Origin: Paludibacteraceae bacterium
Lineage (GTDB): Bacteria; Bacteroidota; Bacteroidia; Bacteroidales; Paludibacteraceae
Length of the DNA stretch: 47,368 nt
Direction of reading: 5' to 3'
Assembly (NCBI GenBank): GCA_024399575.1
Contig: JAKSNT010000007.1
Span: 1-47,368 of the forward strand
Part shown: positions 1 through 47,368 of the stretch, piece by piece
Numbering within the stretch: position 1 is the first letter of the stretch
How the letters are laid out: every line of letters begins with the position of its first letter
The notes under the pieces: model-generated
Seen by the model: only the letters and a program-made list of their open reading frames with translations
What the model was told of the DNA's origin: nothing
The model's database searches: none
Program-made: the position numbers and the translations under genes

Positions 1-2
1 GA

Positions 3-170
3 TATGCCAACATTAAAAATACAACGATGAAAACGATAAATGTAGTTGCAGCCATTGACCTCACGCTGCTCGAACATGAAGATGCACGGTGGCTGGCTAT
101 GGAGGAACTCGACTCTGTGAACTGGCTACCTGCCGACAAGGAGATCATTGAATTGCTGAAAAACAAATAA
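3..170 (+). CDS. Nudix (MutT-like) hydrolase, C-terminal part only
   Basis: The reading frame is already open at the left edge and runs to a TAA at 168-170, leaving 55 codons. The tail reads EHEDARWLAMEELDSVNWLP followed by AD-KEIIELL, the usual end of MutT/8-oxo-dGTP diphosphatase-type Nudix proteins, where a His-Glu pair and a W-L-P-A-D turn precede the last helix. The Nudix box itself (GX5EX7REUXEEXGU) would lie before the window, so the substrate cannot be judged. The next gene begins 6 bases downstream on the same strand, so the two probably share a transcript. The family call rests on this short tail alone. Confidence 0.7.
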   Translation, partial: YANIKNTTMKTINVVAAIDLTLLEHEDARWLAMEELDSVNWLPADKEIIELLKNK

Positions 171-176
171 ATAACC

Positions 177-560
177 ATGAAAGTAATTATCACTGGTGCA
201 ACAGGTTATGTTGGCGAGGGCGTGTTGCTGGCCTTGCTGGACGATGAGCGTATCGAGAAGGTGCTGTCGGTCGGCAGAAGGCCTTGTGGACATTCGCATG
301 AACGTGAGACTCAGGCCATGGGTTTCCGTCATGCTTTCGGCTGGCGGCCTATGTTCATGAAGCCTTATCCCGGACAGAAGAACAAGCAGCTGGCTGCACA
401 AAAGACTGTTGCATTCTTCCATCCGCTCAACCATCTGATGCGTGTCTCGTGCACGATGAGGGAGATGGTAGATGCAATGTACAATGTGGTCGTCAATGGC
501 TATCACAGGAACAATATTGAATCCTGGGATATTATCCGTTGTGCGCATAAAAAAGAATAA
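177..560 (+). pseudogene. NAD(P)-binding epimerase-like protein with internal deletion
   Basis: The 127-residue product starts with a classical Rossmann nucleotide-binding loop (MKVIITGATGYVGEGVLLAL; GxxGxxG) and about 42 residues of NAD(P)H-binding epimerase-like sequence. It then jumps to what looks like the last third of the same family (FGWRPMFMKPYPGQKN, then TMREMVDAMYNVVVNGY). Relatives of this short-chain, semialdehyde-dehydrogenase-like group are about 220 residues and carry a central catalytic part that is absent here. The junction near codons 43-50 keeps the frame open. I read this as one in-frame deletion of about 90-100 codons in an ordinary epimerase gene. A sequencing or assembly error cannot be excluded. 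It follows the Nudix gene by 6 bases and ends just before a strong terminator. Confidence 0.65.
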
Positions 561-564
561 TATA

Positions 565-604
565 CCAACGAGGGAGGCAATTTGTTTTGTCTCCCTCGTT
601 TGGT
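565..604. terminator. Two-way rho-independent terminator
   Basis: A 13-bp stem (one G-T pair) is formed by 567-579 and 588-600, with an 8-base loop. An A-rich run lies on its left (548-560) and a T-rich run on its right (599-609), so it can work in both directions. It sits between the convergent epimerase remnant and alaS. Confidence 0.75.
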
Positions 605-622
605 TATTAATCAGTACGATAA

Positions 623-3250
623 TTATTTTATCATTTCAACTATACATTCAATTGCCTCGTCAATACCATTGATATTCTTTCCACCGGCAGTAGCCATAAA
701 TGGCTGTCCGCCACCTCCGCCCTGAATGTATTTAGCTCCTGAACGCACCATCTGCGATGCGTTGTAGCCAGCTTCAACCATTGGCTGACTGAGGAATACG
801 GTCAGTGATGGTTTGCCGTCATAAACGTTGCCTATGATAAGCAGGAATTTCTGGTCAGCGAACTTACCCCTGAAATATGGAACGATGCTTTTATACATCT
901 CAGGGTCGTTCTGTCCGGTGAAACTTATTACCTTCACCCCATTGATGTCTTCGGCAAGTTTCATCATCGAATCACGAAGAACCACAGCCTGCTGCTGCAT
1001 ATAATCCTCAATCTTCTTTTTCATCAACTCACTGTCAGCCATGTGTTTCTGAACAGCTGTCACAACGTCTGGAGCATTGTTGAACATCTCATGCAACAAT
1101 TTCATACGTTGCTCAATGGTTGAATAATAATCGAGCGCACCTTTCCCAGTGAGTGCCTCTATTCGACGTACTCCTGCAGCCACAGAACTTTCAGCATATA
1201 TCTTGACAAGTCCTATGCAGCCTGTTGCCCTTGCATGTACGCCACCGCAAAGCTCGATTGAATCGCCATAACGTATCACGCGCACCTTATCACCATACTT
1301 CTCGCCAAACAATGCCATTGCGCCCATCTTCTTAGCCTCATCAATAGGAACATTCCTATGCTCGTCCAACTGATAATCAGCACGTATCATACGGTTGACA
1401 ATATCCTCGACTTTAGCAATCTCCTCTGGTGTAACTTTCTGGAAGTGCGAGAAATCGAATCTCAATACGGCTGGTGAGACATACGATCCCTTCTGCTCGA
1501 CATGGGTACCTAAAACCTGTCGCAAAGCATAGTGTATCAAGTGCGTACAGGTATGATTGGCTTCACTTGCATGACGCTTCTCTTCATCCACCCTTGCAAC
1601 AAATGAACCTTTGAACATCCATTCAGGCAGTGTCTGCAAAATATGGACTGGCAGGTTGTTTTCGCGCTTTACATCAACGACTTCCACTTTCTCGCCATTT
1701 GCACCTACAAACCAACCATTGTCACCAGTCTGACCTCCCATCTCGGCATAGAACGGTGTACGGTCAAGAACTATCTGGAAATACGATTTGTTTTTCTGTG
1801 TCACTTTCCTGTAGCGGACGATACGTGCCTCGCATTCCAGTTCGTCATAACCCACAAATTCTGTGGATTCGCTGTTCTCGATACATACAGCCCAATCCGA
1901 CAATTCTTTCGATGCAGCATTGCGTGCACGGTCTTTCTGCTTCTGCATCTCGATATTGAAGTCACCTTCGTTCAGGCTCATTCCCTGCTCACGCAATATG
2001 AGTTCGGTCAAATCCAATGGGAATCCGTATGTATCATATAATGTGAACGCATCTTTTCCGCTAATCTCAGTCCGTCCTACTTTCCGTGCGTCTTCAATCT
2101 CTTTCTCGATGAGTTTTATACCTGTTTCGAGAGTTCTGAGGAAGGCGTCTTCTTCCTCTTTCATAACCTTCTCGATTAGGTTCTGCGATTTGACGAGTTC
2201 TGGGTAATGACTGCCCATATTTGCCATCAGTGTAGGCAGAATCTTATACATGAATGCCTCCCTCTGTCCGAGGAACGTATAGCCATAGCGCACTGCACGA
2301 CGAAGGATTCGTCTAATTACGTAACCAGCCTTCGCATTTGACGGCAATTGGCCATCGGCTATTGCGAATGCAATTGTGCGCAGATGGTCAGCAACCACCC
2401 TCATGGCAATGTCGATTTTATCGTCCTTGCCATAACTGCAGCCAGTCACATTGCCAACCTCCTTAATGAGTGGCTGGAATACATCTGTATCGTAATTTGA
2501 TTTCTTTCCCTGTACAGCCATGCAGAGTCGCTCGAAGCCCATACCAGTATCAATCACCTTGTTTGGCAATGGTTCGAGCGTATGGTCTGCCTTGTGGTTA
2601 TACTGCATGAAAACGAGGTTCCATATCTCGATCACCAGCGGGTTGTCCTTGTTGACAAGGTCGCGACCGCTCACCTTCTTGCGTTCGGCATTGTCACGGA
2701 GGTCTATGTGAATCTCGGAACATGGTCCGCATGGTCCGACTTCGCCCATTTCCCAGAAGTTGTCGTGACGGTTGCCATCGATGATTCGCTCCTTCGACAC
2801 GAATTTCTCCCATATTCCGGCAGCCTCATCGTCACGACCTATACCCTCTTTCGGAGAACCTTCAAAGACTGTCACATACAATCTGTCCTTATCGAGTTTC
2901 AGCACTTCGGTGAGGAATTCCCACGCCATTGAAATGGCGCCTTCCTTGAAATAGTCGCCAAAGCTCCAGTTGCCGAGCATCTCGAACATCGTGTGATGGT
3001 ATGTATCGTGTCCGACCTCTTCAAGGTCGTTGTGCTTTCCGCTCACTCTGAGGCATTTCTGTGCGTCTGCCACCCTGCTGTTGGTAATAGGGTCGTTGCC
3101 GAGGATGATATTCTTGAACTGGTTCATTCCTGCATTGGTGAACATCAATGTAGGGTCGTCCTTGAGCACCATGGGTGCTGACGCAACAATCATATGCTCC
3201 TTTGATTTCCAAAAATCCAGAAAAGCATTTCTTATCTCGTTACAAGTCAT
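623..3250 (-). CDS. alaS: Alanyl-tRNA synthetase
   Basis: This 875-residue protein charges tRNA-Ala with alanine in the cytoplasm. It has full family length. The class II catalytic core is at the N-terminus ([25 protein letters not shown]), the editing domain has the zinc-type HxxxH motif (NHTCTHLIH, about residue 565) and the matching CGGVH (about residue 667), and a DHHA1 domain with a glycine run (GGGGGQP) lies near the end. It is the last gene of a minus-strand run and follows the GxxExxY gene by 15 bases. The terminator at 565-604 closes the transcript. Nothing looks damaged. Confidence 0.98.
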
Positions 3251-3265
3251 CTTTCCCGCCTGTAA

Positions 3266-3667
3266 TTATAATTCTGCCCTGTTGTTTGTGTTCATCACGT
3301 TGCGGATACCGTCCTTCAATCGTGTGACGTTGAAGTTAAGTATCAATCCACATGGTTTGTCAGCCATACGAATATGCGACAACATGCGACGGAAACTGAC
3401 CTCGTTAATCTCGTCAAGCATTTTAATCTCGACTACAACTTCATCCTCGACTATCATGTCGATAATCAGATTGTCCGAATCATTCGAAACCTGCATTCCC
3501 TTGTAGTTGACTGGAATCTCAACATACTGGTTGACCTTGAGGCCTGACAGTTCGAGTTCATAGACGAGAGCTTTCTGATAATTGGATGGTTTAAAACCGG
3601 GTCCGAGTGTACGGTGAACCTCAGTTGCAGCACCAATGATGGCGCCTGTGATTTCTCTTAATTCCAT
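3266..3667 (-). CDS. GxxExxY-family protein (PD-(D/E)XK-like fold)
   Basis: The 133-residue product matches the GxxExxY family: an N-terminal helix with AATEVHRTLGPGF, and a core strand pair NLIIDMIVEDEVVVEIK with D and E-x-K placed as in PD-(D/E)XK nuclease-like folds. LNFNVTRLKDGIRNV is also typical of the family's C-terminus. No function is established for the family. The name-giving motif is altered here: where relatives have G-L-L-E-S-V-Y this protein has G-F-K-P-S-N-Y, so the Glu is replaced by Pro. It sits between deoD (21 bases upstream) and alaS (15 bases downstream) on one strand and is probably co-transcribed with both. Confidence 0.85.
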   Translation of the reverse strand: MELREITGAIIGAATEVHRTLGPGFKPSNYQKALVYELELSGLKVNQYVEIPVNYKGMQVSNDSDNLIIDMIVEDEVVVEIKMLDEINEVSFRRMLSHIRMADKPCGLILNFNVTRLKDGIRNVMNTNNRAEL

Positions 3668-3688
3668 AGTTGTTTAATATAAGATTTG

Positions 3689-4414
3689 TTATTTATTGAT
3701 TATGCTAAAAGCCACATCCATCATATTGGTAAAACCTGTCTGACGCTGTTCTGCAGTCGTTGCCTCGCCGGTGAACACGCAATCAGATATCGTGCAGATA
3801 CATAACGCACGTTTCCCAGCCCAGGCAGCATTGGCATAAAGTGCAGCAGCCTCCATCTCGACTGCCAGTACTCCCATTCTCGCCCATTTCTCGGCTCCAC
3901 CTGGTGTGGCAGCATAGAATATGTCGGACGACATGACGTTGCCAGCCTTGTATCTTATTCCAAGTCGCTCGGCTGCATTCACCGCCTCACGCATGAGACC
4001 GAAATCGCATATCGGTGCAAACGTTCCTGGCAAACCATACTGCGACAGATAGTTACTGTCAGTGCAAGCACCTTGCGCTATCACTATGTCGCCAATATTC
4101 AGTTCCTTGTCGTATGAACCGGCACTGCCGACACGAATGATGGTATCAACGTCATAGAAATTGAACAGTTCGTATGTGTATATCCCAATTGACGGCATAC
4201 CCATTCCGTGACCCATTATTGTAAGGTCAGCACCTTTGTATTTTCCAGTGAAACCGAACATTCCGCGCACTCCAGTCACCTGCCTATACCCCTTGTCGAG
4301 ATACCTTTCAGCCATAAACTGAGCCCTCAGCGGGTCACCGCTCATGATCACCGTTTTCGCTATCTCGCCATATTGCGCCCCAATATGAGGCGTTGGACAA
4401 TCTGTTTTTCCCAT
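3689..4414 (-). CDS. deoD: Purine nucleoside phosphorylase, DeoD type
   Basis: This cytoplasmic enzyme cleaves purine (deoxy)nucleosides with phosphate, giving free base and (deoxy)ribose-1-phosphate for purine salvage. The 241-residue length and motifs fit the hexameric bacterial form: [11 protein letters not shown] near the N-terminus (phosphate site), RVGSAGSYD, the substrate-binding VEMEAAALY, and [11 protein letters not shown], whose Asp corresponds to the catalytic Asp of the E. coli enzyme. It starts 3 bases after the U32 gene stops, which points to translational coupling inside the SDR-U32-deoD-GxxExxY-alaS operon. Confidence 0.95.
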
Positions 4415-4417
4415 ACT

Positions 4418-6073
4418 CTATAATACTTTCATTTCACATTTACTGCAATCAAAACCCAACTCGAACTTCCTTCCACTGGAGTTCCTTATCCACAACTTTC
4501 CTCTGTACGAATTTCTCTCTTTCAAGCACATACCGAGTTCGTAACGTATGCAATAGCGGCAACGCATCGACTCTTCAGAAAACACTCTGACGGCATCTGT
4601 CGTGTCATTGTCTGTCATTCGCCTGCCTGCTCTCTTCCTGCACATCTTCTCCCCTACTGCTTTTCGCACCTTTTCGACCATCTCGCGCCTCCATGACGCC
4701 ATCACTGACGCTGGCACGAACCATGGCTTGCTGAATTTAATTTCGATTTCATCGGCTTTGAACTCGGTTTCGCCAAGTCGGCTGAACTGTTCATGCCATG
4801 CCTGAATCACCTTCTCGCCATTCCTACCCTCTTCATGGTTGCATTCCACCGAAAATTCAGTCTGGAATTGTCTCTCCGTTATCCGGAATCCCGTTTCCAC
4901 TTCCTCAATCTCGATTTCGAGACCTATCTTTCGCCTTGGATTAGCCTTTGCCAATACCCTTTCGAACTCTATATCGTTGTTCCTGTATAATTTCACCCCT
5001 TTCTCAGGCAATTTCTCGCATCCGTCAATCTGACAACCTTTCAGTTCGCCATCCTTCGTCACCCAACATACTCCATCGCCATTTCTCAGTTCACTTCTCT
5101 CTTTTATCTCCTCACCCATCGCCTTGCCAGTCACCATGGTACACAACCCTCGCTCACGCTTGCCGCTGAGAAAATACTCGGTTCCACCGCGATAAAACGT
5201 CTTGTGCACGTCAGGCACGAAACCTAATTCAGTCTCGCCAAACGAACTTCTCGACAACCCTCGCTCACTGACAGCCTTGTCGATTATCCGTCGATAATAT
5301 CCAGTTATGTTCTTCACGTAATTTGCATCTTTCAGCCTGCCCTCTATCTTGAACGACCTCACTCCAGCATCAAGCAGCTCGCCTACCCTGCCCGAAGCAT
5401 CGAAATCCTTAAGCGACAAGAGAAACTTTCCTTTCTGCAACACCCTGCCATCCTCGTCAATCAAGTCGTATGGCAAACGGCACATCTGTGCGCATTCCCC
5501 TCTGTTTGCCGACCTTCCGCAGACTCGTTCGCTCAGGTAGCACCTGCCGCTATACGACACGCACAAAGCCCCATGGACAAATGTTTCAATCGTACATGCC
5601 GTATTTTTGCAGATTTCACCGATTTCATCGACCGACAATTCACGAGCGAGAACCATCTGGCTGAACCCCATTCGCTCTAACTCCTTAGCCCTCGCCACGG
5701 TACGTATATCGCATTGGGTCGAGGCATGGAACTCGATATCGTCTGGCAAATCCAGACCCAAAATCCTCACATCCTGCACTATGAAAGCATCAACACCGAC
5801 ATCATGCAATTCGCGTATCAAGCGTTCTGCCTCGATGAATTCATCATCTGTAAGTAACGTATTCACAGTGACATACACTCGTGCGCCATAGTGATGCGCA
5901 TATTCCGTCAATCCTGCAATATCTTCAACCGAATTGCCGGCAGCAGCCCTCGCCCCAAATCTCGCAGCACCGATATATACAGCATCGGCACCAGCATCAA
6001 TAGCCACACGGCCTATATTCGCGCTACGTGCCGGAGAAAGCAACTCCACCCTATTTTGCAACGAGTCCGCCAT
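4418..6073 (-). CDS. U32-family peptidase-like protein (RlhA/TrhP group)
   Basis: The U32 signature is complete (ETFVHGALCVSYSGRCYLS, about residues 160-180), followed by RSANRGECAQMCRLPYDL. The N-terminal half is the U32 barrel (RVELLSPA, GADAVYIGA). The C-terminus carries Cys pairs (CRYC...C and CSKC), a likely metal or Fe-S site as in related proteins. Members once called collagenases are now known in several cases to act in tRNA or rRNA hydroxylation (TrhP, RlhA) or in ubiquinone synthesis; RNA modification is my inference here. I chose the ATG at 6073 (MADSLQNRVELL). It overlaps the SDR gene end by 23 bases, and the ATG at 6112 would add 13 residues not typical of the family. Confidence 0.88.
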   Translation of the reverse strand: MADSLQNRVELLSPARSANIGRVAIDAGADAVYIGAARFGARAAAGNSVEDIAGLTEYAHHYGARVYVTVNTLLTDDEFIEAERLIRELHDVGVDAFIVQDVRILGLDLPDDIEFHASTQCDIRTVARAKELERMGFSQMVLARELSVDEIGEICKNTACTIETFVHGALCVSYSGRCYLSERVCGRSANRGECAQMCRLPYDLIDEDGRVLQKGKFLLSLKDFDASGRVGELLDAGVRSFKIEGRLKDANYVKNITGYYRRIIDKAVSERGLSRSSFGETELGFVPDVHKTFYRGGTEYFLSGKRERGLCTMVTGKAMGEEIKERSELRNGDGVCWVTKDGELKGCQIDGCEKLPEKGVKLYRNNDIEFERVLAKANPRRKIGLEIEIEEVETGFRITERQFQTEFSVECNHEEGRNGEKVIQAWHEQFSRLGETEFKADEIEIKFSKPWFVPASVMASWRREMVEKVRKAVGEKMCRKRAGRRMTDNDTTDAVRVFSEESMRCRYCIRYELGMCLKERNSYRGKLWIRNSSGRKFELGFDCSKCEMKVL

Positions 6074-6821
6074 CGCAAAGGTAATGACCTCCAGTACAAA
6101 AACTTGATGCATCCGACGATAGGAAATACATCAGTTCAGCGACCTCTTCTGGTTTGCCTGCCGAACCACGTACATACAAGGCGTTCTCTTCCTTCCAATA
6201 CTCATCCAAGCTTTTCCCTGTTTGCTTGGCAAATTTATCGAACAAGTTATCAACCAATGGAGTACAGATAGTTCCAGCACATACTGCATTGACTCTGATG
6301 TTTTTAGGGCCGAGATCAATTGACAGGCTTCTGGTAATCTGACCCAACGCACCTTTGGTCATTCCATATACGAAGCTCATTGGTTTTCCAACAAACCACT
6401 GATCCGAAGCATTGATGACAACTGTTCCTCCGCCAGCCTTGATTATCTCAGGGACAGCCTCCCTGAGTGTGTTAACCGTACCATAAATATTGGTCTGAAT
6501 CATCAAATCCATCTCCTCATCCGTGACATCAAGCAATGTGTTGCAACGATGTATCCCTGCATTTGCAATGACGCCATTCAATGCTCCGAATTTTGCGACT
6601 GTCGCCTGTACTGCCCGACGTATATCCTCGCGATTACGAGTATTACCTTTGACAAACAGCAATCTGTCACCACAATCTGCATCTTTGACTAACCGTTCTG
6701 CACACTCTTCGGCAATATCCATAAAACCGACATTCCAACCTTCGTTCAGGAATTTACGTACTGCTGCGGCACCAATTCCCATAGCTCCGCCAGTAATAAA
6801 AACACTTTTCATTTTTCTCAT
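6051..6821 (-). CDS. Short-chain dehydrogenase/reductase (SDR)
   Basis: This is a 256-residue classical SDR with NAD(P) loop TGGAMGIG (about residues 10-17), the NAG motif (VIANAGIH), the catalytic Ser in INASDQW and the Tyr/Lys pair in VYGMTKGAL (about residues 151-156). PG-like and C-terminal DGG motifs (HYLCDGGLVAK) complete it. It should be an NAD(P)-dependent alcohol or sugar dehydrogenase, but the substrate cannot be told. It is the first gene of the minus-strand operon. The ATG at 6821 is followed three codons later by a second Met (MKSVFITGG) that could also serve. It is divergent from the lipoprotein gene at 6938. Confidence 0.93.
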   Translation of the reverse strand: MRKMKSVFITGGAMGIGAAAVRKFLNEGWNVGFMDIAEECAERLVKDADCGDRLLFVKGNTRNREDIRRAVQATVAKFGALNGVIANAGIHRCNTLLDVTDEEMDLMIQTNIYGTVNTLREAVPEIIKAGGGTVVINASDQWFVGKPMSFVYGMTKGALGQITRSLSIDLGPKNIRVNAVCAGTICTPLVDNLFDKFAKQTGKSLDEYWKEENALYVRGSAGKPEEVAELMYFLSSDASSFCTGGHYLCDGGLVAK

Positions 6822-6834
6822 AATTTAATCGCTG

Positions 6835-6842
6835 CAAAATTA
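6835..6842 (-). promoter_or_regulatory. Candidate -7 box for the SDR-alaS operon
   Basis: Read on the minus strand the bases are TAATTTTG, matching the Bacteroidetes TAnnTTTG -7 element, 13 bases before the SDR start. No clear TTG -33 element is seen at the usual spacing, and the short leader makes this a tentative call. Confidence 0.4.
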
Positions 6843-6889
6843 CAAAAAAAAATTGTATAATAATGTGTTTTCATTCGAAATATTTTTAC

Positions 6890-6897
6890 TAACTTTG
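6890..6897 (+). promoter_or_regulatory. Candidate -7 box for the lipoprotein gene
   Basis: TAACTTTG matches the Bacteroidetes TAnnTTTG -7 box, 40 bases upstream of the lipoprotein ATG. Upstream there is a T-rich GTTTTC stretch rather than a clear TTG. Its position supports the start at 6938 rather than an ATG inside the promoter region. Confidence 0.55.
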
Positions 6898-6937
6898 CAA
6901 AGTGTTAGAATATGAAATAAATCAACAATTGAACAAT

Positions 6938-7663
6938 ATGAAAAAGACTCTATTTTTCCTGAGCGCAATCATCGTTATTGCCTTGTCAGCATGCCAACCT
7001 AAGAATCCTGCTGAAAACAAACAGGATGATGATAAACCAGTAGTCGAATCGCCCGTAAAGTTCGAATATCCAGAAATTACAACGACTTCGATAAAAGTCA
7101 CCATTACGCTCAACGACAGCAAGAAAGATTTCCGCTATATGATAGGAGCAGAGGGTGAACTTGAACCATTCACAGCAATGTTTGGAAGTCTTGAAGGTGT
7201 AATCGATGCATGGGGTGCCGATGGTGAAGGTCAGGAGACCGTCACATTCAACGACCTCAAGCCCAACACCAAGTATATCATGTACGTACTGTTAAATGAT
7301 AAGATATACCCCGACACGACAAACACCCTGTCGTTAGGCGGTACTGGCGAAGCTGTCATTTCGGTCGATGTCACCGAGATTGGCGACACTTTCTGCACGA
7401 CCACCTGTATTCCCAATTCGGAAGTTGCCCTCTATAAATATTTCATCATAAATGCCGATACTGCTAACAAATACGGCGATACCTATGTAGCCGAGATGCT
7501 CAAGGAAGATCCATACGACTTCTACGAAAAACATGTATGGCAATGGCTCTCGCTCGACCCAGAGACAGGTTATATACTCGTTGCCATCGGCAAGAACCTC
7601 AACGACGAATGGGGAGTTCTCTCCAAGAAATCATTCACCACACTGCCCAAAGCTGAGAAGTAA
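6938..7663 (+). CDS. Secreted lipoprotein with fibronectin III-like region, function unknown
   Basis: The 241-residue protein begins with a signal peptide (MKKTLFFLSAIIVIALSAC); LSAC is a lipobox, so Cys19 should carry the lipid. A linker rich in charged residues follows. A region that reads like a fibronectin type III strand set comes next (FEYPEITTTSIKVTITL, then NDLKPNTKYIMYVLL), then a second domain ending in FTTLPKAEK that resembles the start or end of another such repeat. No catalytic motif is visible. It is probably a surface or periplasm-facing lipoprotein. I start at 6938, because earlier in-frame codons give a hydrophilic stretch before the signal peptide. It stands alone, with the AT-rich gap behind it. 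Confidence 0.8.
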   Translation: MKKTLFFLSAIIVIALSACQPKNPAENKQDDDKPVVESPVKFEYPEITTTSIKVTITLNDSKKDFRYMIGAEGELEPFTAMFGSLEGVIDAWGADGEGQETVTFNDLKPNTKYIMYVLLNDKIYPDTTNTLSLGGTGEAVISVDVTEIGDTFCTTTCIPNSEVALYKYFIINADTANKYGDTYVAEMLKEDPYDFYEKHVWQWLSLDPETGYILVAIGKNLNDEWGVLSKKSFTTLPKAEK

Positions 7664-7900
7664 CTAAATAGTGTTCACTGAATAAAAGACTATATTTCAA
7701 TAAATTCAATGTACAATTAATAAGTTTTTCCGAGACAGTAATGATGATAATAATCAGTTAACATCCGAATAGCATCCTATAACATTGAATATCTGTTCAT
7801 TAGAAGAAAAATGTTAACTTGTTAACTGTTAACTCAACTGATTTTGCATTTTGCAACTCGCGTTTTTGACTTTGCAAGAACCATTGCTTCTGCTTTTTTC

Positions 7901-7924
7901 TATAGTCTTTCCCTAAAGACTATA
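7901..7924. other. Small perfect hairpin (10-bp stem, CCCT loop)
   Basis: TATAGTCTTT at 7901-7910 pairs with AAAGACTATA at 7915-7924 around a CCCT loop. It lies inside the larger inverted repeat and 237 bases after the lipoprotein stop. That is far for a terminator of that gene, and no T-run follows. Confidence 0.6.
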
Positions 7925-7940
7925 TATCAATACTATGTTA

Positions 7941-7980
7941 TTATATTATTATATTATTATATTATTAATTAATTAATTTA
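7941..7980. repeat. AT-only tandem repeats at the centre of the dyad
   Basis: Three exact copies of the 8-mer TTATATTA (7941-7964) are followed by three copies of TTAA (7965-7976) and more A/T sequence to about 7995. The tract is easily melted DNA in the middle of the GTTAAC array. Replication slippage would make its length variable between strains. Confidence 0.85.
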
Positions 7981-8242
7981 TAATATATTATATATCGTGC
8001 GCGATACTCAATATTATTTATTTAGATTTACATCAGAAGATGAATAGTGAAGTATGTTATGTGCAAAAAATTGCGAGTTAACAGTTAACAAGTTAACATT
8101 TTATCATCTACTTGCTGATTATCAGTATATTAATGCACAAATAACGTTAACTGCCATTTAACATCGAATTAACATCACCTTTCTGTAGAGACAAAAAACA
8201 TCCACCTAACGCTCGACCAATGTTCAAAATTCGGGACATCTG

Positions 8243-8273
8243 TTGCATAGGTCAGGGGAAAGTCGTACCTTTG
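8243..8273 (+). promoter_or_regulatory. Promoter of the HU-like regulator gene
   Basis: TTG at 8243-8245, then exactly 20 bases, then TACCTTTG at 8266-8273, is a near-ideal Bacteroidetes promoter. Transcription should start near 8280, giving a leader of roughly 75 bases that contains the 21-bp tandem repeats. This supports the ATG at 8357 over the upstream in-frame ATG at 8243, which lies in the -33 element. Confidence 0.8.
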
Positions 8274-8299
8274 CAGCGCAATTCCTCATCATCCTAAAC

Positions 8300-8350
8300 C
8301 TTGAAACCATCGTACCAAACTTTGAAACCATCGTACCAAACTTTGAAACT
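8300..8350 (+). repeat. 21-bp tandem repeat in the leader of the HU-like gene
   Basis: Two copies of a 21-base unit (8300-8320 and 8321-8341, differing at one base) plus a 9-base partial third copy (8342-8350) end 6 bases before the start codon. The unit core is TTGAAACCATCGTACCAAAC. It lies downstream of the -7 box, so it is probably transcribed. Confidence 0.85.
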
Positions 8351-8356
8351 AACACT

Positions 8357-8980
8357 ATGCTTAACTATCACATTCAAGAACTGCCAAGCCTGCAGCAAGA
8401 CTCAGAAGAGACAGTCTTTCCGAAACTCGACTCCTACAGCCAGTTCGGCAACAAGAAGATGATCAAGCGCATCGCCATGGAAGCTGGAGTCAATGAAGGT
8501 GTCGTAATGGCCACTCTCGATGCTCTGCCTCATGCACTGAAAAACATCCTGCTCGAAGGACACACCTGCAAGATTGACGGACTTGGAACCTTCTCTCTAT
8601 CATTAGCCTTTGAGGCAAAAACCGACGAAGAGGAAACGAGTGAACCGAACCACCGGAAAGTAATGATAAACCGTCTGAACCTCAAAGTGGATTCTGCCTT
8701 CTTGAGGGAACTTCGCAAAGAGGCTCAATTCGTCAGGAACGACAGCCGTATTGTTGCCGTACGCCCATCAAAGGGACATCTTGAAGAGCACCTCTGCCTC
8801 GCCATTAAATGGTTTGACACTCATCAGATGCTAACTCTCCAAGAATATGCCAACATGACAGGGGTATCTCGCTCCACAGCCTCCCGGGAACTCAAACAGA
8901 TTACCGACAATCCCAATTCAGGCATCTCCACACAAGGTCAAGGCAACCGCAAGGTATGGGTGAGGGCGTTTTTAGATTGA
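8357..8980 (+). CDS. HU-like DNA-binding protein with C-terminal winged-helix region
   Basis: The 207-residue product has an HU/IHF-like region (KKMIKRIAMEAGVNEGVVMA, then GHTCKIDGLGTFSLSL, about residues 35-85), as in the HU-HIG proteins common in Bacteroidetes. A C-terminal segment is predicted to form a helix-turn-helix (LQEYANMTGVSRSTASRELK), ending in a basic, glycine-containing wing (GQGNRKVWVRAF). It should bind DNA as a nucleoid protein or local regulator. Upstream lie the GTTAAC array, a consensus promoter and 21-bp tandem repeats, so the protein may bind these sites (inference). It stops just where a reading-frame remnant of an ATPase-like protein begins. Confidence 0.85.
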   Translation: MLNYHIQELPSLQQDSEETVFPKLDSYSQFGNKKMIKRIAMEAGVNEGVVMATLDALPHALKNILLEGHTCKIDGLGTFSLSLAFEAKTDEEETSEPNHRKVMINRLNLKVDSAFLRELRKEAQFVRNDSRIVAVRPSKGHLEEHLCLAIKWFDTHQMLTLQEYANMTGVSRSTASRELKQITDNPNSGISTQGQGNRKVWVRAFLD

Positions 8981-9090
8981 TGTCATCAAGCTCTGTCCTG
9001 GCAACTATACGTGGATTGCTTGACAAGGATTTTGTCACCATGGAACAAGGTACATATTCCCTCTGCGACCTTTTTCTGGAATATTTGCTA
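8980..9090 (+). pseudogene. Fragment resembling the C-terminus of an ATPase_2-type AAA ATPase
   Basis: In the frame starting at 8980 the bases read SSSSVLATIRGLLDKDFVTM, then a G-T-Y-S-L-C-D-L-F-L-E-Y-L-L end. This closely resembles the C-terminal winged-helix part of Bacteroidetes/archaeal-type AAA ATPases, where a typical pattern is SSVQSALKxLLEKDLV....GVYSVYDxFFxxWL. The Walker A and B parts are missing. The fragment begins at the stop of the HU-like gene and ends 4 bases before the stop of the convergent oxidase gene. I read it as debris of a deleted ATPase gene, possibly with its 5' part removed by the event that placed the HU-like gene here. Confidence 0.55.
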
Positions 9091-9094
9091 TCCG

Positions 9095-11926
9095 CTAAAC
9101 CATCAATTCGATTGGATGTTTCGCTTTTCTACCCGTTCCATCGTAAATCTGCGCACGACATGATGTTCCGGGTGCGGCAATGACGGTTCTACCATCTGCA
9201 GACCTCACTGCCTTGAACAGCACACTCTCGCCTATCTCCATCGAACGTTCGTAATGCTCATAGCCGTACGACCCTGCCATTCCGCAACAGCCACTCGGTA
9301 TTATCTCACATTCATAGCCAACGCTTTCCAACATCTTTCGGGTCTTCGTCTGGTCGCCAAGTGCCTTCTGGTGACAATGTCCGTGAAGCAGCACCTTGCC
9401 TTCGTGTTTCCCAAATACCGAAGGGTCTATCCTACCCTCTTCAACCTCCCTGACGTACCACTCGTCGTACAACATCACGTTGTCCAGTATATTGTCATAG
9501 CCTTCACCGAGAAGTGACCTGTATTCGTCCCTGAAACTCAAAACCGCTGAGGGTTCAAGTCCTACCAATGGCATTTTCATGTCTATCAGACCATGCAATG
9601 CCCTCACATTCTCCTCTGCCAGCTGTCTCGCCTTACGAACCATACCTTTGCTCAATGCAGTACGTCCGCTGTCCCTGACAGGAGCCAACACCACCTGATA
9701 GCCTGCCCTTTCTGCCATACAGACAAATGACTGCCCGACCTTGACATCCTGAAATTCGGTGAATTCATCGACAAGCAGGCAGACTTTCTTGTCGGATTTT
9801 GCACTCACATCCCTTCTACCGAACCATTCTCTGAAACTCTCGCTACACATCAACGGCAGTTTCCTTTTCCCCGAAAATCCCATCACCAACGATGCAATAC
9901 CGCTGCCCGCACCAAAATTGTATGCCCAGGGTGCAACCTTGCTGAACAAAGACTGTATCTCAGGCAAATTACCAATAAGCCATTTACGCAAAGGAACACC
10001 ATGACAGTCGTAATAGTGCTGCAAATATTCAGCTTTCAATGTCGTCATGTCAACCGAAGATGGACACTCTCGTTTGCAAGCCTTGCAACTCAGACACTCT
10101 TCCAATGCCTCAAGTACATCCTTATCGTCAAATTTGCCTGATTTCATCGCATATCGCAACAGGTTCGCCCTTGCTCTCGTTGTTGAAGTCTCGTCGCCTG
10201 TCGCACGAAACGCAGGACACATCACACCACCGAACAGCTGGCTCTTCCTGCAATCCGCAGCACCATTGCATTGCTCGATTGCCCTGACGTAATGTTTCAG
10301 TTTCCTTCCATGCTGGAAAGTGAAATAGCTCGGACCTTCAGGTTCGGTGAATACATAACGCATGAAGTCGTTCATCGGAGGAGTGTTGACTATCTTGCCT
10401 TTGTTGAAAATGCCCTTTGAATCGAATATTCGTTTGGTCTCGCAGAACCATTTATAAACCGTTTCACCATACATCAACGGGATAAATTCGCCCCTCAATC
10501 TTCCATCGCCATGCTCGCCACTGAGCGACCCACGGTATTTTCTGACCAGCAATGCCGTCCGGTACGCAACCTCACGGAACAATTTCCTACCCTCCTCGGT
10601 CTTGAGGTTCATCACAGGCCGCAGATGCAATTCGCCAGTCCCTATATGTGCATAATAGACGCATTCCAAGCCAAGTTCCCTGAGCATCGCCTTGAAATCG
10701 GCAATATATTCACCCAACAGCTCGGGCACAACGGCAGTATCCTCAACGACAGGAGCAGGTTTCGAATCGCCCTCCATTCCTCCGAGCAACCCAAGTCCGG
10801 CTTTACGAAGTGCCCACACACGCTGTATGTCCTTCCCCCTCAGTCGTGGAAAAGCGTAACAGCCTGGCATCTTGCGCAATTCAGCCTCCAGTCGGTTCAA
10901 CCGGTCTTCGAGTTCTTCCTCAGTATCGCAGGCAAATTCGGCAACGAGCAGACCTGCCGGCATTCCTTCAAGAAAGAATCCGTTTTCCCTTTGTGCCATG
11001 TTTTTCTTGCTGAGTTCGAGTATTTTATCGTCAATCAGTTCGATAGCCGTCGCTCCGAAACGTCTCGCCACGAGGTTAGCATCAAACACTACTTCCATAG
11101 TCTTGCAATGCACGCACATCACGGCATTATGCTTCGGTGGCAGGTCGTCAAGAGCAAGTTTCAACTCCGTGATGAAAGCCAAAGTTCCTTCCGAGCCACA
11201 CAATATCTTACATAAATCAATCGAGCCATCCGCCTCACGGACAAGGTCGAGCGCATACCCATTGTTGCGTCTGCCGAGTCTTTCGTCAGGGAATCTGTCA
11301 CGTATTTCATCTTGTGTCTCATTCTTGCGCAACAAGGTTTCAAGATACTGATAGATTGAGCCTTCAAGGCCACCTCTGGCAATAATTGCCTGCACCTCAT
11401 CGCTGTTTTTCCTGCTGAACGTAGTGACACTTCCATCTGCCAGCACCACACGTGCCTCAATCAGATGGTCGCGCACAGAGCCATATCTGAGCGAATGAGT
11501 GCCGCAGGAGTTGTTTCCGACCATTCCACCGACCATACATCTATTGGAAGTAGATGTCTCGGGCGAAAAGAACAGTCCATACTGTTTCAATGCAATATTG
11601 AGTTCGTCCCTCACCACTCCAGGCTGCACACGCACCCATTTCTCGTCACGATTGATTTCGATAATCCTGTTGAAGTGTCTGCTGATATCGACCACAACAC
11701 CAGTGCCAACCACCTGACCTGCAATAGATGTGCCTGCCGCACGCGGGATAAGAGTCTTTCCATTTGCACCAGCCCATCTGACTACAGACACAACGTCCTC
11801 CTCATCGCATGGGAAAACCACACCTTCAGGCATCTCGGCAAATGCCGATGCATCAGTGGAATAGACTATTCTGGTCATATTGTCGGCAGCGACTTCGCCA
11901 CGTACGATGTCTTTCAATCTTTCCAT
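9095..11926 (-). CDS. FAD-binding and Fe-S oxidase (D-lactate/glycolate dehydrogenase-like fusion)
   Basis: This 943-residue protein joins three parts. The N-terminal FAD_binding_4 domain (LIPRAAGTSIAGQVVGTGVV and MVGGMVGNNSCGTHSLRYG) and the FAD-oxidase C-terminal domain (AHIGTGELHLRP, SGEHGDGRLRGEF) make up the first two. The third is an Fe-S half with CLSCKACKRECP (about residues 609-620), an earlier Cys group (C-x5-C, MCP) and a CCG-type box (SGCCGMAGSYGYE, about residue 878). This layout is that of GlcD-GlcF-like fusions that oxidise D-lactate or other 2-hydroxy acids and pass electrons to the quinone pool; the exact substrate is not shown. It overlaps the end of the flippase gene by 13 bases and is the last gene of the rng operon. 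Confidence 0.92.
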   Translation of the reverse strand: MERLKDIVRGEVAADNMTRIVYSTDASAFAEMPEGVVFPCDEEDVVSVVRWAGANGKTLIPRAAGTSIAGQVVGTGVVVDISRHFNRIIEINRDEKWVRVQPGVVRDELNIALKQYGLFFSPETSTSNRCMVGGMVGNNSCGTHSLRYGSVRDHLIEARVVLADGSVTTFSRKNSDEVQAIIARGGLEGSIYQYLETLLRKNETQDEIRDRFPDERLGRRNNGYALDLVREADGSIDLCKILCGSEGTLAFITELKLALDDLPPKHNAVMCVHCKTMEVVFDANLVARRFGATAIELIDDKILELSKKNMAQRENGFFLEGMPAGLLVAEFACDTEEELEDRLNRLEAELRKMPGCYAFPRLRGKDIQRVWALRKAGLGLLGGMEGDSKPAPVVEDTAVVPELLGEYIADFKAMLRELGLECVYYAHIGTGELHLRPVMNLKTEEGRKLFREVAYRTALLVRKYRGSLSGEHGDGRLRGEFIPLMYGETVYKWFCETKRIFDSKGIFNKGKIVNTPPMNDFMRYVFTEPEGPSYFTFQHGRKLKHYVRAIEQCNGAADCRKSQLFGGVMCPAFRATGDETSTTRARANLLRYAMKSGKFDDKDVLEALEECLSCKACKRECPSSVDMTTLKAEYLQHYYDCHGVPLRKWLIGNLPEIQSLFSKVAPWAYNFGAGSGIASLVMGFSGKRKLPLMCSESFREWFGRRDVSAKSDKKVCLLVDEFTEFQDVKVGQSFVCMAERAGYQVVLAPVRDSGRTALSKGMVRKARQLAEENVRALHGLIDMKMPLVGLEPSAVLSFRDEYRSLLGEGYDNILDNVMLYDEWYVREVEEGRIDPSVFGKHEGKVLLHGHCHQKALGDQTKTRKMLESVGYECEIIPSGCCGMAGSYGYEHYERSMEIGESVLFKAVRSADGRTVIAAPGTSCRAQIYDGTGRKAKHPIELMV

Positions 11927-13278
11927 AATTCTCTAATTACGCATAAAGGCCATTTCCAGTTCTGGTATGCCGCCTGGGCAATGGTTGGCGCCAACACCAT
12001 ACCCCAGACTCCCATTCCAAGCCAAACCACAAACACTATAAGCAATACCAACGTAACTGCAGCTGAAATCAACGACGCCTTAAAAAAGGGCACTTCGTTT
12101 TTCGACAACAGAAAATCAGCTGAATTTGTATGATTCACCTCAAGTAAATTCTGCAACATCATGACAGCCAAGACCCAACCAGTGATGAGTGAAGTATTGC
12201 TGTGCATAATAGTAACCAATGCCCAATTACCGAGAAATTCAATCATTACCCATCCAAGGATATATGAAGTTACTATCACGACTGTCGATTTCACAAATAT
12301 TTCCCTCAACTTGTTGATATCGTTTGTCACCCTCCATTCGAAAAGCTTAGGTGTATAGACACGCGTGACCACCGTAGATACCCTTGAAAGGACAATAACC
12401 AGTTGCAATGTTATGCCAAAGGAAGCCATTTCTGCCAATGAGAGATACTCAGAGCCGACAAACGTTCCTGACCTGGTGATAATTATTCCTCCGAGACCTG
12501 TCAGTCCAACCTTGACAGCATTCGGCGAAATGGTACGAAATACGAGATTCATCTCCTGCCTGCCTACTTTTTCAGTTCCAAGATACATCTTGATTTCCTT
12601 AGTATAAAATGCCTTATGCGACAACAAACGCATTATGACTATAGAAAGGAACTGAGCACCGATTATGGCTATCAAACCGTAACCGAGATACACGAAAACA
12701 ATCGCAAGAACGAGATACGAAAGGTTGCTGACAACTATAATCTTGCTGTTCTTTTCAATCAATCCCCTGCCGACAAGCAAAGCCTGATAGTATAGAGAAT
12801 ACAGATTCCAACACATGAACACAACCAATACAGCCCACGATATCCAAACTTCGCTCACATCACCATGATACTTATCGACAAGCGTCCCCATATACCAGCT
12901 TCCCACCGTAGCCAGCAACAGAAACAATATCGCTGACATTATCAAATAGTACCGTTTCATCGACGATATCACACATTTCATCAGATTCCAGTCCACATGA
13001 TCATCATCAACCGCTTCAGGCAGAGTCTCACACCCATTGACTTTCAGCTTGTGAACCCCACTGAACACATAACCAATATTTCTCGCAAACGAATCATTGA
13101 ACCCAAAATCAAGCAAGGCAACCAACATCTGAACTGTCGTAAATACAGTCCAAATTCCAGTTGCCTCGTCCGTCAATCTGCTTAAAACAAAAGGATACAA
13201 CAGAACTCCTGTCCCTACCTTCAAAATCATCGAAACGACTCCCCAGGTCATATCCCTTCTGCCTATTCGTTCAATCAT
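11914..13278 (-). CDS. Wzx-type polysaccharide flippase-like membrane protein
   Basis: The 454-residue protein is strongly hydrophobic, with about 12 predicted membrane segments. It begins like oligosaccharide flippases and MOP/MATE-fold exporters (WGVVSMILKVGTGVLLYPFV, then TGIWTVF). Members move undecaprenyl-linked sugars across the inner membrane. A hydrophilic stretch near residues 70-95 (VNGCETLPEAVDDDHVDWN) is a cytoplasmic loop. The gene starts 3 bases after the stop of the WecA-like transferase gene, so the transferase that loads the lipid carrier and this flippase probably work in one glycan pathway. The specific glycan cannot be told. Confidence 0.85.
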   Translation of the reverse strand: MIERIGRRDMTWGVVSMILKVGTGVLLYPFVLSRLTDEATGIWTVFTTVQMLVALLDFGFNDSFARNIGYVFSGVHKLKVNGCETLPEAVDDDHVDWNLMKCVISSMKRYYLIMSAILFLLLATVGSWYMGTLVDKYHGDVSEVWISWAVLVVFMCWNLYSLYYQALLVGRGLIEKNSKIIVVSNLSYLVLAIVFVYLGYGLIAIIGAQFLSIVIMRLLSHKAFYTKEIKMYLGTEKVGRQEMNLVFRTISPNAVKVGLTGLGGIIITRSGTFVGSEYLSLAEMASFGITLQLVIVLSRVSTVVTRVYTPKLFEWRVTNDINKLREIFVKSTVVIVTSYILGWVMIEFLGNWALVTIMHSNTSLITGWVLAVMMLQNLLEVNHTNSADFLLSKNEVPFFKASLISAAVTLVLLIVFVVWLGMGVWGMVLAPTIAQAAYQNWKWPLCVIRELWKD

Positions 13279-13281
13279 CGG

Positions 13282-14202
13282 TCATGTACAATAAATATCA
13301 TAAATCACAATTGGAATGGCATTAGCCATCACAATCAGCAACGTTGCCTTCCAATGTGGCAACCCTTTATCAATCAATATATGATGAAGATGCCTGCGGT
13401 CAGCCTTGAATGGCGATTCATGGTTTATGATTCTCATCAATGCCACTCGCACCATATCAATAACCGGCAACGACAAGCAACACAACACCTTGAAAGACAC
13501 ATCAACATATTTCATTGTCCACTCTGCGAATCCGCACGAATCGTCAACCACAAAATCCATTTTCAGCAGACCTACTGCCAGCAAAAAGCCAATTGACAAC
13601 GTTCCCCCGTCCCCGAGAAAAACCTTCCATCTGTCCTGAAACATATTGAATATCAAAAGCACTATCGCGATACCAAGCATTGAACCAAGTACTGAAGCAG
13701 ACAAACATACTGCACAACTCAGACTCAAAGTCAGCAATATACCTAAAGCCAGTCCATCAATACCATCAATGAGGTTATAGGCATTGATTATTGTCAACAT
13801 TATCAATACACCAACCGCCATAGACAGATGAACAGAACGCGAAACGACAATCATATATGCCGAACAGACAACTATCTCAATCACCAGTTTCACAAAAGCA
13901 GGTATATCCCTCACATCATCAATCATCCCCACAACAGCCATCACTGCTACACATATAAAAGACATATTAACCCTTATCATTTCCGAGAACTGCAATTCCG
14001 TATGCAATGACCAGAATAATATATTGGCAACTGCATATATGAACATAACCATGCCGCCAACATTTGGAACAGTGCCAATATGAGACGAACGAGCGTTTTC
14101 GTTCGACACCATGCCTATCCTAAATGCTATTACCCGCAACATAGGCAACATCAATAAAGTAGCAGAGATGCCAATCAGAAATGACAGAAGATAATATATC
14201 AT
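13282..14202 (-). CDS. WecA/MraY-family undecaprenyl-phosphate sugar-1-phosphate transferase
   Basis: The 306-residue, many-helix membrane protein carries the family's marks: MIDDVRDIP (about residue 93, Mg2+ site), the NAYNLIDGIDGLA motif, FLGDGGTLSIGF and the C-terminal RRHLHHILID (the HIHH-like loop typical of WecA/TagO rather than MraY). It should transfer a sugar-1-phosphate from UDP-sugar to undecaprenyl phosphate on the cytoplasmic face, starting a cell-surface glycan. There are 3 bases between its stop and the flippase start, and 1 base between it and rng. GlcNAc is the commonest substrate in the family, but the sugar is not shown here. Confidence 0.92.
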   Translation of the reverse strand: MIYYLLSFLIGISATLLMLPMLRVIAFRIGMVSNENARSSHIGTVPNVGGMVMFIYAVANILFWSLHTELQFSEMIRVNMSFICVAVMAVVGMIDDVRDIPAFVKLVIEIVVCSAYMIVVSRSVHLSMAVGVLIMLTIINAYNLIDGIDGLALGILLTLSLSCAVCLSASVLGSMLGIAIVLLIFNMFQDRWKVFLGDGGTLSIGFLLAVGLLKMDFVVDDSCGFAEWTMKYVDVSFKVLCCLSLPVIDMVRVALMRIINHESPFKADRRHLHHILIDKGLPHWKATLLIVMANAIPIVIYDIYCT

Positions 14203-14203
14203 A

Positions 14204-15787
14204 TCAACGTACGTTTACGATATTCGCTATTGCCTTGAAATTTATCTCATCTCCACTCCTGTCGTAGATATGATACTCCAGGATGCCGAGAGCCTGTCGT
14301 GAATTGACGGACACATGCACACCATATTGCAACATCCACCTCAATCGCGTACTGATAAAACCCTTCCTGATGAAAGCAGCCACGTATGGATGAACCTCAA
14401 GCCTTATCCAATGATAATGCAGCATGTGGTTAGCCAACTCAACCTTCTCCTCAATCTCATCAACAAGCAATATGGATGCCCTCGAATGTCCAGTGCCACC
14501 ACATGTAGGGCAAACCTCTTCGGTCTGTATCTCAAGTGCCGGACGAACACGCTGGCGTGTTATCTGCATAAGACCAAACTTACTCAATGGCAATATGTTA
14601 TGCTTTGCCCTATCCTTATTCATAAGCAAAAGCATGTGTTCATACAATTTCTGTCTGTTTGAAGGATCGTCCAAATCAATGAAATCAATAACTATGATTC
14701 CGCCAATATCACGAAGCCGCAACTGCCGTGCAATCTCCTCAGCAGCAGCCATATCCACTTCAAACGATATCTCCTCAGGCGACAAATCGCCCTTCATTTT
14801 CGACCCACTATTTACGTCAATGACGTGCATAGCCTCGGTCTTGTCAATTATCAGATATGCACCTCGTTTGAATGAAACTGTTCTGCTGAACAGAGACTTT
14901 ATGTTTTTTTCTATTCCGAAATGTTCGAATATAGGAGTCGAGTCACGATATGGCTTGACACACGAAACCCGTTCTGGTGCAATCAGCTCAACGTATGAAT
15001 ATACATCACTTAATATCACATCGTTATCGACATATACTGCAGAATATTCGGGTGTAAAGAGATCGCGGAGAATAGAAACCACGCGAGATGATTCCTGGTA
15101 TAACTGTGTATGGACATCGGCTTTCTTGAGATTATCCAGAATCTTTAGCCAACGCTTTTCCATAGTACGAATTTCAGATTCCAATTCCGCATTCTGCTTT
15201 CCTTCAGCAAGTGTGCGGATAATGATTCCATACCATTTCTGTTTGATAGACGAGACTATCTTACGAAGTCTGGAACGTTCCGAGTTCTGCTTTATTTTCT
15301 GCGAAACAGATACCTTGTCATTGAGTGGAATCATGACGAGGTTGCGACCAGCTATGCTGATTTCGCCTGTAAGCCTCGGGCCTTTTGTATTTATCGGTTC
15401 CTTGATTATCTGAACCATTATCAATTCACCGACTTTCAAAACATCCTGAATATTTCCATCTTTTTCCAATTGTCTATCTGATGGCGATGGAGTGAATGCT
15501 GGTTTAATATGCTGTCTGTCGTTAAGACAATTATGGACGAAATGGTTGAATGCAGGAAAATTATCCCCGAGGTCGTGATAATGCACAAAAGCCTCACGTT
15601 CAGAACCAATGTCAATGAATGCTGCATTTAGTCCTGGCATGATACGTTTCACACGCCCGAGATATATGTCGCCAACCTGGTATTTGCTGTCCATCGAGTC
15701 ATGATGCAGCTCGACCAAAACGTCATCTTCCATAATGGCTATAGTCAGGAGGCGGTCATTTACACTTATTATCAGTTCTTTTTTCAT
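14204..15787 (-). CDS. rng: Ribonuclease G/E family endoribonuclease
   Basis: This 527-residue enzyme cuts single-stranded A/U-rich RNA and helps mature 16S rRNA. It has an N-terminal S1 domain (YLGRVKRIMPGLNAAFIDIG), split as usual in Bacteroidetes by an insertion of about 50 residues. The catalytic DNase I-like region follows (MHVIDVNSGS and GGIIVIDFIDL, the Mg2+ Asp pair), then the zinc link (EVCPTCGGTGHS). The length fits RNase G rather than the longer RNase E. It leads a minus-strand run with the glycosyl-1-phosphate transferase, flippase and oxidase. A terminator for the HU/bTHX unit lies just upstream at 15807-15846. Confidence 0.95.
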   Translation of the reverse strand: MKKELIISVNDRLLTIAIMEDDVLVELHHDSMDSKYQVGDIYLGRVKRIMPGLNAAFIDIGSEREAFVHYHDLGDNFPAFNHFVHNCLNDRQHIKPAFTPSPSDRQLEKDGNIQDVLKVGELIMVQIIKEPINTKGPRLTGEISIAGRNLVMIPLNDKVSVSQKIKQNSERSRLRKIVSSIKQKWYGIIIRTLAEGKQNAELESEIRTMEKRWLKILDNLKKADVHTQLYQESSRVVSILRDLFTPEYSAVYVDNDVILSDVYSYVELIAPERVSCVKPYRDSTPIFEHFGIEKNIKSLFSRTVSFKRGAYLIIDKTEAMHVIDVNSGSKMKGDLSPEEISFEVDMAAAEEIARQLRLRDIGGIIVIDFIDLDDPSNRQKLYEHMLLLMNKDRAKHNILPLSKFGLMQITRQRVRPALEIQTEEVCPTCGGTGHSRASILLVDEIEEKVELANHMLHYHWIRLEVHPYVAAFIRKGFISTRLRWMLQYGVHVSVNSRQALGILEYHIYDRSGDEINFKAIANIVNVR

Positions 15788-15806
15788 ATTACTGCTCTAT
15801 ACAGTG

Positions 15807-15846
15807 AAAAAAACAAATAAAAGCAAATTCGATATGAATCTGCTTT
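15807..15846 (-). terminator. Rho-independent terminator after bTHX
   Basis: On the minus strand an 11-bp stem (15846-15836 with 15830-15820, one G-T pair, 5-base loop) is followed by a T-rich run (complement of the A-rich 15807-15819). It lies 24 bases after the bTHX stop and before rng. It should end most HU-bTHX transcripts, with some read-through into rng possible. Confidence 0.75.
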
Positions 15847-15869
15847 CATTTAATCACGAAGACCGTAAT

Positions 15870-15962
15870 TTACTTTTTCTTCTTATGACGGTCCTTTCTC
15901 AGTCTTTTTTTACGCTTGTGCGTTGACATCTTATGTCTTTTTCTTTTCTTACCACTTGGCAT
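15870..15962 (-). CDS. Small ribosomal protein bTHX, 30 residues
   Basis: A 30-codon gene encodes a very basic peptide beginning MPSGKKRKRHKMSTHKRKKR, with a K/R/H-rich rest and ending in four Lys. This matches the bTHX (Thx) protein of the 30S subunit found in Bacteroidetes and Thermus, where it sits in the head of the small subunit and stabilises rRNA helices. The gene is so short that ORF calls easily miss it. It lies 38 bases downstream of HU on the same strand and is followed by a terminator, so HU and bTHX form a small unit. Confidence 0.85.
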   Translation of the reverse strand: MPSGKKRKRHKMSTHKRKKRLRKDRHKKKK

Positions 15963-16000
15963 AACACAAAAATTTAAAAAGTTAATTACTCAGATTCTGA

Positions 16001-16273
16001 TCACTTAACCTGACCCATGAACTCTTTCGATGGTTTGAAAGCAGGGATATTGTGCTCAGGGATAGTGATAGTTGTGTTCTTCGAAATGTTGCGAGCTGTT
16101 TTCTCAGCACGTTTCTTAACGATAAAGCTACCGAAACCACGGAGATAAACATTCTCACCCTTAGCCAAAGAACCCTTTACAGACTCCATGAAAGCCTCAA
16201 CAGTGTTCAAAACAACTTCTTTGTTGACACCTGTGGTCTTTGCAATCTCATTTACTACTTCTGCTTTTGTCAT
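16001..16273 (-). CDS. HU-family nucleoid DNA-binding protein
   Basis: The 90-residue protein has exactly the family length, with the N-terminal helices (MTKAEVVNEIAKTTGVNKEVV), the GENVYLRGFGSFIVKKR turn and the DNA-gripping arm (ARNISKNTTITIPEHNIPAFKPS). The conserved Pro at the arm tip is in TIPEHN, and PAFKPSKEF is the usual C-terminus. It bends DNA non-specifically as a homodimer in the nucleoid. It has its own near-consensus promoter at 16350-16380 and is divergent from ssb. Confidence 0.97.
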   Translation of the reverse strand: MTKAEVVNEIAKTTGVNKEVVLNTVEAFMESVKGSLAKGENVYLRGFGSFIVKKRAEKTARNISKNTTITIPEHNIPAFKPSKEFMGQVK

Positions 16274-16349
16274 AATTGTATAATTTAAATTTTGATTATC
16301 TTTTATTCATTTTGAACGCAAGTACATTTTTCTCAACAGAAATCGGCTG

Positions 16350-16380
16350 CAAAGGTAGTCATTTTTTTGTTATCACACAA
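16350..16380 (-). promoter_or_regulatory. Promoter of the HU-bTHX unit
   Basis: On the minus strand TTG (16380-16378), then exactly 20 bases, then TACCTTTG (16357-16350), fits the Bacteroidetes consensus. The ATG is 77 bases downstream of the -7 box. The ssb promoter lies back to back with it in the same 253-base gap, so the two may influence each other. Confidence 0.8.
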
Positions 16381-16436
16381 CAATTTGTGCTTTTTTTTCA
16401 AAAAAAATTTTTTATTGATTTTTTTCATAAAATATA

Positions 16437-16468
16437 TTTGTTCATATCAAAAATTATTTGTTACTTTG
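16437..16468 (+). promoter_or_regulatory. Promoter of ssb
   Basis: TTTG at 16437-16440, 20 bases, then TTACTTTG at 16461-16468. The -7 box differs from TAnnTTTG at one base. The start codon is 58 bases downstream. Confidence 0.7.
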
Positions 16469-16526
16469 CAGTCGCGATTTAAAACCGTTTTATTATTTAT
16501 TTATACATTATTAAAAATTAAAGGTT

Positions 16527-17000
16527 ATGGCTTCAGTAAACAAAGTTATCCTTATCGGCAACGTAGGAAAAGAACCAGATGTACGTTATCTCGAAAACGA
16601 TGTACGCGTTGCAAGTTTCCCATTGGCTACTACAGAACGTGGCTACACAATGTCTAACGGGACTCAGGTCCCAGACCGCACAGAATGGCACACCATTGTC
16701 GTTTGGCGCAATCTTGCTGAAATAGCAGAAAAATACATTCATAAAAGCACAAGACTATATGTCGAAGGCAAGTTGAGAACTCGGTCATACGAAAACCCCA
16801 CGACTGGTGTGCGCCGTTACATCACTGAAGTTTATGCTGAAAACATTCAGTTCTTAAGCTCAGTTCAGCAGAATCAACAGCAGCCAGCTCAAACTGCAAC
16901 TCAAGGCGTTCCTGCACAACAGGTCGCAGTTGAGCCTGAAGTTCCTGCAATGCCTGAAACAGATCAGACTTCAGTCGAGAATACAAATCTCGAATTCTGA
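16527..17000 (+). CDS. ssb: Single-stranded DNA-binding protein
   Basis: This is a 157-residue SSB. The OB fold occupies about residues 1-112 (MASVNKVILIGNVGKEPDVR; RTEWHTIVVWRNLAEIAEKY; STRLYVEGKLRTRSY). A Q/P/V-rich flexible tail follows, then the C-terminal tip. It coats single-stranded DNA in replication and repair. The last residues are NTNLEF, whereas most bacterial SSBs end in an acidic tip with a final Pro-Phe that recruits partner proteins; here the penultimate residue is Glu. It is the first gene of the plus-strand block, and a 12-bp hairpin 17 bases past its stop probably ends part of the transcripts before gldE. Confidence 0.97.
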   Translation: MASVNKVILIGNVGKEPDVRYLENDVRVASFPLATTERGYTMSNGTQVPDRTEWHTIVVWRNLAEIAEKYIHKSTRLYVEGKLRTRSYENPTTGVRRYITEVYAENIQFLSSVQQNQQQPAQTATQGVPAQQVAVEPEVPAMPETDQTSVENTNLEF

Positions 17001-17017
17001 CAGATATTGACCGTTTT

Positions 17018-17057
17018 ATATGGAGACACTGACATCTTTGGGGTTGTGTCTCCATAT
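17018..17057 (+). terminator. Hairpin terminator after ssb
   Basis: ATATGGAGACAC at 17018-17029 pairs perfectly with 17046-17057 (12 bp, 16-base loop), followed by TTATATTAG. The hairpin lies between the ssb stop and the gldE start. The T-run is weak, so partial termination, or control of ssb against gldE levels, is possible. Confidence 0.65.
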
Positions 17058-17076
17058 TTATATTAGTATAATAGAA

Positions 17077-18324
17077 ATGATTCCGCTCATAATATTGACA
17101 ATACTACTTCTTGTAGCCTCTTCTTTGGCATCAGGTTCAGAAGTGGCTTTCTTTTCTTTAGAGCCAAAGGACAAAGACGAAATGGAGGAAAGCGATTCGC
17201 TGGCTGACCATCAAATAAAAGAACTGCTGAAAAAACCTCAGAATCTCCTTGCCACAATCCTCATAACCAACAACTTCGTCAATGTCGCCGTAATCGTCAT
17301 TTCATCAATAATCATCAACAAAGCATTTGATTTCTCGGATTCACCTATCATAGGATTTATTGTCGAGACTATCCTGATTACATTTCTCATACTCTTGGTT
17401 GGCGAAATAATCCCCAAGATATACGCACGCCAACATGCCCTCACAACCTGCCGCAATGCAGCTCCGATAATGTGCCTGCTCATGATTATCATGAAACCTT
17501 TCGCATACATTCTCGTTCATTCCACTTCGTTCATCGACAAAAAAATAGAGAAGTACAGACACAACACCCTATCTATGGACGAGTTGTCGCATGCTCTCGA
17601 ACTGACCGAAGAAAGCATCAACGAAGACAAGGACATACTCCAAGGCATAGTGAAATTCGGTTCACAGACTGCAGCAAGCGTCATGACACCACGAATGGAT
17701 ATGATTACACTGCAATCAAATGATTCTTTCGAGAAAGTGATTGACTGCATCAACGAACATGAATATTCCCGTATCCCCGTAATGAACGGGACTTACGACA
17801 ACATACGCGGCATACTGTATGCCAAAGACCTCATTCCTTTCATTGGAAAACCTGCTACATTCAAATGGCAGACACTCATACGCCAGGCACATTTCGTACC
17901 TGAGACAAAGAAAATAGATGACCTGCTGCAGGAATTCCAGAAAGAACGCGTACACATGGCGATTGTGGTTGACGAATTTGGCGGAACTTCAGGACTTGTC
18001 ACTCTTGAAGATGTGCTGGAAGAGGTGGTCGGAGATATAAGTGACGAATACGACCAGGACACAAAGATGTACAAGGTTCTTGACAAGAACTCATATATCT
18101 TTGAAGCCAAGATTTCGCTTGCCGACCTCATACGTGCCACTGATATCGATGATGAAATATTCGACGACACCGAAGATGCCGACACCCTTGCAGGACTGAT
18201 TCTCGAAATAAAAGGCGAGTTTCCAGCACTGAACGAGCACATCACTTACAAAAACCTTGATTTCGAAATTTTAGAAGCAGACGCTCGCCGAATAAACAAA
18301 GTAAAACTGGCAATTCAAAGATGA
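17077..18324 (+). CDS. gldE: GldE-like CNNM/CorC-family membrane protein
   Basis: The 415-residue protein has an N-terminal CNNM (DUF21) membrane domain with about four helices ([49 protein letters not shown]). Two CBS domains follow ([29 protein letters not shown]) and a CorC_HlyC transporter-associated domain ends it. GldE is needed for gliding and type 9 secretion in Flavobacterium and is widely kept in non-gliding Bacteroidetes; a role with GldD in envelope or ion homeostasis is inference. I chose the ATG at 17077, because the in-frame ATG at 17020 lies in the ssb terminator stem. gldD follows 4 bases later, a conserved pair. Confidence 0.88.
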
Positions 18325-18328
18325 TCCT

Positions 18329-18910
18329 ATGAAGCGATACACAATATGTATATTATCATGTGTGTTTCTGTTCTGCAGTTGCGGAGAAGACCCACAGCCA
18401 AAGCCATACGCATATTTCCGCATTGCGCTACCTCCAGTTGACTACAACAATGTAGATACCCTCGGTCCATATATCGCAGATGTCAACATGAACTGTATCA
18501 CGAATAATGCAGACTCGCATTATTCCACACCAAACGACAAATGGATCAACATCTCATATCCTGCTCTCAACGCAACAGTACATCTCAGTTACAAACACAT
18601 TTCGCCTTCCGACATCCAGACTGTCACCGAAGAGAGCCGTACGCTGGTCTATAAACACACCATACGTGCAGATGCCATCCGCGAAAGTTATTATGAAAAC
18701 TCTGACAGACACGTCTATTGCATGTTCTATGAACTTACTGGCAATGCTGCTTCGCCAACCCAGTTCTTCGTAACTGACTCAGCAACCAACTTTCTCCGTG
18801 GCTCGGTGTATTTCAACAACATACCAAACTACGACTCGGTGATGCCATGTGCCAAATACATAGAAAACGACTTGGTGCACTTTGTCGAAACACTTAAATG
18901 GAAAAACTAA
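18329..18910 (+). CDS. gldD: GldD-like lipoprotein
   Basis: The 193-residue protein starts with a lipoprotein signal (MKRYTICILSCVFLFCSCGED; the Cys in FCSC is the likely lipid site). It then shows the GldD pattern PKPYAYFRIALP, with INISYPALNATVHLSY and FYELTGNAASPTQFFVTDS in the body. In Flavobacterium GldD is a membrane lipoprotein required for gliding; relatives occur in most Bacteroidetes without gliding. It starts 4 bases after gldE and is followed 9 bases later by the phosphopantetheinyl transferase, the conserved ssb-gldE-gldD-pptase order. Confidence 0.88.
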   Translation: MKRYTICILSCVFLFCSCGEDPQPKPYAYFRIALPPVDYNNVDTLGPYIADVNMNCITNNADSHYSTPNDKWINISYPALNATVHLSYKHISPSDIQTVTEESRTLVYKHTIRADAIRESYYENSDRHVYCMFYELTGNAASPTQFFVTDSATNFLRGSVYFNNIPNYDSVMPCAKYIENDLVHFVETLKWKN

Positions 18911-18919
18911 TACACATAT

Positions 18920-19549
18920 ATGATTATTGAACAAAAAACTTTTGAAGATGGTTCCTCCTTCGCCTTATGGGAGGTTACCGAAGAGCCTGACGGACTTCTG
19001 GAAATGCTCGACAACGACCCATTCGTCATTGAAAAAATTTCCTCATTCACGAGCATCAAACGCAAATGCGAATTTCTCGCTTCGCGCTGTACCCTAAACT
19101 CGGTCACAGGCGAAAAAAACACAATAAGCTACAAGGAAACTGGTAAACCATTTGTTGAAGGCAAGAATCTAAACATCTCAATATCTCACACAGGCAACTG
19201 GGTGACAATACTCACTCACCCAGAACGCAATGTCGGCATTGACATCGAACGTCTGACTGACAAACTCGTTCGTGTCAAAACCAAATTCCTGTCAGACACT
19301 GAACTATCGTTTATCGATTCCCGTAACGAGAAACCTCAGCTTGCCATTATGTGGGCAGCCAAAGAGGCTTTATACAAACTGATTGACTTACCTGGTCTTG
19401 ACCCTGTGAACGACCTTCACATTGACAAGTTCACTCCTTATCTCGAAGGTAAAATCACAGCTACCGAGACCAAGACTGCTGACAGACATAGTTATACACT
19501 CCATTATCTGGTTCGCCCAGAGTATGTACTTGTACGTGTTGTAGAATGA
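18920..19549 (+). CDS. 4'-phosphopantetheinyl transferase, Sfp-like
   Basis: The 209-residue enzyme moves the phosphopantetheine arm of CoA onto a serine of carrier proteins. It shows [14 protein letters not shown] (CoA and Mg2+ region), [11 protein letters not shown] (the Mg2+-binding G-I-D-x-E) and [11 protein letters not shown] (W-x-x-K-E-A-x-x-K). It has the two-domain Sfp length rather than the short AcpS length. The carrier protein it serves is not in this window; no polyketide or peptide synthetase gene is near, so fatty-acid ACP or an unlinked system is likely. Its stop overlaps the nfo start (ATGA). Confidence 0.92.
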
Positions 19550-20391
19550 AATACATAGGCGCTCACATATCAGCTTCAGGTGGTGTGGAAAATGCTCCAG
19601 TCAACGCCAATGCCATAGGTGCGACTGCTTTTGCCATGTTCACCAAAAACCAGAGGCAATGGTTTTCAGCACCTCTCACTGATGAATCCATAGCGTTGTT
19701 CCACCAGAGAATGAATGATTCAGGATATACTGCAGACCAAGTGTTGTCTCACGACAGCTACCTAATAAATCTCGGGTCGCCCGACCCTGAAGGTCTCGAA
19801 AAAAGCCGCAAGTCATTCATCGACGAAATGAAACGTTGTCATCTTCTCGGATTGAACCGACTCAACTTCCACCCAGGTTCACACCTCAAGAAGTGCACCG
19901 AGGAACAATGTCTCGACACTATCGCCGAAAGCATAAACATAGCCTTGGCAGAGACAGAAGGAGTCACTGCAGTACTCGAAAACACTGCAGGACAGGGAAG
20001 CAACATGGGTTACCGTTTTGAGCAACTCCGCTACATCATCGACCGCATCACCGACAAGAGCCGCATAGGTGTCTGCATTGACACACAGCATGCTTTTGCA
20101 TCAGGCTACGACATTTCGACGGCTGATGGATTCAAAGACACATGGGAACATTTCGACGAGGTCATAGGATTCAGTTATCTACGTGGAATGCACCTCAACG
20201 ATTCAATGAAAGCCTGTGCCTCTCGTGTCGATCGTCATGACTCTATCGGGAAAGGACTGATTGGTACTGATTGTTTCGAGTGGATAATCAAGGATTCAAG
20301 ATTCGACAACATTCCGCTCATTCTCGAAACACCAGACGAGAGCCTGTGGGCAGACGAAATCAACTGGTTGAAAAAACAAATAATAAAATGA
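19546..20391 (+). CDS. nfo: Endonuclease IV (AP endonuclease)
   Basis: The 281-residue enzyme cuts DNA 5' of abasic sites in base-excision repair. Family motifs are complete: GAHISASGG at the start, [44 protein letters not shown] and [20 protein letters not shown], which supply the His, Glu and Asp ligands of the trinuclear zinc site, and LETPDE at the end. It overlaps the transferase upstream by 4 bases and the S9 peptidase downstream by 4 bases, so the genes should be translationally coupled. Confidence 0.97.
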
Positions 20392-22490
20392 AAATAAAAA
20401 ACTATTTAGTGATGGCATTAGCAGCCACTGCATTGGTTTCATGCAACAGTGATGGAAGTATTTCCATGATTGACGAAACGTCTGACCCTGAATATATCGG
20501 ACGTAACGAGATTAAGGTTGAAGACGGCAGAATGACTGCCGAAGTTCTCTGGGCATTCGGTCGTCTGAGCGACATTCATGTTTCACCAGATGGTTCGAAA
20601 GTGCTCTATGGTGTGCAATATTGCAATGTAAAGCAAAACAAATCCAATCGTGAACTGTTCGTAATGAACACTGACGGAAGCAATGTTCAGCAGATAACCA
20701 AGACCAAATCAGGCGAATATGCTGCAAAATGGGTGAAAGACGGTTCAAAGATTGCCTTCCTTTTCCCTGACAGCAACGGCACAATGCAGCTTTGGGAAAT
20801 GAATCCTGACGGCACACAGCGTCTGCAGGTATCCCATAGCGACAACGACGTGAATGATTATATTTATTCCCCTGACTCGAAGCAGGTTATATTGATTCGC
20901 AATGTTAAATACGGAGATACTGCCACTGACGTCTATCCAGACCTTGACAAGACAAGCGGACGTATTGTGACAGACCTCATGTACAAGCATTGGGACGAGT
21001 GGACAGACTTCATCCCTCATCCCTTCCTTTACGACTACGATGGCATCAGCCTAAACAACGAGCGTGACATAATTGCCGGTGAACCTTTCGAAAGTCCTGT
21101 GAAACCTTTCGGGGGTGCCGAACAGATAGCATTCTCACCTGACGGAAAACAGATAGCCTATACTTGCAAGAAAAAGAAAGGCATTGACTATGCCCTCTCA
21201 ACAAACACAGATATCTATCTGTTTGACATTGCGTCAAACAAGACTGTCAAGAACCTCACTGACAGCATGATGGGTTATGACATGAACCCTGTATTCTCGC
21301 ACGACGGACATCTCATAGCATGGGAAAGCATGGAACATGACGGTTATGAAAGCGACAAAAACCGTCTTTTCGTACAGGATATGCAGACTGGAGAACGCAT
21401 TGACATCTCTGCCGAATTCGAACAGAGCTCTTCGTGTCTCACCTTCTCGGCTGATGACAAGAAAATCTATCTCACCTCATGCCACCACGGCGAAATACAG
21501 ATTTATGAGGCAGACATCGAGACAAAAACATTCCGTTGCATTACCGAAGGTGTGAACGACTATGAGCAGATTGCACTTGCAGGAAACAATATCATTGCCG
21601 TACGTCATTCAATGTCAATGCCAAACGAGATATTTTCAGTTTCAATAACTTCTGGCGAGGCAACACAGATATCATTTGAGAACAAACATATCCTCGACCA
21701 GATAAAGATGGGCGAAGTACGCGAACGCTGGATTAAAACTACAGATGGCAAGCAGATGCTCGTATGGGTCATCTACCCTCCTAAATTCGACCCAGAAAAG
21801 AAATACCCTACTCTGCTCTACTGTGAAGGAGGACCTCAGTCACCTGTAAGTCAGTTCTGGAGCTATCGCTGGAATTTCCAGATAATGGCAGCTCACGACT
21901 ATATCATCGTTGCCCCTAACCGCCGTGGCTTGCCTGGATTTGGCATGGAGTGGCTTGAAGCTATTTCCAAAGATTATGGCGGACAATGTATGAAGGACTA
22001 TTTCACAGCCATAGACACTCTCTCGGCAGAACCTTATGTCGATACAGAACATCGTGGTTGCGTAGGTGCCTCATTTGGCGGATATTCAGTATATTGGATG
22101 GCAGGACACCACGAAGGACGTTTCAAGGCATTCATAGCACACGACGGAATGTTCAACCTCGAACAGCAATATCTCGAAACTGAAGAGATGTTCTTCGTCA
22201 ACTGGGATCTCGGAGGTGCATATTGGGACAAGGAGACTGAAAAGACCTATGCCAACTCGCCACACAAGTTCGTTGACAAATGGGATACACCTATCATGGT
22301 CGTACACGGCGAGAAAGACTACCGCATTCTTGCCTCGCAGGGAATGGCTGCCTACAATGCAGCAAAGCTCCGTGGCATTGAGGCTGAACTGCTTATATTC
22401 CCTGACGAGAACCACTGGGTGTTGCAACCACAGAATGGCATTCTGTGGCAAAGAAGGTTCTTCAACTGGCTTGACAAGCACTTGAAATAA
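20388..22490 (+). CDS. S9-family serine peptidase (DPP5/acylaminoacyl-peptidase-like) lipoprotein
   Basis: The 700-residue protein has a lipoprotein signal ([20 protein letters not shown]; lipobox VSC). An N-terminal beta-propeller of WD40-like/TolB-type blades follows ([20 protein letters not shown]), then a C-terminal alpha/beta-hydrolase domain. The catalytic triad is visible: Ser in GASFGGYS (about residue 560), Asp in HGEKDYRI (about 643) and His in PDENHW (about 675). It probably trims peptides in the periplasm or at the outer membrane, as DPP5 does in related oral species. I use the ATG at 20388, which overlaps the nfo stop; the longer in-frame start at 20271 is inside nfo and would bury the signal peptide. 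Confidence 0.92.
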
Positions 22491-22528
22491 ATCCAACTGA
22501 ACATATAGAAGACTTAATAACAAATACT

Positions 22529-22843
22529 ATGGCAAAAGATATTTTAGACGAAATCTGTGATGATTCAGAGTGCATCAAGTTCATTCTCGAACAGACAGAC
22601 AAATCCCTCAACCTGAAGGATGACGATGTACAGTATGTGCTTGACCTAATCTACGAATACTACGCAAACAACGAAATGATGGACGATAGCGACGAAGTGG
22701 CTGAAATTGCTGAAGATGATATGCTTAATTTTGTCATGAGCGCTATTCGCAAAGAGAAAATCATGATTCTTACTGAGGAACAAGTTGCTGCCATTCTCGA
22801 TGGAGAATATAAATATGGTGTCAAGACAGGTTTGTACGAATGA
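22529..22843 (+). CDS. Small acidic conserved protein, function unknown
   Basis: The 104-residue soluble protein is strongly acidic and looks mostly helical (LDEICDDSECIKFILEQTDK; VQYVLDLIYEYYANNEMMDD; ILTEEQVAAILDGE). I recognise no catalytic motif or named domain. Similar small acidic proteins occur in this operon setting in Bacteroidales, but I cannot assign a role. It follows the S9 peptidase by 38 bases and overlaps the acyltransferase start by 4 bases, so its translation is coupled to an envelope-lipid gene. Confidence 0.75.
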   Translation: MAKDILDEICDDSECIKFILEQTDKSLNLKDDDVQYVLDLIYEYYANNEMMDDSDEVAEIAEDDMLNFVMSAIRKEKIMILTEEQVAAILDGEYKYGVKTGLYE

Positions 22844-23640
22844 TGCTGTATCTGCTATCGAGATATATAATTCGCTACCGTAGAAGCGTTGTCAGAGACA
22901 ATCTACTCAGAGCTTTTCCTGAACTGAATGACAACGAACGGAACGATATCGAGCGTGATTTCTACCACCATTTCGTGAATCTGTTTTTAGAATCGCTGAC
23001 GATGTCATTCTGCTCAAAAAAGATGATGAAGCGAATTCTGAAATACGAAAACATGGAGGTTGCAGATGCTGTGGCTCGTGAACGAGGACACCAGATATGC
23101 GTTTTCGGTCACCAGTGCAATTGGGACTTGACAGCATCAGTTCCTCTGTGGACCACGACTTTCGACAGCTATGCACTCTATAAGCAATTGCACAACCAGT
23201 TCTTCGACCGTATGTTCCAAAGAATACGTGAGCGTTTCGGTCTTCGGAGCATAGAACATAAAGAGGCTGCGAAACGCATTGTATGGCTCGGTCGCCGCAG
23301 TGAGCGTCCAATACTCTTTGCTTTCAATACCGACCAATCGCCTCACTCGCCATACGGATGTGGTTGGGTAGATTTTTTCGGTATCAAGACTCCTGCAATT
23401 GACGGGTGGGTGAAACTTGCCACACGCCTCAGGATGCCGGTAATATACCTGCACATGAAACGGCATGGCTGGATGCGCTACTCTGTCGAGATTGAGAAAC
23501 TCTGTGATGATGCGTCACAGATTGAGGAAAACAAACTTCTTCAACTTTATTTCAACCTGCTTGAAACTGACATACGCAAACAGCCTGGCGAATACCTGTG
23601 GTCGCACCGCCGTTGGAAATATGCCGACAAAACTGAATAA
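22840..23640 (+). CDS. LpxL/HtrB-like lipid A acyltransferase
   Basis: The 266-residue protein belongs to the lysophospholipid/lipid A acyltransferase family. It has RYRRSVVRDNLLRAFPE near the start, the HX4D catalytic motif in FGHQCNWDL, NTDQSPHSPYGCGWVDFFG, and the RWKYADK end seen in Bacteroidetes members. It should add a fatty acid to the lipid A precursor at the inner face of the inner membrane. Homologues usually have about 30 more residues with a full transmembrane helix before RYRR. Here only MMLYLLSRYIIRY remains, and an in-frame TAA closes the frame about 10 codons upstream, so the short start looks real. It overlaps the small acidic gene by 4 bases. Confidence 0.85.
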   Translation: MMLYLLSRYIIRYRRSVVRDNLLRAFPELNDNERNDIERDFYHHFVNLFLESLTMSFCSKKMMKRILKYENMEVADAVARERGHQICVFGHQCNWDLTASVPLWTTTFDSYALYKQLHNQFFDRMFQRIRERFGLRSIEHKEAAKRIVWLGRRSERPILFAFNTDQSPHSPYGCGWVDFFGIKTPAIDGWVKLATRLRMPVIYLHMKRHGWMRYSVEIEKLCDDASQIEENKLLQLYFNLLETDIRKQPGEYLWSHRRWKYADKTE

Positions 23641-23656
23641 ACAAACAGAAAAAAAT

Positions 23657-24397
23657 ATGAAAAGTGACAGTGTAATAATCATTCCTACTTACAACGAGAA
23701 GGAAAATATTGAAAAAATCATCAGAGCTGTCTTTGCATTGCCAAAGCAATTCCATATCTTGATAATCGACGACGGCTCGCCTGATGGGACAGCCGCAATC
23801 GTCAAACGTCTGCAAGGCGAATTTGCCGAAGAGCTGCACCTAATCGAACGAAGCGGAAAACTCGGACTTGGCACAGCTTATATCTGCGGTTTCAAGTGGG
23901 TTCTGGAACACGACTACGAATATTGTTTCGAAATGGATGCTGACTTTTCGCACCCTGTCGATAAACTGATTGAAATGTACGATGCCTGTGCCGTTGGTGG
24001 TGCTGACGTGGCTGTAGGTTCTAGATATGTTGGAAATGTCGTGAATGTAGTCAACTGGCCTATGGGACGTGTACTGATGAGTTATTACGCATCGAAATAC
24101 GTACGTTGCGTGACAGGTCTTCCTGTAGCCGACACTACTGCAGGTTTCAAATGCTATAGGCGCCGAGTGCTTGAAACAATCGAATTTGACAAAATCAAAT
24201 TCAAGGGCTATGCTTTCCAGATTGAAATGAAGTTTACAGCATACAAATGCGGATTCAAGATTGTCGAAGTACCAATCGTATTCGTAAACCGCGTTGAAGG
24301 CACGTCGAAAATGTCTGGAGGCATCTTCTCTGAAGCACTTTTCGGAGTAGTGAGACTGAAAATATCAAGTTGGTTCAGAAAATATCCAAAGGCATGA
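23657..24397 (+). CDS. Polyprenol-phosphate mannosyltransferase (DPM1-like family 2 glycosyltransferase)
   Basis: The 246-residue single-domain GT2 enzyme starts with VIIIPTYNEKENIEKIIRAV, then has the IDDGSPDGTA nucleotide-binding motif, FEMDADFSHPVDKL with the D-x-D metal site, and ADTTAGFKCYRRRVLE. This is the pattern of enzymes that charge undecaprenyl phosphate with mannose or a similar sugar for later use outside the membrane. No C-terminal membrane helices are present, as in the short DPM1 type. I chose the ATG at 23657, because the frame open from 23465 overlaps the acyltransferase and encodes unrelated sequence. It overlaps prfB by 4 bases. Confidence 0.92.
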   Translation: MKSDSVIIIPTYNEKENIEKIIRAVFALPKQFHILIIDDGSPDGTAAIVKRLQGEFAEELHLIERSGKLGLGTAYICGFKWVLEHDYEYCFEMDADFSHPVDKLIEMYDACAVGGADVAVGSRYVGNVVNVVNWPMGRVLMSYYASKYVRCVTGLPVADTTAGFKCYRRRVLETIEFDKIKFKGYAFQIEMKFTAYKCGFKIVEVPIVFVNRVEGTSKMSGGIFSEALFGVVRLKISSWFRKYPKA

Positions 24398-25503
24398 TTA
24401 CTGCAGATCAATTAAAAGAAGCGCACGACAGGGTTGATTCCCTCCGTAAATACCTCAATATAGATGAGAGACGAATCCAGCTTGAGGAAGAAGAACTCAA
24501 GACACAGGCACCCGAGTTTTGGACTGACCAGAAACGTGCTGAAGCACAGATGAAACTCGTGAAGGGTATCAAGTTCTGGATTGAAGGATACAACAAAGTG
24601 GCTGAGGCAGTCGATGACGTTGAGACGGCACTCGAACTATTCAAGGAAGATGCCATGAGCGAGGCTGAGGTTGATGAGGCTTACAACCATGCCATCACCA
24701 TGATTGAGGAATTAGAGATGAAAAACATGCTCCGCAAGGAGGAGGACAAACTCGGTGCAGTACTGAAGATAGTAGCTGGTGCAGGTGGCACCGAAGCACA
24801 GGACTGGGCACAGATGCTGATGCGCATGTACCTAAGATGGATTGAGAATCAAGGCTACACGTCGTCAATTGCCAACATTCTCGAAGGTGACGAGGCTGGC
24901 ATCAAGAGTGTAAGCATCAAGATTGAAGGAGATTATGCCTACGGATATCTAAAATCCGAGAATGGTGTTCACCGTCTTGTACGTGTCTCGCCATACAATG
25001 CCCAAGGCAAACGAATGACCTCTTTCACCTCTGTTTTCGTCACTCCGTTGGTTGACGACACGATTGAGATAGAAATCAATCCAGCCAACCTTTCATGGGA
25101 TACCTTCCGTTCGTCGGGAGCTGGCGGTCAGAACGTCAACAAAGTTGAATCAGGTGTGCGTTTGCACTACAAATTCAAGAATCCTTTGACTGAGGAAATG
25201 GACGAGATTGTCATTGAAAACACCGAAACTCGTGACCAGCCTAAGAACCGCGAGAATGCCTTGCGCCTGCTGCGTTCGCAACTTTACGACCTCGAACTTG
25301 AGAAACGCCGTCAGGAGACAGCACGCGTCGAAGCTGGCAAAAAGAAGATTGAATGGGGTTCACAGATACGTTCATACGTGTTCGACGACCGTCGTGTCAA
25401 GGATCACCGCACTGAATACCAGACCAGCAACGTCGGAGCAGTGATGGATGGCGACATCGACGCTTTCATCAAAGCCTACCTTATGCAGTTCGGCGGCGAA
25501 TGA
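24394..25503 (+). CDS. prfB: Peptide chain release factor 2
   Basis: The 369-residue class I release factor reads UGA and UAA stop codons. GGQ, which triggers peptide release, is at residues 244-246 in SSGAGGQNVNKVESG, and the RF2-type N-terminal helices are complete. Two points differ from E. coli. The stop-codon tripeptide at residues 199-201 (DNA 24988-24996) is SPY rather than SPF. The region where many bacteria have an in-frame UGA and a +1 frameshift (RKYL-NID, CTC AAT at 24454) shows no stop, so the protein is made from one frame. The start ATG overlaps the glycosyltransferase stop. It is the last gene of the plus-strand run. Confidence 0.96.
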   Translation: MITADQLKEAHDRVDSLRKYLNIDERRIQLEEEELKTQAPEFWTDQKRAEAQMKLVKGIKFWIEGYNKVAEAVDDVETALELFKEDAMSEAEVDEAYNHAITMIEELEMKNMLRKEEDKLGAVLKIVAGAGGTEAQDWAQMLMRMYLRWIENQGYTSSIANILEGDEAGIKSVSIKIEGDYAYGYLKSENGVHRLVRVSPYNAQGKRMTSFTSVFVTPLVDDTIEIEINPANLSWDTFRSSGAGGQNVNKVESGVRLHYKFKNPLTEEMDEIVIENTETRDQPKNRENALRLLRSQLYDLELEKRRQETARVEAGKKKIEWGSQIRSYVFDDRRVKDHRTEYQTSNVGAVMDGDIDAFIKAYLMQFGGE

Positions 25504-25529
25504 CGCTCGCATGAATATATGACAAACTG

Positions 25530-25562
25530 AAGCCGGTTTACTCGTGTACGAGTCACCGGCTT
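25530..25562. terminator. Two-way terminator hairpin between prfB and the OMP gene
   Basis: AAGCCGGT at 25530-25537 pairs with ACCGGCTT at 25555-25562, and an inner ACTCGT/ACGAGT stem adds 6 bp, giving a strong GC-rich hairpin. The T-runs on either side are modest. It lies 26 bases past prfB and 40 bases past the convergent OMP gene. Confidence 0.7.
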
Positions 25563-25602
25563 CTTTGTGTAATTTATAACTAAAAAACAAAAAACAATTC
25601 CG

Positions 25603-28041
25603 TCATTTGCCCATGCCGCCGCCCATCGAGCCTTCGCCGGAACCCATGCGCGAACTCTCATCGATGTTACCGACACGACGGTATTTATGATATTCTGCCT
25701 TACCGAAATTATACGAAAGCGAAAGATTGATACGTTGCTGGCAATAATCGGATTTCGATTTGAGGTCGGCATCTCCCTGGTAATTCATCTCGTACAACGA
25801 CGAGCGGAGAAGGTCGCTTACCGTGAGACCGATGGTCAGCGTCTTTTTCAACAACTGTTTCTTGACTGCAAGACTGGTATATACATTTCCGCTCATATTG
25901 TAATAACCCCAATCCCTTGGTGCGCTCCAGTAGGCATCAAACGATATTTTCCAATCCGAAGGCAGGTCTGCAGTCAGAGAACCATACACCGACCCTGTCC
26001 ACGATTTGCGGGCATAGGAGCCTGAACGGTTTATCTCGTGACTTGCCGTGGCGTTGAGCGTCATCGTGAGCCATGTACGGTCGGTTGACTTGATATGTAC
26101 GATAGGGACCTCGGTAGCAGCAAGGGTCATCGAATGGCTGGTCGAAGAACCGAAATTCGAGTATGTGCTCATGAGGTCGCCGTTTGGCAGAATACTACTC
26201 TCCGATGAGCGCATATCCTTTACGTTGCTGAAGTCGAAGGTCAGCGAGACATAGCGCGAGTAGGCGAATGTCAGTTGCACCATATTGCTGAAATCAGGTT
26301 TCAGTTCTGGATTTCCAACCTCGAATGAATGAGCCTCTTCATACCTTACGAAGGGATTCAGCTGGTAATAGTTTGGACGACCGATACGGCGCGTATATGA
26401 AGCAGACATGCTCCATTTTTCGGTAGGCGCATATCCCACGTAAGCTGTCGGGAAGAGGTTAAAATATGGCTTTCCTCCTGTTACAGTGTCGAGTGTGAGC
26501 CAGTTGCCACGTGAATAGGTCATCTCGCCACGCAAACCAAGTTTTGCGCTCCAGTGCTGATTGAACTGCTTGCCCACCGAAATGTGAAGAGCGGCAATCT
26601 GCTCCTGATAGTCGAAACGTGTTTCGTTGTTTTCAGAAATGCCAATCGAATCTGTTATCATCGTGTTCCGTGTACGGGTCATAGCCCATTTTGCACCGCA
26701 TTCGAGCATAGCTGTCTGCCAGAATAGCGTCTGGAAATCAATCTTTGCTGAGTAAAGGTCGAGAATCTGATGATTGTTTATATTCAGCGCAAGGTTTGAA
26801 CCATCAAGATATTTATAGGCATTCGCCTGAACGCTCGACGAATTGTTGCGGTTATAGTCGATATTCACCGTAAGTTCGCGAGCTATGTTTGGGTCAAACA
26901 CATGTGTATAGTTCAGGTTGGCAGTATGTTGTGGCGAATACATCTTACTGTTGAGCGAACTCTGCGAATGCTCGGTCTCTATGCCGTCAATGGTTGTTAC
27001 CGACTCATTGTTAGACATTGGTATGTTCATGTTTGACAGCATCACAGGCGACTGGAAGATGAAACCGAGGGTGTTCTTGTCGTCAATCATGAAATCGTTT
27101 GACACACGGAGCATGTAGTATTGGAAGTTGACATCGTCAAATTGCGAACGCGACTTGAAGACCATCTCTTTCCCTGCGACATTCTGTTTGGTAGTGCTTT
27201 CGCTGATGCCAGCGAACTGTCCGAAAGCCTGGAAAATGCTGATGTTTGTATAAGTCTTGTCCGTACGGTAGTTCAAGTTCAGCGAAACGCGATCGTCGTT
27301 CAGGTATTTGCCGATGCTCTTGAAATACATGCCGCCATACTGGGCAGATACAGTACCGAACAGTCCCTTGGTAGCGTTCTTGCGGAGTTTTATGTTGATT
27401 ATACCACCCTGACCGGCAGCGTCATACTTTGACGAAGGGTTTGTGATGACCTCAATCTTGTCAATCGTGTTTCCGTCTGTTCCGTCAAGCATTGCCTTCA
27501 ACTGGTCCCCACTCATATACGAAGGTCTGTCGTTCACATAGACCTCCACCGAACGGCCGTTTACGGTCACATTTCCGTCCTTGTCAACGTTTACTCCTGG
27601 CGCTTTCTTTAGCAGGTCCTCACCGTTGCTTCCTATAGCAAGAGGCGATTCAGCTACGTTCATGACCAATTTGTCGATATGTCGCTCAACGAGTGGGCGC
27701 TTAGTCTCGACCTCGATTTCAGCAAGGGCAGTAGCCTCTTCCCGAAGTACGAAATCTACATTGTTCATGCTGGCAGATACCGACAGCTGACGATCCGAAC
27801 GCTCATAACCCATGAACGAGGCGCTTACGATATATCTCCCCTTATCGACAGATGTAAGCGACCACGAGCCATCGTCGTCGGTTATCGCACCACTGACAAG
27901 GCTACTATCGGCACGCATCAGTGACACAGTGGCGAACGCTACCCCATTCCCGGCAGTATCGCGCACAACGCCTTTCAAGTCGTATGCGGAAGCTATGCGG
28001 CATACGAAAACAAGCGACAGAAAAACACAAATCTTTTTCAT
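25603..28041 (-). CDS. TonB-dependent-receptor-like outer-membrane beta-barrel protein
   Basis: The 812-residue protein has a signal peptide (MKKICVFLSLVFVCRIASA). A carboxypeptidase-regulatory-like beta-sandwich follows (DLKGVVRDTAGNGVAFATV; GRYIVSASFMGYE), then a plug-like domain (VERHIDKLVMNVAESP; VNGRSVEVYVND; IEVITNPSSKYDAAGQGGII) and a large barrel of alternating strands. It belongs to the outer membrane beta-barrel family rather than classical SusC. No TonB box is obvious. The last 15 residues are a Gly/Met/Ser tail (GSGEGSMGGGMGK), unusual because a barrel normally ends on an aromatic residue of the last strand. It overlaps the PspC gene by 4 bases; the operon is led by PadR. Confidence 0.88.
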   Translation of the reverse strand: MKKICVFLSLVFVCRIASAYDLKGVVRDTAGNGVAFATVSLMRADSSLVSGAITDDDGSWSLTSVDKGRYIVSASFMGYERSDRQLSVSASMNNVDFVLREEATALAEIEVETKRPLVERHIDKLVMNVAESPLAIGSNGEDLLKKAPGVNVDKDGNVTVNGRSVEVYVNDRPSYMSGDQLKAMLDGTDGNTIDKIEVITNPSSKYDAAGQGGIINIKLRKNATKGLFGTVSAQYGGMYFKSIGKYLNDDRVSLNLNYRTDKTYTNISIFQAFGQFAGISESTTKQNVAGKEMVFKSRSQFDDVNFQYYMLRVSNDFMIDDKNTLGFIFQSPVMLSNMNIPMSNNESVTTIDGIETEHSQSSLNSKMYSPQHTANLNYTHVFDPNIARELTVNIDYNRNNSSSVQANAYKYLDGSNLALNINNHQILDLYSAKIDFQTLFWQTAMLECGAKWAMTRTRNTMITDSIGISENNETRFDYQEQIAALHISVGKQFNQHWSAKLGLRGEMTYSRGNWLTLDTVTGGKPYFNLFPTAYVGYAPTEKWSMSASYTRRIGRPNYYQLNPFVRYEEAHSFEVGNPELKPDFSNMVQLTFAYSRYVSLTFDFSNVKDMRSSESSILPNGDLMSTYSNFGSSTSHSMTLAATEVPIVHIKSTDRTWLTMTLNATASHEINRSGSYARKSWTGSVYGSLTADLPSDWKISFDAYWSAPRDWGYYNMSGNVYTSLAVKKQLLKKTLTIGLTVSDLLRSSLYEMNYQGDADLKSKSDYCQQRINLSLSYNFGKAEYHKYRRVGNIDESSRMGSGEGSMGGGMGK

Positions 28042-29540
28042 TTCTTATTTATGACAAGTTTTTTTGAATTCACATAACCTCCTGTAGAACTCTTTGACCT
28101 CATTGAAACTGCGTGACCTGAGAGGTCAATCAGGCTTCCCGTCGATGCGTGGGCTTCCACAGAACCGAAAGCAACGTTGTCAAGATCAATCGTTGCGCCT
28201 GACGACGTGCATATCACTATACTGTCAGACTGGAGATTTACCCCCTCGACATCTGCACCACTCGAAGCCTCGATGCTGCACAACGGATTTGCAAGATGTA
28301 CCACTACATGCGCACTGCTCAACCTGCCCGAAGGTGAGATACAGAGAATGCTGTCAACAGAGACTGAGGTAGAGATGTTGCGCATTGCGACAGACGATGA
28401 GGTCACCACGACATAACTCATCGTGTCAGGCAGCAGTTCAACAGACATGCCTGCCGAAGTCTCTATACCACGAAATGTATATCCAGCCAGCCTCTCCTCG
28501 GTGAAAGAGTCTGAATACTCATCGACAATATTCTCAACGCCGTTGGCAACTACTCCGTATTCCACGATGTCGCGAAACTTGCCTGTACGGGCATAGTAGG
28601 CTGAAATACCGACAACTGTAAGAAGAGCAATAATCCATGCCGCCGTCCAGCCGAGCACCTTACGCCTTTCAATGACCGAGCGGTCGTTGCGTATCTTGCG
28701 CACCACGTAGCGGCAGAGAGCAGCTATAGGCACAACTATGACAAAAAGGCAAATGAGGCAATAAAGAGCGAAATATCCCCATTCAATGCCTGTGAACACA
28801 TCAGGAAAACTCAAAGGAACATTGCAGTCCAACAGGGCTGCAAAAGCAACTACACATCCTAAAATCACTGCAATGGCAACTAAAGCAACAACAATTATTA
28901 AAGGTATCAGCAGCAGATAACCGCATACCTTCAAGCAGGTCAAGAGCGTTCCGTTGCTCTGCCGGCAGGTTTCCTGCTGGGGGTTGCAACGGGAATATTC
29001 CGAGATGTTCTTCAGCGAAGGCTCGATGCCCCGCATTTCGAGTTTCTGGCTTATGGTACATGCCTCAGGGACAATGAGCCAGAACAATATATATATGATG
29101 AACAAAGTACCAGACGAGATGCACAACAGCAGCACCATAAAAAGACGTACCCATGTTGCGTCCCAGCCGATGAACCACGCAATACCCGAGCAAACGCCAC
29201 CTACAATTTTATGGTCAGTGTCGCGATAGAGCGTACGACGAAGGTCATTGGGTTTACACTCATCATGAGTCTGTTCAACCATAGGGCCGAACGAATCTGG
29301 CGAGCCGAGACGTTCTGTTACGGCTTCAACATCAGCCATCTCCACAACGTTACGGCTATTGGCGAGTTGTTCGGTGAACAGTTCACCTATACGCGCCTCA
29401 ATGTCCTGCATCACCTCGTCAGCCTCGTTGGCTTCAAGGCGTGAACGCACATCGTCAAGATACGAGTTCAAACGTTCGTAGGCATCTTCGTCGATATTAT
29501 AGACCGAAGAGTTGAGATTGATTGTACAAGTCTTTTTCAT
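28038..29540 (-). CDS. PspC-domain membrane protein with C-terminal GIN/DUF2807-like beta-helix
   Basis: The 500-residue protein has four parts. A cytosolic helical region comes first (about 1-95; SYLDDVRSRLEANEADEVMQ). A PspC domain follows (RTLYRDTDHKIVGGVCSGIA, then LFMVLLLCISSGTLFIIYIL). Three or more further membrane helices make up the third part. Last is an exported repeat-rich half (SSGADVEGVNLQSDSIVICT; GSVEAHASTGSLIDLSG) typical of the GIN/DUF2807 beta-helix. PspC proteins sense or stabilise a stressed inner membrane. Here that sensor is fused to a domain facing the periplasm. It lies between the PadR gene (14 bases upstream) and the barrel gene (4-base overlap), which suggests one regulated envelope unit. 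Confidence 0.9.
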   Translation of the reverse strand: MKKTCTINLNSSVYNIDEDAYERLNSYLDDVRSRLEANEADEVMQDIEARIGELFTEQLANSRNVVEMADVEAVTERLGSPDSFGPMVEQTHDECKPNDLRRTLYRDTDHKIVGGVCSGIAWFIGWDATWVRLFMVLLLCISSGTLFIIYILFWLIVPEACTISQKLEMRGIEPSLKNISEYSRCNPQQETCRQSNGTLLTCLKVCGYLLLIPLIIVVALVAIAVILGCVVAFAALLDCNVPLSFPDVFTGIEWGYFALYCLICLFVIVVPIAALCRYVVRKIRNDRSVIERRKVLGWTAAWIIALLTVVGISAYYARTGKFRDIVEYGVVANGVENIVDEYSDSFTEERLAGYTFRGIETSAGMSVELLPDTMSYVVVTSSSVAMRNISTSVSVDSILCISPSGRLSSAHVVVHLANPLCSIEASSGADVEGVNLQSDSIVICTSSGATIDLDNVAFGSVEAHASTGSLIDLSGHAVSMRSKSSTGGYVNSKKLVINKK

Positions 29541-29554
29541 ATCAGTAAGACGTA

Positions 29555-29902
29555 TTATTTATCCCTAAAACTACATTTTATATGATTAATCACATTATTT
29601 ATTTCAGCATACGATTCCTCCATCTCATCGAGCATTGAACGGCCTTCGGATGTGAGGTAATAGTATTTCCGTGGAGGACCCTGAGTCGATTCCTCCCAGC
29701 GATATGCAAGGAATCCGTTGTTTCTCAACCGAGTGAGGAGCGGATAGAGTGTGCCTTCAACGATTACGAAACCGCCATCGGCAAACGTCTTCATGATGTC
29801 TGAAGCATAAGCCTCGGAAATCGAAAGACGCAGCATGATGCAGTATTCGAGGAAACCCTTGCGCATCTGAGCTTTGAAATTATCCGAAACATTTGTTGCC
29901 AT
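29555..29902 (-). CDS. PadR-family transcriptional regulator
   Basis: The 115-residue protein is a short PadR winged-helix regulator: QMRKGFLEYCIMLRLSISEA with a helix-turn-helix, VIVEGTLYPLLTRLRNNGFL and the wing GPPRKYYYLTSEGRSML, then a dimerisation helix. PadR proteins usually repress their own operon until stress or a ligand releases them. I start at 29902 (MATNVSDNFK), since the longer frame to 29959 runs through the promoter. A palindrome at 29942-29970 next to the -7 box is a likely binding site. It leads the PadR-PspC-OMP operon, a common arrangement in Bacteroidetes. Confidence 0.92.
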   Translation of the reverse strand: MATNVSDNFKAQMRKGFLEYCIMLRLSISEAYASDIMKTFADGGFVIVEGTLYPLLTRLRNNGFLAYRWEESTQGPPRKYYYLTSEGRSMLDEMEESYAEINNVINHIKCSFRDK

Positions 29903-29925
29903 AGTCAGTTGTTTTATTTCGCCTG

Positions 29926-29970
29926 CAAAGTTACGAATAATTTTAGTACCTTGTATCACATAGTACTAAA
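29926..29970 (-). promoter_or_regulatory. Promoter and likely PadR operator
   Basis: On the minus strand TAACTTTG (29933-29926) is a good -7 box 24 bases before the padR ATG. Eight bases upstream of it lies a perfect dyad: TTTAGTAC at 29942-29949 and GTACTAAA at 29963-29970 with a 13-base spacer. Its centre (29956) is where the -33 element would sit, and no TTG is seen there. A repressor bound here would block RNA polymerase. PadR is the natural candidate (inference). Confidence 0.65.
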
Positions 29971-30060
29971 TATTTTTCAACATTAACTTTCATTAATCTA
30001 TCACCTTGTGAATATTTATTTTTTTTAGAAAATGGTTTGTGTCAAACATATTTCAGGATA

Positions 30061-30116
30061 AGGCAAACCCTTATTATGCCTCTACCGAATAGTGGAGGCA
30101 TAATAAGGGTTTGCCT
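30061..30116 (-). terminator. 22-bp perfect hairpin after the lipid kinase gene
   Basis: Arms 30061-30082 and 30095-30116 are perfect reverse complements over 22 bases around a 12-base loop (inner bases could extend it by 2-3 pairs). It starts 10 bases past the lipid kinase stop. No clear T-run follows in either direction. It most likely ends or protects the 3' end of the lptD-slyD-aroC-dagK transcript. Confidence 0.65.
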
Positions 30117-30125
30117 GAGCTTAAA

Positions 30126-31085
30126 TCAATATATCATGCTGATGGCAGAAGGAATTATCGAAATATCATATTCGGTGATGGCAGAAGAGATACGCTTCGA
30201 GTCGGCACGTGCGTCAACAATCACTCCATCAACCTCAAAAAGTTGAGGACGCAGGGTATGCAGGTGAAGATGCGGTGTAGAGAAAGAATGAGCAATATCC
30301 ATCTCGTAGATATGACCACCATTAAGTTTGGATAGTCCTGATAGAAGATTTGGAAGTGAAGGATTTGGCACGACTGTAGCATACATCTTGCCATCAGTCG
30401 GGTCACCGTCGTTCATCTTCATACCGCCGCCGGAATAGCAGCCATTGCCAACAGAGACTGTATATATCTTTGCCGAAAGCGAATCGCCGTCGTCTGACGA
30501 TATGGTCATTTCGGACGAGCGGTGAGTGAATGCAGCAGTGATGGCTGAAAAAAGATAAAGCCAGGAGTGTCCGCCGAACATCTTCTTCAGTTTGTTGGTG
30601 TAATATACCACTTCCGAGTCAAGCCCCATGCCGAGACCGTTGAGGAAGAACTCGCGACGCTGTTCAGTGCCTGTCATGTACGAAAGACAGCCTATATCGA
30701 CACGCTGACAGTGGGGATTGCGGAGAATCGAGACTATATCAGTCTTGTCACGATACAAGCCCCAATAACGAGCCCAATCATTGCCTGTACCACAAGGCAA
30801 CAATGCCAGCGACACATCGGATTTATCGGCAACGTCTGACGAGAATATTCCATTCACCACCTCGTGGAGAGTGCCGTCACCACCCATTATGAGAAACTTG
30901 CGAAAACCTTTATTTTCAAGGAGATTACGGGCAAGTTCAATAGCATGTCCTGCATATTCGGTGCTGAAATGCGCGAAATCGATACCTGCATTCTTCAGAC
31001 TCCAGGCTATGCTTTTCCACTGGCTTTTCAGACGACGCGTTCCTGCCGTGTAGTTTACTATTATTGCCCACTTTGCATTGTTCAT
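30126..31085 (-). CDS. Diacylglycerol/lipid kinase (DagK_cat family)
   Basis: The 319-residue soluble enzyme shows the family pattern: KWAIIVNYTAGTRRL at the start, the nucleotide-binding GGDGTLHEVVNG (about residues 69-80), PCGTGNDWAR (about 97-106), NGLGMGLDSEVVYYTN and the closing GGGMKMNDGDPTDGKMYATV. It phosphorylates diacylglycerol, sphingosine-type lipids or related membrane lipids; the substrate is not shown. Sphingolipid-making Bacteroidales have such kinases, so a long-chain base is possible (inference). Its start overlaps the end of aroC by 4 bases. It is the last gene of the lptD operon. Confidence 0.92.
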   Translation of the reverse strand: MNNAKWAIIVNYTAGTRRLKSQWKSIAWSLKNAGIDFAHFSTEYAGHAIELARNLLENKGFRKFLIMGGDGTLHEVVNGIFSSDVADKSDVSLALLPCGTGNDWARYWGLYRDKTDIVSILRNPHCQRVDIGCLSYMTGTEQRREFFLNGLGMGLDSEVVYYTNKLKKMFGGHSWLYLFSAITAAFTHRSSEMTISSDDGDSLSAKIYTVSVGNGCYSGGGMKMNDGDPTDGKMYATVVPNPSLPNLLSGLSKLNGGHIYEMDIAHSFSTPHLHLHTLRPQLFEVDGVIVDARADSKRISSAITEYDISIIPSAISMIY

Positions 31086-32026
31086 ATAATTTGATCCATA
31101 AGAGTCAGGGCTGTCATCGAACGGACCACTGCCGCTGCACGAGGGGCAATGACACGGTCGTGACGACCTGATATTACTAATAATACATTTTGGCGATCAT
31201 CGGTCACAGTATGCTGAGGCAGCGAGACAGATGGTACAGGCTTGAAAACGACATTGAACATAATCTCCTCGCCTGTAGAAATCCCTCCCAATATTCCTCC
31301 TGCATGGTTCGAGAGAAAGCAGAGGCTGCCGTCTCTATACTCCATTTCGTCGTTATGCGCAGAACCTGACATGCCAAGAGCAGCAGCTCCCGAGCCATAT
31401 TCGAACGAACGGCAGGCAGGGATTGAGAACATGGCATCAGCCAGACGTGCCTGAAGTTTGGAGAACACAGGTGTGCCTTTGCCAGCAGGCATACCTACGA
31501 CCGAACAACGGACGGCACTGCCGACAGAATCACCATCAGGGATATTGTCAGGCACAATGACTGTAGTCTCGATTTTAACACCCAGAGTCTGTTCCAGCCA
31601 CTGCTCGGCAAGCGAACCTGCAACGACACGTGCCACAGTCTCGCGTGCAGAGGCACGTCCGCCACCACGAGGGTCGCGTATGCCATAGCGGAGGTCATAG
31701 GTAAGGTCGGCATGAGAAGGACGATAGACATGACGCAAGGCATCGTAATCCTCTGGATACTGGCAAAGATTGCGCACGATGAAAGCAATCGGTGTGCCGA
31801 GGGTCACTCCGTCGAGAATACCAGAAAGCCATTCTACTTCGTCAGGTTCGCGACGTGAAGTTTCAGTAGCCGCACCTGAAGGTGCACGCGACGCAAGAGC
31901 CGCCACTACCCTATCAAAATCAATCCTGAACCGCGAAGGAAAGCCATCAAGCACGCCACCTACAGCAGGTCCATGAGACTCACCAAAGGTGGTCAGGACA
32001 AGATGCTCGCCAAATGAGTTGTTCAT
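31082..32026 (-). CDS. aroC: Chorismate synthase, compact form
   Basis: Chorismate synthase makes chorismate from EPSP using reduced FMN, the last shared step to aromatic amino acids. Motifs present: TTFGESHGPAVGG (catalytic His), YRPSHADLTYDLRYG (second His), RGGGRASARET, SNHAGGILGGIS and SGRHDR near the end. The protein is 314 residues, whereas most are 350-365. Between LGVKI (about residue 150) and VGMPAG (about 178) only about 24 residues stand where E. coli has roughly 60. The usual RRRPG after the first helix is SRAPS, and GRHDP reads GRHDR. The reading frame is intact and the gene sits in an operon, so I treat it as functional but divergent. Confidence 0.88.
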   Translation of the reverse strand: MNNSFGEHLVLTTFGESHGPAVGGVLDGFPSRFRIDFDRVVAALASRAPSGAATETSRREPDEVEWLSGILDGVTLGTPIAFIVRNLCQYPEDYDALRHVYRPSHADLTYDLRYGIRDPRGGGRASARETVARVVAGSLAEQWLEQTLGVKIETTVIVPDNIPDGDSVGSAVRCSVVGMPAGKGTPVFSKLQARLADAMFSIPACRSFEYGSGAAALGMSGSAHNDEMEYRDGSLCFLSNHAGGILGGISTGEEIMFNVVFKPVPSVSLPQHTVTDDRQNVLLVISGRHDRVIAPRAAAVVRSMTALTLMDQII

Positions 32027-32032
32027 ACTATA

Positions 32033-32593
32033 TCAATCGTGACAGCCATGGCACGAAGAGCAGCAATCATCAGAGCAATCGCCACCACAACCATGACAAT
32101 GGTGAGGGTGAAGCAGTTCGTTCAGTTCTTCGTCGGAAGGCTTGGTGACAGAGATGATCCTGCCACTGAAATAAAGGTCTTCGCCAGCAAGAGGATGGTT
32201 GAGGTCAACACGGACTTCGTTCTCCTTCACCTCGACGACCTCGGCATTCAAGCGGTTGCCTTCAGAATCGACAAGAGGGACAATGGCACCAGCCATAATT
32301 TTGGTACCGTCAAACTTGCCATTTATTAGAAACAGATTTTTAGGGAGGTCGATGACGTCGTCTTCACTATATTCACCGTACGCATCAGCCACGGGAATCA
32401 TAAATTCGAATGTGTCACCTTCAGTGAGACCTGCAAGATTACGCTCGAAGGCAGGGAGCATCATGTCCATGCCCTGTACGAACCGCAGCGGCTGTTCTGG
32501 AGATGTCTCCTCCCATAGTTCGAGATTGCCTTCTTCGTTTTTTGTCTGCAACTGATACTGCAGAATCACAAGAGTCTTGTCTTCAATTTTCAT
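32033..32593 (-). CDS. slyD: SlyD-like FKBP peptidyl-prolyl isomerase
   Basis: The 186-residue protein has an FKBP domain split by the insert-in-flap domain (LVILQYQLQTKNEEG; PLRFVQGMDMMLPAFERNLAGL; GDTFEFMIPVADAYGEYSE; VRVDLNHPLAGEDLYFSGRI). The C-terminal tail (about 160-186) is rich in His and Cys (HPHHCHGCGGDCSDDCCSSC...). SlyD isomerises proline bonds, acts as a chaperone and binds nickel or other metals through this tail. There are 6 bases between its stop and aroC and 11 bases between it and lptD. Confidence 0.95.
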   Translation of the reverse strand: MKIEDKTLVILQYQLQTKNEEGNLELWEETSPEQPLRFVQGMDMMLPAFERNLAGLTEGDTFEFMIPVADAYGEYSEDDVIDLPKNLFLINGKFDGTKIMAGAIVPLVDSEGNRLNAEVVEVKENEVRVDLNHPLAGEDLYFSGRIISVTKPSDEELNELLHPHHCHGCGGDCSDDCCSSCHGCHD

Positions 32594-32604
32594 ATATTAA
32601 CGAT

Positions 32605-35439
32605 TTATTTGTTATCAAGGAACTGTGCATTGGATGAAGAATCAGAACGTTTCTCATACTTGACATCCTTGAGAATGTTGGCACTGATGCCTATTGTTAC
32701 GAGGAACGATTTGTAGAGTCCGACAGGCGAGATTGAGGCTGAGAGACGCCAGCAATGGAGGTCGCGGTCAACAGACATTGTCATGGATGTGACCTTCTTG
32801 GCAGTTAGGTCGAAATATGCGTTCATCGAGACATGCCACTTAGGCGTAGGAGTGATGGAAGCATTGAGAGAAAGGTTGTGCGTATATCGCAATTTATAAT
32901 AATAATGTACAGGGTCGAAGTCCTCAGCCCTACGCGACTCCTTATAATTAAACGTATATGAGACGGTCAGCGACCACGGTATATCAAGTTTATCATAGCC
33001 ATCGGCATCTGCATCCATCTTCTTTTTCTTGTCTTTGTCGCTGAATTTATGTTTCTGTTTGCCCGTAACGGGATCTATTTCGACATTTGGATCCTTAGGC
33101 TTGCCTGTAGCAGGGTCGATTTCGACATCTCCCTCTGAATTCGGATCCTTTTCCTCGGCATTCTTGTCCTTATGTTTGAAGGTACTGTTGTTGAAAGTAT
33201 ATGAGAAAGTCGTACCAAAACCTGTAAAATGCATAGGCTCGTGATGTTTCCAGTGCAAATCGTTGGTATGGACTATTGAACCTGACTCAGTCTTCTTCCA
33301 TCTGTAAGGGTCGAACGAGGTACTGAGGTTCAAAGTGAAATATTTCGAAAATTTAAGACGAAGACGAACAGAGAGGTCGTTCCAGTTCATTGAATCTGCA
33401 GCGAAATTATAACCCCATCCAAGACTAAAAAGGTCAATGAGGCTTACTTTCTTGTAGGTGAGTTCAGTGGTGTCCTTGCGGTCGCGGACTTTCATCTCAA
33501 CGTTATTGTCGAGCGAGAACTGCAACGAAGACGATATTCCCTGTCCCGGAACACCGAAGATGTTGCCTGAATATGGAGAATATTTTACGGTCTGGTGGGA
33601 AATTGGAGTACGGGATGTCTGGTCAAGGATGAGTTTCTCGTACGAACGGTACATTCCGAACTTTTCGTCGCCGAAATCAGGATGATAGACAAAAGACACC
33701 TTAGGGGTCATCAGATGGCGTATGCGGTCAACATTATCACCGAAAAGTTTACGAATAGGTGTCCAGAAACCATATATCTTGGTTGAAAGCGAAGCGTTTA
33801 CATTGAAATCGTAGATATTGTAGAAACCGTATGTAGTATCCATTACCTCCTGCTGGGCAGCCATATTCCAGTCTCGGTTGACGGCTGAGAAAGCCCACCG
33901 CCAGTTAGCAGAGGCACCGACATTGAAATTGAGATATTTGAAGAAAGTATAGGCAGCACCGATATTAAAGTTATGTTTCACACCATTCTTCCAGTCGCGA
34001 AGAAAATTGGAATGAAGGAAATCCTTCTCCTTGCAATCTATACGGTTGTTGGCAGTCATGTTGTATGATAGATAAATCTTCTCGTACCAACGTTCCTTTC
34101 CGATAGGCTTCTTGCGCTTGAATGGATATATCTGCGATAGATTGACAGTCAGCGAAGGAAGAGTCAATGAGATGGTAGAATCGGCTGTACGCTGCGAGAG
34201 CGAGGCATTCAGCGATATGCTCCATTTGCTGTCAGGGAAACGCTGGGTATAGTTGATAGACGAACTCGTAATATTCTTGGACTGCTCGACAGGGTCATAG
34301 TAGTTGTTGACGTTGGAACGGTCGTATCCAGAGGTGGTGAAATCGACGTTGGCTGAAAACGACGAGAATTGCGAAGCCTTAGAATCCTGCTGGTGACGCC
34401 ACGAAATCTTGAGATTCTGCGCTTTCGAATAGTCTGGCATGTTCTTTTCGCCTGTGACATCCTCACGATAGGCTATATTGACGTTGCCTGAGAACTTGTA
34501 ACGCAAGGCATAATTGGAATTGAGGGTTACAGCCCAAGTACCTTTGGTATAGAGTTCGCCGACCACCTCAAGGTCCACATAGTCGTTTATTGCCCAGTAA
34601 TAGCCACCATTCTTGAGGAAGAGGCCACGGTCAAGCTCCTCGCCGAACGTAGGCATGATGATACCCGAAGTGTTCTTCTCGGTGAAAGGGAAGAAACCGA
34701 AAGGAATAGCTATAGGGAGAGGCACATCGCCAATGACAAAATAGGCAGGACCAGCAGCAAGGAAAGAGTTAGGTTTCATCTTGGCCTTGGTCAGTTGCAT
34801 GTAAAAATGAGGATGGTCGTGAAGGTCGCATGTCGTAAGTCGTCCACCTCGCATATAGGCAGTACGATCCTCAAGAAGTTTGGTCTCGTCGGAAACCACG
34901 TATGCCTCGTCCTGCTGTGTCACCACGCCACGGACATAGCCACGACGGGTATTGAAATTATAAATCATGAACTTCGACTGGTACTGGTCGTTGCCATCGT
35001 GGAAGACAGGCAACCCGATAGGTTCGCCGACAGAATCGACACCGCCAGTGGCATAAACCGTAGAACTATCCATCTTGATGCAGATATAATCAGCCTCAAG
35101 AGCCATAGTTTTCGGGGTGAGATAATCTACTTTCGAATTATGATACAGGTAGCCAGTACCATTAGCATAGAAAACAATTGAATCTGTCGCAGAATAACGG
35201 ACATCAGCCTCAATACGTGTCTTTGACCCATTTGGTTTCACAGTAGTGACGACAGAATCCGGCTGTACGGAATCCCTTTCAAGCGAATCAACAGGGACAC
35301 GGCTAACAGAAACGACAGTATCAGCAAGTGTTCCGGCAGTATCACCAACAACCGACACAGAGCCAGCTTTCGCCACAGTCGAGCAGCAAAAGCATGCAAC
35401 CAGAGCGCACACTATATGTACTATCAGATTGTTATTCAA
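32605..35439 (-). CDS. lptD: LptD-like LPS assembly outer-membrane protein
   Basis: The 944-residue protein has a signal peptide (MNNNLIVHIVCALVACFCCS). An OstA/LptA-like periplasmic domain follows (YSATDSIVFYANGTGYLYHN; GGRLTTCDLHDHPHFYMQLT), then a large beta-barrel with many aromatic-rich strands that inserts LPS into the outer leaflet. In the last quarter (DNA about 32995-33175) there is a highly charged, low-complexity insertion. It contains two near-identical units, VEIDPATGKPKDPN and VEIDPVTGKQKH, then a Lys/Asp-rich run; it probably forms an exposed loop. The predicted promoter is at 35479-35508. The Bacteroidetes annotation is usually 'putative LptD'. Confidence 0.9.
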   Translation of the reverse strand: MNNNLIVHIVCALVACFCCSTVAKAGSVSVVGDTAGTLADTVVSVSRVPVDSLERDSVQPDSVVTTVKPNGSKTRIEADVRYSATDSIVFYANGTGYLYHNSKVDYLTPKTMALEADYICIKMDSSTVYATGGVDSVGEPIGLPVFHDGNDQYQSKFMIYNFNTRRGYVRGVVTQQDEAYVVSDETKLLEDRTAYMRGGRLTTCDLHDHPHFYMQLTKAKMKPNSFLAAGPAYFVIGDVPLPIAIPFGFFPFTEKNTSGIIMPTFGEELDRGLFLKNGGYYWAINDYVDLEVVGELYTKGTWAVTLNSNYALRYKFSGNVNIAYREDVTGEKNMPDYSKAQNLKISWRHQQDSKASQFSSFSANVDFTTSGYDRSNVNNYYDPVEQSKNITSSSINYTQRFPDSKWSISLNASLSQRTADSTISLTLPSLTVNLSQIYPFKRKKPIGKERWYEKIYLSYNMTANNRIDCKEKDFLHSNFLRDWKNGVKHNFNIGAAYTFFKYLNFNVGASANWRWAFSAVNRDWNMAAQQEVMDTTYGFYNIYDFNVNASLSTKIYGFWTPIRKLFGDNVDRIRHLMTPKVSFVYHPDFGDEKFGMYRSYEKLILDQTSRTPISHQTVKYSPYSGNIFGVPGQGISSSLQFSLDNNVEMKVRDRKDTTELTYKKVSLIDLFSLGWGYNFAADSMNWNDLSVRLRLKFSKYFTLNLSTSFDPYRWKKTESGSIVHTNDLHWKHHEPMHFTGFGTTFSYTFNNSTFKHKDKNAEEKDPNSEGDVEIDPATGKPKDPNVEIDPVTGKQKHKFSDKDKKKKMDADADGYDKLDIPWSLTVSYTFNYKESRRAEDFDPVHYYYKLRYTHNLSLNASITPTPKWHVSMNAYFDLTAKKVTSMTMSVDRDLHCWRLSASISPVGLYKSFLVTIGISANILKDVKYEKRSDSSSNAQFLDNK

Positions 35440-35478
35440 AACAATAGTCCACTTTATCCCATATTACAATACAATCTA

Positions 35479-35508
35479 CAAAATTACAACCTATAATTCA
35501 CAATACAA
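35479..35508 (-). promoter_or_regulatory. Promoter of the lptD operon
   Basis: On the minus strand TTG (35508-35506), 19 bases, then TAATTTTG (35486-35479). The lptD ATG is 40 bases downstream of the -7 box. The opposite amidase promoter lies about 70 bases away. Confidence 0.6.
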
Positions 35509-35578
35509 AATAAATCGGGTACAATATTATTGTGAATACTTTTTTCATAAAAAGAGATGCAAAAACAATTTTTTTGAT

Positions 35579-35586
35579 TACCTTTG
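35579..35586 (+). promoter_or_regulatory. -7 box of the amidase-MCE unit
   Basis: TACCTTTG is a perfect TAnnTTTG match. The -33 side is A/T-rich with no clear TTG. Transcription should start near 35594, too close to the ATG at 35601, which supports the second in-frame ATG at 35616. Confidence 0.6.
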
Positions 35587-35615
35587 CAAGTTGAAAGATT
35601 ATGCATAATTTAAAT

Positions 35616-36755
35616 ATGAGGAAAATAGTAGCGGCAATAATAATGATTGCCATGGTCACAGTTGTTGGAGCAAAAGATTTCGTAGTAGTCATTGATGCAG
35701 GTCATGGAGGAAACGACCCTGGAGCAGTAGGAAACAAAGTGCTCGAAAAGGACGTAAACCTCGGAGTGGCATTAGCATTAGGAAAACTCATCGACGATAA
35801 TTTCGATGACGTGAATGTGGTTTATACACGAACCACAGATGTGTTCGTAACACTGCAGGGACGTCCTGCCATTGCCAACAAGGCAAACGGTGACCTGTTC
35901 ATTTCCATACACACCAACGCCTGTGAATCGAAAGCTGCTTTCGGGACAGAGACCTTTACGCTCGGTCTTGCTAAGACGAACGCCAATTTCGATGTAGCAA
36001 AGCGCGAGAACTCGGTGATGTTGCTCGAAAACGACAAAGAGGTATATAAGGGATTCGACCCCACTTCGCCAGACTCATATATAATGTTTGAGGTTATGCA
36101 GAGCACGTACGTGGACCAGTCAATCATGATGGCAGACTTAGTCGAGAAAGAATTCACCTCTATGAAAAGATACGACAGAGGCGTGAGACAGGCAGGATTT
36201 TGGGTCTTGCATCAGGTAAAGATGCCAAGTATTCTCATAGAGGTAGGATTCGTGACAAACCCTACGGAAGAGACATACATCGGCAACAAAGACAACCAGA
36301 AAGCATTGGCTAACGGAATATATCGTGCATTTGTCAAATACAAACATGAATACGACAAGCGAATGAAAAAGGAAGAGGCTGCAAAGAAAGAAGAAGTAAA
36401 GAAAGAAGAACCCGCAAAAAAGGAAGAACCCGCAAAAAAAGAAGTAAAGGAGGAGGAACCTGTGAAGAAAGAGGAACCTGTGAAGAAAGAAGAGCCAGCA
36501 AAGACGGAAGAAACAATATACTGCGTGCAGTGCTTCGCCATAGGCAATAAACTGGACGACAATGACCAACACGTGAAAAATATTAAGAAATTCGGCACCT
36601 ACAAATGTGCAAAAGATGGAAAATACTATAAATACTACTGCGGAAACTGCAAGACCTACGAAGAGGCCAAGGCACTCCTCAAGCAGGTACAGACAGTATA
36701 TAAAGACGCATTCCTCGTAATGTTCACTAACGATAATAGAAAACCATTAAAATGA
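35616..36755 (+). CDS. N-acetylmuramoyl-L-alanine amidase with SPOR domain
   Basis: The 379-residue exported enzyme cuts the bond between MurNAc and the stem peptide in peptidoglycan. It has a signal peptide (MRKIVAAIIMIAMVTVVGA) and an Amidase_3 domain with zinc ligands in VVIDAGHGGNDPGA, an EKDVNL Glu, LFISIHTNA and the late ILIEVGFVTNP Glu. A linker made of repeated charged units (KKEEPAKKEEPA; KEEEPVKKEEPV; DNA 36361-36516) follows. The end resembles a SPOR domain (YCVQCFAIGNKLDD; YYKYYCGNCKTYEEAKALLK) that would bind septal glycan. It is co-directional with the MCE gene 7 bases downstream. Confidence 0.93.
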   Translation: MRKIVAAIIMIAMVTVVGAKDFVVVIDAGHGGNDPGAVGNKVLEKDVNLGVALALGKLIDDNFDDVNVVYTRTTDVFVTLQGRPAIANKANGDLFISIHTNACESKAAFGTETFTLGLAKTNANFDVAKRENSVMLLENDKEVYKGFDPTSPDSYIMFEVMQSTYVDQSIMMADLVEKEFTSMKRYDRGVRQAGFWVLHQVKMPSILIEVGFVTNPTEETYIGNKDNQKALANGIYRAFVKYKHEYDKRMKKEEAAKKEEVKKEEPAKKEEPAKKEVKEEEPVKKEEPVKKEEPAKTEETIYCVQCFAIGNKLDDNDQHVKNIKKFGTYKCAKDGKYYKYYCGNCKTYEEAKALLKQVQTVYKDAFLVMFTNDNRKPLK

Positions 36756-36762
36756 CATAGAC

Positions 36763-37662
36763 ATGAAACACAACAAAGAACTTAAAATAGGCATAGCATT
36801 CGTTGTAGCACTCGCATTGTTCGTATATGGCATAAATTTCCTAAAAGGAATCAACCTGTTCTCGCCAACCAACACCTACTACCTCGTATATGACAATCTT
36901 GACGGACTGGTAGTATCGAACGGTGTATATATTAAAGGCTACAAAGTCGGACAGGTCAAAGACATCAAATACGACTTCAAGAAACAGCATCCGTTCTTGG
37001 TCGAGATAATCATCAACGATGACATTGAGTTGCCAGCCGGAAGCATGGCAAACCTTTACGATGCAAGCCTGCTCGGAGGAAAGGGAATAAACCTCATATT
37101 AGGCACTGAGAGCAGACATTACACGTCAGGAGACACATTGCCGACCGACATCGAGAAAGGACTCGTAGGAGCCCTCGCTGAGGTCGTCCCATCATTGCAG
37201 ACAACTATCGGACATGTCGATTCAGCAATAGTATCAGTCAACATGCTGCTTAATTCAGACGAAATAGCACATAGCCTTGAAAATATAGAGGCTGTCACTA
37301 GCGACCTAAAAAGCACGTCAAAGAGACTTGACTACATGATGAATGTCGAGATACCACCAGTCATCAGCAAAGCCGACAAGACACTCGCCAACATCAACAA
37401 CATTTCCGAACAACTCAACGAGGCAGACTATAAACGCATCATGCTCGGAATAGATACTGCCATCCAAAACGTACAGGAAATTGCAGGCAAATTCAACTCG
37501 TCTGAAGGCACTATCGGACAATTATTGACAAATCACTCGCTTTATGACAGTATAAACACCACGATTGGGAGTGTCAACGCACTGGTCGTAGATTTAAAAG
37601 CAAACCCTAAGAAATACGTACATTTCTCGCTGTTCGGAGGGTCAGAAAAAAAGAAAAAGTAA
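36763..37662 (+). CDS. MlaD/MCE-domain lipid transport protein
   Basis: The 299-residue protein has one N-terminal membrane helix (IGIAFVVALALFVYGINFLK), then an MCE domain (YYLVYDNLDGLVVSNGVYIK; GYKVGQVKDIKYD; LPAGSMANLYDASLLGGKGI). A long helical tail with coiled-coil tendency follows (DLKSTSKRLDYMMNVEIPPV). MlaD-type proteins form hexameric rings that ferry phospholipids between the membranes. No Mla ATPase or permease gene follows, so its partners must be encoded elsewhere. It is followed by a 271-base gap before dnaA. Confidence 0.93.
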   Translation: MKHNKELKIGIAFVVALALFVYGINFLKGINLFSPTNTYYLVYDNLDGLVVSNGVYIKGYKVGQVKDIKYDFKKQHPFLVEIIINDDIELPAGSMANLYDASLLGGKGINLILGTESRHYTSGDTLPTDIEKGLVGALAEVVPSLQTTIGHVDSAIVSVNMLLNSDEIAHSLENIEAVTSDLKSTSKRLDYMMNVEIPPVISKADKTLANINNISEQLNEADYKRIMLGIDTAIQNVQEIAGKFNSSEGTIGQLLTNHSLYDSINTTIGSVNALVVDLKANPKKYVHFSLFGGSEKKKK

Positions 37663-37854
37663 CGTTGCGACCGAATCTCAATTGATAAAAAAGAGTAAAA
37701 AATATAGTTGTTGATTTTCAAAAAATTTGAAGGAACAAGACTGCAAAAACAGATAAAATATAATTATAAATCAGATGATTATCAAAAAATAGCATAAAGA
37801 ATAGACAATTAAGGATAGATAGAAATAAACAGCATTTGAAAATAAGCATATTAT

Positions 37855-37896
37855 AAATTTCGCAACAAAAAACCAAGGTTTTCTGTTGCGAAATTT
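37855..37896. promoter_or_regulatory. 42-base near-perfect palindrome over the dnaA promoter
   Basis: Arms 37855-37874 and 37877-37896 are reverse complements in 19 of 20 positions with a 2-base centre; each arm contains CGCAAC or GTTGCG next to AAATTT. It covers the place where the -33 element should be and ends 6 bases before the -7 box, so it precedes the start of transcription. It is either an operator for dnaA or a terminator hairpin for read-through from the MCE gene. No TTATNCACA DnaA box is seen nearby. Confidence 0.7.
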
Positions 37897-37902
37897 TGTT
37901 CG

Positions 37903-37910
37903 TACCTTTG
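37903..37910 (+). promoter_or_regulatory. -7 box of dnaA
   Basis: TACCTTTG is a perfect match to the Bacteroidetes -7 element. The mRNA should start near 37917, which places the in-frame ATG at 37886 outside the transcript and favours the GTG at 37934 as start. Confidence 0.7.
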
Positions 37911-37933
37911 CAGTCGCAAAACAGAAGAAAAAA

Positions 37934-39340
37934 GTGGAAAGACATCAGCAACTTTGGAACGAATGTCTGTCAATAATAAAAGACAACATCAGCGAGGATC
38001 ATTACAAGACATGGTTCATGCCAATCGTACCTATAAAGTTCGACGGGAAGGATTTACTGCTGCAGGTGCCATCTCAGTTTTTCTATGAATATATAGAAGA
38101 ATGTTTCGCTGACCTCATACGAAAATCAATCGAGAAAGTCATAGGTCCGAACATCAGGTTGCTCTACAAGATAACCATTGTCAGAAACCGCCATGACAAC
38201 GGAGGCGATATAACAATGCCTACTACAGTCGGGAAAACAATAGAAAACACACCACAGGGATTTGCCCTGACCGAGGCTACGAAAAATTCTGCTGAGGATC
38301 TCACTGACTTCGATTGCCACCTCAACCCTAAATACACATTCGACAACTTCATACAAGGCGACAGCAACAAGCTCGCACGTTGTGCAGGACTCAACATAGC
38401 AGCACATCCAGGCGAATCTGTATTCAATCCGATATTCATCTATGGAGCACCTGCCGTAGGCAAGACGCATCTGGCAAATGCCATAGGAATAGCGATAAAA
38501 CAGAGATACGCACGCAAACGCGTAATATACGTGTCGGCACACCTATTCCAGATACAATTCCAGGATGCGAGAGTCAACAATAAGATAAACGACTTCATCA
38601 ACTTCTACCAAAGTGTAGATGTACTGATATTGGATGACATACAGGAATTCATAGGCAAGCCTGGGACTCAGAACACATTCTTCCATATACTCAACCACCT
38701 TTTACTGATTGGTAAACAGATAATCATCTGCTGCGACAAGAAACCAGGTGAACTCGAAGGAATGGAAGAGAGACTCGTCACCCGTTTCAAGATGGGACTG
38801 TCAGTAGAAATAGAAAGGCCAAACTATGAACTCAGGAAAGACATCCTGAACCACAAAATATGCATTGATGGACTCAGCATAGATGAGGAAGTTGTCAACT
38901 ATGTGGCACGTAACGTCACAACCAACGTCAGGGAACTTGAAGGCACACTGGCATCTATACTGGCACACTCGACTTTCCTCAATGCCGACATTAATGTCGA
39001 ATTGGCTGAGAAGATAATAGGCAAGACCGCAGAATCAAAGCCAATGGACTCTGAGACTCAAATAGAAAGGCTATACGACATCATCGGTCATGCCTACGGT
39101 TTCACGAAAGAAGACATCTGTTCGAGACGCAGCAACCGCAAGCTATCAGAAGCAAGACAGGTAATTATGTATCTCGCCAATTCTACGACGAACATATCGA
39201 TGACCAAAATAGGCAGCCTCATAGGCAACAGAGACCATACCACCGTCATCTACGCATGCAAATGCATTAAAAACCAAATGGATGTCAATCCTACATTCTG
39301 CGAAACAGTGAGAAAGTTCGAAAGACAAATCAGTGAATGA
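37934..39340 (+). CDS. dnaA: Chromosomal replication initiator DnaA
   Basis: DnaA binds origin boxes and opens the origin. From the GTG at 37934 the product is 468 residues: domain I (LWNECLSIIKDNISEDHYKT), a short linker, the AAA+ domain with Walker A GAPAVGKTHL (about residue 170), Walker B VLILDDIQEF (about 229) and sensor motifs, and domain IV with the box-binding helix-turn-helix (IGNRDHTTVIYACK). I prefer the GTG start, because an upstream in-frame ATG at 37886 lies inside the palindrome and promoter and adds 16 residues absent from relatives. A purine-rich stretch precedes the GTG. A strong terminator follows at 39366. Confidence 0.95.
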   Translation: MERHQQLWNECLSIIKDNISEDHYKTWFMPIVPIKFDGKDLLLQVPSQFFYEYIEECFADLIRKSIEKVIGPNIRLLYKITIVRNRHDNGGDITMPTTVGKTIENTPQGFALTEATKNSAEDLTDFDCHLNPKYTFDNFIQGDSNKLARCAGLNIAAHPGESVFNPIFIYGAPAVGKTHLANAIGIAIKQRYARKRVIYVSAHLFQIQFQDARVNNKINDFINFYQSVDVLILDDIQEFIGKPGTQNTFFHILNHLLLIGKQIIICCDKKPGELEGMEERLVTRFKMGLSVEIERPNYELRKDILNHKICIDGLSIDEEVVNYVARNVTTNVRELEGTLASILAHSTFLNADINVELAEKIIGKTAESKPMDSETQIERLYDIIGHAYGFTKEDICSRRSNRKLSEARQVIMYLANSTTNISMTKIGSLIGNRDHTTVIYACKCIKNQMDVNPTFCETVRKFERQISE

Positions 39341-39365
39341 ATTTTTTAATTGATACTATTATCCG

Positions 39366-39407
39366 TCTGCACATATTCAAGAAATTGAGTGTGTGCAGAT
39401 TTTTTTT
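39366..39407 (+). terminator. Rho-independent terminator of dnaA
   Basis: TCTGCACA at 39366-39373 pairs with TGTGCAGA at 39392-39399, with a few more imperfect inner pairs, followed by eight T at 39400-39407. It lies 25 bases after the dnaA stop and is a textbook terminator. Confidence 0.9.
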
Positions 39408-39439
39408 CAAAAAAGTCATTCCATATCAAATATTTATTG

Positions 39440-39447
39440 TAAATTTG
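39440..39447 (+). promoter_or_regulatory. -7 box of the pRiA4b-like/miaA run
   Basis: TAAATTTG fits TAnnTTTG, 24 bases before the ATG at 39472 and just past the dnaA terminator. No clear -33 TTG is present. Confidence 0.5.
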
Positions 39448-39471
39448 CAAGATTAAAATATAGGTGATATT

Positions 39472-40017
39472 ATGATATATAGAATCGGACTACTGTCGAA
39501 CGAAGTTGATGACTTCAAGATGGAAATAGAAGCTGAGGCAACAACTACATTTAAGGAATTAAATGACTTAATTATCAACAAACTAAAGTATTCTACCAAT
39601 GAAATGACATCATTCTTCAGTTGCGACGACGAATGGGAGCGTTATCAGGAAATAACGCTTATCGAGATGGATAGCAGTTCGGACGTGGACACGTATGTCA
39701 TGGAAAATACGACTCTCGAAGAGTTCATGCAGGACGAAGGTGACCGTATGCTCTTCATTTTCGACACACTCAACGACAGAGGATTATATATGTCGTTACG
39801 TGAAATAAAAAGCGGCACGCTGAAAAAAGCCAAATGCACAAAACTCACCGGCAGAATACCAAAACAGGTAAAGATGGAAGACCTTTTCACCTTGGACAAC
39901 AAGAAAGGCGGCAGAAGCATTCTCGACGACGACATGTACGGTGAAGATGGCTACAACGATGACGAGCTCGACATGGAAGGGTTTTCGGAGGTTGACATGA
40001 GCGAGATTGACATCTGA
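39472..40017 (+). CDS. Plasmid pRiA4b ORF-3-like protein
   Basis: The 181-residue protein resembles the pRiA4b ORF-3 family (also labelled IS1096 passenger TnpR-like). An N-terminal alpha/beta region follows the family style (FKELNDLIINKLKYSTNEMT; SFFSCDDEWERYQEITL; DEGDRMLFIFDTLNDRGLYM). A strongly acidic tail (DDDMYGEDGYNDDELDMEGF) ends it. Despite the family name there is no sign of a mobile element here; in Bacteroidales such a gene often precedes miaA. The function is unknown. It is 3 bases ahead of miaA, so the two are co-transcribed. Confidence 0.8.
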   Translation: MIYRIGLLSNEVDDFKMEIEAEATTTFKELNDLIINKLKYSTNEMTSFFSCDDEWERYQEITLIEMDSSSDVDTYVMENTTLEEFMQDEGDRMLFIFDTLNDRGLYMSLREIKSGTLKKAKCTKLTGRIPKQVKMEDLFTLDNKKGGRSILDDDMYGEDGYNDDELDMEGFSEVDMSEIDI

Positions 40018-40020
40018 CAA

Positions 40021-40878
40021 ATGGTGGGAATACTACACGTCATATTGGGTCCTACAGGAGCTGGCAAAAGCGAATACGCCATGACTCTTGCCCGAAAATT
40101 TGGATGCGGGATTATATCAGCCGACTCAAGACAGATATACAGAGAGATACCAATAGGGACAGCAGCACCGACCAAGGAAATGATGCAGGAAATCAAGCAT
40201 TGGTTCGTCGGGACGAAAAGCATCAGTGAACACTACAGCGCAGGACAGTTCGAGATAGACGCACTGTTAGTAATCGAAAACGAGATAAAAGAACATGGGC
40301 ATGCAGTGATGTGCGGAGGCTCAATGATGTACATCGACGCAATATGCAACGGAATAGATGCAATTCCCGACATAAGCGACGACATCAGGGAACATGTCAG
40401 CGAGATGTTCCGCAATGAGGGACTTGATGCCATGAAAAAACGTCTGAAGACGCTTGATCCGGAATACTACGGAATTGTCGATCTCAGGAACTGGAAAAGA
40501 GTGGTCCATGCCGTTGAAATATGCGAACAGACAGGCGGAACGTTCACAGAACTGAGAAAGGGGAGAAAGAGGGAAAGGGACTTCGAGATAGAAAAGACAG
40601 GAATATACCGCGAACGTGAGGACCTGTACGAACGGATAAACCGTAGAGTCATTGAGATGATGGATCAAGGTCTTGAACAAGAGGCAAGGACAGTCTATCC
40701 ACTAAAAGAGCTGAACGCACTGAACACAGTGGGATACAAAGAGATGTTCGGCTATTTCGAAGGACAATACGATCTCGACGAGGCTATACGTCTCGTGCAA
40801 CGCAACACGAGACACTACGCAAGGAAACAGATGACATGGTTCCGACGCGACAACACCATAGATTGGAAAACACTATGA
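40021..40878 (+). CDS. miaA: tRNA dimethylallyltransferase
   Basis: The 285-residue enzyme adds a dimethylallyl group to A37 of tRNAs that read codons starting with U. The P-loop is GPTGAGKS (residues 10-17), followed by ISADSRQIYREIPIGTAAPT (catalytic Asp and Thr region), VMCGGSMMYIDAICNGI and the C-terminal RNTRHYARKQMTWFRRD. It is near the short end of the family (about 300 residues), and the insert after the P-loop domain is small. Its stop overlaps the LysE-family start (ATGA). Confidence 0.95.
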   Translation: MVGILHVILGPTGAGKSEYAMTLARKFGCGIISADSRQIYREIPIGTAAPTKEMMQEIKHWFVGTKSISEHYSAGQFEIDALLVIENEIKEHGHAVMCGGSMMYIDAICNGIDAIPDISDDIREHVSEMFRNEGLDAMKKRLKTLDPEYYGIVDLRNWKRVVHAVEICEQTGGTFTELRKGRKRERDFEIEKTGIYREREDLYERINRRVIEMMDQGLEQEARTVYPLKELNALNTVGYKEMFGYFEGQYDLDEAIRLVQRNTRHYARKQMTWFRRDNTIDWKTL

Positions 40879-41555
40879 TAGGAACATTTATACAGGAAAT
40901 ACTGAAAGGATTATTCGTAGGGGTATGCGTTTCGGCACCTGTCGGACCATTGGGTGTACTCACCATACAGAGGACCATCAGCAAGGGCAAATGGCATGGT
41001 GTCGTCACAGGTCTCGGTGCAACCACATCCGACATAATTTATGCCATACTGGTAGGATTGGGAATGAACTTCATCATTGATTTCATCGATGCGCACCAGT
41101 ATCTAATCCAGATAATAGGCTCGGTGGTAATAGCAATATTCGGAATAATAATATTCAGGTCAAAATCCAAGCCTAAAGCAGAGGAATCGTTCAACAGAAG
41201 ACGTGCTGACATTGAGCAGTCGCCGGCACTGAAAAACGTCAGGAAAGACTCATACTGGCGGGATTATCTGACTGCTTTCGGACTGTGTTTCAGCAATCCG
41301 CTGATTATTTTCCTTTTCATCGGACTGTTTGCGCAGTTCCACCTGTTTGCGATTGACAATGTAATAGTTGATATTGCAACAGTGATAAGCATCATAATAG
41401 GGGCATTTTTATGGTGGATGACACTGACCTGGATAGTTGGGACGTTCGCCAAATCATTCAACGAGAAGGGACTGAAGAAAGTGAATCATATCACAGGCGC
41501 TATATTGGTAATAGCAGCATGTGTGGCTATCGCTCAGGCGATAATGAATTTGTAA
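40875..41555 (+). CDS. LysE/RhtB-family exporter
   Basis: The 226-residue inner-membrane protein has six predicted helices and the family start GLFVGVCVSAPVGPLGVLTI, then ISKGKWHGVVTGLGATTSD. Members export amino acids or related small molecules; the substrate is not shown. A hydrophilic loop after helix 3 (RSKSKPKAEESFNRRRADIE) is typical. The start at 40875 overlaps the miaA stop; a longer frame from 40836 runs inside miaA. nadE follows 14 bases later. Confidence 0.88.
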   Translation: MIGTFIQEILKGLFVGVCVSAPVGPLGVLTIQRTISKGKWHGVVTGLGATTSDIIYAILVGLGMNFIIDFIDAHQYLIQIIGSVVIAIFGIIIFRSKSKPKAEESFNRRRADIEQSPALKNVRKDSYWRDYLTAFGLCFSNPLIIFLFIGLFAQFHLFAIDNVIVDIATVISIIIGAFLWWMTLTWIVGTFAKSFNEKGLKKVNHITGAILVIAACVAIAQAIMNL

Positions 41556-41569
41556 AAGATTATTAGGTT

Positions 41570-43444
41570 ATGGTCAATAAAGGTTTCATAAGAATTGCAA
41601 CAGGGGTAATTGATACCGAAATGTGTGACTGCCAGAAAAATGCGGAGTTAATGGCTGAGGCGATGAGGAAAGCTGACAGACAAGGAGCACAGTTGATTAC
41701 ATTTCCCGAACTGTCAATGACAGGATATGCGATAGGCGACATGATACAATACAGGTTCGTCCTGAACTCATGCATTGAGTCGCTCGTATGGCTCGTTGAC
41801 AAGACAAGGGATCTTGACATCATAGGCGTCATCGGACTTCCAATTGAGGTGCGGGGACTATTGTTGAATGCTGCTGCCGTGATACACAATGGGAAAATAA
41901 TAGCCGCAGTGCCAAAGACATACATACCGAATTACAAGGAATTCTACGAAGAACGGTGGTACGCTTCTGGCGACTCAATCGGAGCAGACGAAATAGAAAT
42001 AGCAGGACAGAATGTACCATTCGGTCAAGGGACTTTGATACAGACAAGTGAATTCATCTTTGGCATTGAGATATGCGAAGACCTCTGGGCACCCATACCG
42101 GTGAGCAACAAGCTTGCGCTCATGGGGGCAGAGGTAATAGTGAACCTGTCGGCATCAGACGAAGTGCTGAACAAGCATTCACATCTGAGAAACATCGTCA
42201 GGCACCAGTCATCTGCACTCAATGCGGCTTACGTCTATTGTTCGGCAGGAGGCGGAGAATCGTCAACGGACCTGCTGTTTACAGGCAAGGCTGGCATAGC
42301 GGAATGCGGAGATGTGCTGGCAGAGACCGAGAGATTCGCAGATGGCGAGAAATTGATATTTGCCGACATCGACATCGACAGAATCAGAGCCGAACGCCTG
42401 CGCTGCAACACCTTCTGGCATTCAGTAGCCGAAATGCCTGAACCGAGGATTGTAAAATGCAAGAACAAGGTGAAAGCAACAAAGCTTGAGCGCAACATAT
42501 CCCCTTCGCCATATTTCTGCAATGAGAGGAGTGAAAATGAGCAGAGTCAGGAAATGTTTGACATCCAGGTCACTGCGCTCATGCGAAAGCTGAAAAACAC
42601 ACACATCGGGAACATCGTTGTCGGCATCTCTGGCGGATTGGATTCTACACTTGCACTGCTCGTGGCAACCGAGACATTCAGACGGCTCGGCATAAGCCCT
42701 GAGCATATTCATGCAGTCACCATGCCTGGATATGGCACTTCCGAACGCACTCACACCAATGCCCACACCATTATGAAGCGGCTTGGAGTGACCACTCACG
42801 AGATACCAATATCCGAAGCCTGCGACTTGCATTTCAGACAAATAGGTCACGACAAAGAGATCCACGACACTACATACGAAAACGTACAGGCACGGCAGAG
42901 GACATTCATACTGATGAATCTCGCAAACAAATACAACGGATTGGTTTTGGGTACTGGCGATTTAAGTGAAATGGCTCTCGGCTGGGCTACATTCAATGGC
43001 GACCAGATGAGCATGTACGGCATAAATTGCGGAATACCGAAGACGTTAGTACGCAGGATAGTAGAATACATAGCGAGTTCAATTAGCGACAAAGAGCTCA
43101 GCTGCAGCCTGATGGATATAGTCGATACTCCGATATCGCCAGAACTCGTACCTATGGAGGGAGGACAGGTCACCGAGGATTTCGTAGGACCATACCCATT
43201 GCACGACTTCTACATTTTCTATACATTGAAATACGGTTATGGCAGAGAGAAGATAATCGAGATGGCGAAGATTGCATTCAGAGACCAATACAGCGAAAGC
43301 GAAATAGCGAAATGGTATGACACCTTTTGGCGACGCTTCAGGCGACAGCAGTTCAAGCGTTCATGTCTGCCGGATGGTCCGAAAGTGACATGCATATCGT
43401 TGTCGCCAAGAGGCGACCTCAGAATGCCAAGTGATTTAAAGTAA
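41570..43444 (+). CDS. nadE: Glutamine-dependent NAD+ synthase
   Basis: The 624-residue two-domain enzyme amidates nicotinic acid adenine dinucleotide to NAD+, drawing ammonia from glutamine. The N-terminal nitrilase-type glutaminase has its Glu in TFPELSMTGYAIGD, Lys in AAVPKTYIPNYKEF and Cys in GIEICEDLWAPI (about residue 168). The synthetase half has the ATP loop VVGISGGLDSTLALL (about 352) and GTGDLSEMALGWATF. The length is normal for the fused form. It is 12 bases ahead of ftsX. Confidence 0.96.
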   Translation: MVNKGFIRIATGVIDTEMCDCQKNAELMAEAMRKADRQGAQLITFPELSMTGYAIGDMIQYRFVLNSCIESLVWLVDKTRDLDIIGVIGLPIEVRGLLLNAAAVIHNGKIIAAVPKTYIPNYKEFYEERWYASGDSIGADEIEIAGQNVPFGQGTLIQTSEFIFGIEICEDLWAPIPVSNKLALMGAEVIVNLSASDEVLNKHSHLRNIVRHQSSALNAAYVYCSAGGGESSTDLLFTGKAGIAECGDVLAETERFADGEKLIFADIDIDRIRAERLRCNTFWHSVAEMPEPRIVKCKNKVKATKLERNISPSPYFCNERSENEQSQEMFDIQVTALMRKLKNTHIGNIVVGISGGLDSTLALLVATETFRRLGISPEHIHAVTMPGYGTSERTHTNAHTIMKRLGVTTHEIPISEACDLHFRQIGHDKEIHDTTYENVQARQRTFILMNLANKYNGLVLGTGDLSEMALGWATFNGDQMSMYGINCGIPKTLVRRIVEYIASSISDKELSCSLMDIVDTPISPELVPMEGGQVTEDFVGPYPLHDFYIFYTLKYGYGREKIIEMAKIAFRDQYSESEIAKWYDTFWRRFRRQQFKRSCLPDGPKVTCISLSPRGDLRMPSDLK

Positions 43445-43456
43445 AAAACCAAATAT

Positions 43457-44347
43457 ATGAAAGAAATAGAGAAAAAACAGAAAGCATCGTTCTTTAACCT
43501 GCATCTGACATCCAACATAAGCATTGCCTTGGTGCTGTTCATGGTAGGGCTAATAACGTGGCTGCTGAGGTCAACCACAGAATTTGCCAACCAGACGAAA
43601 GAGAACATGTGGATAACAATCATGCTTGACGACAGCATCAGTCAGCAGGATCTCAAACGGCTCGACAAATACCTTCAGACAGCCGATTTCGTGCACTCTA
43701 CGAAATACATCAGCAAGGATAGCGCACTGCAGGACCTCATAACATTGCTGGGCGAAGACCCTACCCTACTGTTAGGAACAAATCCTGTCAATGCGACTTA
43801 CGACGTGAAACTCAAGCAGAGCTATGCAAACACCAACAGCATCAAGAACGAGGTAATACCGAAAGTCAAGGCATTCCAGGGAGTTAGCGACGTAATATGC
43901 GAATACGACATTGTCAAGTCAGTTGACAGCAACGTGAACAAGCTCATGTGGTTGCTGACCTCAACAGTGCTTGTTCTTCTATTCATCTCGGTTGTGCTCA
44001 TCAACAATACCATAAGACTGACGATATATTCTAAACGCTTCATCATCAACACCATGCGGCTCGTTGGGGCTAAGGATTCGTTCATACTCGCACCGTTCGT
44101 CAGACGGTCGATGATAAATGCAGTCATAGGTGCAGTCATAGGGTTCCTGCTGCTGATGGGCGTTATATGGTTCATACAGACTCAGCTGAACGGATATACC
44201 AACTTCACCGACATGTTTAACCCGAGGGTCATGATACCTGTAGGAGTGGTGATGGTGACCGTCAGTGTTGTCATCAACCTGTTGGCAACACTGTTTGCCG
44301 TGAACAGATATTTGAGAATGTCAACCGACAGACTCTATTTTGTATAA
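43457..44347 (+). CDS. ftsX: Cell division permease-like protein FtsX
   Basis: The 296-residue protein has the FtsX layout: a cytoplasmic start, one membrane helix (ISIALVLFMVGLITWLLR), a periplasmic domain (residues about 50-160; KENMWITIMLDDSISQQDLK), then three helices (LLTSTVLVLLFISVVLINNT; MINAVIGAVIGFLLLMGVIW; VVMVTVSVVINLLATLFAVN). With the ATPase FtsE it links division to peptidoglycan hydrolase activation. ftsE is not beside it. The amidase at 35616 is a possible downstream effector, but this is inference. Confidence 0.93.
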   Translation: MKEIEKKQKASFFNLHLTSNISIALVLFMVGLITWLLRSTTEFANQTKENMWITIMLDDSISQQDLKRLDKYLQTADFVHSTKYISKDSALQDLITLLGEDPTLLLGTNPVNATYDVKLKQSYANTNSIKNEVIPKVKAFQGVSDVICEYDIVKSVDSNVNKLMWLLTSTVLVLLFISVVLINNTIRLTIYSKRFIINTMRLVGAKDSFILAPFVRRSMINAVIGAVIGFLLLMGVIWFIQTQLNGYTNFTDMFNPRVMIPVGVVMVTVSVVINLLATLFAVNRYLRMSTDRLYFV

Positions 44348-44371
44348 CAAACAATAAAAACACATACTATT

Positions 44372-46432
44372 ATGATTTCAGAGAAACTGTTAAATCCACG
44401 GAGCATTGCCGTCATTGGTGCATCAAACGACGTGCAGAAGCCAGGTGGTAAACTGTTGAGAAACCTTCTCGACAGCAATTTCAAGGGTCAGATTTATGTA
44501 GTCAACCCAAAAGAGACTGAGATTCAAGGCATCAAATGCCACAAACAGGTAGAAGACCTGCCTGAAGTTGACTGCGCATTGATGGGAATAGCAGCAAAAT
44601 ACTGTCTGCATACAGTTGACGTACTCGCCAACCAGAAGAAATGCGGAGGTTTCGTGATCATCTCGGCAGGTTTCGGCGAGGAGAGCAAGGAGGGAGGCGA
44701 GATTGAACGTCAGATTGTTGACATCATCAGCCGTACGGGCGGTTCACTCATAGGCCCTAATTGCACGGGATTCCTCAACGTGAACTATACAGGAGCTTTT
44801 GACGCTCCTATTCCGCAGCTGGATCCTATGGGCGTTGACTTCGTCACTGGTTCAGGAGCCACTGCCGTGTTCATCAAGGAGATAGGCATGACCAACGGAT
44901 TGCATTTCAATTCGGTATGGGCAGTGGGCAACTCGGCACAGATAGGTATCGAGGATGTGCTCGAATATTGGGACGAGACATACGTGCCAGGCAAATCGTC
45001 GTACGTCAAGATGATATACATGGAGAAGATAGGCAGCCCTGAGAAACTGCTCAAGCACGCATCATCGCTCATCCGCAAGGGTTGCAAGATTGCAGCCATC
45101 AAGTCTGGCTGCTCGTCAGCCGGCAGTCGCGCAGCATCATCCCACACAGGTGCCTTGGCGACATCCGACGTTGCTGTTGACGCACTCTTCCGCAAGGCAG
45201 GTATCGTACGTTGCTCGAACCGTCAGGAACTGGTCAACGTCTGCGCAATATTCATGCACCCTGAGATGAAAGGCAAGAACATGGCTATCATCACGCACGC
45301 AGGAGGACCTGCTGTGATGCTGACCGACACATTGTCGAACGGAGGACTCGAAGTACCTGCATTGTCGGGCGAGAAGGCACAGGCACTCCTCGGCAAACTC
45401 TTTGCAGGTTCGAGTGTTGCAAACCCAATCGACTTCCTTGCCACAGGTACAGCTGAGCAACTCGGCTACATCATCGACGCTTGCGAGAACGACTTCGACA
45501 ATATCGACGCAATGTGCGTAATCTTCGGTTCGCCAGGTCTGTTCCGCAACTGGGAGGTATATAAACTGCTCGACGAGAAGATGAAGACATGCAAGAAACC
45601 TATCTACCCTATCCTGCCTTCAATCATCAACGTCAAGGAGGAGATAGACGACTTCATTCAGAACAAGCACAGAATCAACTTCTCAGAGGAATGTGTATTC
45701 GGCAACGCTTTGTGCAAGATCATGAAGACTCCAAAGCCACAGCCTGAGAAACTCGAAATGCCGAAGATTGACGTTGCAGCCATCCGTCGCGTCATCGACA
45801 ATGCAAAGGACGGCTATCTCTCGTTAGGCGAAATCAACGCATTGCTCGATGCAGCAGGTGTTGACCGCAAGAAGAACGACGAAGTCAAGACCAAGGAAGA
45901 CGCTGTCAAGGCAGCCAAGGAGATGGGATTCCCATTGGTAATGAAGGTTTGCGGACCAGTCCACAAGAGCGATGTAGGTGGTGTTGTTCTGAACGTGAAC
46001 GACATGGCTACAGTCGAGAAGGAGTTTGACCGTCTGATCAAGATTAAGGACACATACGCTGTCGAGCTCTGCCCAATGTACCACGGAACTGAGATATTCA
46101 TCGGAGCTTCGAAAGATGCCAAATTTGGTCATCAGGTGCTCTGTGGTCTCGGAGGCATCTTCATCGAGGTGCTGAAGGACGTACAGGCATCGCTTGCTCC
46201 AATCAGCAAGGAAGAGGCACAGTCAATGATTTCGAACCTTCGTGGCTACAAGATTATCAAAGGCGTACGCGGACAGGAACCTGTAAACGAAGACAAATTT
46301 GCAGAAACAGTATCAAGAGTATCAGCATTGGTGCAGGCAGCTCCTGAGATAGCCGAAATGGACCTCAACCCACTGCTCGGATCTGCAGATAGAGTTGTAG
46401 CCGTTGATGCCCGCATCCGGGTACAGAAATAA
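44372..46432 (+). CDS. NDP-forming acyl-CoA synthetase, fused alpha-beta
   Basis: The 686-residue protein joins a CoA-binding alpha domain (SIAVIGASNDVQKPGGKLLR; LIGPNCTGFLN) with the phospho-His in SHTGALATSD (about residue 257), and a C-terminal ATP-grasp beta domain (KEMGFPLVMKVCGPVHKSDV; GGVVLNVND; MDLNPLLG). Such enzymes turn acetyl- or other acyl-CoA plus ADP and phosphate into acid, CoA and ATP, or run in reverse. In an anaerobe this gives ATP by substrate-level phosphorylation. The acyl group is not shown. It starts 24 bases after ftsX and has its own terminator. Confidence 0.92.
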   Translation: MISEKLLNPRSIAVIGASNDVQKPGGKLLRNLLDSNFKGQIYVVNPKETEIQGIKCHKQVEDLPEVDCALMGIAAKYCLHTVDVLANQKKCGGFVIISAGFGEESKEGGEIERQIVDIISRTGGSLIGPNCTGFLNVNYTGAFDAPIPQLDPMGVDFVTGSGATAVFIKEIGMTNGLHFNSVWAVGNSAQIGIEDVLEYWDETYVPGKSSYVKMIYMEKIGSPEKLLKHASSLIRKGCKIAAIKSGCSSAGSRAASSHTGALATSDVAVDALFRKAGIVRCSNRQELVNVCAIFMHPEMKGKNMAIITHAGGPAVMLTDTLSNGGLEVPALSGEKAQALLGKLFAGSSVANPIDFLATGTAEQLGYIIDACENDFDNIDAMCVIFGSPGLFRNWEVYKLLDEKMKTCKKPIYPILPSIINVKEEIDDFIQNKHRINFSEECVFGNALCKIMKTPKPQPEKLEMPKIDVAAIRRVIDNAKDGYLSLGEINALLDAAGVDRKKNDEVKTKEDAVKAAKEMGFPLVMKVCGPVHKSDVGGVVLNVNDMATVEKEFDRLIKIKDTYAVELCPMYHGTEIFIGASKDAKFGHQVLCGLGGIFIEVLKDVQASLAPISKEEAQSMISNLRGYKIIKGVRGQEPVNEDKFAETVSRVSALVQAAPEIAEMDLNPLLGSADRVVAVDARIRVQK

Positions 46433-46462
46433 TCATATCGCAATACGATAACCACTGAAACC

Positions 46463-46504
46463 GAGGCGTTTTCCTTTTTATCCGGGAAACGCCTCAGTTT
46501 TGTT
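46463..46504 (+). terminator. Rho-independent terminator of the nadE-ftsX-synthetase run
   Basis: GAGGCGTTT at 46463-46471 pairs with AAACGCCTC at 46487-46495 (9 bp, further imperfect inner pairs). A T-rich tail AGTTTTGTT follows. It lies 30 bases after the synthetase stop. Confidence 0.85.
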
Positions 46505-47120
46505 CTACAGGTCGATATGAGTAATTTATCGCACCAATACTATTTGTCATACGATATCAGAAGATATCCATCGACTATACCCTAGTTTGATTGTTTTCTC
46601 ATCTAATAAATTGCGATAATGTAAAATGTTTATGTGTTGATAATAAATAAGTTGGTTTATCGAGATTCGTGCGAATCATGTGTCATATACTTCCTAATAC
46701 TGATAGTGAACTCGATATGAAGTCGATTTTTCGGTGTTTTTTTCGAGTTCAATTCGAGTTCACAATCCAATATCGATAGTGTATCGAAAGGACTTCAATA
46801 GTATTTCGTTGAATTTTCGCTTGATTATGCCACCGACTTATTAGTTCGTTCCTCTATAATATTATATTGTAATTTTTTTTGCGTTTTTCCATCATTCCCC
46901 AGTTTTTCTTCCATTAATTGCGTTTGTTTATAACCTGTTATTGCTTGTTAACCAAACAGAACGGTATCAGTAACCGATATCTCATTTACGCCAAAGATAT
47001 GCGTAAAGATGAAGAGACAACATTTTTGCCTGTATTTATGACAATGTTTCTGTGATATTGAGACAGTGATGGTCGAAGAATCTGGCTTCAAAAAACAACC
47101 ATCAAAAAAAATCAAAAACA
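46505..47120. other. AT-rich gap without a recognisable gene
   Basis: I see no convincing reading frame in this 616-base stretch. It holds small structured elements: GATATC twice, 4 bases apart (46553-46568); a direct repeat TTCGAGTTCA (46742-46751 and 46753-46762); and an inverted repeat TTTACGC/GCGTAAA (46985-46991 and 47001-47007). Several ATCGATA/TCGA motifs are scattered between 46700 and 46800. These may be protein sites or chance in AT-rich DNA. Confidence 0.5.
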
Positions 47121-47152
47121 TTTGGCTATATTGAAAAATCGTAGTATCTTTG
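47121..47152 (+). promoter_or_regulatory. Near-consensus promoter before the last gene
   Basis: TTTG at 47121-47124, exactly 20 bases, then TATCTTTG at 47145-47152: both elements and the spacing fit the Bacteroidetes consensus. Transcription should start near 47159, giving a leader of about 147 bases that contains three 33-bp-spaced repeats. Confidence 0.8.
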
Positions 47153-47185
47153 CTCCGTGATTCTACACAGACTTAGAATTGTTCT

Positions 47186-47271
47186 ATATTCAGTTGAAAA
47201 AGTGTGGTTTTGTATTGAATATTCAGTTGAAAAAGTGTTGTGTTACACTGAATATTCAGTTGAAAAAGTGT
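47186..47271 (+). repeat. Three identical 20-bp repeats at exact 33-bp spacing
   Basis: The 20-mer ATATTCAGTTGAAAAAGTGT occurs at 47186-47205, 47219-47238 and 47252-47271 without any change. The two 13-base spacers differ from each other, apart from a shared end (TTGA / CTGA) that extends the repeat leftward by 2 bases. The array lies between the predicted promoter and the start codon at 47306. With three copies and 13-base spacers it is not a CRISPR array. The constant 33-base step (about three helix turns) suits a protein-binding array or repeated RNA element. Confidence 0.9.
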
Positions 47272-47305
47272 AATAAAACAATTTATCTCTCTGATTGTCA
47301 GTATT

Positions 47306-47368
47306 ATGTATAGAATGTTGTATGAAAGCCTGAAAAAATGGCATTTCTCGGGTGTCAGAAAGCCCTTG
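47306..47368 (+). CDS. Start of a gene, possibly an AAA+ ATPase (DUF4143 type), cut by the window edge
   Basis: An ATG at 47306 opens a frame of 21 codons that runs off the window: MYRMLYESLKKWHFSGVRKP and Leu. This resembles the N-terminus of the Bacteroidetes ATP-binding proteins with a C-terminal DUF4143 domain, where a short helix with L-x-x-W is followed by RRKPL and then the Walker A GARQVGKT. The key motif would lie just outside the window, so the family call is tentative. The start has a consensus promoter and repeat-bearing leader upstream. A second in-frame ATG is at 47315. Confidence 0.45.
   Translation, partial: MYRMLYESLKKWHFSGVRKPL

Follow-up and report, generated by a model that had tools for sequence, protein, structure and literature searches.

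Architecture of the array and the adjoining gene

The window, which is to say the whole stretch of 47,368 nucleotides that was analysed, constitutes the entire contig C67 of its draft genome (G000; 1.66 Mb, 75 contigs, 86% complete), and every genome with which it was compared is likewise a draft. The feature of interest is an intergenic array of eight GTTAAC sites within 395 bases, starting at 7757, 7813, 7821 and 7828 on the left and at 8077, 8084, 8092 and 8146 on the right, and located upstream of a gene of the HU-HIG family (Table 1). A previous sequence-only reading had described these sites as two halves of nearly equal spacing, mirrored around an AT-only core, and this is indeed what is found, since the steps are 56, 8 and 7 bases in the left half and 7, 8 and 54 in the right, the mirror centre lies near 7954 and the centre contains three copies of TTATATTA as well as three of TTAA. 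The total number of GTTAAC sites in the window is ordinary (10 found, 8.98 expected). Their clustering is nonetheless beyond chance, as the densest 395 bases never held more than four sites when 200 windows were simulated at the AT-rich composition found locally, four being reached in one of the 200 and one or two being usual, and the 1.66-Mb draft genome holds no further GTTAAC-N0-4-GTTAAC pair.

Six of the eight sites form two heptad arrays, of which the left reads AATGTTAACTTGTTAACTGTTAACTC and the right is its exact complement, while the remaining two are outlying. The two arms are perfectly complementary across 28 nt and 85% complementary across 41 nt, and with a score of 28 the array is well separated from the runner-up inverted repeat, which scored 18, in 367 kb of the same genome (loops of 60-450 nt). 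Folding of positions 7806-8103 as single-stranded DNA gave z = -8.4 relative to shuffles, and a hairpin is accordingly a predicted property of the element when single-stranded. The element gave no match to Rfam up to E 1.

The neighbouring gene product is a member of the HU-HIG family by profile, and its AlphaFold2 model (pLDDT 87.7, pTM 0.53) has a predicted HU fold and a predicted winged helix, the nearest solved structure found being 4fmr (TM 0.42, 14% identity). A phage origin of the gene was considered and rejected, because the protein has no match among phage records and just two remote matches to viral contigs (26-27% identity over residues 33-105). Directly before its start codon are three 21-bp direct repeats, and the closest relative, G005, has two readable units similar to these in the corresponding position. 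Further upstream lies TACCTTTG, which we take to be a candidate -7 promoter box from the Bacteroidetes consensus; its surrounding sequence has matches in many parts of the genome. The end of the gene is overlapped by an ORF at 8956-9183, which has no Pfam match and by eye resembles the terminal part of an ATPase gene.

Table 1. Coordinates of the features discussed, in the window unless a locus (L) is named
Feature	Position	Strand	Remarks
Block of array and nearly entire HU-HIG gene	7745..8964	+	83% nucleotide identity to G005 C56:3722-4896; both flanks differ
Left outlying GTTAAC, outside arms	7757..7762	+	Kept in G005 (alignment)
Inverted-repeat element, copy of dispersed family	7808..8102	.	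28-nt perfect arms; other-genus profile match 7805-8102, E 1.1e-6
Left arm, three GTTAACT-type heptads, steps 8 and 7	7808..7835	+	
AT-only run of centre, 58 nt	7938..7995	.	
CGTGCGCG word (CGCG-type) in centre	7996..8003	.	
Right arm, exact complement of left arm	8075..8102	-	
Right outlying GTTAAC, outside arms	8146..8151	+	Kept in G005 (alignment)
TACCTTTG, candidate -7 promoter box of HU-HIG gene	8266..8273	+	From sequence
Three 21-bp direct repeats, CATCGTACCAAACTTTGAAAC type	8287..8349	+	
HU-HIG gene, 207 aa	8357..8980	+	PF18291, 59.7 bits (cut-off 26.2)
dnaA	37886-39340		
RAYT-like proteins	L205:2250-3446, L210:3616-4848, L211:2745-3740, L163:9270-10424		
Mirror arrays of G331/G332	L233:2300-2600, L237:2230-2560		
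WYL regulator and GmrSD-type gene	L218, L165		L165 by weak PADLOC matches
Restriction enzyme and C5 methylase	L207		
PD-(D/E)XK nuclease	L219		
Schlafen-AlbA_2 gene	L034		

Proposed replication origin

The sequence-only reading took the array for a multi-protein DNA site, possibly an origin or a centromere, and of this proposal the symmetric multi-site architecture is real while the origin or centromere part finds no support. Symmetric sites, an AT-only run and an adjoining gene for a DNA-binding protein would suit a replication origin, a centromere or a plasmid origin, and the presence of dnaA in the same window speaks for it too, as does the circumstance that oriC of Bacteroidetes is reportedly often far from dnaA (PMC4755523). 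However, the cumulative GC skew has its minimum at 21.7 kb and not at 7.9 kb (in what is a 47-kb draft contig and not a closed chromosome), the genome carries two copies of the array at unrelated loci, and the location is not conserved in G005. Furthermore, the window holds 15 words with at most one mismatch to TTATCCACA, the DnaA box word of E. coli, all of them more than 2 kb away from the array. On the strength of the DnaA-box words, the local skew and the two genome copies we rejected oriC, and a plasmid origin was rejected since there is no plasmid match, which leaves this whole group of explanations highly improbable. A symmetric AT-rich array need not be an origin, even when it shares a window with dnaA. 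As a separate observation, the skew minimum and dnaA both fall within 20000-39340, and an origin might therefore lie nearby, with no cluster of DnaA-box words found there when the same E. coli word is used.

Array and gene in the closest relative

In G005, contig C19 is collinear with the window across 5175-7671 and 9083-20511, but the intervening 7672-9082 is replaced by 6.1 kb of other genes. The array is nevertheless present in this genome, as part of a 1.2-kb block that also contains nearly all of the HU-HIG gene and is found on a contig (C56) other than that of the conserved flanking genes, the homology stopping inside the last codons of the gene. A close relative in which the flanking genes persist but the array is missing had been named beforehand as grounds for refuting the proposed multi-protein site, as had many scattered copies with features of mobile elements, and we find the former in C19 and the latter among the scattered copies of relatives described below, in each case at least in part. 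The G005 copy has an intact left arm and an altered right one (GTTAACATTTAACAATTTAAC), so perfect symmetry is not needed for the block to persist. That the moved block includes a gene and not the hairpin alone counts against reading the array as a mobile repeat, and so does the result that neither an empty counterpart of the insertion nor a target-site duplication was observed, no part of C56 having a match in a 320-kb sample of G000.

A dispersed family of inverted repeats

Arrays of this kind are not confined to the window. A total of 21 copies was read in 13 genomes, each with a CGCG/AT-rich centre between inverted arrays of GTTAAxy heptads and in unrelated gene contexts; their collection combined pattern searches with selection by eye, a procedure that misses differently worded copies. 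In the source genome itself TTAAC triplets occur at two places only, namely the window array and contig C75, where a diverged second copy forms an inverted pair 231 bp apart upstream of a different HU-HIG gene. In G146, which belongs to another genus, a fourth element accompanies three triplet pairs that are inverted with a separation of about 200 bp. The number of copies per genome is two in G000 and four in G146, with three in G152 and two each in G161 and G028. An alignment of the copies of the window, G005 and C75 with three from G146 shows a common layout, in which a heptad array is followed by inner words, an AT-rich stretch, a CGCG core, a TGCAAAA-like word and finally the inverted heptad array.

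The search pattern GCGCG-N62-90-TTAAC-N2-3-TTAAC has matches in 101 of 358 genomes, a count that gives no estimate of abundance because a reversed control pattern also matched in many of these genomes. Among the matches listed, 14 further copies in ten genomes, whose matched text resembled the family, were picked by eye and used in a profile, which was made from 17 copies of another genus only. This profile nonetheless recovers the window array (Table 1), the C75 copy (E 4.8e-5) and the G005 copy (E 4.7e-11); in 367 kb of G000, with E up to 1, it found just the copies of that genome and their own reverse-strand matches, and it gave zero matches in 1 Mb of simulated sequence.

Similar structures were also seen outside the 21. 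In G004, similar inverted pairs of GTTAACTGTTAACTCG on contigs C45 and C13 were missed by the profile, and the pair on C45 (L035:9320-9800), which has an AT-rich centre, is followed first by AAAAGTTCGGAGT in six direct repeats and then by a DUF4143/AAA_14 gene. A second, partial copy on G146 C71 matches the profile at 34.8 bits, and tandem partial copies with directly oriented heptad arrays occur on G146 C8 (L167:6939-7110) near a Y1-transposase gene. A strong inverted repeat of unrelated sequence is present on G004 C21 (L046:1295-1468; score 30, loop of 114 nt).

The 21 copies are 134-295 nt long, and 20 are clear of ORFs of at least 100 aa, the remaining one overlapping a 103-aa ORF by 6 nt; six are less than 1 kb from a contig end. 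A CGCG-type word is central in all of them, 14 having been preselected by the GCGCG of the pattern and seven not. The heptad differs from copy to copy, being GTTAACT, GTTAAAT, GTTAAAA, GTTAAGT or GTTAATT, and the two arms of a copy nevertheless tend to agree. In a set of 23 (20 profile copies, the G004 C45 pair and two from G146 C71, the partial copy included) the arm-to-arm heptad overlap is 0.60 as against 0.27 for re-dealt arms, a value reached in none of 20,000 re-dealings and yet only indicative because the copies are related. The commonest sixth heptad base is the same in both arms in 16 of the 23, and the arms disagree in L211, L212, L215 and G005, in the latter owing to the right arm. 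The pattern suggests that it is the pairing of the arms that is kept. A repeat family of uncultured Bacteroidetes whose heptad arms vary between copies and tend to match within a copy therefore permits a direct test of arm pairing against the reading of a word by a protein.

An alternative is that the array is a functionless product of slippage, in which tandem heptads arose in AT-rich intergenic DNA and were mirrored by template switching. Heptad arrays with no inverted partner do occur in relatives such as G003, G007 and G127, and heptamer arrays are known elsewhere, Paludibacter included (PMC4679880). Slippage alone would, however, not yield an inner layout that is common to different genera and detectable by a profile, and we consider this explanation improbable.

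Neighbouring genes and a candidate mover

RAYT-like genes start beside three copies (L205, L210 and L211) and 2.3 kb from a fourth (L163), in a raw count with no matched control. Their products have a conserved H-hydrophobic-H motif and a long C-terminal extension and no Pfam match, and three of them score 37, 22 and 20 bits against the NCBI model of REP-associated transposases, for which the cut-off is 80. The Y1-transposase family (Y1_Tnp) appears absent from G000 by a model that also missed the RAYT-like genes seen, and since these had to be found by eye, Y1_Tnp makes a poor census of RAYT genes. Nine Y1-transposase loci in 12 genomes had no full element in the flanks fetched, L222 having a partial match.

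Because the relatives' copies lie between unrelated genes, the repeat is likely a small passive mobile element and not a replication origin. The explanation that we favour, with moderate confidence, is that the window array is a copy of a dispersed intergenic inverted repeat with a predicted hairpin, which is non-autonomous and was probably spread in trans by an HUH transposase of the RAYT-like kind. The single-stranded repeat would fold into a hairpin through its paired heptad arms, the transposase would mobilise it in trans in a REPIN-like manner, and the window copy would have been captured upstream of the HU-HIG–winged-helix gene. The assignment of a RAYT-like enzyme as the probable mover follows from the presence of such genes near four of the 21 copies together with the known pairing of RAYTs and REPINs.

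RAYT genes are indeed known to have REPs on either side, or long inverted repeats that do not have GTAG (PMC3116915, PMC3733652), and the present family resembles REPINs and RAYT-linked repeats in forming extragenic inverted pairs with predicted hairpins, in being multi-copy in some genomes and in sometimes occurring beside RAYT-like genes. The window element fits this picture with its inverted arms and predicted hairpin, and the family does so in being extragenic with several copies per genome. Unlike the single 20-40-bp palindrome of a REPIN, however, the arms here are arrays of 7-8-nt words, and the family has a long CGCG/AT-rich centre and does not carry the GTAG/CGTC tag, as GTAG occurs within 15 nt outside either arm in just four of the 21 copies and CGTC in one. 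Since the tag fails and the RAYT-like partner is a candidate only, we do not file the family as REP or REPIN.

Among Bacteroidetes repeats, the BrickBuilt MITE of Porphyromonas gingivalis is similarly intergenic and multi-copy with inverted ends, and one of its copies adjoins a gene listed as DNA-binding (PF00216), but it is characterized by 23-nt tandem repeats and IS5-like ends and is reported from P. gingivalis and P. gulae only (PMC4596501). Identity with BrickBuilt was rejected, because 7600-8400 contains no 23-nt tandem array and the repeats there are of other kinds. The TAACTGA heptamer repeats of a few Bacteroidetes, including Paludibacter propionicigenes, are likewise intergenic with a 7-nt and near-identical word; they differ from the window in being mostly direct and just before start codons, with only one inverted case reported in the main genome studied (PMC4679880). 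Our literature search, with subscription papers and preprints mostly outside it, found no account of this repeat or of a target site for HU-HIG proteins.

Relation to HU-HIG–winged-helix genes

HU-HIG genes adjoin three of the 21 copies, and these are the copies found in the window's genus, each of which has such a gene downstream. This raises the possibility that the array is the operator of the HU-HIG–winged-helix gene, whose product would putatively bind the heptads of both arms, bend the AT-rich centre, join the arms and so control its own promoter. The sequence-only reading had likewise named this protein as a candidate binder. The predicted HU fold and winged helix of the protein are consistent with such a function, and array and gene are together in G005 despite their different location. 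In the other genus, by contrast, none of 18 copies adjoins an HU-HIG gene (at two of these loci a contig end truncates one flank), and the sole HU-type match near any of them is weak and about 4.5 kb away (L164). It also argues against an operator that the two HU-HIG genes of G000 are strongly different (24%) and yet have related arrays.

Upstream inverted repeats with a score of at least 20 were found at four of six HU-HIG–winged-helix loci as against five of 128 control windows (Fisher 1.4e-4), although the positives (G000, G005, G331 and G332) represent two lineages and not four independent cases, and no repeat of this kind is present in the 800 bp upstream of the gene in G025 and G061. Loci were counted in this comparison if 800 bp upstream were available, so that L235, L259 and L260 (<350 bp) were excluded, and some matches had no locus. 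In G331 and G332, which belong to another genus, the repeat is itself a mirror array, unrelated in sequence to that of the window, in which 22-bp GATGC-type repeats are mirrored across a centre of about four 21-bp palindromic repeats, the two arrays being 72% alike. Taken on both sides, we regard the operator as a tentative but serious alternative, and such reading of the arms by HU-HIG could also be a role that the dispersed repeat has acquired locally. HU-HIG–winged-helix proteins gain an adjoining candidate target.

A further model, which we find rather doubtful, is that every HU-HIG–winged-helix protein has a mirror site of its own and moves with it as a cassette that organises or silences variable, defence-rich loci, while elsewhere the site alone has been spread as a hairpin repeat by RAYT-like enzymes. 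The winged helix would in that model read the repeat word, GTTAAC heptads in the window and the 22-bp GATGC-type repeats in G331 and G332, whereas the HU domain would bend the centre so that the arms are brought together. Defence-type genes, in a raw count with no matched control, are found less than 2.5 kb from five copies (Table 1).
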